A stretch of DNA of 64,000 nt, from assembly GCA_947561715.1 (NCBI GenBank), contig OX387199.1, positions 2,175,001 through 2,239,000 of the forward strand. Direction: 5' to 3'. Below are positions 1 to 64,000 of this stretch, in pieces. Source of the DNA: Ascidia mentula. Lineage: Eukaryota > Chordata > Ascidiacea > Phlebobranchia > Ascidiidae. The notes below the pieces were generated by a model that did no database searches, was not told where the DNA came from, and saw nothing but the letters and a program-made list of their open reading frames with translations. The position numbers and the translations under genes were made by a program. The stretch's first letter is position 1; each line of letters begins with the position of its first letter.

Positions 1-239
1 GGAATTTATATGTGATCAATCGTTAAAGAAGACATCTGTGTGCATTTGATAAGAAACCGTTTTGGCTCGTTTTATTGGGATTTTGGTTCATCTACAATCT
101 TAATTCGATGTCCTACATTTTGGGACGAGCATATGTTGGCAAATGAACAAAAAAAAATTAAATGAAGTAAAATGTTATTTTCTTCCTGTTATCAAATTAT
201 TTTAACACAAAAACGAGTCTTAATTCAGAGGTTTCAAAG

Positions 240-568
240 TTAAACAAACGCAAACCAAAGTTCGCGGAATCTCAAGTACCCGGAAAGTTTTTTCATACAG
301 CGCCGTTCAAATGTTAAATGTCTACCTATGATCTTCGACGTCAAAGACTTCCTCTTCGTTTCCTGTTTTCGATGTAAAGTGACCACGTGGTGGCGCGTGC
401 CAAACCTACTCCCCAAACTCTTCCTCTTGCCTGAAAGTGAAAAAAATACCATGACCTATGACCCGGTGCAACCGTCACATGTTGACGTCGGTGCGTAAAA
501 TAATGTAACTTACCCCAAACCAAATTGGCCGCCGCTATGAGAAGCACCAGAATCAGAACAGACTTCAT
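240..568 (-). CDS. Small secreted, strongly cationic peptide precursor (2 exons)
   Basis: Exon 1 is 568-514: the ATG opens a textbook signal peptide (MKSVLILVLLIAAANLVWG) that ends exactly at a GTAAGT donor. Exon 2 is 430-240, after a TTTCAG acceptor, and joins in phase 1 to give an 81-residue protein ending in TAA. The mature part (about 62 residues) is dominated by Lys, Arg and His (for example GKRKSLGSRF and HRKQETKRKSL), with very few acids, one Cys and several dibasic sites. A TATA-like box lies about 80 bp upstream. This composition is typical of secreted host-defence peptides or of dibasic-processed neuropeptide precursors; no family was recognised, so the function is inference. The signal-peptide/donor join is seen directly; exon 2 rests on the splice signals and the frame only. 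Confidence 0.5.
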
Positions 569-569
569 T

Positions 570-1700
570 TTTCCTTGATTGATTGAAACTTTGTCTTCGA
601 ATGATCCACAAAAACAGTAGGTTGTAGTGGTTCGCTATCCCCTGGAATATAATGACTTGCCGTCTATGCTTCGGCACTTTTAGCTCCGTTTAAAAGTCGG
701 AACAGACGGTTATCCCCCTTTTTTCAACTACCACTTCCTACAGTCAAAACAATGATTGGAAAATTTTGTAGGAACACCCCGTACTTTGAGCAGCAAAGCC
801 GTCGAGTTTGGACTGTAATGTCATTGGATCCTCATGCAGGGAGGTCGGACAACTTGCCTACTGTAGCATAATGTTGCTGAAGCACTGGCTCCTGCGTACA
901 CATACAAGTTCCAGATTTATATACAGGATTGGCATACCGTGTTCATTTTCAACTTTAAAGAAAATTGAAACTTACGTGTACTTCATAAATTTCTTCATTA
1001 ACGTTGTATTTACGTGTTACAACAGGCCCTGCGAGAGGGGTATGCATAAGGTGCAGCAAGTGCGGTGTATCAGGTCCCATGTCATCTTAGTGGGTTATGA
1101 GTAGCAACAGATGGCTGACGAATCGTATCGTTTGCTTTAAAACAAAGATATTTTTGTCATATAGATAGGATCACTTATAATTCCATGTGATCGCACCGAC
1201 GACTTGAAGGTCCGTCTGGAAAATGCTCTCCACATTTAACCGCCCTTTGAGCAAATACTTTGGGACATCTGTTTAGGAAACATTGCCTTGTCAGCTTAAA
1301 CTCGCAGCAAAATATGTCCATGCTGGGCTTTGTTTTCATGAAACGCTACTTCCGAAGATTTAAATAAAAACCAGCAACATTTATTGTTGCCATAAATGCT
1401 CACTCGAACTAAACGCTAGACAGTTTTTCCTGTTTTTCAATACAAATAAATCAACTAACTCAGCAGGCCCTGGGCTGCGAGGCCCATAAACCTTAATCAG
1501 CAGCATTCCTAACTATATGACTTTTGTCTCTGTTGTTTTTGGAGAAAGGGCAGAATGACACGTGTTCTAACGCCAGATATCTTTTCAATATTATATAACA
1601 AGTCTACCAAAAATTTGTTATCCTGGACAAGTTTTTTTTGGCCAATATCATAGTTATGACAGGTTTGTTTTTATTGTTTTTCATCTGTTTCAAATACAAG
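570..1700. other. No supported gene
   Basis: Apart from the TATA-like box just described, no exon with matching splice signals and a recognisable product was found. The open frames here lack coding character. Confidence 0.4.
646..653 (-). promoter_or_regulatory. TATA-like box for the 240-568 gene
   Basis: Read on the minus strand the site is ATTATATTC. It lies about 80 bp upstream of the ATG at 568, which leaves room for a start site near 615 and a 5' leader of about 50 nt. Confidence 0.3.
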
Positions 1701-1703
1701 CAG

Positions 1704-2556
1704 TTATTCCATTTTGTCCGCATGGTGACTCAGAACCTCATCTTCAGGCTCTTCCAGATCATCTGTTTCCTCTACCCTGAAATACCTCATGGTGGACGAA
1801 AAAAAACGCTATAAATTATTTAACTTTTTTAGTGTGTTATTTGCAGTGCGAAAACATATATCCTATGTGCATCTGCAACAACAGGACAATGTCAACACCA
1901 CGTGTTACAATTTCCGTGCAAAACCCTCACTGCAATTTAATACAGGATTCCAAGCAACGTTGCTGCAAACATGAGTTAAGCACAGTGTCCTATGGTTTGC
2001 TGTCAAAGTTCGGACGCGGTGCCGATATTCGGTTTCGGACAACCGAGTCAAAATCTGTTCTGTACATCCTTACCTTGCATGTTTTTGTTCACTTCCATCA
2101 TCCTTTATTATCCAATAATCTTTATTCGACTCTCTAGAAGAGAAGACATACAATAACACCTCCATACAGTCGAGGTTTGGGCGGTCTAATGTTATTTTTG
2201 AGTAGATGTAAATCGATATTTGCTGCTGTGTCTGCGAGAGCTTTGAAATTTGTATCTGAGGAACACGAATTAAAAAAATGCGTCTCCAGTTTTCTTATTT
2301 TACCAGAAAGGGCCACAAGGAAAGGTGGACATTTTGAAATATATGGGTTGATGGCTTATATCAAGCTTAATTGTATTTTAATTACAAATTATATTTTATT
2401 TAATTGTATTTAAAGTACGACTAAACGTACCTTGGGTCTGTTTCAAACGATGGATCAAAGAGATGATTCAATCTGGAGCGTGACGAGTCTACAGGTTGAT
2501 TAGGATCCTCCTCCGCTTGGATCATCTTCTCATCAACATCGTGCTCTTGTTCTTCC
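1704..2556 (-). CDS. Two 3'-terminal exons of an unidentified acidic protein (5' exons not found)
   Basis: An internal exon at 2556-2431 has a TTATTCAG acceptor and an AAG/GTACGT donor. A terminal exon at 1776-1704 has a TATTTCAG acceptor and ends in TAA. They join in phase to read through EEQEHDVDEKMIQ..., SRSRLNHLFDPSFETDPR, then VEETDDLEEPEDEVLSHH. The encoded 66 residues are rich in Glu and Asp and look like a disordered acidic tail. An AATAAA-type signal (TTTATT on the plus strand, 1668-1673) lies just downstream. The internal exon starts in phase 2, so at least one more exon must lie upstream beyond 2556; none could be identified. The product was not recognised. Confidence 0.45.
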
Positions 2557-2629
2557 CTGAATAAATAACATCACAAAATTGTTTAACGCAAAGACGTTCA
2601 TGCTATCGTATACAAGGCATGACCCCTTG

Positions 2630-2830
2630 GCGATTTCAGCTCTAGTATTCCGATCATGAGGTTTACACTTACAGGCTTCACAGCCCAGGCATTGCAGCCT
2701 AGCTGTATCAGTAACTTTTTCCAGACAGACGGGATTTAAAAAATCAAATTCCCGGTGAGGTTTAAACTCACGGCTCTGGGCTAACCAGGCCCAACGCTCT
2801 ACCGGTTTCAGGGGTTACATTGTGGTCAAG
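2630..2830 (-). mobile_element. tRNA-derived SINE
   Basis: Read on the minus strand the sequence starts with GGTAGAGCGTTGGGC and has a B-box-like GTTTAAACC about 45 bp on, as in tRNA-headed SINEs. The distal part (GGCTGCAATGCC..., GCTGTGAAGCCTGT..., ATCGCCAA) recurs at 52565-52697 inside another transposon, and a shorter piece recurs near 31830-31870. This shows a dispersed family. Confidence 0.5.
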
Positions 2831-4900
2831 AAACACTGATGCCGCAACTTGCCAGGCGACCCATAACGAGGATGTTAGCAACATTATAATTTAATTTTGC
2901 ATGTTGAATTCGGTGTTGGTTCATAAGCTTGAATAACTTACCCAATGATTCGATTAAAGTAAAATAAAACTTCATGTAACTTCGTGGTGTTTGAATATAT
3001 TGTAGGTTACTGTTCGCTTCCATAAAAAAGCGGGAAAATTTGAACATAGTGCATTGATCCCAAGCATGCAGGCATTGTTTGCGTTAACAATCAGCATTTT
3101 AAGTTGTGAAATATTGGGGTTGGCAAGTTTCATTGAACAGGCCACTAATTAATATGCCTCGGTGTTGTTTTAAACACTGAACAACAGTACGTAGAAGTCG
3201 TTATTCAACCGCCCTACCTCAGGATATACTGTACGTTAGTGTATACACTGTGTATGCACACTAATAATAATGGCCGAAACGGCGACCATAATAAAACGTT
3301 TTTTGCAAGAGGCGCCTTTTATGTAGATATTTCAGTGTGACAGTGTATGCGCTATTCCAGTGCAATATCCTATAAGTCATATATGTCCAAACACGTAAAA
3401 TTTAATTTTATACACAAGCAGTATGTTTCCAAAAGCTGATTGATTTCTTCCAATCACAACCAATAACGATTAAGCGTAACTACAGAACCCCCGACAGGCT
3501 GTACTTAAAGGGTCAAAGTGGGCCCCATGGACAGACTCCCGACTCATTAATTGTTAGTTACGTGAGGGGAAACATATGGTAGTGTTGTGATTCGTTTCCC
3601 GGGCATACAACGCTCACACCAAAAAATAGTGTTTTTTTACGCTTGTGTCCACAAAAACAATTAGTTACATTGGCCTGTCTAAGCTATAATGTTGTCAAAT
3701 TAATTGTGTTGCTCGTCGGTTTTAATGCTAGCACATGATACACAGATTTATAACATATTGAGAAAGTAAGATTTTTAGTATTGCACTAATTATGTTGTTC
3801 ATGTAAAAAATAGTAATCAACAGTACAAACTATTTTGTTTGGCGGAATAAAGCAACCTTCCCATGCACTTCGACATATATCCATAAGAAAACCTTTCATC
3901 GTCGCCAAGTTCGTGCAGCAAATACTTTTGACCTCGTTTTCAACATTTCGGGTAAGGTTCCCAAATTTCGCCACATTTCAATTTGATTCCTCCTGTTTAA
4001 ATCGAGTAAAGCAAGTAAAATATGACCTTTATACACGTTCTTACCCCGAACATAGATTTGTCGCCGCTGTCGCCAAGATTAAAACCAACTCCATGTTTGC
4101 GTAGAGAAGCATCGACCTCGTATTGAAATGTTCTTTACAGGCACAGACAAGAACAGTATAAACTGCGACCCACTTTCCCCAGACTAAAATAAGCTGTAAC
4201 ATACTTTGTGTCGGATTAGAAATTAGGAACTACGGTTTATCCGCCTTTTTTCATGCAGTCAAAAGAGTGGTTTGGTGTTTGTAAGGAAACCACGTTTCTC
4301 AGAGCAAAAACATTTATAATCCATTTTTGGTTGCCATTCCACTGTAACCAAATGATCGTTTTTTGTAATAGCTGAAATTGCAATGCATATTCATTTGGTG
4401 ATACTGCCAGGTGTAAGATACGGAAGAATGCCGTGAGTCTGGTGACGCCAAAGTCTACTTTACAGATAGAAGTTAAACTGAAGCAGTGACTTCTGGACAA
4501 AAGCCTTTCGAATATAGCGCTCGACTTATGTTACACAGAATGATATGACGTATTGTACAGAATGTACTGGTCGTCAGAAGAAGTACAAAAAAAACTTTTC
4601 CCTGAATCCTGATTTCCACCTAACGAATGTTAGAGTTTTTCCAATAAATTTATATTTTACCCCGGAAGTAAATGTTGGCTATTTAGCTGGCAAGACGGTA
4701 GCTCGAAATAGCGACCCTCTCTGCAGCTCACTAAAATCATTATTAGCTCCATTGCTCACAAATTAAAATGTGACTTTAGAACCGATTTCCGTTATTTTAG
4801 ATATCGAGTCCGACACCAACGTTGTCGCAAATGCATGTTGTAGCACGAAAGCCAACGTGCAGAAAAAGATCAATTCGGCACGCCACTACATGCATATGCG
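2831..4900. other. No supported gene; one possible signal-peptide exon
   Basis: No multi-exon gene could be built here. The only item of note is a short signal-peptide-like exon at 4045-4094, listed separately. Confidence 0.35.
4045..4094 (-). CDS. Possible orphan signal-peptide exon resembling exon 1 of the 240-568 gene
   Basis: The ATG at 4094 gives MELVLILATAATNLCS and runs straight into GG/GTAAGA. The 3' half of the exon (AGCGGCGACAAAT... and GGGGTAAG) resembles the same region of the cationic-peptide exon 1 at 514-568. No matching second exon was found, and the phase differs by one base. It may be a decayed paralogue or chance. Confidence 0.2.
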
Positions 4901-4937
4901 ATGGCGCACGAAGCAGTAAATACGACCAACAAAGTGT

Positions 4938-4943
4938 TTATTA
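4938..4943 (-). terminator. Polyadenylation signal AATAAA, CSTF2 copy 1
   Basis: TTTATT on the plus strand, 150 bp past the CSTF2 copy-1 stop. It lies outside the duplicated segment (homology begins near 4958), so copy 2 lacks this exact hexamer and would rely on the shared ATTAAA near 4975 or on another site. Confidence 0.45.
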
Positions 4944-5092
4944 GCGAATTATTTTTGTACAAACAGTTGATAGGTTTTAATCGGCACCAACATGTGAATG
5001 GCATTGGAACCAAATCCGTCGCATCCACGACAACTACATCTGAAACTGGCAGTTTTCTCAAAAAAGAAAGAATGTTTCTGTGGCAACGGTCT

Positions 5093-8000
5093 TCATGGCC
5101 TTCCTCCTTGCAACTGATCCTTGAGAGCAAGGATGCTGCGCCTCTGTTCATCAGGGAGCATCCGGATCTGTTCTGGAGTTAACTGGAGGACTTGCATGAT
5201 CAGAGCAGCCTGGAAATACATGATGGCAAAAGTTTTTACCTTTCATCCTAATATATATTTGATTGAATTTTTAAGTGTTAAAAGTGAACGAAAACATTGA
5301 TCACAAAACTACACATTTTATTCACAATTTGACCAAAGTTGTTTTTAGATTTGGGCATGTGTCTAAGATTGATTGTGGGCAGACTTTTTTGTACATATAC
5401 AAATACAGAACTTCAGTTGATGCAAAGAATATAAAACATACATTCACTATTCATTTCCACAATAATCGAACTTCCGATTTGTATCACAATGCAACAACAA
5501 ACCTTTTCCTGATCCTGTTCTGCAGATGGATCCATAGGGGCGTCCTCCTGAGCAGGAGGAGGTCTTCCTCTTCTTGGATCGCTTCTTTCCGGAGGTGGCG
5601 GAGGGTGTCGTGCAGGATCCCCACCCATTCCTGGACGATCCATCGGAGGTCTTCCTCCACGATCCATCGGATGATCTCTCGGAGACAATCCTCGTTCCAG
5701 AGACGAACGCCCTCGTTCATGCGAGCTACCGCGTTCTGGGGGCCCACGATCGACGAAGCCCCGCTCATCTAGTGGCAAGAATTACAAGTTAACAGAATGT
5801 GTTATAAACTGTACCGCCTACAGGCACTCTCTTGACATTGGTGTCACAGTAGTCAGCATACTTGCAAAATGCACCATAAAATAATTCACAGTCTGTGGTC
5901 CATTTTGGTGTAGATACACATTGCTCTAAAAACACTAATTAAACACTGGTTGTGCAAAATTTGTCTGTGTATTTTTGTCCTTTGCATTTCTTAAACAAAT
6001 GAAGACAAGAACTAATTGATTTTCACAACTAATCTCCATGTAAGAATGTGGTCATTCTACCTCTTGGATTGGGTGGAAATCCTCGACCAAAACCTTCATC
6101 CATATGTGGTGGTCTGTGACGATCCATCGGGTCACCCATACCATGATCCACGGGCACTCTTTCTATAACTCGCATGTCCACCTCCATTCTTCTTGGACCT
6201 CTGAATTGTAAAATGGTTATTAGTCTTAAACAACATAGCATGTTTTTTCCAACATCAGAAAATTTTACAGAACCATGATGTTTTAACTGTGGCAAATATT
6301 ATCTATAAGTACACATTTTCCATTGTCAATTTTATGTTTGCAAGACTTAATACAACCAATAGTTGATCAGTGTCCATGCAACTTTATTGTTCATTTATGT
6401 CGGATATGAGCAAACTCGGTCCTTGGGTAAAATCACTGTTGGGTCTGGCTGCCATTTTTGTATGCTTTTCAGTTACAGCATCTAAGCATTAATAATTACA
6501 AGTCTGTTAGTTTATAAATTGCTGTGTAAAATCTCTTTGTACACATTTACTCATGTGGTTCAATCCCAAATTTTTGATACTTTTTGGACCGCAAACGGAA
6601 AAAGTTGCCCACTCCTACGTTCTTGTTTATAAAAAATATGAAAAAGATACCATATTTCTCAGGCCAAATAATGCCCTTCTATGTCCAACATAATAGGCCA
6701 TGGAACATCCTTTGCATCAGATGCATAGTATCACTATCTGATTAAACATGTAAATTCCCACCTATCTCCTGGGCCAACTTCCATTGGGTGTCCCCTACCA
6801 GGTGGTGGCTCTCTCATCTGTTCACCATCCCGGCCACCTCCAAGCCCAGGCAGTGGACTGCCATTGGGCCTTGCGTCCTACAATTATTATAACAACTGGA
6901 TCAATTCACATAAATTAACTGCGGAAAGTGATAATGACAAAACATATTTCTTCTAATGCTTGAGACAAAATACATTTCTTAAAAGCAAACAGAAAACTTT
7001 AGTGACAAAAATATAGATCTAATTTTGCCTACAGACTCTGGACGAGGCCCTTCAGATGCTGGAATGAGAGGTTGAACTGGATTTTGTCTGTGCAGCATTT
7101 TCTACACGTAGAAGTAGTATTAGTAGGCAAAAAAAAATAATAAATGCACAATATTCAAATATTTTTTTCATTGTCTCAACATTATAATTTTCAATTTCAA
7201 CAAATTATTTAGTTGTTTCTTTTGATTATTTTATTATAGCTGTTTCGTTACCATGGCAATTTCTGGATCCACAATCCTCATGACAACTTGAGCTTGCAAT
7301 AAAGCATATGCCAGTTGTGGGTTTTGAAGCAGCATGTTTCTGGCCTCTACTGGGTTGTTTTGAATGCATTGCTACAATAGTTCAAAAGCACAGTTTAGTT
7401 AAAAGCCAATGTTTCGACAAAGTTCTTACAGATGTTTTAAAACATATATATCCAAAGATTGGTTCTGCAAAACAAACAACAAAAACAAAATTCTCTTGCC
7501 TTCATTTGTTTCATGAGCTCAAACATTTGTTCAGGGGGGAGGCTTGCAACAGCTTTGCTGATAGCTTCTGGGGCATCTTGAGATGGAGTTGGTTCCCCAT
7601 ATTCCGACTCCACTGGGGGACCCATGGCCCTGAAGTGGTTTACTTCTTCCTGTAAACAAAACACAATGATTGGACATCATAAATATTGGGCTACTTTTGC
7701 TGCTAGACACACTACAATTTAAACAGACTCCTCTCCTGGCATAAATTAAAAAAGACTGACATCACTGGTTATTTGCTCTCATTTTCTCCAAAACAATTTT
7801 TGGTCGAAATTGTTATTCAATGCGCATGGAAATTCAAAATGACAAGAACCAATGCATTATATAGCTACACATCTGAATGAAAATGGTCCAAATACAAAAC
7901 AAGGTTAGGTAATATATTCCTGAGACTACAAAAGGACAATCAGCACCAGTGTATGATCAGACATTGGGTTAATGTTGCCAAAAATACTTTTGCAAAGAGT

Positions 8001-8561
8001 ACAGCGTACATCAACACTCAGTGCAATTATTAACAGCAACTACCCATACCTGAAAGTTATTGCGGTTCTTTTCACTTGTTGCATGATCAACTCTCAGTGG
8101 TCGACCGTGTAACTCCCTTCCATTAAGATTTCTCATCGCACTCATGGCAGTCTCCTGATCTTGATACTCAGCAAATCCATATCCCTTTGGCTTGCCAGAC
8201 TCGCGGTCAAATACGAGGCTACATTAACATAAACATAATAATATAAAGTCATGAGTCTGATTATACTCTTGCAAATGCCTGCATACACAACATACAAAAA
8301 AGCACATACCGAAAACTAATGACGTTGCCAACTTCATTAAAAATATCTTTCAGCTCCTCTTCTGTTGACTCGTATGGTATATTTCCAACTGAAAACAATT
8401 TTATGTCAAACCGTTACTGTAAAAAAACGGACATTACTAACAGAGGAAAAATGCATGAATATAAGATATATGTAATATACACAGAGTCTACAATACTTAC
8501 CAAATACGGATCTGACAGATCTTTCGTAGTCGACTGGATCACGGTCTCTTAAGCCAAACAT
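5093..8561 (-). CDS. CSTF2: Cleavage stimulation factor subunit 2 (CstF-64), copy 1
   Basis: CstF-64 binds the GU-rich element downstream of poly(A) sites in the nuclear CstF complex. Exons: 8561-8501, 8388-8310, 8218-8050, 7649-7500, 7371-7252, 7101-7033, 6877-6762, 6200-6061, 5768-5503 and 5209-5093. They total 1287 nt, 428 residues, and every phase agrees. The protein opens [20 protein letters not shown] and then has an RRM (VGNIPY and [10 protein letters not shown]), the hinge ([27 protein letters not shown]), a Pro/Gly/Arg-rich stretch with DRG/ERG motifs, and the Pcf11-binding C-terminal helices ([20 protein letters not shown]). Vertebrate CSTF2 is longer; the MEARA-type repeats are missing here. 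Intron 4 starts with GC (AAG/GCAAGA). The exon-6 donor GTAGGC is weaker than GTAAGC in copy 2. Identification is firm. Confidence 0.95.
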
Positions 8562-11500
8562 TATCGCTTTCTGTCATTCGAGTCTTATAAAGTACAAAAT
8601 AAACAAAGTAAACGCACACTTTCCTGCTGATCGCGACTGATGGTTTGGTGGAAGCTGGCAATTTCACATACGAAGTACTAGTCAGTAGTTAATGACATAT
8701 ACATGGCAGTCAAATATAAGGTGTGCGTTTCTTTAAGCTGAAATTTTATTATAAAGTCCTAATTTCACCCAATCTAATAAAATGAAGCACCTGCATTTGC
8801 ATACACACGCCGCAGCAACAGCGTTATTTCGGCGAAATGGAAATTGGTTAAAAAGCGAAATTATTTCACGCATGAGTGAACACGACGATTGTGTTCATAC
8901 AAATTATAAATTAACTCGCAACAAAATTAATCAACAAGATCTCCAATATTTACAAAACAATATCTATACTTATGTAATTGCAATCTTAAAACACCTATAA
9001 AGTATATCGCAACGAAATGAGTTTGACCGCGGTCACGCTGTGTGAATCCCAGCATTGTTCGTCAAGGAAGATACTTTTACACCGGGTCACAAAGTTTTTT
9101 CCAAACTTGATACACATATAAGCCTACGTAACACAGAAATCTGTGCGAATATTAAAGCTACGATTTTGTGTAGTATTTTAACTCAAATTTATAAACAAAA
9201 ATAACAGGCGGTGGCCCTGTTCACGCCTAATCATCAAAAAATTTGCGGAGATTTCTGTTTTACACATACTTATATGTGGATCAGGTTTGGAAAAACTTCG
9301 TGACCCGGTGTAGTAGTATTTTCTGTTCGTCAAAGCGTACACTGCGAGCATTTGCGGCTCTGCATAGAAGTACCAATTTAATAATGTTCCGGGCCATAGA
9401 GTTTTTTAAAAATTGGTGTAGATTAGGCTTAGAACATGTAGATCACTATACCATTGAGTTTTTGAACACCTATAAAGTATATCGCAACGAAAAGGGTCTG
9501 ACCGGACAGCACAGTAAAACGACTTTATTGGTTTTGTATGGTTGTAGACTGGTCACTCGTTACTATAAATCCCATCACTGGTAATAACTCTCTAACAAGG
9601 GTAAGCTTCATTTATACCTCTACCAATTACTAACTCTAAACCAATAATTGAATTGAAAACCCATATTCCTATTCGCGCTTATATTTTGCAAACCAGTGCA
9701 GGCCAAAAATACACAACCATCCGTTTCCTTAGTGAAGGCTTACATTCTTGTACCTTTGATAGACTTCAAAGTTTACGTACAAAAAACATTGGTTTTGAAA
9801 CGCAAACTTTCTAACTGCGTCACACACGATGTTGGTAAAACTACTTCTTTACCGTGGACTTCAGAGGAATATTAAATTTTATGTTTGGACTTACTGGTGA
9901 CTTCTTTCTGCCACCATAAAAGTAGTTCTCAACAATTTTCTTCCGTCGATCGAAGAAGATTCCGAAGGCGGCGGAAAGCACGAGGGTAACTCAAAATTTC
10001 ACTACAAGTGTTAAGTTTCACACCCACCTTTATTTTTTTCAACACACCTTGCGACAACAACTATAAAGAAGTTTTTAGTCTATTACCGCTTTCACGCTAC
10101 AAAGTATACAACACAACACACACAACCAAAGGCCGTATTTGTAGCTAACTCCAATTGTTCCTAGTTTTATTCCCGAAAAGTACCGGAGACACTGAAACAT
10201 TTCACCCCCTATCCTTGGTGATACTGTTGTAATAATTAACCTCAGGAAGTGACAATGTTTCATGCAAAGGCATGATTGGCAGGTTTGTTTTCGTCACAGT
10301 CGATAAAAGCGACATTTACCGGCAAAATATCTTTCCATAAACTTACACTAGATGTCGTGCTAATCAATACATCGGGTAAAAATAATATTGGGTTACGTCA
10401 GTCAAGTTTATCAAGCAGAAAGCCAGGATACCCGGGTTACGAATATCGCTGTGGTAAAAAGAGTTAAAAGAAAAATGTATTGGGTGACATCGGGCAAATC
10501 AACACTTAAACATTGAAAAACAAACCTAATGAATGTCGGTCGTATCCCGGTGCTAGCTGCACAATGTAACCCACCTTTCAATACAACTTAACAGATGCCT
10601 TTACAAATATCACTTCCAAACCGTAAGCACTTTGTATTGAAAAAGTATGTACAACATATGTCGGGGATTCCCCATAAGCAATTGGCAGCATCGGTTAAGC
10701 GCTGGGTGGCGGCATCGAGCAGCAATGATTCACAATAACGATTGCACAAAAACCAACATTCAATGTTCAAATGTTTACAACATCTTCCACTTCCACCCGT
10801 TATACCTTCATCAAACCCATAGATAGATACATATTTGTTTGAAGTAAACATAAAAAAAAACGTGCGCCGACAAAACCGAACCGTAGTTGGTGGAAGATCG
10901 GTTGTTCTCGTCATCAAACATTTTAGCTACGAACATAAAAAAATCTTCGTTCAAAAACCAACAAAGAGTTGCAAGAATTCACGACATAATGTATCAGAAA
11001 ACAATGTAATGTGGAAATACTCGATTGTAATCAGTCAAAAATTAATATAAGTCGCACGTAAATGTTGAAAGTAATGTTTAGTGCGGAAGTAAAAGTATTG
11101 TCACAAAATCTGTCGTTCAAAATTGTTAGGAAGGCGGATAACTTTGTACGATAAACCTCTGTTGACGGATTTACACAAGAGAGAAGTAAAGACGAAACTC
11201 AAAGCAGGAGACAAAAATATTCGTGTTTTAAAGACGTCCTTGATTGTAAGCAACACAAACAGTAAAACTTCGCGACAATTTCAACGAAACCAGATACACA
11301 GAGACGCATTTATATGTTTGGCAAAGAAGTAAAAATGAGAGTTATGGAGACAAACGGTATTAATACGTACATTGTAAATACAAATAACACACAGAAGTTG
11401 GATAAAGCACAGAAAAATGTGAAGAATATTTACGAAGCATTTGGGAATGTTTCGTCTTCGTGGCATGAAGCAGAAAGGTTTATTGGTGAGAAGTGACAGA

Positions 11501-12479
11501 AATCCCTGTTGATTCTGGCAGCAAACAGCCTGAAGTAATATATTGTTACTTGTCGTTCAACAGAGCTCAGCGCATTTCTATCTTAGCAAGATATCGACGA
11601 GAAACACTGAACTTTAGTGTGGAATGGCACAACCGACGACCATAAAACTATAAAAAAAATGTCGCAAATACATTAAACCTTCAGTAAATTTAAAGTCAAT
11701 AATGTTAAAGCGCTTCTGGTACTATAACTCAGTTGAGATTGTTGAAATAAATCGTCGGACGTGGCCCTTAACCAAACAAGGGTTTCCTTAACATGCAAAC
11801 GAGACTGACTCTGATGCACCACCTTGTGGTGTAACGTTTGCAGGAAATACGCCAGTAGGTGGGGCAAGAGACTTTAAGGGGTTTTCAAGTCGATGGTTCA
11901 CAATTAACAAGCGAAGTGGATATATTCAAACTTAATGTTTCATCGACGAATCATCACTAAGAAAACTTCTTACCAGTTTAGGAGGGAGTTGATCTCCACA
12001 AAATAATTCCAATCGATCAATCATATTTACTTGGATTTGTTAAACCCAAATATAAAGGGATGGATTGAAGTGGAGAGTAGGAGTTAGAGATTCACTTCTT
12101 ATCAAATTTTCAACTTTGGCTTCTACAATACAACGGATTGGTTATTTCATACATCGTTTAACTATAATAACAGTAGTGTTGATGAAAGTTTTGTTGTGAT
12201 TTAAATTTATTTCATGAGGCAAATATTTTGTGACGTGTACTTATTTCCATAAACGCAACATCCACTCAAACATAATAAAATACTTCTATTCAGACGAGTT
12301 TGTTTGTGTGATTTTATTCCAAATCTTAATCCACATTTACTGAAAGTACATGGTAGGTATTGGATGATGTGGACTTTCTTTATATTAACCCAGTAGTGGC
12401 AACCTGAGGCTTGCACATGACACAAGCCTTAATAGCCATGAGGTAAACATATTATTATCGTGTTAGTTTTCATACTTAC
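8562..12479. other. CSTF2 upstream/NLR 3' flank; no gene recognised
   Basis: Upstream of the CSTF2 start. It holds a foldback repeat (9058-9340) but no exon that could be supported. Open frames such as the one near 11123-11332 differ from their duplicate at 24112-24321 mainly by amino-acid changes, so they do not look constrained. The same holds for the duplicate interval 21544-25897. Confidence 0.4.
9058..9340. repeat. Foldback/MITE-like inverted repeat, copy 1
   Basis: The left arm (about 9058-9150: GTTCGTCAAGGAAGATAC, ACCGGGTCACAAAG, TTTCCAAACTTGAT) is the reverse complement of the right arm (about 9245-9338: TCAGGTTTGGAAAAACTTCG, TGACCCGGTGTAG, TTCGTCAA). A 45-bp direct repeat (ACACCTATAAAGTATATCGC...) flanks it at 8992-9036 and 9468-9512. 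Confidence 0.6.
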
Positions 12480-12632
12480 AGGGTCTGGCAGGTTCCGAAA
12501 TCTCTCTTCGAAGTAGTCATCTATGTATCCACTGCCGACTGCAAGTACATCTTGTATATTGTGAACACACTTGAGTAAGGTTTCTGCCGCATCACCATAT
12601 ATAGCATTATGCCACAGATTCAAAATCATTAT
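12480..12632 (-). CDS. Orphan NLR exon, LRR/C-terminal type (unit 1)
   Basis: A 153-nt phase-0 exon with acceptor TTTCCAG and donor CCT/GTAAGT. It reads IMILNLWHNAIYGDAAETLL then KCVHNIQDV...RFRNLPDP, a single LRR (LxLxxN...GDAAETLLKCV) plus a tail. It is the duplicate of 25898-26050. There is no NACHT exon between here and CSTF2 copy 2, so it is either a detached 3' fragment or reached by very long splicing. Confidence 0.55.
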
Positions 12633-13475
12633 CTGGAAATAAAAGGTGGAATTAGGAAATTATGTTCAGACAAATGTGACATTAAATGTTTAAAATAAAT
12701 ATAATTGCTGGTAAAATATTAAAAACATCGACCTAATGTCCACAAATCACTAAACATTATTGGCTCATTGTCTGCACATACATTTTTACAAAAAAGTCCG
12801 GTTTTACGAAATGCCTCACTGAAAGTTTTACAAAAACGACAGTTTGTATAATTGCGTTATCTTATTAAAAGCCTAAACTTGTGTTTTTTGAGGTGACACG
12901 TGCACTATAGTGATCTTGTTTTTAATGTGGAAGACAATGCTTAAATATGGAGTCGATTGGACGTGGAATCTCTGCTTGAACACCTGAATTCCATGAAAAC
13001 GAGTAACGAGTTCTGAATGAAACGTGAATACGTCGGGGTGATTTTATATTTTGATGTTTCCATTTAAAGTGAGAACCGGGGGTCTATCCGCGCAAACGTA
13101 TACTGGTAACCGACTCAGTCCGACAGGTATCTGTCGTTTCGGTCCGCGAACCCCATCGCCCACAAGCGTGCACTGTATACAAGAGCGGAAAGCTTAGTTA
13201 CAGAGAGAGAGACTCAAGAATGGGAGGTTGGTAATGTGCAAATTGCGATTTTAGCAAATGGCCACCCTCGTTCGTTTCTGTGCCGTCACCAAGATTTCTC
13301 GCCTAAAGGTGACGAAGGGTGTGGTTGTGTTGCTATATATTTTGCAAGGCCTCCAGGTGTTTAAACGCCCGCCTGTCAGACCGCGTGCTTTGGTTTCGCG
13401 TTCCAAAGTTCGTGCAGGAGATGCGTTCGATGCTGGAGGTGTGACCGCATACCCTGTACTGACTACGATGGCGTA

Positions 13476-14489
13476 TGCAAGTTAGCCTGTGTTTGTTATA
13501 TGTTTATGTTGATGCTTTATGTTTTTGTTCTATTTGAATAAGGTCTAATATAATGTTATAAATTGTACACATGTGTGCATTTGTTGGATCCGTTGACTTC
13601 AAGAATAAGATAAGTTTTCGTCTATCATGAGACACAATAAGTAAGGTTTCATTGGAAATGCATTGTTTGAAGACAACATGAGTATCTTTAACTGGTCCTA
13701 CTACGTAAAAATGTTTCCGGACACGTCAATAAGCAATTAGTCATGCATGAAGGTTAATAATAGGGCCAAACATTGCCCGACCCAAATACTAAGAAAACCT
13801 GATAGGGATTCGTGCCCAGGATGTCCTGTGGTCAACCCCGGTGTGGTCAGAAAAAGAACATGGCGCCAACTTAGTCATACATTTCTAACTTTGGTTGCAG
13901 TTGTATACTTGCAATGCCACAAGACCCAATAAAATCAAATGGCTTATTACAAGGAATAAACAAACTCATTTAAGATTTTGAATTGGCCCTTCTGGGGTTA
14001 AATAAAGGAGAGTGTACAAATATTGTGTAGGAATTTTTGTATTTTGCGATTTTGTTATACTTTAATCGTTTGCATTTACTATTTTTTCTATAATGGACGG
14101 TTTGTGCTACTGTGTTACGTCAACAAAACTGAAACGCAGATTTTGCGGTGCTGTGTGCACCATAGTTTTATTTGCTTACACTATTAACAAAGTTTTTATA
14201 AATATTATGTAACCTGTTGTAATATAAACCCAGAAGAAATTTAAATGTTCGTGTTACAAGTTATCGTGAAATGTTAATTATTAGTGCGGAACGCTTTTGT
14301 CGACAAAACACTTTTAGATTCTGCCAAAATGATGACAGATTTTAAACCAAGATAGTGCAACCAGTATTTTTGTCTAATAAACTCCATTTTTAAGCATAAT
14401 AAAGCTAGGTGTGGAAAACGATTCCAGATCATCCAAGTGTGTCATGACCCAAAAAAGTTTGGAAACCACTGGTCTGACAAACAACTTAC
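13476..14489. other. No gene; repeat-body fragments
   Basis: Contains a copy (about 13860-13980) of the element body that recurs in each LRR cassette (CCAACTTAG..., CCAATAAAATCAAATGGCT). No exon is supported. Confidence 0.4.
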
Positions 14490-14651
14490 TGGTTTCTCAA
14501 GCTGTGATATGGAATTTGCAATCTTACAGATTCCAACACTTGTTATCTCACAAAACTCCAGAGACAGATTCTCAATCCACTGAATACATGAAGCAATAAC
14601 AGATGCAGTTTCATCATCAACTAGGCTCCCACGAAGATCAAACAACTTCAT
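14490..14651 (-). CDS. Orphan LRR exon (type A, unit 1)
   Basis: A 162-nt phase-0 exon, acceptor GTTTCAG, donor CCA/GTAAGT, encoding 54 residues: MKLFDLRGSLVDDETASVIA followed by SCIQWIENLSLEFCEITS and ending SQLEKP. It has two 27-28-residue ribonuclease-inhibitor-type LRRs. The substitutions EFCEIT and DLRG make it the most divergent of the type-A exons. Confidence 0.6.
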
Positions 14652-14759
14652 CTGAAACAAATAAAAAATTGCTGGAATCAGTTTTTATGTCAACAATACA
14701 TCATTGTATCAATTATGACGTCACAGAACCAGAATAGTCACTTGGTGAATTTAATCGTT

Positions 14760-14803
14760 GAGCTCCGGTAGCTCAGTCAGTTAGAGAAAGAACCCGAATT
14801 ACA
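14760..14803 (+). repeat. tRNA-like SINE head
   Basis: GAGCTCCGGTAGCTCAGTCA... resembles a tRNA 5' half with an A box (TAGCTCAGTCAGTTAGAG). No B box follows. One of four copies, each about 110 bp from a type-A LRR exon. Confidence 0.4.
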
Positions 14804-16143
14804 CGTTGTAGCGCTCACTTTACCGCATTATAACGAAGCGGATTAATTTCCTTTCTTTTGCCGGGTTTTTTTTTTTGCTGATGTTGCGCGGACTCATGCA
14901 TTCATTCATAAACTTCAATGCAATAAAGCTATACAAGGCTTCAGTGTCATCCCAAATTACACATTGCTCCTTAGTAACACGTTTGAATGACTGCATGAGT
15001 CCATGCAACACCAGCAAAACTTAGTAAAACGTTTGTGACTTGGGTTGCAGTGAAATGCTTGCATTTCCACGGGACCCAATAAAATCAACCAACTTATTAC
15101 AAGACATAAACAAACTTATTTTTGAATTCCCCCTTTTAGTTTTGTTTATGAAGGGTAGTGTACAAATTTATGTTCAAGGAATATTCGTATTCGTATGTTG
15201 AGCTTTAATATTACTGTTTCTTGTAATCGAGCTTTACACACTACAAATGCTTGCGACTGCGCTATTTTTCCAATAAAAGACGGTTTGTGTAACTGCTTAC
15301 GTCACCGAAAACCGAAACGCATGTTTTGCGGTGGTGCGTGCGCCATTGTTTTATTTGTTTTACTTTGAAGTAAGGTCTTTAATATATTTGGTACCAAATA
15401 CAGATATGAATGAATACGCATTTTTGTAGTCAATGAAAAATGTCAATAAAACATCATTTTTTTATCTGAAGTTGCCCGATGCCACCCTAAGTAAATTTTA
15501 AATGCTCAAGGTAATAGTTATTGCTTGGAAGTCTGCACTTACTGGATCCAAACATTAAAGTTTGTTAAAAAAACGTTTTTTCACACAAATAACGATGTTG
15601 AAGTCCAAAGTAATCAATCAGAATGACTTCCAAACGCAGGCCTTTTCACGCTTTTGCTTTGGGGGTGACGTCACTTTCAATCAAGTGCCAAACCACTTTC
15701 CGCTCAACAGTTATTTTAAAAATATCTCGAAATTTCAAGAATTTGGTGCAGATTAGCGTAAGAGTATTTAAAATAAGTAGAGATCCCAGATAAAGCAAAC
15801 AGCGTGGAAAGGCCGGTGTTTGAAGTCATTCTGATGGAACACTTCGCATTGCAAAATAATTCAACATTATAATTTGTGAGAAATCACTGCTAACAAAGTT
15901 TTCATCAATATTATGTCACCTGTTATAATATAAACCCAGAAAAAGTTTGAATGTTCGTGTTACAAGTTATCGTGAAATGGTAGTCATTGGTGCGGAACGT
16001 TTTGGATAAAATTTTTTTTTGTTTTGCCAGAATGATGATAGAGTTCAAACCAAGGTAGTGCAACCAGTATTGTTGTTTAAATTTAACTTTTTTTAACATA
16101 ATAACATTAGGTGTGGTTCCAGATCATCCAAGTGTGTCGTGAC

Positions 16144-16571
16144 TAGTGATGTCCTCCGCCGGATCCGGGTACCCGGACCCGGCCGGATATTGACCAATTT
16201 TTAATACCCGGACCCGGCCGGATAATACACTTAATTTTACCGGATAGTTGGGAAAGCATTTTTGTCCTAAAAACGGACAAACATTTCGCAAATTACTGAT
16301 ACTCGCCAACTTCCGTTTTTTCTGTTGTTTGTTGTTAAGGTTTTTCGTGACGTGTTATACCATATTAATAAATGACCACGTTTATTTGTTCCACTTATGA
16401 TAAGCTAACCTTAACATTGCATTCTGTTTGGCAATCAAACATTTTTGCCATACTGATAAAATACACGAATCGGTGTTAACAAACTGCCGGATCCAAATTA
16501 TCAGGCCGGATTTGATTGACAACTATCCGGATCTGGCCGGGCCGGATAATTTGGAACTGTGAACATCACTA
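16144..16571. mobile_element. Non-autonomous hAT-type MITE
   Basis: Terminal inverted repeats TAGTGATGTCC / GAACATCACTA are bounded on both sides by the identical 8-bp target duplication GTCGTGAC (16136-16143 and 16572-16579), the hAT signature. The 428-bp interior is CCGG-rich and non-coding. Confidence 0.75.
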
Positions 16572-16620
16572 GTCGTGACCCTAAAATGTTTGGAAACCAC
16601 TGGTCTAACATACAACTTAC

Positions 16621-16782
16621 TGGTTTCTCAAGTTGTGATATGGAATTTGCAATCTTACAGATTCCAACACTTGTCATCTTACAACTCCCCAGAGACAGAT
16701 TCTCCATCCAGTGAATACATGAAGCAATAGCAGATGCACTTTCATCATCAACTGTGTTTCTATCAAGATACAACGACGTCAT
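16621..16782 (-). CDS. Orphan LRR exon (type A, unit 1)
   Basis: A 162-nt phase-0 exon (TTTCAG acceptor, CCA/GTAAGT donor). It reads MTSLYLDRNTVDDESASAIA, then SCIHWMENLSLGSCKMTSVG and ends SISQLEKP. It is nearly identical to the exons at 28637-28798 and 29798-29959. It is intact but separated from the NLR NACHT exon by CSTF2 copy 2. Confidence 0.65.
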
Positions 16783-16888
16783 CTGAAACAAATGAAAAAT
16801 TCCTGGAATCAGTTTTTATGTCAACAATATCATTGCATCAATTATGACGTCTCAGAGACAGATCAATCACTTGGTAAATTTATTTGTT

Positions 16889-16932
16889 GAGCTACGGTAG
16901 CTCAGTCAGTTAGGGAAAGAACCCAAATTACA
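16889..16932 (+). repeat. tRNA-like SINE head
   Basis: Second copy (GAGCTACGGTAGCTCAGTCA...), beside the type-A LRR exon at 16621-16782. Confidence 0.4.
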
Positions 16933-17881
16933 CATGGCTCCAACTTAGTAACACGTTTGTGACTTTGGTCACAGTTATATGCTTGCAATGCCGCAATACC
17001 CAATAAAATCAAATGGCTTATTACAAGAAATAAACAAACTTATTAAAGTTTTGGATTAGCCCTTCTAGGTTTGTTAAGTGTACAAATATTCTATCAGAAA
17101 TTTTCCTATGTTGATCTTTTGTATTACTGTTACTTGTGAGTGATCGAGCTTTACAAACAACCAATGCCTGCGTTTGCGCTATTTTTGCAATAAAATATGG
17201 AATGAGTAACTGCGTTACGTTACCAAAACTGTAACGAATGTTTTGCGGTGGTGCATGCGCCATAGTTTTATTAGCTTTTCCCAATCGAATCCGGTAAATT
17301 GCAAACTTGCCAAGCTTTTTTATGTGGTCAGCCGGTAAATTTTGTGCAATTATGTGTTGAGCGGTATGTGATTCGCTGAAGTATTTTCTTAAAAAAGGAT
17401 AGCCTATGGTTCAGAATTTACGAGCCCTATGCAATTAACCACATTAGCCAATTACAAGGATTCGTGCCTTAGAAGTGAGGCCTTGGAAATATTTGAAACC
17501 AAATAACGATATGAATAAATACACATTAACGTAGTCGATAAAAATACAAACAAAATATTTTACATTTACAGTTGCCCGATGCCACCCTATTGACTTTTCC
17601 TAAAATTGTTGTTTAAATACAGCTGTAAAATTAAATCCACTTAAAATTTTTTGCACGACAATGATTACCTAGGCGATTATGTTGTGATCGCATGGAAAAT
17701 AATGGCATCGAACTCACCATACAACTGACCCATGGTTATAGTTGTAAAACAAACAGTTGATACGTTTTAATCAGCATCAACATGTAAATGGCATTGGAAC
17801 CAAATCCGTCGCATCCACGACAACTACATCTGAAACTTGCAGTTTTCTCAAAAAGAAAGAATGTTTCTGTGGCAACGGTCT

Positions 17882-20800
17882 TCATGGCCTTCCTCCTTGC
17901 AACTGATCTTTGAGAGCAAGGATGCTGCGCCTCTGCTCATCTGGGAGCATCCGGATTTGTTCTGGAGTTAACTGGAGGACTTGCATGATCAGAGCGGCCT
18001 GGAAATACATGATGGCAAAATTTTAACCTTGTATCCTAATATATATTTGATTGACTTTTTAAGTGTTAAAAGTGAACGAAAACATTGACCACAAAACTAC
18101 ACATTTTATTCACAATTTGACCAAAGTTGTTTTTAGATTTGGGCATGTGTCTAAGATTTATTGTGGGCTGACTTTTTTGTACATATACAAATGCAGAACT
18201 TCAGTTGATGCAAAAAATATAAAACATCCATTCACTATTCATTTCCACAATAATCGAACTTCCGATTTGTATCACAATGCTACAACGAACCTTTTCCTGA
18301 TCCTGCTCTGCAGATGGATCCATAGGGGCGTCCTCCTGAGCAGGAGGAGGTCTTCCTCTTCTTGGATCGCTTCTTTCCGGTGGTGGCGGAGGGTGTCGTG
18401 CAGGATCCCCACGCATTCCTGGACGATCCATCGGAGGTCTTCCCCCACGATCCATCGGATGATCTCTTGGAGACAATCCTCGTTCTAGAGATGAACGCCC
18501 CCGATCATGTGAGTTACCTCGTTCTGGGGGCCCACGATCGGGAAAGCCCCGCTCATCTAGTGGCAAGAATTACAAGTTAACAGAATGTGTTAAAAACTGT
18601 AAGACCTGCAGACACCCTCTTGACGTTAGTGTCACAGTAGTCAGCAAAGTAATTGTAAAATGCACCAGAAAATAATTATATTATAATTATTATACTAATA
18701 ATTATACTGGTTGTGCAAAATTTGTCTGTGTATTTTTGACCTTCACATTTCTTAAACAAATGAAGACGAGAACTAATTGATTTTCACAACTAATCTCCAT
18801 GTAAGAATGTGGTCATTCTACCTCTTGGATTAGGTGGAAATCCTCGACCAAAACCTTCATCCATATGTGGTGGTCTGTGACGATCCATCGGGTCACCCAT
18901 ACCATGATCCACGGGCACTCTTTCTATAACCCGCATGTCCACCTCCATTCTTCTTGGACCTCTGAATTGTAAAATGTTTATTAGTTTTAAACATCATAGC
19001 ATGTTTTTGACAACAATTGAAAACTTTACAAAACAAGGGTGTTTCAACACAGGCAACATATTGTCTGCAAGTAAACATTTTCCATTGTCAATTTTATGTT
19101 TGCCAGACTTAATACAACCAATAGTTGATCAGTGTCCATGCAACTTCAACAAATTTATTGTTCATTTATGTCGGATATGAGCAAACTGGGGCCTTAGGTA
19201 AAATCACTGTTGGGTCAGGCTGCCATTTTTTGTTTGCTTTTCAGTTACAGCATCTGAGCATTAATAATTACAAGTCTGTTAGTTTATATATTGTTGTGTA
19301 AAATCTCTTTGCACACATTTACTCATGTGGTTCAATCCCAAATTTTTGATACTTTTTGGCCCACAAGCGGAAAAAGTTGCCCACTCCTACGTTCTTGTTT
19401 ATAAAAAATATCAAAAAGATACCATAGTAAAGAAGAGTACATATTTCTCAGGCCAAATAATGCCCTTCTATGTCCAACATAATAGCCCATGGAACATCCT
19501 TTGCATCAGCTGCATAGTATCACTACCAGATTAAACAGTTTAATTCCCACCTATCTCCTGGACCAACTTCCATTGGGTGCCCCCTACCAGGTGGGGGTTC
19601 TCTCATGCGTTCACCATCCCGGCCACCTCCGAGCCCAGGCAGTGGACTGCCATTGGGCCTTGCATCCTACAATCATTACAACAACTGGATCAATTAATGA
19701 AACAATTCATATAAATTAGTGGATAGCAATAATGACAAAATATTTCATTTCTTAAAAGCAAACACAAAACTTTGGTGACAAAAATTTGCTTACGGATTCT
19801 GGACGAGGACCTTCAGATGCTGGAATGAGAGGTTGAACTGGATTTTGTCTGTGCAGCATTTTCTACACGTATAAATAGTATTATCAGGCAAAAAAACAAT
19901 AAATGCACAATAACCAAAAATTTTTTCATTGAGACCTTTTAGGTCGAAACAGTGGCCATCTGTCTGCAGCTTATACACAGTTCATATTATTGACTTCACA
20001 TTGCTTATCATTTTTGTCATTGTTTCAACATTATAATTTTTTATTTCAATAAAATATTTAGTTCCTTCTTCTGATTATTTTGTTGGAGCTGTTTCGTTAC
20101 CATGGCAATTTCTGGATCCACAATCCTCATGACAACTTGAGCTTGCAACAACGCATATGCAAGTTGTGGGTTTTGAAGCAGCATGTTTCTGGCCTCTACT
20201 GGGTTGTTTTGAATGCATTGCTACAACAGTTCAAAAACACAGATTAGCAAAATCGCAATATTCCTACAAAATTCTCATGGATGTTTTGAAACATATATAT
20301 TCTAAGATTAATTCGGAAGAAAAACAACAACAAAATATGTTGCCTTCATTTGTTTCATGAGCTCGAACATTTGTTCAGGGGGGAGGCTTGCAACAGCCTT
20401 GCTGATAGCTTCTGGGGCATCTTGAGATGGAGTTGGTTCCCCGTATTCCGATTCCACTGGAGGACCCATGGCCCTGAAGTGGTTTACTTCTTCCTGTAAA
20501 CAAAACACAATGATTGGACATCATAAATATTGTGCTGATTTTGCTGTCAGGCACACTACAATTTAAACAGAACTCCTCTCCTGGCATAAATTAAAAAAGA
20601 CTGACATCACTGGTTATTTTCCCTTTTTCTCCCAAACAATTTTTGATCGAAATTGTTATTCAATGTGCATGGAAATTGAAAATGACAAGAACCAATGCAT
20701 TATATAGCTAAACATCTGGACAAAAACAGTCCAAATACAAAACAAGGTTAGGTAATATGTTCCTGAGACTACAAAAAGACAATCAGCACCAGTGTATGAT

Positions 20801-21543
20801 CAGACATTGGGTTAATGTTGCCAAAAATACGTTTGCAAAGAGTACAGCGTACATCAACACTCAGATTAACAGCAATTACCCATACCTGAAAGTTATTGCG
20901 GTTCTTTTCACTTGTTGCATGATCAACTCTCAGTGGTCGGCCATGTAACTCCCTTCCATTAAGATTTCTCATCGCACTCATGGCAGTCTCCTGATCTTGA
21001 TACTCAGCAAATCCATATCCCTTAGGCTTGCCAGATTCGCGATCAAATACGAGGCTACATTAACATAAACACATAATAAGCATAGTGGGGTTGAAAATAT
21101 GAAATGTGCAAGCTGCATACGGAAGTCATTGCTTGGCCATTTGGTCGGCAAAGTCGTCTGATAGTCACACCAGCTGCACTGATGAGACCTTATTGGTCGA
21201 AACAGTTGCCATCTGTATGCAGCTTACACAATAATAATATAAATTAATGAGTCTGACTATACTTGCAAATGCCTGCAGTCTGTCACACCATACGAAAGCA
21301 CATACCGAAAACTAATGACGTTGCCAACTTCATTGAAAATGTCTTTCAACTCCTCTTCCGTTGACTCGTAAGGTATATTTCCAACTGAAAACAATTTTAT
21401 GTCAAACCATTAATGTAAAAAAACGGACATTACTAACAGAGGGAAAAAAATGTATGAATTTAAGATAGGCCTATATACTTACCAAACACGGATCGGACAG
21501 ATCTTTCGTAGTCGACTGGATCACGGTCTCTTAAGCCAAACAT
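17882..21543 (-). CDS. CSTF2: Cleavage stimulation factor subunit 2 (CstF-64), copy 2
   Basis: Same ten-exon structure and exon lengths as copy 1: 21543-21483, 21384-21306, 21054-20886, 20493-20344, 20220-20101, 19862-19794, 19666-19551, 18961-18822, 18556-18291 and 17998-17882 (428 residues, intact). About five amino-acid differences from copy 1 were seen, all in the Pro/Gly/Arg-rich region (F-P-DRG for [11 protein letters not shown] for SSHERG, GMRGD for GMGGD, GERMRE for GEQMRE). The RRM, hinge and C-terminal helices are the same. The GC-AG intron after exon 4 is kept (AAG/GCAACA). Introns carry insertions absent from copy 1, including a complete hammerhead motif in the intron between exons 3 and 2. 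Both copies look functional, so this is a recent duplicate or an assembly haplotig. Confidence 0.94.
19927..19971 (+). ncRNA. Degenerate hammerhead-ribozyme motif in CSTF2 copy 2 intron
   Basis: Stem II (GACC TTTTA GGTC), GAAA, stem III (ACAG...CTGT) and the stem I 3' strand (TGCAGCTT) are kept. The CUGAUGA box is lost at the junction with the intron (TCATTGA). The surrounding ~100 bp is absent from copy 1. Confidence 0.5.
21172..21224 (+). ncRNA. Complete type I hammerhead ribozyme motif
   Basis: All parts are in order: stem I 5' AGCTGCA; core CTGATGA; stem II GACC-TTATT-GGTC; core GAA; stem III ACAG-TTGCCAT-CTGT; A17; stem I 3' TGCAGCT, perfectly complementary to the 5' strand. Predicted self-cleavage follows position 21217. 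It lies in an insertion of roughly 150 bp in the intron between exons 3 and 2 of CSTF2 copy 2, on the strand opposite the gene. Copy 1 lacks the insertion. Such ribozymes are known from Penelope-like elements and retrozymes. Activity is not shown. Confidence 0.8.
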
Positions 21544-24500
21544 TATCGTTTTCTGTCATTCGAGTCTTATAAAGCACAAAATAAACAAATTAAACGCACA
21601 CTTTCCTGCTGATCGTGACTTTTGGTTTGGTGGAAACTGGCAATTTCACATACGAAGTACTAGTCAGTAGTTAATGACATATACATGGCAGTCAAATATA
21701 AGGTGCGCGTTTCTTTAAGCTGAAATTTTATTATAAAGTCCTAATTTCACCCAATCTAATAAAACGAAGCACCTGCATTTGCATACACACGCCACAGCAA
21801 CAGCGTTATTTCGGCGAAATGGAAATTGGTTAAAAACGAAATTATTTCACGCATGAGTGAACACGACGATTGTGTTCATACAAATTATAAATTAACTCGT
21901 AACAAAATTAATCAACAAGATCTCCAATATTTATGAAACAATATCTATACTTATGTAATTGCAATCTTAAAACACCTATAAAGTATATCGCAACGAAATG
22001 GGTTTGACCGCGGTCACGCTGTGTGAATCCCAGCATTGTTCGTCAAGGAAGATACTTTTACACCGGGTCACAAAGTTTTTTCCAAACTTGATCCACATAT
22101 AAGCCTACGTAACACAGAAATCTGTGCGAATATTAAAGCTACGATTTTGTGTAGTATTTTAACTTAAATTTATAAACAAAAATAACAGGCGGTGGCCCTA
22201 TTCACGCCTAATCATTAAAATTTGCAGAGATTTCTGTTTTACACATACTTATATGTAGATCAGGTTTGGAAAAAACTTCGTGACCCGGTGTAGCAGTATT
22301 TTCCGTTCGTCAAAGCGTACACTGCGAGCATTTGCGGCTCTGCATAGAAGTACCAATTTAATAATGTTCCGGGCCATAGATTTTTTTGAAATTGGCGTAG
22401 ATTAGGCTTAGAGCATTTAGATCACATTACCATTGAGTTTTTAAAGACCTATAAAGTATATCGCAACGAAAAGGGTCTGACCGGGCAGCACTGTGAAACG
22501 ACTTTATTGTTTTTGTATGGTTGTAGACTGGTCACTAGTTACTATAAATTCTATTACTGGTATTAACTCTCCAACATGGGTAAGCTTCATTTATACCTCT
22601 ACCAATTACTAACTCTAAACCAATAATTGAATTGAAAACCCATATTCCTATTCACCCTCATATTTTGCAAACCAGTGCAGGCCAAAAATATACAACCATC
22701 CGTTTCCTTAGTGAAGGCTTACATTCTTGTACCTTTGATAGACTTCAAAGTTTACGTATAAAAAACATTGGTTATGAAACGCAAACTTTCTAACTGCGTC
22801 ACACACGATGTTGGTAAAACTACTTCTTTACCGTGGAAATCAGACGAAGATCAAATTTTATATTTGGACTTTGGTGACTTCTTTCTGCCACCATAAAAGT
22901 AGTTCTCAACAATTTTCTTCCGTCGATCGAAGAAAATTCCGAAGGCGGCGGAAAGCACGAGGGGAACTCAAAATTTCACCACAAGTTTTAAGTTTCACAC
23001 CCACCTTTAATTATTTCAACACACCTTGCGACTACAACTATTAAGAAGTTTTTAGTCTATTACCGCTTTCACGCTACAAAGTATACACAACACACACAAC
23101 CAAAGGCAGTATTTGTAGCTAACTCCAATTGTTCCTAGTTTTATTCCCGAAAAGTACCGGAGATACTGAAACATTTCCCCCCCTATTCTTGGTGATATTG
23201 TTGTAATAAATAACCTCAGGAAGTGACAATGTTTCATGCAAAGGCATGGTTGGCAGGTTTGTTTTAGTCACAGTCGATAAAAGCGACATTTACCGGCAAA
23301 ATATCTTTCCACAAACTTACACTGGATGTCGTACTAATCAATACATCGGGTAAAAATAATGTTGGGTGACGTCAGTCAAGCTTATCAAGCAGAAGGCCAG
23401 GATAACCGGGTTACGAATATCGCTGTGGTAAAAAAAAATGTATTGGGTGACATCGGGCAAATCAACACTTAAACATTGAAAAACAATTTGTTGCTGAAGC
23501 TGCCAGGCATATTACTTGTCGGTCGTATCCCGGTGCTATCTGCACAATGTAACCCACCTTTCAATACAACTTAACAGATGCCTTTACAAATATCACTTCC
23601 CAACCGTAAGCACTTTGTATTGAAAAAGTATGTACAACATATGTCGGGGATTCCACATAAGCAATTGACAGCTCCGGTTTAAGCGCTGGGTGGCGACATC
23701 GAGCAGCAATGATCCACAATAACGATTGCACAAAAACCAACATCCAATGTTCAAATATTTACAACATAAACCTTCCACTTCCACCCGTTATAACTTCATG
23801 AAACCCATAGATAGATACAGATTTGTTTGAAGCAAAAATAAAAAAAAAACGTGCGCCGATAAAACCGAACAGTAGTTGGTGGAAGATCGGTTGTTCTCGT
23901 CATCAAACATTTTAGTTACGAACTTAAAAAAATCTTCGTTCAAAAACCAACAAAGGGTTGCCAGAATTCACGACATAATGTATCAGAAAACAATGTAATG
24001 TGGAAATACTCGATTGTAATCAGTCAAAAATTAATATAAGTCGCACGTAAATGTTGAAAGTAATGTTTAGTGCGGAAGTTAAAGTATTGTCACAAAATCT
24101 GTCGTTGAAAATTGTTAGGAAGGCGGATAACTTTGTACGATAAACCTCTGTTGACCGATTTACATAAGAGAGAAGTAAAGACGAAACTCAGAGCAGGAGA
24201 CAAAAATATGCGTGTTTCAAAGACGTCCTTGATTGTAAGCAACACAAACAGTAAAACTTGGCGACAATTTCAACGAAACCAGATACATAGAGACGCATTT
24301 ATATGTTTGGCAAAGAAGTAAAAATGAGAGTTATGGAGACAAACGGTATTAATACGTACATTGTAAATACAAATAACACACAGAAGTTGGATAAAGCACA
24401 GAAAAATGTGAAGAATATTTACCAAGCATTTGGGAATGTTTCGTCTTCGTGACATGAAGCAGAAAGGTTTATTGGTGAGAAGTGACAGAAATCCCTGTTG

Positions 24501-25897
24501 ATTCTGGCAGCAAACAGCCTGAAGTAATATATTGTTACTTGTCGTTCAACAGAGCTCAGCGCATTTCTATCTTAGCAAGATATCGACGAGAAACACTGAA
24601 CTTTAGTGTGGAATGGTCAGAATATTACGATACCGATGATATAAGTTAATTGAATTGAATTTTGAATGAGTTTTGTCGCCTGGTTGTAAATCTCGGGCCT
24701 TCTTTCTAGTATTTAAAAGTCACCCGATAACAGCAAGGTTTCATAATATTTATGTGGTATTTTGTGAAGTTCGATCATCAAAAGTTTCGTTACCAACTTT
24801 ACTGACATGAAACGATAATCGTTACTTCCGCACTAACCTTGATACAGAGTTGCGGGAAATTATCAACGGTTACAGTTCAAGTAAATGCGTTGGAAAGTTT
24901 TATTTGTACTTAAGGTCAAAATAAACGGTTTCACTGAGATTTCTGGTATTTCGAGAACTCCAAATGCCGTACAGGACTTTTGATAAACGTAAATTTGCAA
25001 ACACCCATATTTCACATTCTTATTGTTGGTGATAACAAAGTTGTACTGAAGGAACAACCCACCACTAAAAATGTCGCAAATACATTAATCCTTCGGTAAA
25101 ACTAATATTTAAAGTAAAAATGTCAAAACGCCTTTGGTCAGTAGTGATTATTGAAATAAATCGTCGGACGTGGTCCTTAACTAAACAATGGTTTCCTAAA
25201 CATACAATGAGACCGACTCTGATGCACCACCTTGTGGTGTAACATTTGCAGGAAATACGCCAGTAGGTAGAGCAAAAGATTTTTCCGGGTTTTAAAGGCA
25301 ATGGTTCACAACCGACAAGCGTAATTGAAATATTCAAACTTCACATTTTATCGATGAAACGTCACTAAGAAAACTTCTTACAGGTTTAGAAGGGATTTGA
25401 TCTCCGCAAAATAATTCCCAGCGATCAATCATATTTACTTGCATTTGTTAAACCCAAATATAAGGGATGAATTGAAGTGGAGAGTAGGAGTTAGAGATTC
25501 GCTTCTTACCAAAATGTCAACTTTGGCTTCTACAATACAATGGATTGGTTATTTCATACATCGTTTCACTATAATAACAGTAGTATTTCATGAAGCAAAT
25601 ATTTTGTGACGTGTATTTATTTCCATAAATGCAACATCCACTCAAACATAATAAAATACTTCTATTCAGTCGAGTTTGTTTGTGTGATTTTATTTCAAAT
25701 CTTAAGCCACATAAACTGAAAATACATGGATTGGATGATGTGGACTTTCTTTATATTACCCCAGTGGTGGCAACCTGAGGCTTGCACATGACACAAGCCT
25801 TAATACAAGACAACCCACGAGGTAGACATATTATTATCGTGTTAGTATCAAATAGCAATGACAGTTTGTACGTGGAACAAATAGTTTTCATACTTAC
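21544..25897. other. CSTF2 copy 2 upstream flank; no gene recognised
   Basis: Counterpart of 8562-12479. Nothing beyond the foldback repeat is supported. Confidence 0.4.
22018..22322. repeat. Foldback/MITE-like inverted repeat, copy 2
   Basis: Duplicate of 9058-9340 with the same two arms and loop, plus the flanking direct repeat (TAAAGTATATCGCAACGAAA) on both sides. Confidence 0.55.
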
Positions 25898-28800
25898 AGG
25901 GTTTGGCAGGTTCTGAAATCTCCCTTTGAAGTCGTAATCTGTCAATCCACGACTGACTAAAAGTTCATCTTGTATATTGTGAACACACTTGAGTAAGGTT
26001 TCTGCCGCATCACCATGTGTGTGATTGTATCTAACATTCAACTTCCTTATCTGGAAATAAAAGATGAAATTAAGAAATTAGTTCGGATAAATGTGACATT
26101 AAATGTTTAGAACAAATATAATTGCTGGTAAAATATTATGAAAAATCGACATATCGGGTCTCATCAGTGCAGCTATGGGTTAACCAGCCAGACATAGATT
26201 ATTCCATTTTGTGTGCAATACTGTCTGTAACTCACTGATCATTATTAGCTTTGCTTGTGCATACTTTTTTTTTACAAAAGCAGTGTTTTACAATTGCTTG
26301 TTTGTGTGATTGCGTTATCTTACTAAAAAACTTAAAAGTGTGTTTTGCGTTGGCACGTGCACCATAGTTTTCTTGCTTTTACTTTGGAAGATAATGCTTA
26401 AATATGGAGTCGAGTGGACGTGGAATCTCTGCTTGAACACCTGAATTCCATTAAAACGAGTATCGAGTTCACATTGGAACGTGAATACGTCAGGGTGATA
26501 TCATTTTTTGATGTTTCCATTTAAAGCGAGAACCGGGACCCTTCCGCACAACCGCATACTGGTAACTGACTCATTCCGACAGGTATCTCTCGTTTGGGTT
26601 CGCAAACCCCGTCGGCCACAAGCGTGCTGTAGTGCGTGCATTGTATACAAGAGCGGAAACCTTAGTTTCAGAGGAAGAGGCACAAAAACAGGAGGTTGGT
26701 AATGTGCAGAGTGTGCTTTTAGCAAATGGCCAAACTCGTTCCACTCAGTGGCGAAATTCCTCGCCTAAAGGTGACGAAGGGTGTGGTTGTGTTGTTATAT
26801 ATTTTGCAAGGCCTCCCTAGTGTTTGAACGCCTGCCTGTCAGACCGCGTGCTTTGGTTTCACATCTCAAAGATCGTACATGAGATGCGTTCGATGCTGGA
26901 GGTGTGACCGCATACCCTGTGCTGACTGCGACGGTGTATACATTGGCGAGACTGGCCGCGCCCGACAAACAACGTAAAAGAAACACAAACGCAACGTGGC
27001 CAACCGCGGTTACAGCGTTGTCGCAACTTGTGGCGGATACAGGTGAATTTGGAGAAACGACAGTTTTGGATAAAATAAAGATTATTTCAAACGGATGTTT
27101 ATCGAATAAATGTACCTGAATTGGCACTGAATGTTAAAAAGCAGACATTTTTTCCTTCAGTTTATCGGCACCTAGTGAACTTCCAAGGCATCGCAGATTA
27201 TAATGTTTTTAAATTACGCCATTTGCTTACATTCTGTTTGTTTTAAATTACGTCAATGAAAGTGTTGCAGCTTCTGCGATACACTAAATTTGTAAGTTTC
27301 GTGCACGAGCAATTGAAAGAGAAAAAATCTGGAACGTCATAGGCTTGACTCTGATTGTCCAGTGAGCTTGTGGAGATGTGTGGTTGTACGTTGATGCGCA
27401 TTTTCGGCTTGCTACTTCCCACCCCCAATTTATTATGTTTTTCGCGCTTTCTTATATTTTTCGTGTTGTTTACATTCACGCACTTTGTCATACAGAAGGT
27501 CGATTGCATGACGGCAAAACGTCGATTAAATAAATTTTACCGCAAAGTTCAAAAATTGATTAAATAATGCTTGAATATATTTCGAAAAAATTTTTTTTCA
27601 CTGAATACGACAAGACAAAATTCTTTGCAGACAAAGAATGTTTTTTTTCATATGAGTTTCCCAGCTAATAGAAATTGCTTGGTAGCGTGGGCCTCTTGTA
27701 CCCCTCTCTCTGTATACGACTATGCGTGTTGGTGTCATATGATGCAATATGGAAGGTGTCATCCCGAATTACACATGGCTCCAACTTAGTAACACGTTTG
27801 TGACTTTGGTCGCGGTTATATGCTTGGAATGCCACGAGACCCAATAAAATCAAATGGCTTATTAGAAGGAATAAACAAACTTATTTTTGAATTCGCCCTT
27901 TCAGGTTTTTTTATTGAGGGGAGTGTACAAATATGTTCAAAGAATATTCGTATTCGTATGTTGAGCTTTAGTATTACTGTTACTTGTGATCGAGCTTTAC
28001 AAACTACCAATGTCTCCGTCTGCCCTATTGTAACCGCGTTACGCTACCGAAAACTGAAACGCATCTTCAAACAGAGACCTTGTCACGCTTTTTGCATTGT
28101 AGGTGACGTCACTTTCAATCAAGTGCCAAACCACTTTCCGCTCAACAGATTTAAAATAAAATTTCTTTTTTTAAGAATTTGGTGCTGATTAGCGCAAGAG
28201 TAATAAAAATCGGTAGATATTTCAGAAAAAGCAAACAGCGTGAAAAGGCCGGTGTTTGAAGTTCTGATGAAATACTTCGGACTTTGAATACAACATTGTA
28301 ATTTGTGAGAAAATACTGCTAACAAATTTTCCATTAATACGATGTAACCTGTTGTAATACCAACCCAGACGAAGTTCGAATGATCGTGTTACAAGTTATC
28401 GTGAAATGGTAATCATTGGTGCGGAATGCTTTGGACTGTAAAACATTTTTTGATTCTGCCAGAATGACGATTGAAATTCAAACCAAGGTAGTGCAACCAG
28501 TACTTTTGTCTTACTTCGACTTTTTTTTTTTTTTTTTTAAACAGAATAAAGTTATGTGTGGTGAACGATTCCAGATTATCCAAATGTGTCGTGACCCTAA
28601 GAAGTTTGGAAACCACTGATCTAACATACAACTTACAGGTTTCTTAAGTTGTGATATGGAATTTGCAATCTTACAGATTCCACCACTTGTCATCTTACAA
28701 TAAGGCAGATACAGATTCTCAATCCACTGAATACATGAAGCAATAGCAGATGCACTTTCATCATCAACTGTGTTGTAATCAAGTTTCAACGACTTCATCT

Positions 28801-31800
28801 GAAACAAATGAAAAATTACTGGAATCAGTTTTACGTCGAACAATATCATTGTTATCAATTATGACGTCACAGAGGCAGAACAATCACTTGGTGAATTTAA
28901 TCGTTGAGCTCCGGTAGCTCAGTCAGTTAGAGAAAGAACCCGAATTACACATAACTCCAACTTAGTAACACGTTTGTGACTTTGGTCGCAGTTATATGCT
29001 TGCAGTGCCACGTGACCGAATAAAATCAAATGGTCTATCACAAGGAATAAACAAATTTATTGAAGATTTTCAATTGGCCCTTCTGGGGTTTAATAAAGGG
29101 GAATGTACAAATATTGCGTAGGAATTTTACTATTTTGTTATACCGTGATTGTTTGCCTTCACTATTTCTTCAATAAAATACGGTTGCGACTGTGTTACGT
29201 CAACTAAACTGAAACGCTATTTTGCGGTGGTGCGTGCGCCATACTTTTATTTGCTACCCATACTAACAAAGTTTTTTCAATATTATCTAACCTGTTATAA
29301 TATAAACCCAGAAGAAATTTAAATGTTCGTGCAAAAAGGTCATGTGAAATGGTAATCATTAGTGCGGAACGCTTTTGCCGATAAAACATTTTTCGATTCG
29401 ACCAAAAATGATGACAGATTTCAAACCAACGTAGTGTAACCAGTATTTTTGTTTTAATAAAACTTCTCCTTAAACATAATAAAGATAGGTTTGGCGAACG
29501 ATTCCAAATCATCCAAGTATGTCATGACCCTAAGACAGTGATTCCCAACCTTTTTGTGGTTGCGTACAACTTGGAGGTAAAACAATTTCGACGCGTACCA
29601 CCTAGTTGAGTGTTACAAAGTAACCTAGGGGATGAAGTAACAAACATTTTGAGATCACTTACGATTTTTTAAATTCGAAATATATCTGCAAATTACGGAA
29701 AGGTGCTCGCGTACCACCTGGAATGCCGTCGCGTACCACCGGTTGGGAAACACTGCCCTAAGAAGTTTGGAAACCACTGGTCTAACATACAACTTACTGG
29801 TTTCTCAAGTTGTGATATGGAATTTGCAATCTTACAGATTCCACCACTTGTCATCTTACAATACCCCAGAGACAGATCCTCGATCCACTGAATACATGAA
29901 GCAATAGCAGATGCACTTTCATCATCAACTGTGTTGTGATCAAGTTTCAACGACGTCATCTGAAACAAATGAAAAAATTGCTGGAATCAAGGTTTTTTGC
30001 CAACAATATCATTGTTATCATTTATGATGTCACAGAAGCAGAACAATCACTTGTTGAATTTAATCGTTGAGCTCCGGTAGCTCAGTCAGTTAGAGAAAGA
30101 ACCCGAATTACACATGGCTCCAACTTAGTAACGCGTTTGTGACTTTGGCCCCAGTATTACATTACCGAAATCGAAACGCATGTTTCACGGTTGTTCAACT
30201 GCTCAGATCTGAATTTTCATCAATGTTTTCATAAATTGGGACAAAAGAGCACAAGCTTGTGTAATTGTCAGTTGATTCTTAGATCAAATGTTTCCAGACC
30301 TCAAACACCGTTTCTCATGGTTTTCTTTAGTTTACAAAGTGCAAAATTTATCCTTGCAATGGCGTGTCATTACTGAACATGCTATTTAGTTTGGTTGAAA
30401 GGCTTATAAAGTTGCTGAGTAAAAGAGATGTGAAGTCATACCTTTTGTTTTACTGTGCCGACAACTTCTTGGATTGCAGAGTTACTGACATTTACCATAG
30501 TAAGTTCCAGTGTTGGAGGAAATAAATGTATGACACATGACAAAGCACAAGCTTCTTCATCACCATCCACTGTAAGCTGGTTTGGTACGAAATCAACCTG
30601 TATATGATAAACCAGGTTAGTTAAAACTATTTTAAATCATTTTTATTGGCAATTTAATCACCTGATAGCAATACAATGTACAACAAAAAGTTTCTTATTA
30701 TTGGATTAAAAATGTCTCATAAACTTCTTCAATACGCCTTTATAAAACAGTGCACCAGCATTTAAAACTTAAGGTTGTTAAATGTAAATAATGGCAAGTT
30801 TGGCTTGTATATGTTAAATATTTATTAGAATTCTGTAACTCATTCAACACGTTTTTTTTCAAACAACAATGCAAAGCCTTGTACCACATATACTTTTTAT
30901 TTGTGAAAACAAATACTTAGGAAATGATGAATATTTATTGCCATAAAAAAAAATTCTAAAAATGTTCAAACCTCGAATGCCTTTTGAATGTAGATTTCAA
31001 CAAGGGACCCAGGGTGCTCTAAACTCTAAAAGATAAACAGACAATGTTTTGTTGAATGCAAATTGAAATCTTGTGATCTGAATACACACAGCCACTACTT
31101 TGACCTGTAAGGTCTTATTAGTGCCACTAGGTGTGACCTATATACCAAAACAGTGGCCATCTGTATGCAGCTTACATATTTATAAAATTGGATCCATATT
31201 TGCTTAAATATATTATCTTAATTTGTGTGGAAGAAAATTGATTTGCGTGCACAGTATTTCTTAGAAGCAACAGGCTTTGGATCAATATAGTTTGTTGAAA
31301 GTGCTCCTAACATTTGGTTTCACGTACATGGCCAATACCAGTTTCTAAGATTTGGGTGTTACTGATATTTTATTCCTTCTTTACGTTGACACAATTGAAC
31401 AATTACCTGTAGTGCATAAGGAAACAGATCAATCTTCCCGCAAGATTTAATTCCATTCTCTGATACTCTAAACTTTGTTACAATCAGCTTGTTAACATGT
31501 GATGCTGCTTGATTTGAAAGCAATTGCAGAAGTGAATTTGAAACTTGATTTCCACTGATATCCAGAGTCTCCATCTATATTATTAATAATATCTTAGTTT
31601 CACAAAAAGAATGAACTGTGATGGTGATGTGTTTTTCATGTCTTTTTTATTATAGTTGGATGACTTTAAAATGTCTGTTTACCCAACCACAAAGTCACAG
31701 AAAAAACAAATGTTCACTAAAATCAGAAACATACATGATGTTGAGATTTTGATGGAAGCAGCAACAACTTTACACATTCTGGAGTCGGCAATCTGACAAC

Positions 31801-34800
31801 CAGCTGAATGTGAATATTACCAAAGTAAGTGCAAGGACCTGCGCAGTAGGGCGATCCTGCCGATCATGACATTGCATAAAATATTACTGTGTTGTCTGAT
31901 ATGGTGGTAGAGATCCCCTACGTATATGTGAATGTAGTTCCATTTTCAAACACATTGCCAAAATGTGCAGAGAGCAGAGACTTACCAAACTACCACATGT
32001 ATGTTTGTTTTTTTGAGATCCATTTCCATTTAGAGAAATTTCCCCCGAAATTTGGACCCCCCCAATTAGGGTTAACACTATGACATCATGATGGGACCAC
32101 ACCCCCAGTGATTATGAAACCTGGCCCCTTTGCATTTTGCCGCAAACCCTCTAACAACACTTTGCGGAAAATTAGGAACCATGGGCATAAACTTTATTCT
32201 ACTTCAGATATATCAAAATTCTCTCTGTCTGGTTTTCTTTCTCGTATTATAACTGGTCCACAAAAAATACATACCTTATGTTTTATTGCACCGACAACTT
32301 CTTGGATTGCAGAGTTGCTGACATTTTCGATGGTAAGTTCCAGTGCTGGAGGAAATAAATGTATGACACATGACAAAGCACAAGCTTCATCATCACAATC
32401 CACTGTTAGCTGGTTTGGGATGAAATCAACCTGCAAACAATCAAAGAGGTCTGGTGGAGTTTTGGGCAATTACCACTAGATAGGTAAATTGAACCAGTCA
32501 CAAAAAAGAACAACCTTATTCTTAAATATTAAAAAAATAAATACATTACAGTTTATTTAAAAATTTGGAAATAAAAATTTATCACATGAACTTTTTGTGG
32601 TGTAATTAAAATTATTTGTTTACAGCTAACGAACATTATAAGAAAAGATCAAATTAATGAACATTTTCGAAACTATAAAACAACAATCTTTCCAAACCTC
32701 AAATGTGGATTCAATATACTTTTTAACCAATATTTCTGGCTCCATTGAACCCTGAAAAATATTTATTTAGCACAGCATAAAAATGAATGTTGGACAGAGA
32801 AGCAACGATTTCTTTTAACCATCAAGACAACAAACATTTTTTATACTACATGCTTTTACTGACATGGTCATACTATAATCACGTAATTGTAGAATTGGAT
32901 TAATAAAATAAATTTTCATGAAAAAAATACTCACCTGGATTTTTTTGAGAAAAATATATTCCTAATAATTGTTGCACATTTTGTTTGATTGCAATGTCAC
33001 TTTACCTTTATTATATCTGGAAATACATCAACTTTTCCACAGGCTCCAATACCTTTCTCTGATAATTTGAACTTTGTTACAATCAGCTTTTTAAAATGGT
33101 TTAGCAGCAATTTTAGACAAGATATTGAAATTGGAAGTCCGCTGATATCAAGAGAGTCCACCTAATTAAAAAACAACAAACGTAAAAATTTAAATGAACA
33201 TATTTTTTGTAGTGCATAAGGAAATATTTTTTTTAACTTACTGGTTGATCAAGCTTGGATATAGTTGTTGCAAGTTGTGTCATTGAAGTACAGCTTACTT
33301 TGCAACCATTTAATGAGAGACTTTTTGTAACTTTTGCACATGAAGCTATTGCATTTGCACTTTCATCACCAACTGTGAAACCTCTCAGCACCAGTGACCG
33401 CAACTAGAATATTGTGGTTATAAAGTACATGTACACAGTAGTGTAGCACAAAAATATAATTTAGAACAAAACACAAGAAAGTAATAACTTTGTACATCAG
33501 TAGCAATTGCATTTATGACAAAATCAGATAACTTTGTTGTTTACAGGTTTAAACTTATGTTCAATATGACCATTCAATGTAGATAAAGAGCTAACATAAT
33601 GTATTATGAAATGCATTGTAATTGAGGTATTTCTTAGTAATAGTTAAAACTACAATATGATGTATCTCAAACCTACCTGAAAACTAGTTCACTTACTTTT
33701 GTCTGGTCAGTTGGTGTAAAATGTTTAGCAAATCTTTTAATAAATTCATCGACTGATTCTTCTTTCTGGGTATCAACTATTAACTGTCCCTTAATTCCTG
33801 AGCAAGTTTTGGCCAAATCCTTTATTACTTGAACAGTCACTTTATGACTGATTAAGAAGTCCTAGCAATAATAAAACAGAGTTTACTCATTTTTTAAGAT
33901 TATCTCAGATTTTGTTGCTTAAGATATTATCATACCTGAATATTGTGGCTTGTTTGATTTAACAAAACTTCAAAACTTCCATGATAAAACTTACAACTTT
34001 TTGACACTTGAATGTTATGAGACTTTTTTGTATCACTAAATACACAACCAATGCTGTAAGCATCAGTTGGAAGTATCTTTCCAGTTAAAGTAAATGTTTC
34101 TGGCAACAGATGAAGATTGTCTGTGTAAAATGTTGCATCATCAACTTCATGTAACCATGAGCAAATTTGCAAAAGTTTTTTTCCCTCAACTTCAGCATTT
34201 TGTAGTTGGTCATGGCAGAACTCCTTGAGTAGGTTTTTCTTTTCAGTCAATTCTTTACACTTTATGTCACTGAAACAAACTTTTGCAACTTCACTAACCT
34301 TGTCATTGCAAAGACCAAAAACAAACTTTGCAACAACTTCCCATCTGTTTGTTTTAAGTTCGGGAAGTATTTTGGAAAACTCGTCAACACTTGCAAAAAA
34401 GAAAAGGTAACAAGCAGCGAAATATTCCTGCCAAATCAAATGTGAGAAGTTGCTCATGATTGCTGAATCCAAAAACGTCATGTTCCAATTCTCTTCAGTG
34501 ACAAACGTGGCTAGAAGCCCCCTTAATTTCTTTGGCACAATTCCTACCTCTCCCAGGTCATCAGAAGTAAAAACAAGCTTCTGATTCTTAAATCCATTCC
34601 ATGCTAATCTAGCTATTTTGTTTAAATATTCTTCTTCCTTAATTTCTGTTTCTTTCCCCCTAATAAAGTCCTGCCTAAAATAGAACTTGAATCCATTTGC
34701 AAAAACATGAGTAACAGAGTGAAATCGACCGTCACCACCCTCTTTGAGACTTTTCCAGATGACGAAAGCAATAAAAATGCACTTTGCTGGAACGTAGCAA

Positions 34801-37800
34801 GAATATGAAAAGTTTGGATTGCCTTTTATTACATTCCACACATCAGCACCATTATCTCCACAAATCTGCTTGCAAAGATTTTTTTGGGATTTTTCATTAA
34901 GACCCATAACCTCAGCAACAAATAATGGTCGGTGTTTTGCATCAATTGAGAAAAAGTGCTTCTGTCGGGAAGTGAAAAGTTTTTTTGCATTTTGAAGCAA
35001 TTCACCCCTCAAAAGAGCATAAATATAAAGCAAAGGGTTGTTTTTTTCGTGAGCATCCACACTTTCATATTCTAAGTCCCAATCAGCTGCAGCTTCATCG
35101 AGGCCATCCATGGTAATTAACACATTATTGGAGTTTTTTAAAAAATTGTAAAACTGTTTTTCTTTGGTTTTTGAATCACTTATGATAGACTCACTCAAGG
35201 AATCAGATTTCAACGAATATTTAAGCAAAAACCTTACAAAGGTTGTGGCGGTTTTAAAGTTAATATTTTTCACAGAAATGTAGAAACAATATTGGGTTTT
35301 ATTAACATTCTCCATTCCACCATCCATTGCTTTTTCAGTTATTACTTTGGATAGTGTGGTTTTCCCAACCCCTGGTTGGCCAATTAATGCTGCAATGTTT
35401 GCAAATCGAGGCTGGTTTCTACCTTTTGCTGCTGTTTCGGCTCTTGCAAACAGTTCCTCAACTGATACTTTACTGTCGTGTTTTAAGTCTATTCTTTCAT
35501 AATCTTGACTCCTGTTGTAATGTCCATCTTCATCACTGTATTGTGGGATGACTGTTTTCTTTCTACGCTTGTTTGGAGGTTTATAACCAATGGGGTAAAC
35601 TGCTTTAGATGGTTGATCTGTTATGTCAAGTGGACAAACTTCAATTTGTTGTTGAGTTAAAGTTAGAAAACTCTTTGTTTGACAGTGATCTTTGGCTGCT
35701 TCAAGCAATAATTTTTCCATGCGACGTTGCTCTTCTGAAATAAAGTTAAACTTAAAGTTTGGCGATGGTAATAACAACAAAGTAGCTTGGCATTATGGTT
35801 GATGAGTTTGCTTTTATGGGATTTTTGAAGTTAGCTCAACCTCTTATTTAATTTTAATAAACAAATGAAGAAAATTTGATCCACAATTAAAAACATTTTC
35901 ATTTCAAATAACTTGATTGATTTGTATGTGAAACTGGAACTATTATTTGGATTGTTAAGAAACCTAACCCAGATCTTCCACAACGAAAGTTTAAAGGTGA
36001 AAGATAACACACAAAAACTTTGACACAAGTATTATTGCTGCATTTACAGTTTCTCTATAAATATAACATGTTAACAGAATTTGCACATGTTACATGTCTA
36101 AGAAAAATAAACTGACAAAATAAATGATAAACAAAAACATGGATTAACACACTAAATATTATTTCAAGGATAGCTTATTCAACTATCAGTTGATTTATAA
36201 ATAACTAAGCAACCAAAGAAAATATTCATTTTAAGCCATACAGCTATCAGGGAATTAGGACAGTTATTAACTGTTTATCAACACATTACAAACTTGTCAC
36301 AACAAAGTCTGGCCATTTTTCATACTACTTACCCTGGCTGAGATCACCAATTTTGTTGTCAATTGAAGTGTTCCCATAATTGTCTGCAATATTTAATGTA
36401 ACTTTATAAAACCCAAAACAGAGTTACTTCCTTACTTGTAACAAAATCTCGACCTGCTGTGTTAAATGTGTTTCCTGCTACAGTACTATCAGATATTTCT
36501 GTAAACAAAAATATTAGTAAAATTTTGAATAAGGACAAACTATTTGCATATTACCTGTTTTGTTAGAAGAAAGTTTTGAGTTGCCTTGTGTCTATAAGTG
36601 CATTTTTTTTCATTTCGAAAGCAGTCATACACAAATTTAAACTTACATTATTTTGAGTATCTTGGGCCTGGCCTCGACTTTGTACTGCTTTGTCTTCTTT
36701 TATAAACAATCCTTCATTTGATACTTTGTTGTCTTCCTTTACCGCAATTACCGCAGAATTCAGCCTTTTATTGGAATTGGAATTTCCATTTCCGCTGCTA
36801 TCTTCTGTCAAAAGCAAAAAAATAACTTCATCGAACTGTTTGCAAACCCTGTAGCAAAGTTTATATCATGACCTTTACACAGAAATCTGGGAATATTTTT
36901 TGAGATTCGTTTGCTTTGTTCATACCTGATTGTTGTGGAGTTTGCTGCCCAATGTCTGGTGGATGAGGATTTCTATCCGATAATCTTTGGGTATTATCAA
37001 CATATGCTGAGGAAGTAGATTCAATGCTTGGAATTCTATCAACTTGCATTGTTAAGGAACGTTGCTGGTTTCTAGAAAATGGAATGTAGAAACATATTTT
37101 TACCAAATACAACAGCAACTTACCTTGGACAAACACCCTGGTTGCCTACATTTGATTGCGTTCCATGATTATACGCACTTGTTTGACAAACAGATAAAAA
37201 ATCCGGATTCTGAGAAACTGTTGATTGTTGAAAATACCCCGATGATTGACGTTTGATATCAAGCTCACTGTGAGAATTATAACCTTGGAGAAGGATTGGA
37301 TTGCGGACATACCTCAAAGCAGATGTGTGAGATTGAGGTGGGACATTGCCATGTTGCGCAGAGGAAGGTGGAACTACTTGTTGCAAAACATCAACATAGT
37401 GAGGATTTGTTTCTTGCTGGAAACTGTTTTGAAAATTATGGAATAGTGGAAATCTTGAAGATTGGTTGAAGGAATGCAGAACATTGTTTGGGGGAACTGC
37501 TGAAGATTGCTGATACAATCGTTGATTTGGAACTTGGTAATTGTCAGGACCACTCAGGTAATTTATTGCACGCTGCAACAACATCAGAATATTGTCAAGT
37601 ATCAAAACATAACATGGTTGAAAGCATAATTCACTTTCTTGCATTTGGAAGTCTAAACCCGTAACCTAACATTTGTGAAAAAACATACACCACAAAATCA
37701 GCAATGCTCAATTGCATGGAATAAACCTCAATGTGAAATTAACACAGTCCTACATTTCTCCTAAAAATATGAAACTGTAGATGGATAAAAAGAGATAATA

Positions 37801-40734
37801 TTAAACAAAACACATTTTTTGACTTATGTTTGTTGTGCAAAAAAACTCTGACACATGTTATGTAATCACTGGCAACAAATTAAATTGTTGAAACACATTA
37901 GGACTATGTTGCGTTATCATGACATTATATTTAAATGCATGAAAAGTCATTTTTAAAAGTATATAACCTTTGCAATAACTGTTTAAATGCCATTGGCTTA
38001 TGACCTCCAGATAATAGCTAACAACCCCAACACTCATGGGTGTGAAAACAACTCATACGATAAAAAAACACCTTTATTAGAGATAATGTATTAAAATCCC
38101 AAAACAGCGATCTGTAGACAGCTCAGATCGATTTATTGAGAGAAAAATATATTTCGCCTAAAACGGCATCATCAGTTTCTCCATTTACCAAAACTGCCAA
38201 AAAGGAAAAACAGAAAGGAAAAAGTCAAGAATCTAACGCAAAAAGGTTACGCAAGCTAAAAATAAATAAAAATTAATAAAAACTATAAAAATATTCGGGT
38301 TTCAAGCATTAACTAAAAAATTAGAGAAAGTTACTTTGTACAAAGTTTACCTGGTTGGGTTGCTGGGGTATTTGTGGGTGTGGAAAGTATTGGGTTTGGT
38401 TGAAAGCTGGTACATTGGTTGCCTGTGGGATTCCTTGACCTGGTTGTGTTGACTGAAGATTATAAGGTTGTTCACGATGGGAATTCCCCCATGCTTGTGG
38501 ATATTGTTGGTTATAGAATGGATACCTCCCACCATAATATTGGTTCGGTAAATATCCTGTGGGATTAGGGTAAGGTTGTTGGGGTTGAGAAGTGTATCGT
38601 GTGTGGGGATGCCCCAATTGTGATGGATGGCTTTGAGGTGTTGTATAAAGATGAGATGTTGACGGTACACTATGATAATGAGAGGTTACATCCTGGTTGG
38701 GTTGCCAAACAGTGGATTGCTGGGGTATTTGTGGAAAGTATTGGGTTGGGTTGAATACTGGATTGGTCGCCTGTGGGATTCCTTGACCTGGTTGTGTTGA
38801 TTGGGGATAGTAAGGTTGTTCTGGATGGGAATTCCCCCTTGTTGGAGGATAGTGTTGGTTATAGAATGGATAACTCCCACCATAGTATTGGTTCGGTAAA
38901 TATCCTGTGGGATTAGGGTAAGGTTGTTGGGGTTGAGGAGTGTATTGAGGGTGGCAATTCCCTAATTGTGATGATTGGCTTTGAGGTGTTGCATGAAGAT
39001 GAGATGTTGATGGTTTACTAAGATGTTGAGAGGTTACATCCTGGTTGAGTTGCCAAACAGTAGATTGCTGGGTTATTTGTGGGTGGGAAAAACTTTGGGT
39101 TTGGTTAAAAGATGGTACATTAGTAGCCTGTGGGGTTCCTTGACCTGGTTGTGTTGATTTTTGATTGTTTGTTTGCTCAGCATCAAACAGTGAAAACGAA
39201 CCCTGCAACAACATACAGTCTCATAAAAAGGTTTTCATTATCAGAAGATTTTAGAACAAAGTGACAAGGCCTTGTTTCCATTGGGACACTCAATGTTAGT
39301 TTCTACAAAATCTTTCATAATGATGTATTGATGTCCAGCAAAAATGTTCATGAGCATAATTACCACAAATAATGTTACTGACACAAGCACAAGTAAAATA
39401 GTGACAAAGTGGCAACATGTATTTCAAGTAGTCACACATACAAAGGCTGGAGAATTTTACAAGATGGAGTTTCACCAAAATGCCTCTGTTGGTGCTTTCT
39501 TGCTCACATTAATAACACATAAGTTAACATCCTGAACATGAATTGTTACAAATTATGAAATGTCACAAAGCATTACAAAATATTTTCAATTGGGCCTTTC
39601 TTATTATTTGCTGAAACTCTTACGACTCCAGACCATTTCCACAAAACTGGCTCTAGAATCCGAGATTTTGGAGTAAAAATAACAATTTTGCAACACTTTC
39701 TATTTCTTAAATATATAAATTAGAGCTGTTACAGCTTGCTGTGAACGGTAGTTCTCTACTTGTTTGCCTTATACCAATAGGACCTTTTACAACTTTTTTC
39801 AAACAACTAAAATTTTTGTGGGTATGGTTGCAAATGAAATACTCCGGCCTACTTATAAGGTGTAATGGATAGATTTAGGGTGTGTCACAAAAATTATTGC
39901 TATACCATTCGCTTGTGTTTTTTTCACTATCTCTAAATTTAAAATACTCACAAGCTTGTTTTTTATTCTGAGTAGCTCAAATTTTAATCAAAAAAAGTGC
40001 TATAGGACGCATATTGGTGTTTCTATGAAAATTAGTTTTGGTGCTGGAAAATGCGCAAAAAAATCGGGCTGTATTTGTGGAAAAATGAATCGTTTAAGTG
40101 TCCAATCATTTGTGATTTTATGAAAGATCCATCTCATAACTACAAATTTTGATCGAAATTAGTCTACGAAAAAATGGTTTAGCCACCCCCCTAGGGCCAT
40201 TTGCCCCCCTGGTTACTCAATATTTTGGTTAAATGAGCAACAAAAAATGGAACTGGATTTTGCAGAAAAATGAATCGTTCAACTACCCACTCATTTGCAA
40301 TTTTTTTTTGTAAGTTCCATTCTCTATGCGATGGCATCAAATTTATTTGCTGAAAAAGTGTCAAAGCCCTCCCCCAAGGGCTGGGTATACCCCCCTGTTG
40401 GTTATATGATCTTCCCGGAGGCCCAACAAGTCCTTGCTCTGTACAGTCTCATCCAGGAGCAAAATTTTGTTTTTCAACTTAGTAGAATTTTAGGTCCCTA
40501 TGTAAGTCACAAGACCCATCAACGGTCATTGGGAAACAAGCGGAATAGTCGCTAGATGCATTACAGCCGAGGGCCTTGAAAACAGGATTTCTCCAATTTA
40601 ATACCCATATAGGTCCTATAAGTGTGCTCATACGAAAAATTTTAACTTTACCAAAAGCATGTGAAGTCCTGCCATACCTGGTTTGCTTGGTACTGATCAT
40701 TGTTTGAACTTCCCTGTTCATAATTCCTATCCAT
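25898..40734 (-). CDS. NLR protein: low-complexity (prion-like) N-terminus, NACHT ATPase, LRRs
   Basis: Predicted cytosolic innate-immune sensor. Exons: 40734-40678, 39202-38351, 37572-37124, 37071-36926, 36804-36647, 36591-36555, 36498-36436, 36383-36333, 35734-33936 (NACHT), 33861-33697, then LRR exons 33403-33242, 33161-33006, 32751-32698, 32430-32275, 31574-31407, 31025-30972, 30597-30442, 29959-29798, 28798-28637 and 26050-25898. That is about 1720 codons with no frame break, and a TGA directly precedes the ATG. Residues 1-604 are Q/P/N/S/Y-rich with a 116-119-residue repeat. A basic KRRKK lies at 660-664, Walker A GQPGVGKTT at 723-731, and Walker B MDGLDEA near 813-819. The NLR helical motif FSHLIWQEYFAA follows. 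LRR exons are phase 0. Exon 1 to NACHT is well supported; the 3' end (last exon and stop) is unresolved, and the exon at 25898 may not be the last. Confidence 0.8.
26946..28636. other. Intron or spacer with repeat-body fragments
   Basis: No exon could be supported. Contains another copy (about 27770-27900) of the element body found in the LRR cassettes and a 15-T run near 28526. Confidence 0.4.
28906..28948 (+). repeat. tRNA-like SINE head
   Basis: Third copy of GAGCTCCGGTAGCTCAGTCA..., beside the LRR exon at 28637-28798. Confidence 0.4.
29536..29755. mobile_element. Non-autonomous hAT-type MITE (CAGTG family), intact
   Basis: Ends CAGTGATTCCCAACC / GGTTGGGAAACACTG are terminal inverted repeats. 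The identical 8-bp target duplication CCCTAAGA sits at 29528-29535 and 29756-29763. It is 220 bp and non-coding, and inserted just 3' of an LRR exon. Related copies lie in the lipoxygenase locus. Confidence 0.8.
30069..30111 (+). repeat. tRNA-like SINE head
   Basis: Fourth copy of the same head, beside the LRR exon at 29798-29959. Confidence 0.4.
31095..31174. repeat. Inverted pair of degenerate hammerhead motifs
   Basis: On the minus strand (31099-31123) CTAATAA-GACC-TTACA-GGTC-AAAG decays CUGAUGA...GAAA. On the plus strand (31125-31174) CTAGGTG...ACCAAAACAG...CTGTATGCAGCTT matches the 3' half of the complete motif at 21172-21224. Lies in an NLR intron. Confidence 0.45.
31736..31806 (-). 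pseudogene. Broken LRR exon (type A) in the NLR gene
   Basis: Minus-strand GCQIADSRMCKVVAASIKIS aligns with LNGCKVSCTSMTQLATTISK of exon 33403-33242 and is followed by T/GTATGT. The first LRR half is missing; a piece of the dispersed SINE (GACCTGCGCAGTAGGGCGAT) begins just past it. It sits exactly where a type-A exon would be expected in a duplicated A-B-C-D cassette. Confidence 0.4.
38140..38181 (-). ncRNA. Hammerhead-like motif with short palindromic stem III
   Basis: Minus strand: GAGAAA - CTGATGA - T - GCC GTTTTA GGC - GAA - ATATAT - T - TTTCTC. Stem I strands pair fully (GAGAAA/TTTCTC). Stem III is a 6-nt self-complementary ATATAT, as in dimeric hammerheads of Penelope-like elements. 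One extra T precedes stem II, so activity is uncertain. Lies in an NLR intron. Confidence 0.5.
38351..39202 (-). repeat. Coding tandem repeat in NLR exon 2 (116-119-residue unit)
   Basis: Two full units (about 39157-38801 and 38800-38453) and a partial third (38452-38351). Each opens STQPGQG-PQATN and contains PQQPYPNPTGYLPNQYYGG and YPFYNQ. The first unit of 119 residues holds 22 Gln and 19 Pro and only a handful of charged residues. Confidence 0.85.
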
Positions 40735-43090
40735 TCAGGTTAATGTATATCAACAAACATGACCATATTTGACTGAATCCAATCACAAAAGGGCAACATA
40801 TGATGCATGGCAACTGAAATCAGTGTTATGTCCATTATTCACAAGAGGTAGGAAACAGTCCGAAGGCAACAGTTTTTCACATTCGACTACATTTCATTCA
40901 ATTGCTTTTAACTTTAAAAAAACTAAAATAACATACAAAACAGCATTAAAAAACAAAACACAGTTTATAAACATTATGTGTCTTTGGAAAATAGAAATAA
41001 AACCATACAGACCACGAAAGGGCGCAAGGGGGGTGTGGTTGGTATTTGTCCAATTAAAGAAGGTTCTTAGTTTTTTTAGAAGGCCAAATTTGATTTTATT
41101 CCATAGCAGGAGCGTGAAAGGTTGTTGGTTCAGAAGGATTTCATCTGCATACGTTTGTGCAAGGTTTTATGGCCGAAATGTATTCAAAACATGGGAAAAT
41201 AAGGGGGGTATGGTTTTTGTTTTGCAAATTTGACAATCTTCTTGTTTTTTTAGAAGGTCAAATTTGGTGTTCTTTGATAAAAGGATTTCATAGGCAAACG
41301 TCGTTGCTTAAGAGTTATGCCATAATACGCATATGATATTCATAACCAATTATGAATATGTTTTTTTTTTTCATAATTTTGGTATCGTTAGAAAGGTCAG
41401 CCTATGAACTTTTACGTGTAAAAAAATCATGCTGCTACCTCATAGGGCGGCCGAGTAACCCGCATTCAGAGTTTTGTTAACTGGCGATTTCTTTTTGTCA
41501 ACTAACATCCCTCTGGTCACACAGCAGTGACAGCACCCCTTATCTAACATGTCAACTCTCGATCACATTTACATTAATTGTCTTTTCACAAAACATCACA
41601 ACAGGAATACTAACTTACAACATATCTGATCATATGCCATTATTAGCAGTAGTACACATCACAATCACACACAAACCATCGAAAAAAGTACATATTATGC
41701 TAAATCGCGAAAAGAGGCTCATGTTCACTGGGCGATTTGGATGACGTCAGCCATCTTATTTTTAAATCTGTTAATTGCATGTTGTAGAGCATTAAATTTC
41801 CGTTCTCTTGATATTGGTCAATATTGGCACCTATTACCACAACGCTGAGCAGACTTATTTGAATTACGCATGTACCGACATGTTTATTCGAGGTACATAA
41901 GGATAGAACATAGAATGACGACACAATGGGCGAATAAGCCACGAGGGAAGGAGAGTGAAAGAAAAAAGGCAATCTGTCCGGTTCGCTATAGGAGCGCAAA
42001 GGGAACGGTAAACGTAGTGAGAGAGACAGCTACGCCACTGTCATTTCGGAGAAATATTTTTTTTCAAAGAAATTAATTTCACGCAAGAGTAAAAACAACT
42101 TTAAAGGATTTATCATAAACAATACACAAGTATACACATCAATTAGAACACAACGACTATCCAAAAACAACAAATGTAAAAATGTAACTTTAACACTGTA
42201 AGGTTTGGACCTCACCTCACCCCGATTAAACAGTTTATTATCAGGCTGTGGGAATAAATCCCAAGCCGGCGAATAGCTTGTAGAGTCTCAGTAATAATAC
42301 CAGTGTAACAGTAATGCTTTTGAACAAGTAGAATAGAATAGAATGGAATCAAATAGAATCAAATAGAATCAAATAGAATCAAATAGAATCAAATAGAATC
42401 AAATAGAATCAAATAGAATCAAATAGAATCAAATAGAATCAAATAGAATCAAATAGAATCAAATAGAATCAAATAGAATCAAATAGAATCAAATAGAATC
42501 AAATAGAATCAAATAGAATCAAATAGAATCAAAATAGAATGAATTTACAGGTACACACTGGGCTTTAAAGCTCTCCATACTGAGAGCTGATTGGTCAATA
42601 ATGTCACGTGATATCATGAGGCGCTTGAAGTAATATAACAAAGAACATAGGTGTGATGTGACATAAGCATAGGAGAACATTTTATGTGGTAAACAGGATG
42701 TTGAATGAATCACTTTACTCGAGAATATTCGATGGCTAAACCATTTGGGTCACATTATGGGATTATGCAGGACATGTGCAAAGCTGCGCGCAAAGCATTA
42801 CGCAATTCAAGCACTTGTTTCTGTGACGTATGTTACAACACCACCATGTTATTAATTCTGACTAATTTTTGTCCATACAAGGTATTGCAGCGTACCAATT
42901 GATTCCTTCAGCTTGCTGCTTTGCTGAAACTAAAGTCTGCAAGGCTTAGCTCCGCCTGCATCCATTCTGTCTAGTGTTCCAGTGTTGAATTGCAGGAAAC
43001 ATGCGCCGTGGTCAGAACTAGGCCAGGGAAAACATGCGTGTTGCCACAGTATATAGTGAGGCAGCAATACGAAAATTTGGATGCGAGCAT
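40735..43090. other. NLR upstream region; no gene recognised
   Basis: No supported coding exon. Includes an imperfect direct repeat (around 41055-41090 and 41235-41270: TTTTTTTAGAAGG(C/T)CAAATTTG) and the decamer array listed below. No clear TATA box was seen near the NLR start. Confidence 0.4.
42351..42530 (+). repeat. Decamer satellite (AAATAGAATC)18
   Basis: Eighteen uninterrupted perfect copies of AAATAGAATC, with degenerate units on both sides (42329-42350 and 42531-42541). It follows a repeat-like segment, so it may be the simple-sequence tail of a retroposon. Confidence 0.95.
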
Positions 43091-43114
43091 GTGCAACGAT
43101 CTTCTGATTACCAA

Positions 43115-44020
43115 GCTAAATTATAAAGTAAATCCTGTTTCCCATAGTTAGTTTCTGCTGAAGTTACCTGATGTTCTTCTTTAAAAGCGGTTCGTATGGA
43201 CAGCATGACCAAAGGAAAGTAATAATACCATTCGTCGTTGTGGGTAACTGCTTTTTTTGTTGAAAGCTCTTTTAATTGTTCGATTGTTGTTTTTTTTCCA
43301 CCAATCCATTTGATTGAGGCCTAAACGTCGTGGATGTGTTAGTTTTGATTCCCAAAAAGTCCATGGTAGCTTTCCATTCTTCAGAGGTAAATTGCGGACC
43401 CCTGTCAGTGGAAATAGTGTTTGGAACACCAACCATATTAACCAATGCAATAACATGAACGCGTCCGATAAAGTTTGTGTCTTGGTGTCTTTGAGGTGTA
43501 TAGCCACCGGAACGAATATGTAGGCAAACCCTGCACTCAGTGGCAAAGGTCCAGCCAAATCTGTATTTACATGCTGGAACTTTGAGGAGACTGGAGGATA
43601 ACGCGTGAATGGAGTGACACTGTGCCTTGCCGTTTTGTTTCTCTGGCATGTATAGCATGATTTTTCCTATAACTGAACATCTCGTCTCAGACCTGGACAC
43701 ACAAATCTGTCATAGATTTGTTTGTGTTATTTTAGGCCCTGGATGCCCCAAATTGTGTATAGCATCGAAAACATCCTTGTGAAGTCCTGGAGGAATGACT
43801 GGTCTGAAACTTCCTTCCTCCGAATCATTTCCTAAAATTATTTTGACCGAATTTGGTATTTGTTTGTGAACGAAATTGTTGTAAATCCCTGTAGTTAGTC
43901 TTCACCATTGTCATAATACTTTTGTTGCAATTCTATCTGTTTCCAGTCGATTAGGGCTGGCATGATGGAATATAGCATTTATTTGCGGACGTGACAATGC
44001 ATCAGCAACCTTATGTAGTT
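43115..44020 (-). pseudogene. Decayed Ty3/gypsy-type retrotransposon pol fragment
   Basis: Minus strand shows, in order, an RNase H end (VADALSRP, about 43986-44010), a degraded H2C2 zinc finger (CYTCQRNKTAR region near 43640) and an integrase core (STDRGPQFTSEEW and FRPQSNGLVE, about 43280-43430), spread over different frames and broken by stops. No reverse transcriptase, gag or LTRs were recognised. It is a dead fragment. Confidence 0.7.
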
Positions 44021-44339
44021 ACCATAGACCGTGTGAAGGTTGCAATAAGTCTACTTGATCTTTTGCAAGAAGAAAACAGGAACAAAAATCAACAACCGTC
44101 TTCTTCTGTTCCAGGGTCAAGTTCTGGGAGAAAGAAGAATTAACAACATGGTGAGAACAACCAACTCCAGAATGTGTTGTACAATACACTTCTAGGAACA
44201 GGCGTGTCATACCGCCACGCTATCTAAAAGATTACCAATGTGCCACGTAATTTCTTTTATAGCTTTCTGTGTTCTCTCTGTTGTGTGCAGTCCAGTTATT
44301 GTGTCTAACTTAACCATGTCTCCATCCAAAGGCACAACT

Positions 44340-45180
44340 AATCAAGACATGCATTGCTCGTATATTCAAGTTGAGTGATCATTACAAAGAAATGCCTGCC
44401 ATAGCTTGTAATACTACTGCAACAATTACAGAAGACACATTTTATTTCTTTGAAGCCAAAGTAAGTTCTCCTGATTTCATAAATCAGGAACCTCCTCCAG
44501 CCGAATGTTTAATGTGGAATCACACTCTTCGTGCTCCTGGAATTAGGAAGTTTGATAGATTAACCGATACAATCTTTAAAAACGACAACCATGTAGTTCG
44601 TGACTACAGATGGCCTACGAGTACCAAGTCGGAAGTTAGCAATGCAATTCTAACTCGGTTCAAACTGTTATAATCCTATTACTATTCAAATACGAACCTT
44701 TTCAAAAGTTGGATCATTGTAAAATTCTTCATTGGCAGGTATGTCCAAAGTCCAATTGTCTCAAAGCGACTGTTATATGCAGTATTAACAAATTTGTAAT
44801 CGAAACCACAAACTGCGAATTGCAATCACTAAAACGACTGAGATCAGTTCTGTTGAGAAAAAAATCTACAGGTGTTAATCCGTACACTCCGTTCCTTTTT
44901 TCTCTCGAATGTCAATTGCAAAAACTACTTTATACACTCTTAAGATCTCTGCGATATGGGAAACAGGATTTACTTTATAATTTAGCTTGGTAATTATAAG
45001 ATTGTTGCAAATGCACAAAGCAGATAGTAGTGTAGTCGTTTGATATGGGCGAAAATTTGAAACCTTTCCGGTTCAAAGGATTCTTGAAAATTTTACAGAG
45101 AGCTTGCCTGAGGCATGCTGATGAACGTGCTATAAGTTAAAATACCAACTCATTTCAAACTTCAAAAAAGAATAAAAAAA
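44340..45180. other. Unassigned; open frames without support
   Basis: An uninterrupted plus-strand frame ends at 44673 but lacks an ATG near its 5' end and matches nothing recognised. About 40 bp at 44955-44995 (GGGAAACAGGATTTACTTTA...) repeats 43098-43147 in inverted orientation, so this may be more retroelement debris. Confidence 0.3.
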
Positions 45181-45215
45181 CTTTGTGACCCGGTGTAAAA
45201 GTATCTTCCAATTGG
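45181..45215 (+). repeat. Solo arm of the foldback repeat
   Basis: CTTTGTGACCCGGTGTAAAA matches the right arm of the inverted repeats at 9058-9340 and 22018-22322. Confidence 0.45.
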
Positions 45216-45360
45216 AGCTAAGGAACGGAAATAGTAAAGGAAAATGCCAAACTCAAAAATTTTTACAAAAAATGGTTTACCACAGCGCTTCACGCGTTTT
45301 GCTAAAGAACTCCTAACAAAACAATTGCATTTTCCGACGATGGTATATTAGAGGGACCCA

Positions 45361-45484
45361 TACGGTAGCCACGCATTAAACGGGGAAATCCATATCGCCC
45401 CCTGTCCGTAAGGTAGAGGGACCCATAAATTCCTCACGGACAGGGGGCGATATGTATTTCCCCGTTTAATGCGTGGCTACCGTA
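45361..45484. repeat. Long hairpin with 49-bp arms
   Basis: The arm 45361-45409 (TACGGTAGCCACGCATTAAA...) is the near-perfect reverse complement of 45436-45484 around a 26-bp loop. AGAGGGACCCATA occurs both just before the left arm and inside the loop. Probable MITE or transcribed hairpin. Confidence 0.8.
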
Positions 45485-46067
45485 TTTAACTTGTTATCAC
45501 TGGAACCATAACCACTCTCAATTAAAGAAACACTACAACTACGACGTTATTTAAACATATTTTTAACGCGTAGAAAGCATTCTTAAGTCATCAATTGTAT
45601 TTTAGTCCAAAGCATTGCATAAAAAAATTGACAGACCGTGTTTATTTGTAGAAATAAAACAATTTAAATTAAACTGATATTAAAACATTTTTCTGTTTAG
45701 TGTTAATGCAATTCTTACAAAATCATGTGTTTAGTGTGTTTACAGTTTGCTGTAAAGTCCCCATTTGTGTAGTCTTCTTTTATTGCTAGTCTTTTGGTAA
45801 ATAATCGATCTTCAACTGCTAATTTGGGATGATTTCTATTTCGTTTGTTATTAATAAGCGCCATCTTTGTGTGACGCAATACAAGTTATTTTCTGATCAG
45901 CTGACCAACCTGTGTTGTAAGTTTCTGAATCATAACGTCGCGTTAAAACTTTCTTTTCCAGTATTGCTCGGAGTTTATTTGCTGGATTGATATTTTACTG
46001 TTGCCTTTTTTTGCTGCAAAATTGTTTGAAGTTATTGGTGTACGTGTGTATCTTCATAAAAAAGAAA

Positions 46068-46526
46068 ATGGATATCATAATAAAAGATGTTATTAACCCG
46101 GATGAAATAATGAAATTTGAACAAAAGTACAAGAAAGAAGAAGCAATGGGTTGTGTATTGCCTGAAACACAGTTTGAGTATGCCTGGTGTTTGGTGAGAA
46201 GTCCCTATGTTGACGATTGGAATACAGGCTTTGAACTTCTGAAAAGTTTATATGATTCCGGAGATGACATGGCCAAAAGGGATTACTTGTACTACATGGC
46301 AATTGCCAAGTTCAAGATGAAAAAATATGAAGATGCTTTGAAATACTGTGACGGTATACTTAAAGTGCAACCCCAAAATCACCAGGTCAAACAACTAAAG
46401 TCCTACATTGAAGGCAAAATGAAAAAGGAAGGACTACTTGGGATGGCAGTGATTGGTGGAACAGGTTTAGTGCTGGGAATAGGTGCAGCGGTTGTTGCTG
46501 CGTTGGCAGTTTCGTCAAGAAAATAA
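46068..46526 (+). CDS. FIS1: Mitochondrial fission 1 protein
   Basis: FIS1 is a tail-anchored outer-membrane protein of mitochondria and peroxisomes that takes part in organelle fission. The single exon gives 152 residues, the same length as the human protein. Matches include TQFEYAWCLVRS, a TPR-like stretch RDYLYYMAIAKFKMKKYEDA followed by LKYCDGILKVQPQN, and the motif KKEGLLGMAVIGG leading into a Gly/Ala-rich transmembrane segment (about residues 125-146) with a short basic tail SSRK. The ATG in AAAGAAAATGG is the first in frame with the conserved N-terminus. It is intronless, unlike most animal FIS1 genes. The next gene, SYAP1, starts 574 bp downstream on the same strand. Confidence 0.95.
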   Translation: MDIIIKDVINPDEIMKFEQKYKKEEAMGCVLPETQFEYAWCLVRSPYVDDWNTGFELLKSLYDSGDDMAKRDYLYYMAIAKFKMKKYEDALKYCDGILKVQPQNHQVKQLKSYIEGKMKKEGLLGMAVIGGTGLVLGIGAAVVAALAVSSRK

Positions 46527-47099
46527 CACCTGTGTTTTTATATATGTTTTTGCACTGTGAGATTGTGACATGAAAGCAGTACGTCCCTGCTGAAATCCAC
46601 AGGATTATAGTGGACGTATATTGTGCCATGTTATTGTCAAGCATCTTATTTCTACCTTGTTGGCATTTTGTATGTGCTGTTTTTAAACACAAAAACTATT
46701 TTGTGGCCAAATTTATTGTCTTACCAGTGACACCAATTTATTAGCACAGGAATATATTTGTTTGAAATCAAATGTTTAAGATTGGAGTCAGCTAATTAAT
46801 TAAAATTATTGAATTTTTTTTCCTTTATTGTCTTTTTGAACAATTAAAAATATATATCTAAATTGATGTTTTTCTTCATGGATTTATACATGGCATACAT
46901 AAATTTTTGAACTCTTTGTTATTGCAATGTTTTGGATCAAAGTTTATTAAATAATGATAATTACACTACTTGTGACATATTGCTATGGTTTGTGTTATGT
47001 GTTTGCATATGCAATGTCAAAGTCGTTGTTGTCAATGTGGATGAATTTTGCTCTGCCAGAAAATACTTCATTACTTTAGCAAAACGATTCTGTAAACCT

Positions 47100-50000
47100 A
47101 TGGCTTTGTTTAACTCCAACCTGACGTCCAGTTTGTCTGATTGGTTTACAAACAAGTTTCAAGCAACAGAGGAAGAAGACAAAGAAATAAATGACGAAAA
47201 GCCACAAGACGAGGAAACTGCCCCATCAGAAAATTTGGTATGAATTTTGAGTTGTAATATAAATCCATATTTAACTTTTAGTGGATTAGACATATGCAAA
47301 GTTTTAATACAGAAGAAAAAAGCTAATGCTGGTCAAATATGTGTTTATGATTTACAAATTAACTGTATTTGTTTACAGTGTATACTGTACTTTTCAATCT
47401 TTTGAAGTCTAATACTTACCATAATTCCAGCAAAAACAATAATGTGCTTGTTTGGTCAGTGCTAAGTTTTAAATTTGGTTTTTACAGGAAAAACAAACCA
47501 AACATGATGAAAATTCTGCTGAACAAACAGAAACTGAACAGAAACCAAACAGTGAAAAAGAAGCAACTGAAACTGAAAGTAAAGCAATTTTCTTATTTAG
47601 TGCCATTCCAAATAGTTTAGAAAAAAAGGATGTGCTGTTATTCATAAAACGTAAAATATTTTACATTCAATAGAATCTTCTGACAAGTTACTAGACATCG
47701 ACACTGAACAGATGCAGAAAAAGTTGGCTGAAGAAACACAGAAGGTTGTGTCTTCGGCAATGTCGTTTGGAAGTATGTGTTTTAATCTGATGTCGAATAG
47801 GCACTGAATGAAAATTAAAACTGTTCCATTTTTTAGACTACCTCTTTGGTGTGGCTACAGAGGCCTCCAAGAAAGTATCAACTACTGTTAATGAAACTGC
47901 TCAAACTTTGAAGAAATCGGTTGAAGATACGGTAAAAGTTACATTGCAACAAAATAAATAATTTGCTTGCCCAAAACTTAAACTTCGATGCATAAGTGTA
48001 TTATGTAAAATTTGCTCAAATCATATACAACCATTTAGGAGATTACGGAAATGTGTTTCATATTTATTATGTTATAATTTATTGCCATGATTATTTTTCA
48101 GCCAATTTTGGGAGATTTTAATCGGGAGCAAAAAGAGTTCATCCGACAGAAACGTGAAAAGCAAGGTTAACACTTGTTACCACTGCACATTGTGCCATTG
48201 AATATGTAAAATCTAAACTGTAAATATACAGGTGATGGTGCTGTGCCCCCATGGTGTGGTTATCAGGAAGAAGAAACAATGAAGCAACAGATCCTGGCAC
48301 TTTCAACAGTAAGTTAACACTCAATCCTATAGATCTCAATACATTAGCGAATTTCACGCCCCTTTGCTTACATTTACAGCATTATTTGATTGCATGATGT
48401 GATATTTTTTTCCACTTACAAAACATTTTTTAAACTCAAAAGCACTTTTGTGAAGCATTTTTTTTGTTTGTTAAAGGATACAAGGAATTTTTTAAGAAGC
48501 CCCCCATCTGGTGTCCAGTTTAACTTTGAGTTTGAGCAAATGTTTCCCATCGCCAAGGCAACCTTGCAAGAGGACGATAACTTAAGAAAAATGAGATTCA
48601 CACTTGTACCTACAAAGTAAGCACTTAATTTTGAGCAACACATGACAAATAGAAATGTAATGATATCTTGCCCTGTCATTTTTTGTGTGTTGTGATGACG
48701 TGTGATCGTACTAATATGAGATTTGTCATTTCCTGTAGGTTTAAGGCAGCCAATGCATCACTCCACCTTTGCGCATCATTGATTATAATTTTGTGGAAAT
48801 TTGGCCTCTAATTGTTTACAGTCAGACTAAAACAAAAGTTAATTTTTATTCATTTGTGCTACAAAACTTGTATATATTTTGTGTACATCTGTGTATGCAA
48901 ATAGACAACCTATTGTATAGGCTTAACAAACTGTGCATACATAATGGAATTTACCAGCATGTAGCACGAATATGGCTATAAAGAATATGTCAAAGAAACA
49001 CCACATTTGTGCAGGATCAAAGAGGATATGTTTTGGCGTAACTACTTTTACCGGGTGTCTCTCATCAAACAATCTGCGCAACTCTCAACCTTGACAGAGC
49101 TGCAAAAGTCCGGAGTGCAGGATGCAGCTTCATCTGCTTCTTCCACATCCTCTCTTGTCATGGTTGGAAGCACGGCAACGGGAACCATGAGTCGTTCTAG
49201 CAGCAACAAGTCCCTTAACAGGTTTGCGTGGTTTTCATCTTGCTACAGTAGTTGTGTAAACATGCACTTGGTCCAGATCTGATGTGGAGAATGGAGCGAT
49301 TGATGCAGAGGAATCCACCAATCTTAATGAACCAGAGGTAAACAACAGCTCATAATTGCATACTTGTGTTTCTTGTTTGTTATATTTAAAAATGTAGCTT
49401 CGTACACATACGCTGACTGTGCATAAGCAGGCAGTTTAAAAATTACATTCACAAGTTTGTGTTTCATAAACCTATCTCAGCTTTTCATGGGTAGTTGCTT
49501 TAAAATATCCTGCTACATATCACTGCCAGGAGCTCAATGCAGCAGAATTTGCCTCGGATGCATTTGACCCTTCAACTTTGAACCCGGATGACCTTGAACG
49601 TGAAATGCGTGAATTGGGAATGGACGATGGGGCGGCCAATGTACCAGAGTGGGAACAAGAGTTACAGAAAGAATTACAGGTACGGATTTTTTTGTAATAT
49701 TTTATAATTCGGTTTTCAATTCGATTTTATTTTACACTAAAGAACTTGAACACACATGAACATTAAATTAGCCAAATAAAAATGGCATCGGCATTGATAA
49801 AGAAAAACATGAGGTTTATCAAGTCAGGCGCCCACGGTTAGGTTTATGACCTCACGGAAAACCCTCTGTCGTAGGATCACAGTAAGTCCCACTAGGGAAC
49901 GGATGGGTTGTGACATGTCGCATTGTTATTATAACTACCTTTGCGCATTGATTGTCGAACATAAAAAATATTATTTTGTCACAATTTTCCCCATACAAGA

Positions 50001-50250
50001 ATCAACATGATTTGGTACTTGTTGGCTATTGTCAATGCCTATGCACATCTTTCTGAAAATAAGGCATTTCTGGATTGTTGACCACAATGCTGCAAAATTT
50101 AGCACAATAATAGCAATACCCAAATTTTTGAAAAAAAGTCTCTTTTTTTAGGACTATGAGGTGGTAACTGGGGAAGACAAAGATGAACTTTGGGAAAAAG
50201 AAATTGATGATATGTTAAGTGCAGATGCTGCCCAGGAAAAGTCTAGCTAG
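47100..50250 (+). CDS. SYAP1: Synapse-associated protein 1 (BSD-domain protein)
   Basis: SYAP1 is a cytosolic/Golgi BSD-domain protein linked to Akt/mTORC2 signalling in mammals. Exons: 47100-47237, 47488-47578, 47674-47772, 47837-47931, 48102-48165, 48232-48308, 48477-48616, 49015-49221, 49277-49337, 49530-49679 and 50152-50250; 1221 nt, 406 residues, all phases consistent. Diagnostic stretches are [26 protein letters not shown], the BSD domain ([20 protein letters not shown]...[18 protein letters not shown], about residues 185-262) and the acidic C-terminus [17 protein letters not shown] decoy acceptor at 48738 (CTGTAG/GTTTAAGG) leads to a stop and was not used. The start at 47100 matches an amphipathic N-terminus; the frame is also open upstream after a CTCTGCCAG acceptor-like site at about 47052-47060. 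Confidence 0.93.
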
Positions 50251-50417
50251 CATTGTAGCCACTTGAAAACGATGCTTTGCCTCCTATTTTTAGATTTGCA
50301 ATATATTTTGTCCATTCTATTATACAGCACTACATTGTATTGTTAACTATTTGTAATACTTAAGAATGTAAAGGTAAACGCTAGGAAAAAGTTTCATAAA
50401 CTGCCCCCTGACTCTTA

Positions 50418-50423
50418 AATAAA
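50418..50423 (+). terminator. Polyadenylation signal AATAAA, SYAP1
   Basis: AATAAA 168 bp past the SYAP1 stop. Confidence 0.6.
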
Positions 50424-50429
50424 CAAAAA

Positions 50430-51700
50430 AAATTGTGATAATTTATAAAGTTGTGTTTATGTTGCTGTAAAAAGTTTGTAAGGTGCTGCAAACTACAATG
50501 TGACCAACATAATTAAAAAAATATTCAACTCAAATTTACCTTTGTGATGAAGATTATGGTCACACTTCACAGAATAATTTGTTTTCTTTGGTTAAAATTA
50601 CCCCCTGTAATACTTTGTAAGGAAGAAGTTTTTTAGAATTGTAAATGTTCTTAAAATGTGCTGTATAGTTTGGCTGTCGGTGGCTTGCGCAAAAGATTGT
50701 ACCAAGCTGCTTTTGTTCATTCTGCAAATTGCTTGTTAAATTTTTGAGTAATACACAAGTCAAGTTTATGTTGAAAAAGAAATATTTGATGCACAAAAAT
50801 TAGTAAATGCATTTTATTAAATTCCACCCGCTTCTGCAAAAATAGAACGTTTTGATTTTAAAAAAAATTTATGTCAGTGAATCCCCTTGTCGCCATTGCA
50901 TTAGTACATTGTTATAATTGTATCCAGCTTTCCAAAACCTTGGCGCGTGTGATATATTCATTAGGTGCAGCATGTTTGGACTTTTACTTTCAATATTTTT
51001 TAGCATGGCGGAATAAGTGGGCAAATCGAGCTCACTTGATGTCACTTCACGAAGAAACGCCGCCCATAAAAAATCGACGACCTGACAATTTTGTTAAAAT
51101 CATGAGATTTTATTGTGACGCTCATCTCTCCTTCCGAAAAAAGAAATTTTATCACACAAATAAATTGACAGAGTCGAATTCGCAACTTCTGTACATAAAA
51201 AACAGCAGGAATATCCGCACGTGCGTTTGTGGTCTATTCTAAAAGTACGTTTGCACATAAAGGATCACGTACTGTCTGGTCTCTGAACAAAAAACAAAAC
51301 ATGCACGATCTGTGCTTGTATTTATTTGCTGTGGATATACAGTTGAGAGTCTTTTTCATAAAGTGATGTGGTTTGAAAACGTGAGACCTTCAACTTTCGC
51401 ATAAATGAGAACTAGCCTGTGGCGCTTCGTTTCTCAATTCGCATTTAGGAATGTCTTGGTCAATGGAACACGTGCGTGCATCAAGTAATGTTACTTTCCG
51501 AAAATAATCGATTCAAATCACATAAATTCTTTGTTGGATCAGCGAAAATATATTACTTTGACAAAGAAAAACAAACAACCTATAATAAAAAAAATTCAAC
51601 AAGCATCAAGTTTACAGTTGTAACAATCTACTTTCACCGATGATTTTAACAAAATATGCGGTAATATATTTCCGTGTGTACAAATATATTTTGTTAAGAA
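50430..51700. other. Spacer between convergent SYAP1 and lipoxygenase
   Basis: No gene supported. A 123-codon frame at 50871-51242 has an ATG but no recognisable domain. Confidence 0.4.
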
Positions 51701-51721
51701 ATGTGAAACAGAGTGTATAAT

Positions 51722-54700
51722 TTAAATTGCAATGTAGTTGGGGATTCTTTCGGGAAGTAAATGCAGGTAAGGGTGTTCCAACTTGGCATTCCTCTCATTG
51801 ATTTCATCGCCGTATTCATCCAAGTCTTTCTTGTAGTCTTGTTGTATTTTCAGTACCGCGTCTTCAGTAAAAAGCTTCTCGGGAAAGTTGCCAATGAAAG
51901 TCTACAAAGCACGGTTAGGTGTTTCATTATTCCCAACCTTTTTGTGGTTGCGTACCACTTGGAGGTAAACAATTTCGACGCGTACCACCTATTTATTGAG
52001 TGTTACAAAGTAACCTAGGGGATGAAGTAACGAACATTTTGAGTTTTTAAATTCGAACAATATCCGCAAATTACGGAAAGTTGCTCGCAAACCACCTGGA
52101 ATGCGGTCGCGCACCACCGGTTGGGAAACGCTGCATTAGACCATAAGGGCCGACAGAAAAAATTTACGAAGATGGCGCGAATTTTGTCATTTTTTCGTGT
52201 TCAAAATTCTCCACCCTGAAAAATATGTGTTAGTTTTATTTAAGGGACGTTTTCCAAACCCGACCCCGCCCCTCCGTATACCCATGATTGCTTGTCATAC
52301 ATTTTAAGATTAATTACTATGATAACCTCATCGTCTGAGTATTGCGACAACACAAACGTGAAAACAATGTAGATCAGAGTGAGCTTGTGATCCGGCAAAG
52401 ATTCCATGATTCTTTGCATAGAACCCTGCAAAAAAAACATAATATATTTTAAACCCTGCCTCGCTCACTAGTTAATAAAGCAGTGATTCCCAACCTTTTT
52501 GTGGTTACTTACCACTGGGAGGTAAAACAATTTCGACGCGTACCACCTATAGTTGTGAGTTATAAACAGTAAAAGTGGCTGACTAGCTTGGCTGCAATGC
52601 CTTGGCTGCTAAGCCTGTGAACCTTACAGCTGTGATCGCCAAATATAAAGGGCCTGCGCAGTGGAGCGACCCTGCCTTGCTATGCGAAAGCTTGGTATTA
52701 CTTCTAGGGGACGAAGTAACGAACATTTTGAGATCACTCATGATTTTTTAAATTCGAACTATATCCGCTAATTACGGAAAGGTGCTCGCGTATCACCGGT
52801 TGGAAAACACTGAGCCAAATACAAGGTTGTAGATTGTCACCTCTCCTCTCTTGTGTGGAGGCAATCTCATTCCACCAGGCGAGAAGGGAGCGAACTTGTA
52901 TGAGTCGAATTGGCCAAAGTTGACGGCGGCATGTTGCGCCGTACTTGTGAACATGATCGTCAAACAGATTTCAATCTAAGAACAACAAACAAGCATCCTG
53001 CATTGACTGATGTGTAAACTATCCATGACAATTCACCAGCAAGGCCTTTGTTTCAATGGTTGTAGGCATTCCTCTTGCGTTACCGTCTTGCCATCCAAAC
53101 CCTTCTGTAGCTATGTCGTTTGCCCAGTATTGTATTTCTGTGTCCTCCAGTACATCCTGACATGTAAACGAAAATATCAGAGTTTGTGGATTGCTCTCGG
53201 AATGAGTCCAGAATATATTACGAAGGAGTTTGATAAATTTTTGGGTCATATTTTCGGTTTTTATGTATCAGTATGGACTTATTAAAGAAACAAAGCCACA
53301 AATTAAAACTATTTTATCCCAAAAAAAGCTTTAAAGACAAAACAATAAGTGACCAAACATCATGGCCACGTTTTACTGCAAACCACCTTATCACATTTAT
53401 AATAATAATCGACGACGCCAGCCACGTATTTCTCCATAACCTTCCACAACTTGAGGGCATCATCTCTGTAATAATAACCTGGAAGAAGATGGGGATCTCC
53501 CACTCCTGCAGTGACATATATAGGCTGAGAGAGCGAGGTTACATTTTCCCTGTTCAACTTTTAACAGAAACAAACAATGGTGGGATTCAAATATTTTAAC
53601 ATCCGGCTCTCTCACTACCAACATTCCATATTAAACGCGGGAATACATTGTTCGAAGTGAAACATAGGCCAACATATACGGCGAAAACAATCGCTTTACG
53701 TTGGTCATTAAATACCAAGAACCGGTGCGAACCGGTTGAATCTCACCAGTGGACACAATAAACTGAATAGATCTAAACAGTGTGTATAGTCTGTAGTTCA
53801 ATAATTATTAAATATGGCTCATTTGCTTGTATGTAAAAGTTTCATGTTCGAATCGCATCAGTGCAACAACTCTGACCAACACTAATAGCTTTATTTATTA
53901 AAAAATCAGCTGTATTTTAAGGCGAAATTTTGGTCGGTTTTGGAATCGATTTACGTCACCAAACCAGGTCTGTGCCTCACAGAGTGTCGAAATTTGCCAC
54001 TTCTAGTTTCCATTTATGGTTACCCTTGATCACGTTTTGTAAAATAAATTGCTTTAACATATACGTAAGATTGGTAATTACCACATTTCTCAATCACTGT
54101 AGGAATGTGGAGGTCCTTGAACTTAAACGTGCTGAAGGTTTTTGATATTAGCCCGGTCGCAGCTGAAAAAAATAAGCGACACCGCAATTGATGAAATCCT
54201 ATGCATGTTTTAAAACAAAATAAATGCGAGGTAAAGTAAATGTAGTTGGTTGTATTTACGGTGTACGATTTTACCGAATATTTTAAGTGCAGTATTTATA
54301 TTCGATTTGGGAACATAACTGACGGTTTTGCAAATCTTCAATACAAACAAAATAGCCAATGCAATAGTCGAGAATGTCAAAATACAGACGTTTCGATTGC
54401 TGTACTACAATAATTTTCAATGTAAAATACAGGCGAGTTGGCAAAATGATACGGTGAAGTGGCGATAAGTAAAAAAAGGGGGACAGAAGAAGCGCAATTG
54501 TTGAGATTAAAAGCCGAATAGCGAGATGCAATCGAAACGCCTGTATCATGAAATACTCGACTATTGCATTGGATGATCAGAAAAACATGGATGTGAACAT
54601 AAAACAGGGCCACAAACCACATAGCTCATATAACAGCTCAGCTAGAATTCATTTACAAACTTTTCGGTTGTAACCACAATCGTTCTACAATGCAGTTGTA

Positions 54701-57700
54701 TAATCTATATTGGTAGTCCTGAGCACGAGCTATGTTTGTCAAAGTTGGTTTGCATCACTAGAGCTTTTACGTACGTATGCCCATAGATTTGTTTACAAGT
54801 GTGTCGTCAGGTACCAATGATAATCGGCCTTCCGTGTTGATCGCCACAACATTTTTGAGATGGGGTCGCAGAAGTTTATGGATCGGATGACAGCGGGGTA
54901 AATCCCGGAACACCCCCACAGCTACAGTCTCCATGACGCTGTGTGTGTGGAGGAAATGAACGACCCACTGAAAAAAAACTCGTGTCTTCAAGTAAGTGTT
55001 CGCCAACGCAAACCACCAAATTGCAATTTTCAAAAAATAAATATTTCATTGAAAGCATTCGGCGGTTAAACGATATTCATTTTCATTGAAATGATTTCAT
55101 TCGATTTCATTTTTAATGTGTTTAAAACTTAATTGTTCAAGCAATGTAAATGCCCCATTCCATCGTTCCTGAGGAGAATTTAGCGTTTGATCGCAACACG
55201 GGCGCTCAACAAAACAGAACGCAGGGCTGCAATATTTTTGGGGATAACCATCAACATTACCTGGTGTACGCTGGTCATTGAGCATTTGTAATACATCTTC
55301 GCCAACAACCAGTCCTCCTTGCTATCGGCCGGTGTGAACAGGAATTGTCGATCACCGGGTACGAGCTGTATGGCGATCGGTACAAACTGTTTGTCCTCAC
55401 GAACGTAGAACATACAGATGGAGTTGGGACAGTATATTTGTCTCCCATCGTTGGTCACGTTTCGTCGGACCCCGTTTAAATACTTGTTGCCATCGCATAT
55501 GTAGATTTTGCCAGCCTAATTGTGCGTGGGATTATTTTTTTTTAAATATAGTACTTCATATAAGATACAGCCAAATTTAATCGAGATTACGTATTCGATA
55601 CCTTTATTTCCTCTTGTAATGTTTTACCAGCATCAAATAACTGACCGACGTCATCATTCGTGACGTCAAACCCCTCAGGGAATTCTCCAGTGCAGCGGTA
55701 GAAACAGACTTGTGCCACTCCGTTGAGTATCGACCTGCCCAGCCCCTCGTCCGTGTCCCAACTGCAAAATCAAAACATTTTGAGACCTCGGTTACAAATT
55801 GCCGTATTGTGGGGCATGTTCACAGCCAACAATGTATACGAAACCAATAAATAGTAGTTCGGTCATAATGGGCAGTGTTACGCAATATGTGTTGAGCTTC
55901 ACTGCAGGGACACCGAGCAAGCCAGTGTTTCCCAACCGGTGGTATCACGTACCACTGTTGGTACGCGATGGCATTCCAGGTGGTACGCGATACGCGATTT
56001 TCTGCTCTCCGGATGACCAAAAACTGATACTTTGAGGCACGATTTCATGGCAGCTTCCACAAATCCAAGCGTGCGTCAATGTGATGTTGGGAAGAATAAC
56101 TTACTCTGTGGGAATGTTATCGGAATTCGCGGTTTTCAACGTCTTGTAGAGGCGGTGGTAGTCGGAAATTTCGCTCACTGGTGAGATAAGTGCTGTAGAA
56201 GTAATATTTGTTGGTTGGTTTTGTGAGAAAACACGGAATCGAAAATTGGTGGAAATGTTTTAATAATACATAACACTCTAGTACTGCAAAGCAGCAGACA
56301 GGGTGTGTACACGCAGTGTTTCGACCTGTAAGGTCTCATCAGTGCAGCTGAACCTCATACTGGGTACCGAACAACAGAGACGACGAACCACTGTGGAGGC
56401 CAAACTCTAGTACTGATGATGAACCCAGTTAGAGTTCGAAACGACTACTAACTTACTTAAAACGATCAATAGCATATTAGCTTTGGCTTTCTTATACAGA
56501 CACATAACATCCATATACCCCAAAGTTTACTCTACTCGGGTAATGCAACGCTTCCTGTAAACATATGGCGATGTTTTAAATCTCCCCCCCCCTTTTTTTT
56601 TTTTTAAATCTCCCCAATCCCTTATACACCAGAAGCCAATTGACTCACATAGCGCCACCTGCCGGATAGCGTTCATCTTGGCGTCCGTCCGCGCGTCCTC
56701 TCGCATTTTCTTCCTGCTCTTGTTCTGCCTGAAAATCTTCGGCAGTTCGTCGAAGGAAGTCGCGTTTATGCATCGGGGAAATCCCCAACCGAGTTCGTCC
56801 TTGGCCACACGTGTGCACCAACCGAATGTCGACTGGTTGTGGGTGATTTCCTGACGCCGCTGTGATATCAAGTACGGATTGGTGGAGTTTTGTGGCAGAG
56901 TCGCTGCAGCGAAAACAACAGGTCGGTTTGAGTTCGTTAAGGAAACTTTATAGAAATATTAATGGTTGTTATTAGCACTGAGCCTGGCATACTTAATAAT
57001 AATTTGAACAAGGTTCTGATAAAGTCTTGTCAAATACCGATCGAAACGTTGATAAGAACAAAAAGGGGTCAAAATCATTTCTATATAAACTGATGGGCGA
57101 GAAAAAAAAACGGATTTCATGTTGCAACGAATTTATGAATGCCAACCGTGATTAGTGCAAAAAGGCAATAATGTTGAATTACTAACGCCGACCGCTGTGT
57201 TGTGTGTGATTTGCAATACATCGTTTCTATTACCACAGGATCAAGCCTGGCCATGAAAACGCTAGCTTTAAAGCAGTGTAGTGTTTTTGAAATCTGTTCA
57301 CACGCCCCGATGGCCTTTATCGTTTCCTCTCTAAAAATTGTTTACTTTTGTATGTCTGGAATATTCTATTCCGCATGTTAGGCACACCAACTGCAAGATT
57401 GAAGTCATCGTTGAATGCCTTGTGTCGTGTTTAACGGCGCTTTGTAAGAACAAAGTGGTTCGTATGATGTGGAAGACTGAGATAATTCAATTCCAGTAGA
57501 AAGTCAGGAGATTTTGTTGGCTTATCAGCAACAAAACTGTTGCCTTTAAATTGGACAATAAACAAAAAAGGACAATAAACGTGAGGACCACGAACCAACT
57601 CTACGACTAGCAGTTATCACTTAGTTGTGAAGCTATACCTAACTTGCCCATATCCACGTGTGGTTCGTAAATCAATAAGCAGTCCGCCAATATGCGATAA

Positions 57701-59234
57701 ATGGCGAAAATTCTAATAATAAGTGGATTCTATTATTTCAACAAGATGGACACATATTTTTGCCAATTAAAAATGGCCACTCATGATAATATTGGAACGA
57801 TGACGAATCACCTGTTCCTGTTGCGACTTCCGCTTTGTCATCAATCCAGTCGCAAATCGGAAACTGAGCGATCTGACCCTTGTACTTTACTTTGATGTTG
57901 TCGCACAGCCATTCGTCGGTCAGTGCGAAGTGGCTCAGTTCTGTCGATAAACAACAGCAGGAGTTTTTATTCACACCCCCGAAACTTTCAACAACCAATG
58001 AGAAGATATAGGTTCGAAAGTATGCAAATTTCCCGAGGTATGCAAGTTATTTTAAAACCCCAGTAGTATCCCCTTTAAAGCAATCACATACATGCATACG
58101 TTTAAGGCCTATTTTGTTTCCTTGTCAACTTAACCCTTGCAGTGTTTCGCCGACAAAAATTGTGGGAAACACAGCCCACAACATTTCTACCAGCAAACAC
58201 ATGTGACCCCCAAAAGGGTTACTTGTATTGTGGTGCTGTCCCACCAATTACCTCACAGTAATTTTAAACCCCACCATTATCGTAGGAGTGTCATCGTCGC
58301 CCCGTTTGGGCGTTGGGGGTTTGTTCTACATGCGGTTTATTCCATCAAATTATACTTGTATATTGGGGTGTTACTATAGTTTTATTTCGGGTATTAGAGG
58401 AAGTAATCAACCCAAATGCCCCAAACATCAAAAAGATATAAATTTCAAATATATAGTTTTTGTAATATGTTTGACTGAAACACTATATCACCACAAGTGC
58501 AAACTACGCGGGTGCGGTAAGATTGGAGTTAATAAATAAGAACGCCGACAAGTTGACCATTTTTAGGAGACATTTCAGACACTATCTAAGTTGCAATAAG
58601 GTGCTAAGAGGAGTGCAGCATTAAGTTTTGCAGCAATAAACAACGTAGAACGACAACAGCTATCACATTTTGCGAGGAACAACAAAACGACAACATTCAA
58701 AAAATCGGTCTCACTTATTCGCAAGATGATCGGCAGCCCAACATCCCTTGTTGTGATGGAAAAGTGGTTGATTTGCCCCCTCTCGAAATCGTCCAGCAAC
58801 AAATTGTCGAGGTTAACGTAAGGAGTGCTTGACCCATCCTCCCCGACCAACGCCACTGTGACGTCAGAATCGGTATTCCCAGAGTAGGCGTCACCCGTCT
58901 GTGACGTAATGTATGCATATATGTACGCATTTTGAACGCATACAGGTGCAGAACATTGAAAATTATAATATGCGTAACTGCTTGGCAGTAATTTCAACGA
59001 GCTTTCATTACTGTCACCCTTTCAATAGTCAATAAATTAAAACCCAAATCGTCAAGGTATTAGATTATGCGTCTGACAATGCAAGTTTGAAAAACCAACA
59101 TCAAACAAATTCTCGGATAGTTCAAGCTTTTAGTTTTTTTTCCGTTTGGAATCTACGACGTAACCACGTACCTTGACAATGATGTCGTACTTTGCCTTGT
59201 TACCGTTACTAATTTTACTGCTATCCCCTCCCAT
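51722..59234 (-). CDS. PLAT-domain lipoxygenase A (predicted R-specific)
   Basis: Non-haem iron dioxygenase of polyunsaturated fatty acids. Exons: 59234-59172, 58898-58715, 57940-57812, 56903-56649, 56192-56105, 55761-55602, 55515-55261, 54967-54775, 54162-54082, 53505-53387, 53156-53037, 52975-52841, 52425-52327 and 51901-51722; 2061 nt, 686 residues, all phases consistent. The PLAT domain spans roughly residues 15-120 (KYDIIVK, TGDAYSGNTDSDV, LLLDDFERGQ). Iron ligands are all present: H382 and H387 (VVHFLHTH), H564 and N568 (QHAAVNFGQF), and the C-terminal Ile of IPNYIAI. The stereo-determining position in AINTEGR (residue 425) is Gly, as in R-lipoxygenases. The N-terminus MGGDSSK fits the N-myristoylation consensus. 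Positional specificity (5-, 8-, 12-, 15-) cannot be told. Several introns hold transposon fragments. Confidence 0.92.
51925..52133. mobile_element. hAT-type MITE copy in last intron of lipoxygenase A
   Basis: Same element as 29536-29755 (TTCCCAACCTTTTTGTGGTT... to GGTTGGGAAACGCTG) with eroded ends and no clear target duplication. It begins only about 23 bp upstream of the last-exon acceptor. Confidence 0.65.
52481..52812. mobile_element. hAT-type MITE interrupted by a SINE
   Basis: Ends CAGTGATTCCCAACC and GGTTGGAAAACACTG as in the intact copy. About 130 bp of SINE sequence (52565-52697, GGCTGCAATGCCTTGGCTGC...) related to 2630-2830 is inserted in the middle. Confidence 0.65.
54356..54572. 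repeat. Foldback element in lipoxygenase A intron
   Basis: Arm 54356-54400 (CCAATGCAATAGTCGAGAAT...) is the imperfect reverse complement of 54528-54572 (...ATACTCGACTATTGCATTGG), with a loop of about 127 bp. Confidence 0.6.
55922..56000. mobile_element. hAT-type MITE fragment, inverted
   Basis: CAGTGTTTCCCAACCGGTGG... GGCATTCCAGGTGGTACGCG is the terminal part of the CAGTG-family element in reverse orientation, truncated. Confidence 0.5.
56276..56415 (-). mobile_element. Small hammerhead-bearing insertion flanked by 11-bp direct repeats
   Basis: CTCTAGTACTG occurs at 56276-56286 and again at 56405-56415. Between them, on the minus strand (56349-56319), lies AGCTGCA-CTGATGA-GACC-TTACA-GGTC-GAAA, a perfect hammerhead 5' half. 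The stem III/stem I 3' part is imperfect (CTGT C TGCTGCT). Lies in a lipoxygenase A intron. Confidence 0.5.
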
Positions 59235-60754
59235 TATGACGTTTCCTGTTTTCCTAAATTGCTTAAAAAAGACCCTTAAATAACGTGTTAGAGGGGATTA
59301 TCAGTAAACACCATCTGTGGGCGATTCACAATTACCCCGAACTTTTTATTTATTATCTCTGGTTAAATTCGTTGAGGTTATACAATACGCACATGAACCG
59401 TTCAACTGTTTATAATCTATCATGCGGCTAAACCTACGGATATCGACTACAAATAGTAAAGGAAATGTCAACCGGTCGATCGTCTGCGGCAAATCGTTTT
59501 TCACAAACTGCATCGGCTTCCTCGCAACAAAATATTTCGTGATTCGAGCTGAGTACGACAGTTTGCTTTTGCGTTGTGAAGCTATGTGAAATGGTATGTT
59601 CTCATCATGCGAGGTTTACTGCGTTAAACATCCGCGAAACATCAAATAACAGGGTAGTTACAACAACGTCCATCACTATATGACATCTGCAATTGCCAAT
59701 ATTCAGCTTGGTAAAGTGGGATTGGTTCCTTAGATGTGACACAACCAAAATCAGGCCCTAAATTAGGCATGTAGGTGATACCCAATTTATCAAGATACGT
59801 GTATTTTATTGTATGAGACGAATGCTTCGGTTATTATCCAACAGACTTGATTACCAGTTGCTGTTTTTTTTCTGCAAATAAGCATTTTGCTTCACAACGG
59901 TAAAAGAGTTTTTATCATATATTCTTGTTGTCACTTTTATCCCCTTTTCAGTTGGATAATTTTTATATGATATATGTGCTTTTAGGGGCATACATTTGCC
60001 TACCTAGAGACGTGTGTCTGCGGGTGTAGTTGAGTTCGTCGTCGCAACACAAAAAAGAATCATAAGATTCGCTTTACATTGTTATATCACGAGAAATTTA
60101 TTATGAAGATGTACCGTAACATTTGCTGTATTATACAGATCAGTGGTTCTAAACCGGTGGGAAATATTTCATTAGTGGGAAAATATAAGGTTATAGATGG
60201 GTAAATAGTCGGCACCAAAATATACGAAACTAGTTGGAAAAGAAATATTAGGATTTGCATTCACGGTCTGTCGCACACTTATTTGCATTTAGTCACGCTA
60301 TGCGGTAAAAATGCAATAATTAAATTCTAAGTTTCAATATTTAAATGTAAGTGGAAAACAACAATTCCGTTTTACCTGAAAACGAGATATGGGAGAATAA
60401 AGGTTAAGAACAACTGCTAATAGATAGAACAAGAATAAAGGCGACGCAAGTTAAAGCAAGCATGCAAAAGCTTGATTAAGTACAACATATTGACCGCTCC
60501 AACAGGAAGAAAATTCTATAAAGACGATATTTGGTTTCAATTCATAATTTCGATTTGGAACAGTTCGCACAAAACCTGCAGCATATGCTGTATAATTAAA
60601 TCAATACATTAGATGAAGGACTGTTGTATAACGACCGAAACGTCGTCCAAACAAGCCGTTTTCTTGCCAGAGGAACTTTAAATTATTGAATGATATGCCT
60701 GGCAGCATTAGCAACAAACAATACATTAGATGCTATGTATGGTGGCAATAGGAA
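59235..60754. other. Spacer between the two lipoxygenase genes
   Basis: No exon supported; contains AT-rich sequence and should hold the lipoxygenase A promoter. No TATA box was convincing. Confidence 0.4.
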
Positions 60755-63700
60755 TTAAATAGCGATGTAGTTTGGTATCTTCTCGGGGAGCAGATAAGTG
60801 TAGGGATGGGTCAAAGTAGCGTTCCTATGTTTCGTTTTTTCGCCGAATTCTTCCAGTTCCTCCCTGTAAGCGCTTTGGAGTTGCAGGATTTCTTTTTCGA
60901 CAAAAAGTCTCTCCGGAAAGTTGCCGATGAAAACCTGAAAGGCAGAACTTCGTGAGCACACTGGAAATACATGAGCACTGTTTTACGGATTTACACATAA
61001 TTTTAAGAGCAAAAAGGTTGGCCATGTGCATGCCTTTGCATGGGCCAGAGTCTCTTTATGTTCCAGAACATCAGCACCAGATGATTCTTTACTCAGCGTA
61101 GTTGAGCGTGGTTGAGCGTAGTTGAGCGTGGTTGAGCGTGGTTGAGCGTAGTTGAGCGTGGTTGAGCGTGGTTGAGCGTGGTTGAGCGTGGTTGAGCGTG
61201 ATTCAGCGTGGTTCTTTTATTTTTTATTTCAAAAAGCTTAAATATTAATTTCGCCTAACGACTTCGTCAGTTTTATAAATCAACTGAACTGCTGATATTC
61301 CCTCTCCCCGACCACACAAATTAGATTTTAATGTGTACGACACGTCGGCCCTCAATCAAAAAGAAATAAAGTCTAGGTCAAAATGGTTAAAGATTTTCGG
61401 GTATATGCAGTACACACCTCGTTTGGTGAATATGAAGACAAAACGTAGCTAAATATGATGTAAGCTTGGCTCATTTTCATGTCAGGAAGCGATTCCATGA
61501 TCTTTTCCATTGTAGCCTGCACGAAAAATTAATCACATTTAAAAGCCTGCATCATACGAGTGGATCGCGCCGGATTCAAGAAGCGGATATACCAGTGATA
61601 ACACGAGTAACGCTGCAACAAATCGGCACGATTCAAGTACTTTGAGATCATAGGAAAATACCAAATCCAGCAAGCTGCTCTGGTGTGCCGAAAAAGTACA
61701 ACAGTAATATAGTTTATATTATTGTAATTTTGTTATACGAAGGTAAACGTATTCATTAAACTTGTTTGTTTCATAAAGTTCTATTCTTGCTGCCAAGCAT
61801 TGTAATTTTAAAGAACTGTTCCTCTAGCATTTTAGGTTACGAGTTTTTTATTCCAACCGACGTTTTTTAACCGTGAAGAAGTCTCACCAGATGGTTGACG
61901 AAACATCAGTTCTATTAAAAATTCTCGTAACCTTAGCTAGAAGAACAGTTCTTTAAACTTGTATGTTTGAGTCGTTATCGGTTCGTCGGAAGCCCGTGCG
62001 ATAACGACCGAAATTGTCATATGTAGGCCAATATACACGGAATAGGAAAGTCAAAGCTAATATGTTAATTATTACAAGCAATTCGAGCAGCGAATGCAGA
62101 TACGCAAAACAAATTCCAAGTTTTTTACACCATATATTATATATATTAATATATTAATACATTTTGTTCTGCATACTTCTCCTTTTCTATGAGGCGGCAA
62201 TCTCATTCCACACGGGCAACTTGGTATGAACTTGTAGGTTTCAAACTGCCCGAAATTGACCGCAGCGTGCTGTGCAGTGCTCGTGAAAACGATGATCGCG
62301 CATATCTCGATCTACGAAAAAACAAATTACGACTGAGCGGGACAATTGAGCGATACCAGGGAAATTACACGGAGTCAAAAAAACAAAAGCCCAAACCATG
62401 GATAAAAATAAAAAATAAATAAAAACTATATCAACGCCAGGGACTTTCCCTGTATCAAATACCGAGTTTAAAAATAGATTTTATAACAAAAATGCTGAGC
62501 AGATGATTTAATAAAGTTCACCAATTTTTCTCTGGTTTCAAGTTTTTTGGGAATCCCCCTTGTGTTTCCGTCATTCCAGCCGTAACCTTCGGTGGCAAGG
62601 TCATTTATCCAAGCTTGCAATTCACAATCTTCCAAGATGTCCTGGACGCAACGGAAAGGATTAAAGTATTCAGAATGTGGTTCGTTTTTATGATCAAAGT
62701 AAGTGGATTTTGACATGAAGTTTATTGTTACAGGTACAGGTTTTATTTTTATCAGTTGCAGACTTGTGCAATGCTTTACAAAGTAAACAACCATGTAAGT
62801 TACCTACATTAGGCATGTAAACGAACTCCTAACACCGTTCAAACATAGACCACACACATATAGATGCTATTAGCAAAATATACTGAAGGTTAAATAAAAC
62901 ATTTTATATCGAAGATATCTTTTAATCGATGTTTGTTAATTTCTACACATGCTGGAAACTTTAGCACGGAAAATATTACAAGAGAAAGTCAACTTTGCAG
63001 AGAGGTCAGTTACCTCATCGCTGCTGTAGTAGTTTTTGACCACACCAGAAATATAACCTTCCATAATCTTCCATAACTCCAACGCATCATCCCTGTAGTA
63101 GTATTCGGACAAAATATCACGATCGCCCAAACCTACACGTGTTGCAACAACAGTTTTAATCCAGTTCAATATTATGAGTGTCTTTTAGGAGTTCCATGCA
63201 ATTTTTTTCGACAAAAGTAAAAAATATAACAAAATAAAACGAAGTACAGTCGTTCGGCCATATTAAATAACCAAGAACAGTTCTTTAAATTTACAAAGAC
63301 AGCAAGATTAGCACTAGCAATATACAATAACAATTACCCAATTTTTCCACCAGTTTCGGAATGCAAAGGTCGTTAAAGTTGAACGAAGCAAATACTTTTC
63401 TTGCCAATTCCGATGCCGCTGAAAAAACATTTCACCTCAAACTCAACAACATTTTTATGGCCAAACGCAGTCAGTTTTTCTGCGTAAAAGTCACCGCTGC
63501 CAATTTCTCGACCACGAAATTAATATGTTTATTTTTTGACCACACCGGGATTTGAACCCGTGATATCCTGGTCATAAATACCGATCAGTTTTTCTTCTTG
63601 GGATGCGGGTCGGGCGGATTACCAATGCTGCAGCAACCTTTGAAATTAAAATTTACTCACAGATTGCCAGTGCTTTGTTGGCAGCGCCCTCTGGTGCAAT

Positions 63701-63853
63701 CAACACCTTCCTCGCGTCGGTGTTAATTGCCGCCACATTGCGTAAGTGAGTTCTCAGCAGTTTGTAAATCGGATGACAGCGAGGCAAGTCTCGAAACACG
63801 GTGATGGCAACCGTTTCCATGACACCGTGTGTGTAGAGGAAATGGTAGATCCA
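60755..63853 (-). CDS. PLAT-domain lipoxygenase B, 3' part (predicted S-specific; 5' end outside window)
   Basis: Exons 63853-63661, 63418-63338, 63132-63014, 62641-62522, 62311-62177, 61516-61418 and 60934-60755 have lengths (193, 81, 119, 120, 135, 99, 180) identical to the last seven exons of lipoxygenase A. This proves a tandem duplication. The 309 residues contain all five iron ligands (HFLYTH, QHAAVNFGQF, IPNYIAI). The stereo-determining residue is Ala (AINTDAR), unlike Gly in gene A. The PLAT domain and first half of the catalytic domain (about 378 residues in gene A) must lie beyond 64000. Introns contain a minisatellite, a hammerhead-like motif and an inverted repeat. Confidence 0.92.
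61091..61213 (+). repeat. 10-bp minisatellite (GTTGAGCGTG/A)n
   Basis: About twelve head-to-tail units of GTTGAGCGTG with G/A variants at the last base, in the last intron of lipoxygenase B. Confidence 0.9.
61238..61275 (-). ncRNA. Hammerhead-like motif with palindromic stem III
   Basis: Minus strand: CTGACGA - A - GTC GTTA GGC - GAA - ATTAAT - A, then TTT pairing with AAA before the core. CUGACGA fits the CUGANGA rule. Like 38140-38181 it has one extra base before stem II and a 6-nt self-complementary stem III. Confidence 0.4.
61808..61956. repeat. Inverted-repeat element
   Basis: TTAAAGAACTGTTCCTCTAG...GGTTACGAG (61808-61843) is matched in reverse by CTCGTAACC...AGAACAGTTCTTTAA (61924-61956). 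A further half copy (AAGAACAGTTCTTTAAA) is at about 63273. Confidence 0.55.
63538..63580 (-). repeat. tRNA-like 3' half (SINE or tRNA pseudogene)
   Basis: Minus strand CACGGGTTCAAATCCCGGTG is a canonical T-arm/B box, followed by TGGTCA and an A-rich tail. No matching 5' half, so not a functional tRNA gene. Confidence 0.4.
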
Positions 63854-64000
63854 CTACAAAAAGTACTTTTCGTCAAGAGAAATTTAGAATAAACCACACC
63901 ATAACATCATACATGCTTACCAAGGACATGCGGTACAGTCTTGTGGCTCAGTAAATACTATAGCGCCCACTAACAACGTTAACCTTCACCAACCCAGCTC

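Follow-up and report, generated by a model that had tools for sequence, protein, structure and literature searches.

A short, putatively homotypic signaling motif precedes NACHT in a family of Ascidia mentula NLR genes

Gene structure and domain content of the NLR locus

What takes the place of a folded adaptor when an animal NLR carries a long, low-complexity N terminus in front of its NACHT domain? The question is raised by a minus-strand gene of the ascidian Ascidia mentula lying in the window, that is, the whole 64,000-nucleotide stretch of DNA analyzed (C52:2175001-2239000); the genome searched for relatives comprised 196 Mb on 79 contigs. The gene was read as a chain of nine exons (40734-33936) flanked by AG/GT splice sites, with the reading frame preserved across 8/8 junctions and 604 residues, stop-free when joined, preceding the NACHT exon. 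Exon 1 (40678-40734; MDRNYEQGSSNNDQYQANQ) contains the start codon and ends in phase 0. Exon 2 (38351-39202) is Q/P/Y/N-rich, contains a tandem repeat (QYYGG, YPFYNQ), and encodes a probable disordered tether. It is followed by a Q/N/S-rich exon 3 (37124-37572), a low-complexity exon 4 (36926-37071), and a low-complexity but more charged exon 5 (36647-36804), which are 85, 96, and 85% identical, respectively, to their counterparts at one paralogous locus, L030; exon 6 (36555-36591; TQGNSKLSSNKT) has the same sequence there. Exon 7 (36436-36498; EISDSTVAGNTFNTAGRDFVT) and exon 8 (36333-36383; NNYGNTSIDNKIGDLSQ), both phase 1-1, encode the two halves of a short motif termed type A below; the end of exon 8 is fixed at 36333, as the frame is lost if the exon is shortened by a single base. 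Exon 9 (33936-35734) encodes a linker, NACHT, winged helix, and HD2 as assigned with Pfam, its 3′ end being placed by eye from the donor site at 33936 and taken as 33938 in computations. Further 3′ on the same strand, translation revealed a phase 0-0 exon 10 (33697-33861; DFLISHKVTVQVIKDL..., bounds by eye) and, also by eye, two LRR-like exons at approximately 33243-33405 (LRSLVLRGFTVGDESANAIASC...) and 33009-33163 (VDSLDISGLPISISCLKLLL...).

Searching with the exon 2 protein returned 25 matches at 17 places, 16 on C52 (including the window) and one on C69. At 16 of these 17 places, window included, a related NACHT exon follows on the same strand after 0.5-2.6 kb, as scored within 4 kb from 51 of 95 and 43 of 73 NACHT matches, more of which could only raise the count. 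Seventeen loci were extracted, 16 for the non-window Q-exon places and L045 for a NACHT match. In 16/17, about 600 residues of the NACHT exon could be aligned, in the same orientation as the Q exon wherever the latter was present; in L038, the exon is reduced to a 106-residue fragment. The NACHT frame of L029 is interrupted by one TGA, and this copy may be a pseudogene. At least 29 genomic NACHT matches share 61% identity or more with that of the window, 27 of them on C52, with the next listed at 36% (among the best 73 of 335 candidates). The closest named protein is an NLR of Phallusia mammillata, P0002 (1021 aa), with 49% identity and the same layout: a 298-residue Q/N/P/S-rich N terminus, beginning MERN as compared to MDRN in the window, in front of NACHT. 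When a long query was used to look for relatives that have the N terminus attached, eight proteins were returned, P0002 being the only close one.

The exon chain is more than a chance arrangement, since exon 1 recurs as a separate upstream exon at 6 of 17 paralog loci (L029, L030, L033, L037, L041, and L043; tblastn E ≤ 0.001), exons 3-8 are present in L030 at 82-100% identity, and the pairing of Q exon and NACHT is repeated at nearly all places. At the level of sequence, the low-complexity exons and NACHT form one fused gene. The preliminary description had joined eight exons of about 604 residues in phase to NACHT and had called for a search for the same fusion in relatives; the splice sites and frame at all eight junctions uphold the former, and the paralogs and the single Phallusia protein share the layout. 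That an NLR gene and an adjacent gene for a low-complexity protein were read as one might be suspected from a predicted model in which the NACHT exon begins 753 bp past the start of the motif core, but the compatible junction phases, the pairing repeated among paralogs, and the presence of both parts within P0002 make this highly improbable, and it was rejected.

The product of the gene is an NLR from an expanded group of paralogs, with NACHT, winged helix/HD2, and C-terminal LRRs. Exon 9 matched the Pfam NACHT model above cut-off (E 7.3e-16), as well as NLRC4_HD2 (E 2.9e-5) and NOD2_WH (E 0.0043), both under their curated cut-offs, and the LRR-like exons lie 3′ of it. In the AF2 model of P0002, NACHT and LRRs are confident, the C terminus shows the alternating strands and helices of an LRR-like fold, and the whole matches NOD2 and NLRP3 structures. 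No Pfam model for CARD, PYD, DED, or Death matched the window product or P0002 at E ≤ 10, and P0002 residues 1-298 are disordered in the AF2 model (pLDDT about 27). A hidden death fold was rejected on these two grounds, in agreement with the preliminary description, which had seen none in the N terminus.

Other features were observed in the window. A FIS1-like gene is encoded on the plus strand at 45936-46526 (Fis1_TPR_C, E 2.2e-21). Overlapping minus-strand open frames at 43181-43709 resemble a broken retroelement integrase by eye, one frame of which returned nothing from Pfam at E ≤ 0.1, and a satellite-like run with a 10-bp unit (TAGAATCAAA) occupies 42340-42530. At 5275-5781 and 18063-18569, separated by about 12.8 kb, both strands contain open frames that are nearly identical between the two sites, probably a segmental duplication. 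LRR-like exons far downstream on the minus strand (16501-16815, with an LRR_6 match at E 0.0007, under cut-off, and 28511-28858) are perhaps parts of other NLR genes.

The low-complexity N terminus

The Tyr/Gln-rich repeat had been taken in the preliminary description to suggest self-assembly rather than a folded adaptor. Extended to the whole tail, this idea holds that the Tyr/Gln-rich low-complexity N terminus itself drives condensation or aggregation and that the short motif is merely a linker. The composition is in keeping with it: the 604 residues contain 15% Q, 10% N, and 6% Y (25% Q+N), QYYGG repeats exist, and the N terminus of P0002 is likewise Q-rich (26.5% Q+N). Density, repeat structure, and constraint argue against it. 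Under the classical rule, a Q/N-rich prion domain has at least 30 Q/N in 80 residues; the maximum is 27 in the window and 26 in P0002, and a strict domain of this kind was rejected. The QYYGG/YPFYNQ element of exon 2 is a 348-bp tandem repeat of 2.2 copies, and the open frame of the repeat exon differs in length among paralogs. Ka/Ks between the window and L030, a single pair for which exons 3, 5, and NACHT were covered and exons 2 and 4 left out, was 0.68 for exon 3 and, near neutral, 1.06 for exon 5, as compared to 0.34 for NACHT. Other NLR clades, moreover, carry the motif before NACHT at places not matched by the exon 2 search. Assembly driven by the tail itself is, in our estimate, unlikely, although the tail may contribute to it.

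The approximately 570 residues before the motif look like a weakly constrained disordered tether. Assembly in preference to a folded adaptor is still the best reading of the N terminus; QYYGG/YPFYNQ as the element that assembles found no support, given its tandem-repeat nature, variable-length frame, Q/N density, and weak constraint.

The motif exons among paralogs and elsewhere in the genome

Directly before NACHT, exons 7-8 encode a short glycine/valine/asparagine motif, and a motif in this position was recognized in 16/18 loci (the window plus 17). Four sequence types were distinguished. Type A occurs in eight loci (the window, L030, L031, L032, L034, L035, L036, and L044) and has 14 invariant alignment columns across the eight sequences. 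Type B (e.g., KIDGSIIGVVGDVNVN) occurs in L037, L041, and L042, with a similar sequence in P0002; type C (e.g., NIQDSIVGAQTANLI) in L029, L033, and L043; and type D (e.g., NISGKLIGNQNLYTAKHIN) in L039 and L045, the homology of A and D to B and C resting on short alignments made partly by eye. The motif was recognized neither in L040 nor in L038. Among 34 motif-exon entries from 24 loci, a phase-1 acceptor is available in 31 and a phase-1 donor likewise in 31, with 28 entries having the two together, as counted with permissive site rules and with alternative sites available for several entries. B/C-like peptides share S[IVA][IVAL][GD][VIA] (15/15), followed by G[DN]V in 12/15.

G, N, S, V, I, Q, and T make up 64.5% of the motif peptides and proline 2%; charged residues, at 16%, speak against an amyloid-motif reading. 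Amyloid signaling grammars, in the available part of PMC8086366, are dominated by glycine, V/I, and Q and describe beta-arch motifs of roughly 20 residues, and the composition of the ascidian peptides is broadly as that account describes. No Pfam or NCBIfam model supported an assignment: Pfam was blank for six of seven motif peptides and returned a weak DUF720 match for the seventh. A PDB sequence search with the motif gave nothing meaningful, and a protein search for NACHT carriers of an L047 motif (region 1-46) gave six candidates, none at E ≤ 10.

Motif types do not always follow the receptors that carry them. In the NACHT tree, for which L029 fills 36% of columns, the window (type A) pairs with L042 (type B) with support of 100/99. 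DNA from 35747 to 33001 of the window matches L042 at 92.9% identity, and the identity to L030 over 35679-33224 is 80.5%; farther 5′, 38066-36074 is 87.2% identical to L030, with only a 203-column match in L042. The window and L042 thus share NACHT at 93% DNA identity and differ in motif type, which indicates that the cassette was swapped, with a recombination breakpoint interval in intron 8 (35747-36074) between a 5′ side like L030 (87%) and a 3′ side like L042 (93%). Motif swaps are real but few: mapped on the NACHT tree, all labels require nine changes (minimum 5), near the shuffled mean of 10.4, and type A alone is clustered, with three changes versus a shuffled mean of 6.4.

Five motif queries matched 74 distinct places genome-wide, 36 on C69, 16 on C52, 14 on C70, 7 on C2, and 1 on C71; overlapping matches of different queries were counted once, six second-exon rows were omitted, matches up to E 10 were kept, and the counts are incomplete, as the window's own copy is absent from the type A query matches. 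A reversed-peptide control with a single peptide gave no matches versus 42 for the forward peptide. Compared to the 95 and 73 NACHT matches listed, 20/74 places are followed on the same strand by a NACHT match within 3 kb (351-852 bp away); within 3 kb upstream, or on the opposite strand, there was no NACHT match for any of the 74. The other 54 are without NACHT among the matches listed, most of them known from the motif match alone.

Eight motif places outside the clade were read. Four are NLR contexts: the motif precedes the NACHT P-loop in L046, L047, and L055 and, in L052, the pre-NACHT flank of the L047 clade. One follows LRR exons and a ZU5 domain, one precedes a TPR-like ORF, and at two (L051 and L053) the context was not recognized. 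The recurring element, across paralogs and near other NLR clades, is the exon 7-8 motif rather than the QYYGG repeat. All 36 places on C69 lie at 16.8-21.3 Mb, perhaps a large NLR cluster; the two read there, L047 and L052, represent an NLR clade with pre-NACHT sequence like DFYKGIDPKK.

At C70:2148400-2154800 (L050, L048), LRR exons are followed by ZU5 (E 6.9e-7) and then by a motif exon, with the UPA portion assigned by eye, and we infer that LRR, ZU5, and motif belong to one gene. NACHT was not seen in the DNA extracted at this locus. A genome-wide ZU5 search returned five matches, the C70 locus not among them. The surrounding region, C70:2.1-2.5 Mb, holds 11 motif places, of which 10 match the query at 77-100% identity. 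At L054, the motif stands in phase before a TPR-like single-exon ORF of about 258 residues. The TPR-like family has at least 150 matches, mainly at C2 0.18-3.05 Mb and also at C69:19.3-19.6 Mb, inside the motif region; motif matches adjoin only two of these ORFs (C2:2.611 and 2.688 Mb), which are 98% identical to each other, and none was seen by eye in about 1 kb of DNA upstream of each of four other copies (L057-L060). As a general partner, the family found no support. In known fungal systems, the receptor has a cell-death effector as its counterpart, and the two carry matching motifs. No such effector was found among the eight places read outside the clade, and no execution domain was recognized at the ZU5 locus (L048) or in the TPR-like ORF (L054).

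The distribution of the motif bears on whether its exons are merely structural, that is, a short pre-NACHT cap or packing strand behind a non-signaling N terminus, with any partner binding NACHT or the LRRs. A fixed place beside NACHT within the clade is what such a segment would show, as is a short sequence without a Pfam model. The departure of motif types from the NACHT tree in places and the related motif away from NACHT, after ZU5 and before the TPR-like ORF, fit it poorly, and in P0002 the motif falls in a low-confidence stretch with no packing on NACHT predicted. We consider a purely structural role improbable. Considerably less probable is that the motif descends, with divergence, from the RHIM of the metazoan RIPK pathway. 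Some copies do contain a short G/V/Q sequence (SIVGVQGDV) in an immune receptor, but the RHIM tetrad, [IV]Q[IVL]G, is present in 0/25 motif peptides and the Pfam result gives no help; RHIM was rejected on the tetrad.

Proposed signaling role and relation to known systems

The exon 7-8 element is most likely a homotypic, possibly amyloid, signaling motif on a disordered tether. The more specific reading, in which a short non-RHIM beta-arch-type motif on mostly phase 1-1 cassettes replaces the role of CARD, PYD, or Death with a disordered tether in front, seems to us about evenly balanced between right and wrong. By analogy, such a motif would bind homotypically, adopt cross-beta structure, recruit partners, and have an immune output. 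A ligand would act via the LRRs, and NACHT oligomerization would bring the motifs together and concentrate them; clustered motifs could then form a small cross-beta seed by stacking, to which partner proteins with the same motif type would be recruited. The disordered tail would serve as a spacer or solubilizer. A swap of motif type would provide a new partner with the sensor kept, and the ZU5 locus may represent a second route of exposure, with the motif at the C terminus like CARD in NLRP1. If the motif assembles, a plausible missing adaptor would be supplied, and close paralogs with a common NACHT-LRR chassis and different motif types would be a natural test of modular rewiring. The broadest proposal, that ascidian NLRs use a non-RHIM signaling amyloid, that symmetric recombining cassettes rewire the partner, and that the cassette replaces CARD in a FIIND-type NLR, is more tentative and in our view somewhat more likely wrong than right, the lack of a NACHT in the DNA extracted at the C70 locus counting against it.

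To our knowledge, a signaling amyloid on an animal NLR has no earlier case, and this would be the first, if true; among titles and abstracts, most subscription papers aside, none is reported for an animal or tunicate NLR. The ascidian motif resembles those of fungal NWD2/HET-S, PP, and sigma and of bacterial BASS in being short and N-terminal to a nucleotide-binding domain, in being rich in glycine, V/I, and Q/N, in having several sequence types, and in the occurrence of a related motif in other gene contexts. It differs in its animal host, in its position after about 570 disordered residues rather than at the extreme N terminus, and in its mostly symmetric exons; unlike in those systems, execution proteins such as HeLo or BELL were not found here. 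In fungal NLRs, as described in the available portions of PMC5485727 and PMC7889193, the N-terminal motif folds upon receptor activation and templates the effector motif, and the likeness points to possible signaling of the fungal kind by some animal receptors. Signaling amyloids are, in the accessible text of PMC12881547, far commoner in fungi and bacteria than in metazoans, for which RHIM is discussed. With the RHIM of RIPK1 and RIPK3, the ascidian element has in common a short assembly-type motif in immune proteins, and it departs from them in the tetrad.

The C70 locus is comparable to NLRP1 and CARD8, in which FIIND (ZU5-UPA) is followed by CARD, in its succession of LRR exons, ZU5, and a further downstream exon; unlike in NLRP1, that exon carries the amyloid-like motif in the place of CARD, and the extracted DNA shows no NACHT. 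A FIIND-type NLR has ZU5 and UPA after NACHT-LRR and undergoes autoproteolysis; of these features, ZU5 was matched at the C70 locus. Fusions of ZU5 and FIIND to TRADD-N domains in animals are mentioned in the part of PMC8195603 available.

With vertebrate NOD2, NLRP3, and NLRC4, the ascidian receptors share NACHT, winged helix, HD2, and LRR, and they differ in that no CARD, PYD, BIR, or Death was detected and that the N terminus is disordered with a short motif. Ascidian NLRCs without an N-terminal domain have been reported, according to the accessible part of PMC11508797. Folded Death adaptors may serve other NLRs of the same genome. None of the 17 Death matches listed genome-wide falls on C52; two of the 17, at C72:18269216-18269377 and 14513015-14513194 (-), are followed on the same strand by NACHT matches, 2.2 and 4.8 kb downstream, and may belong to classical Death-NLRs.
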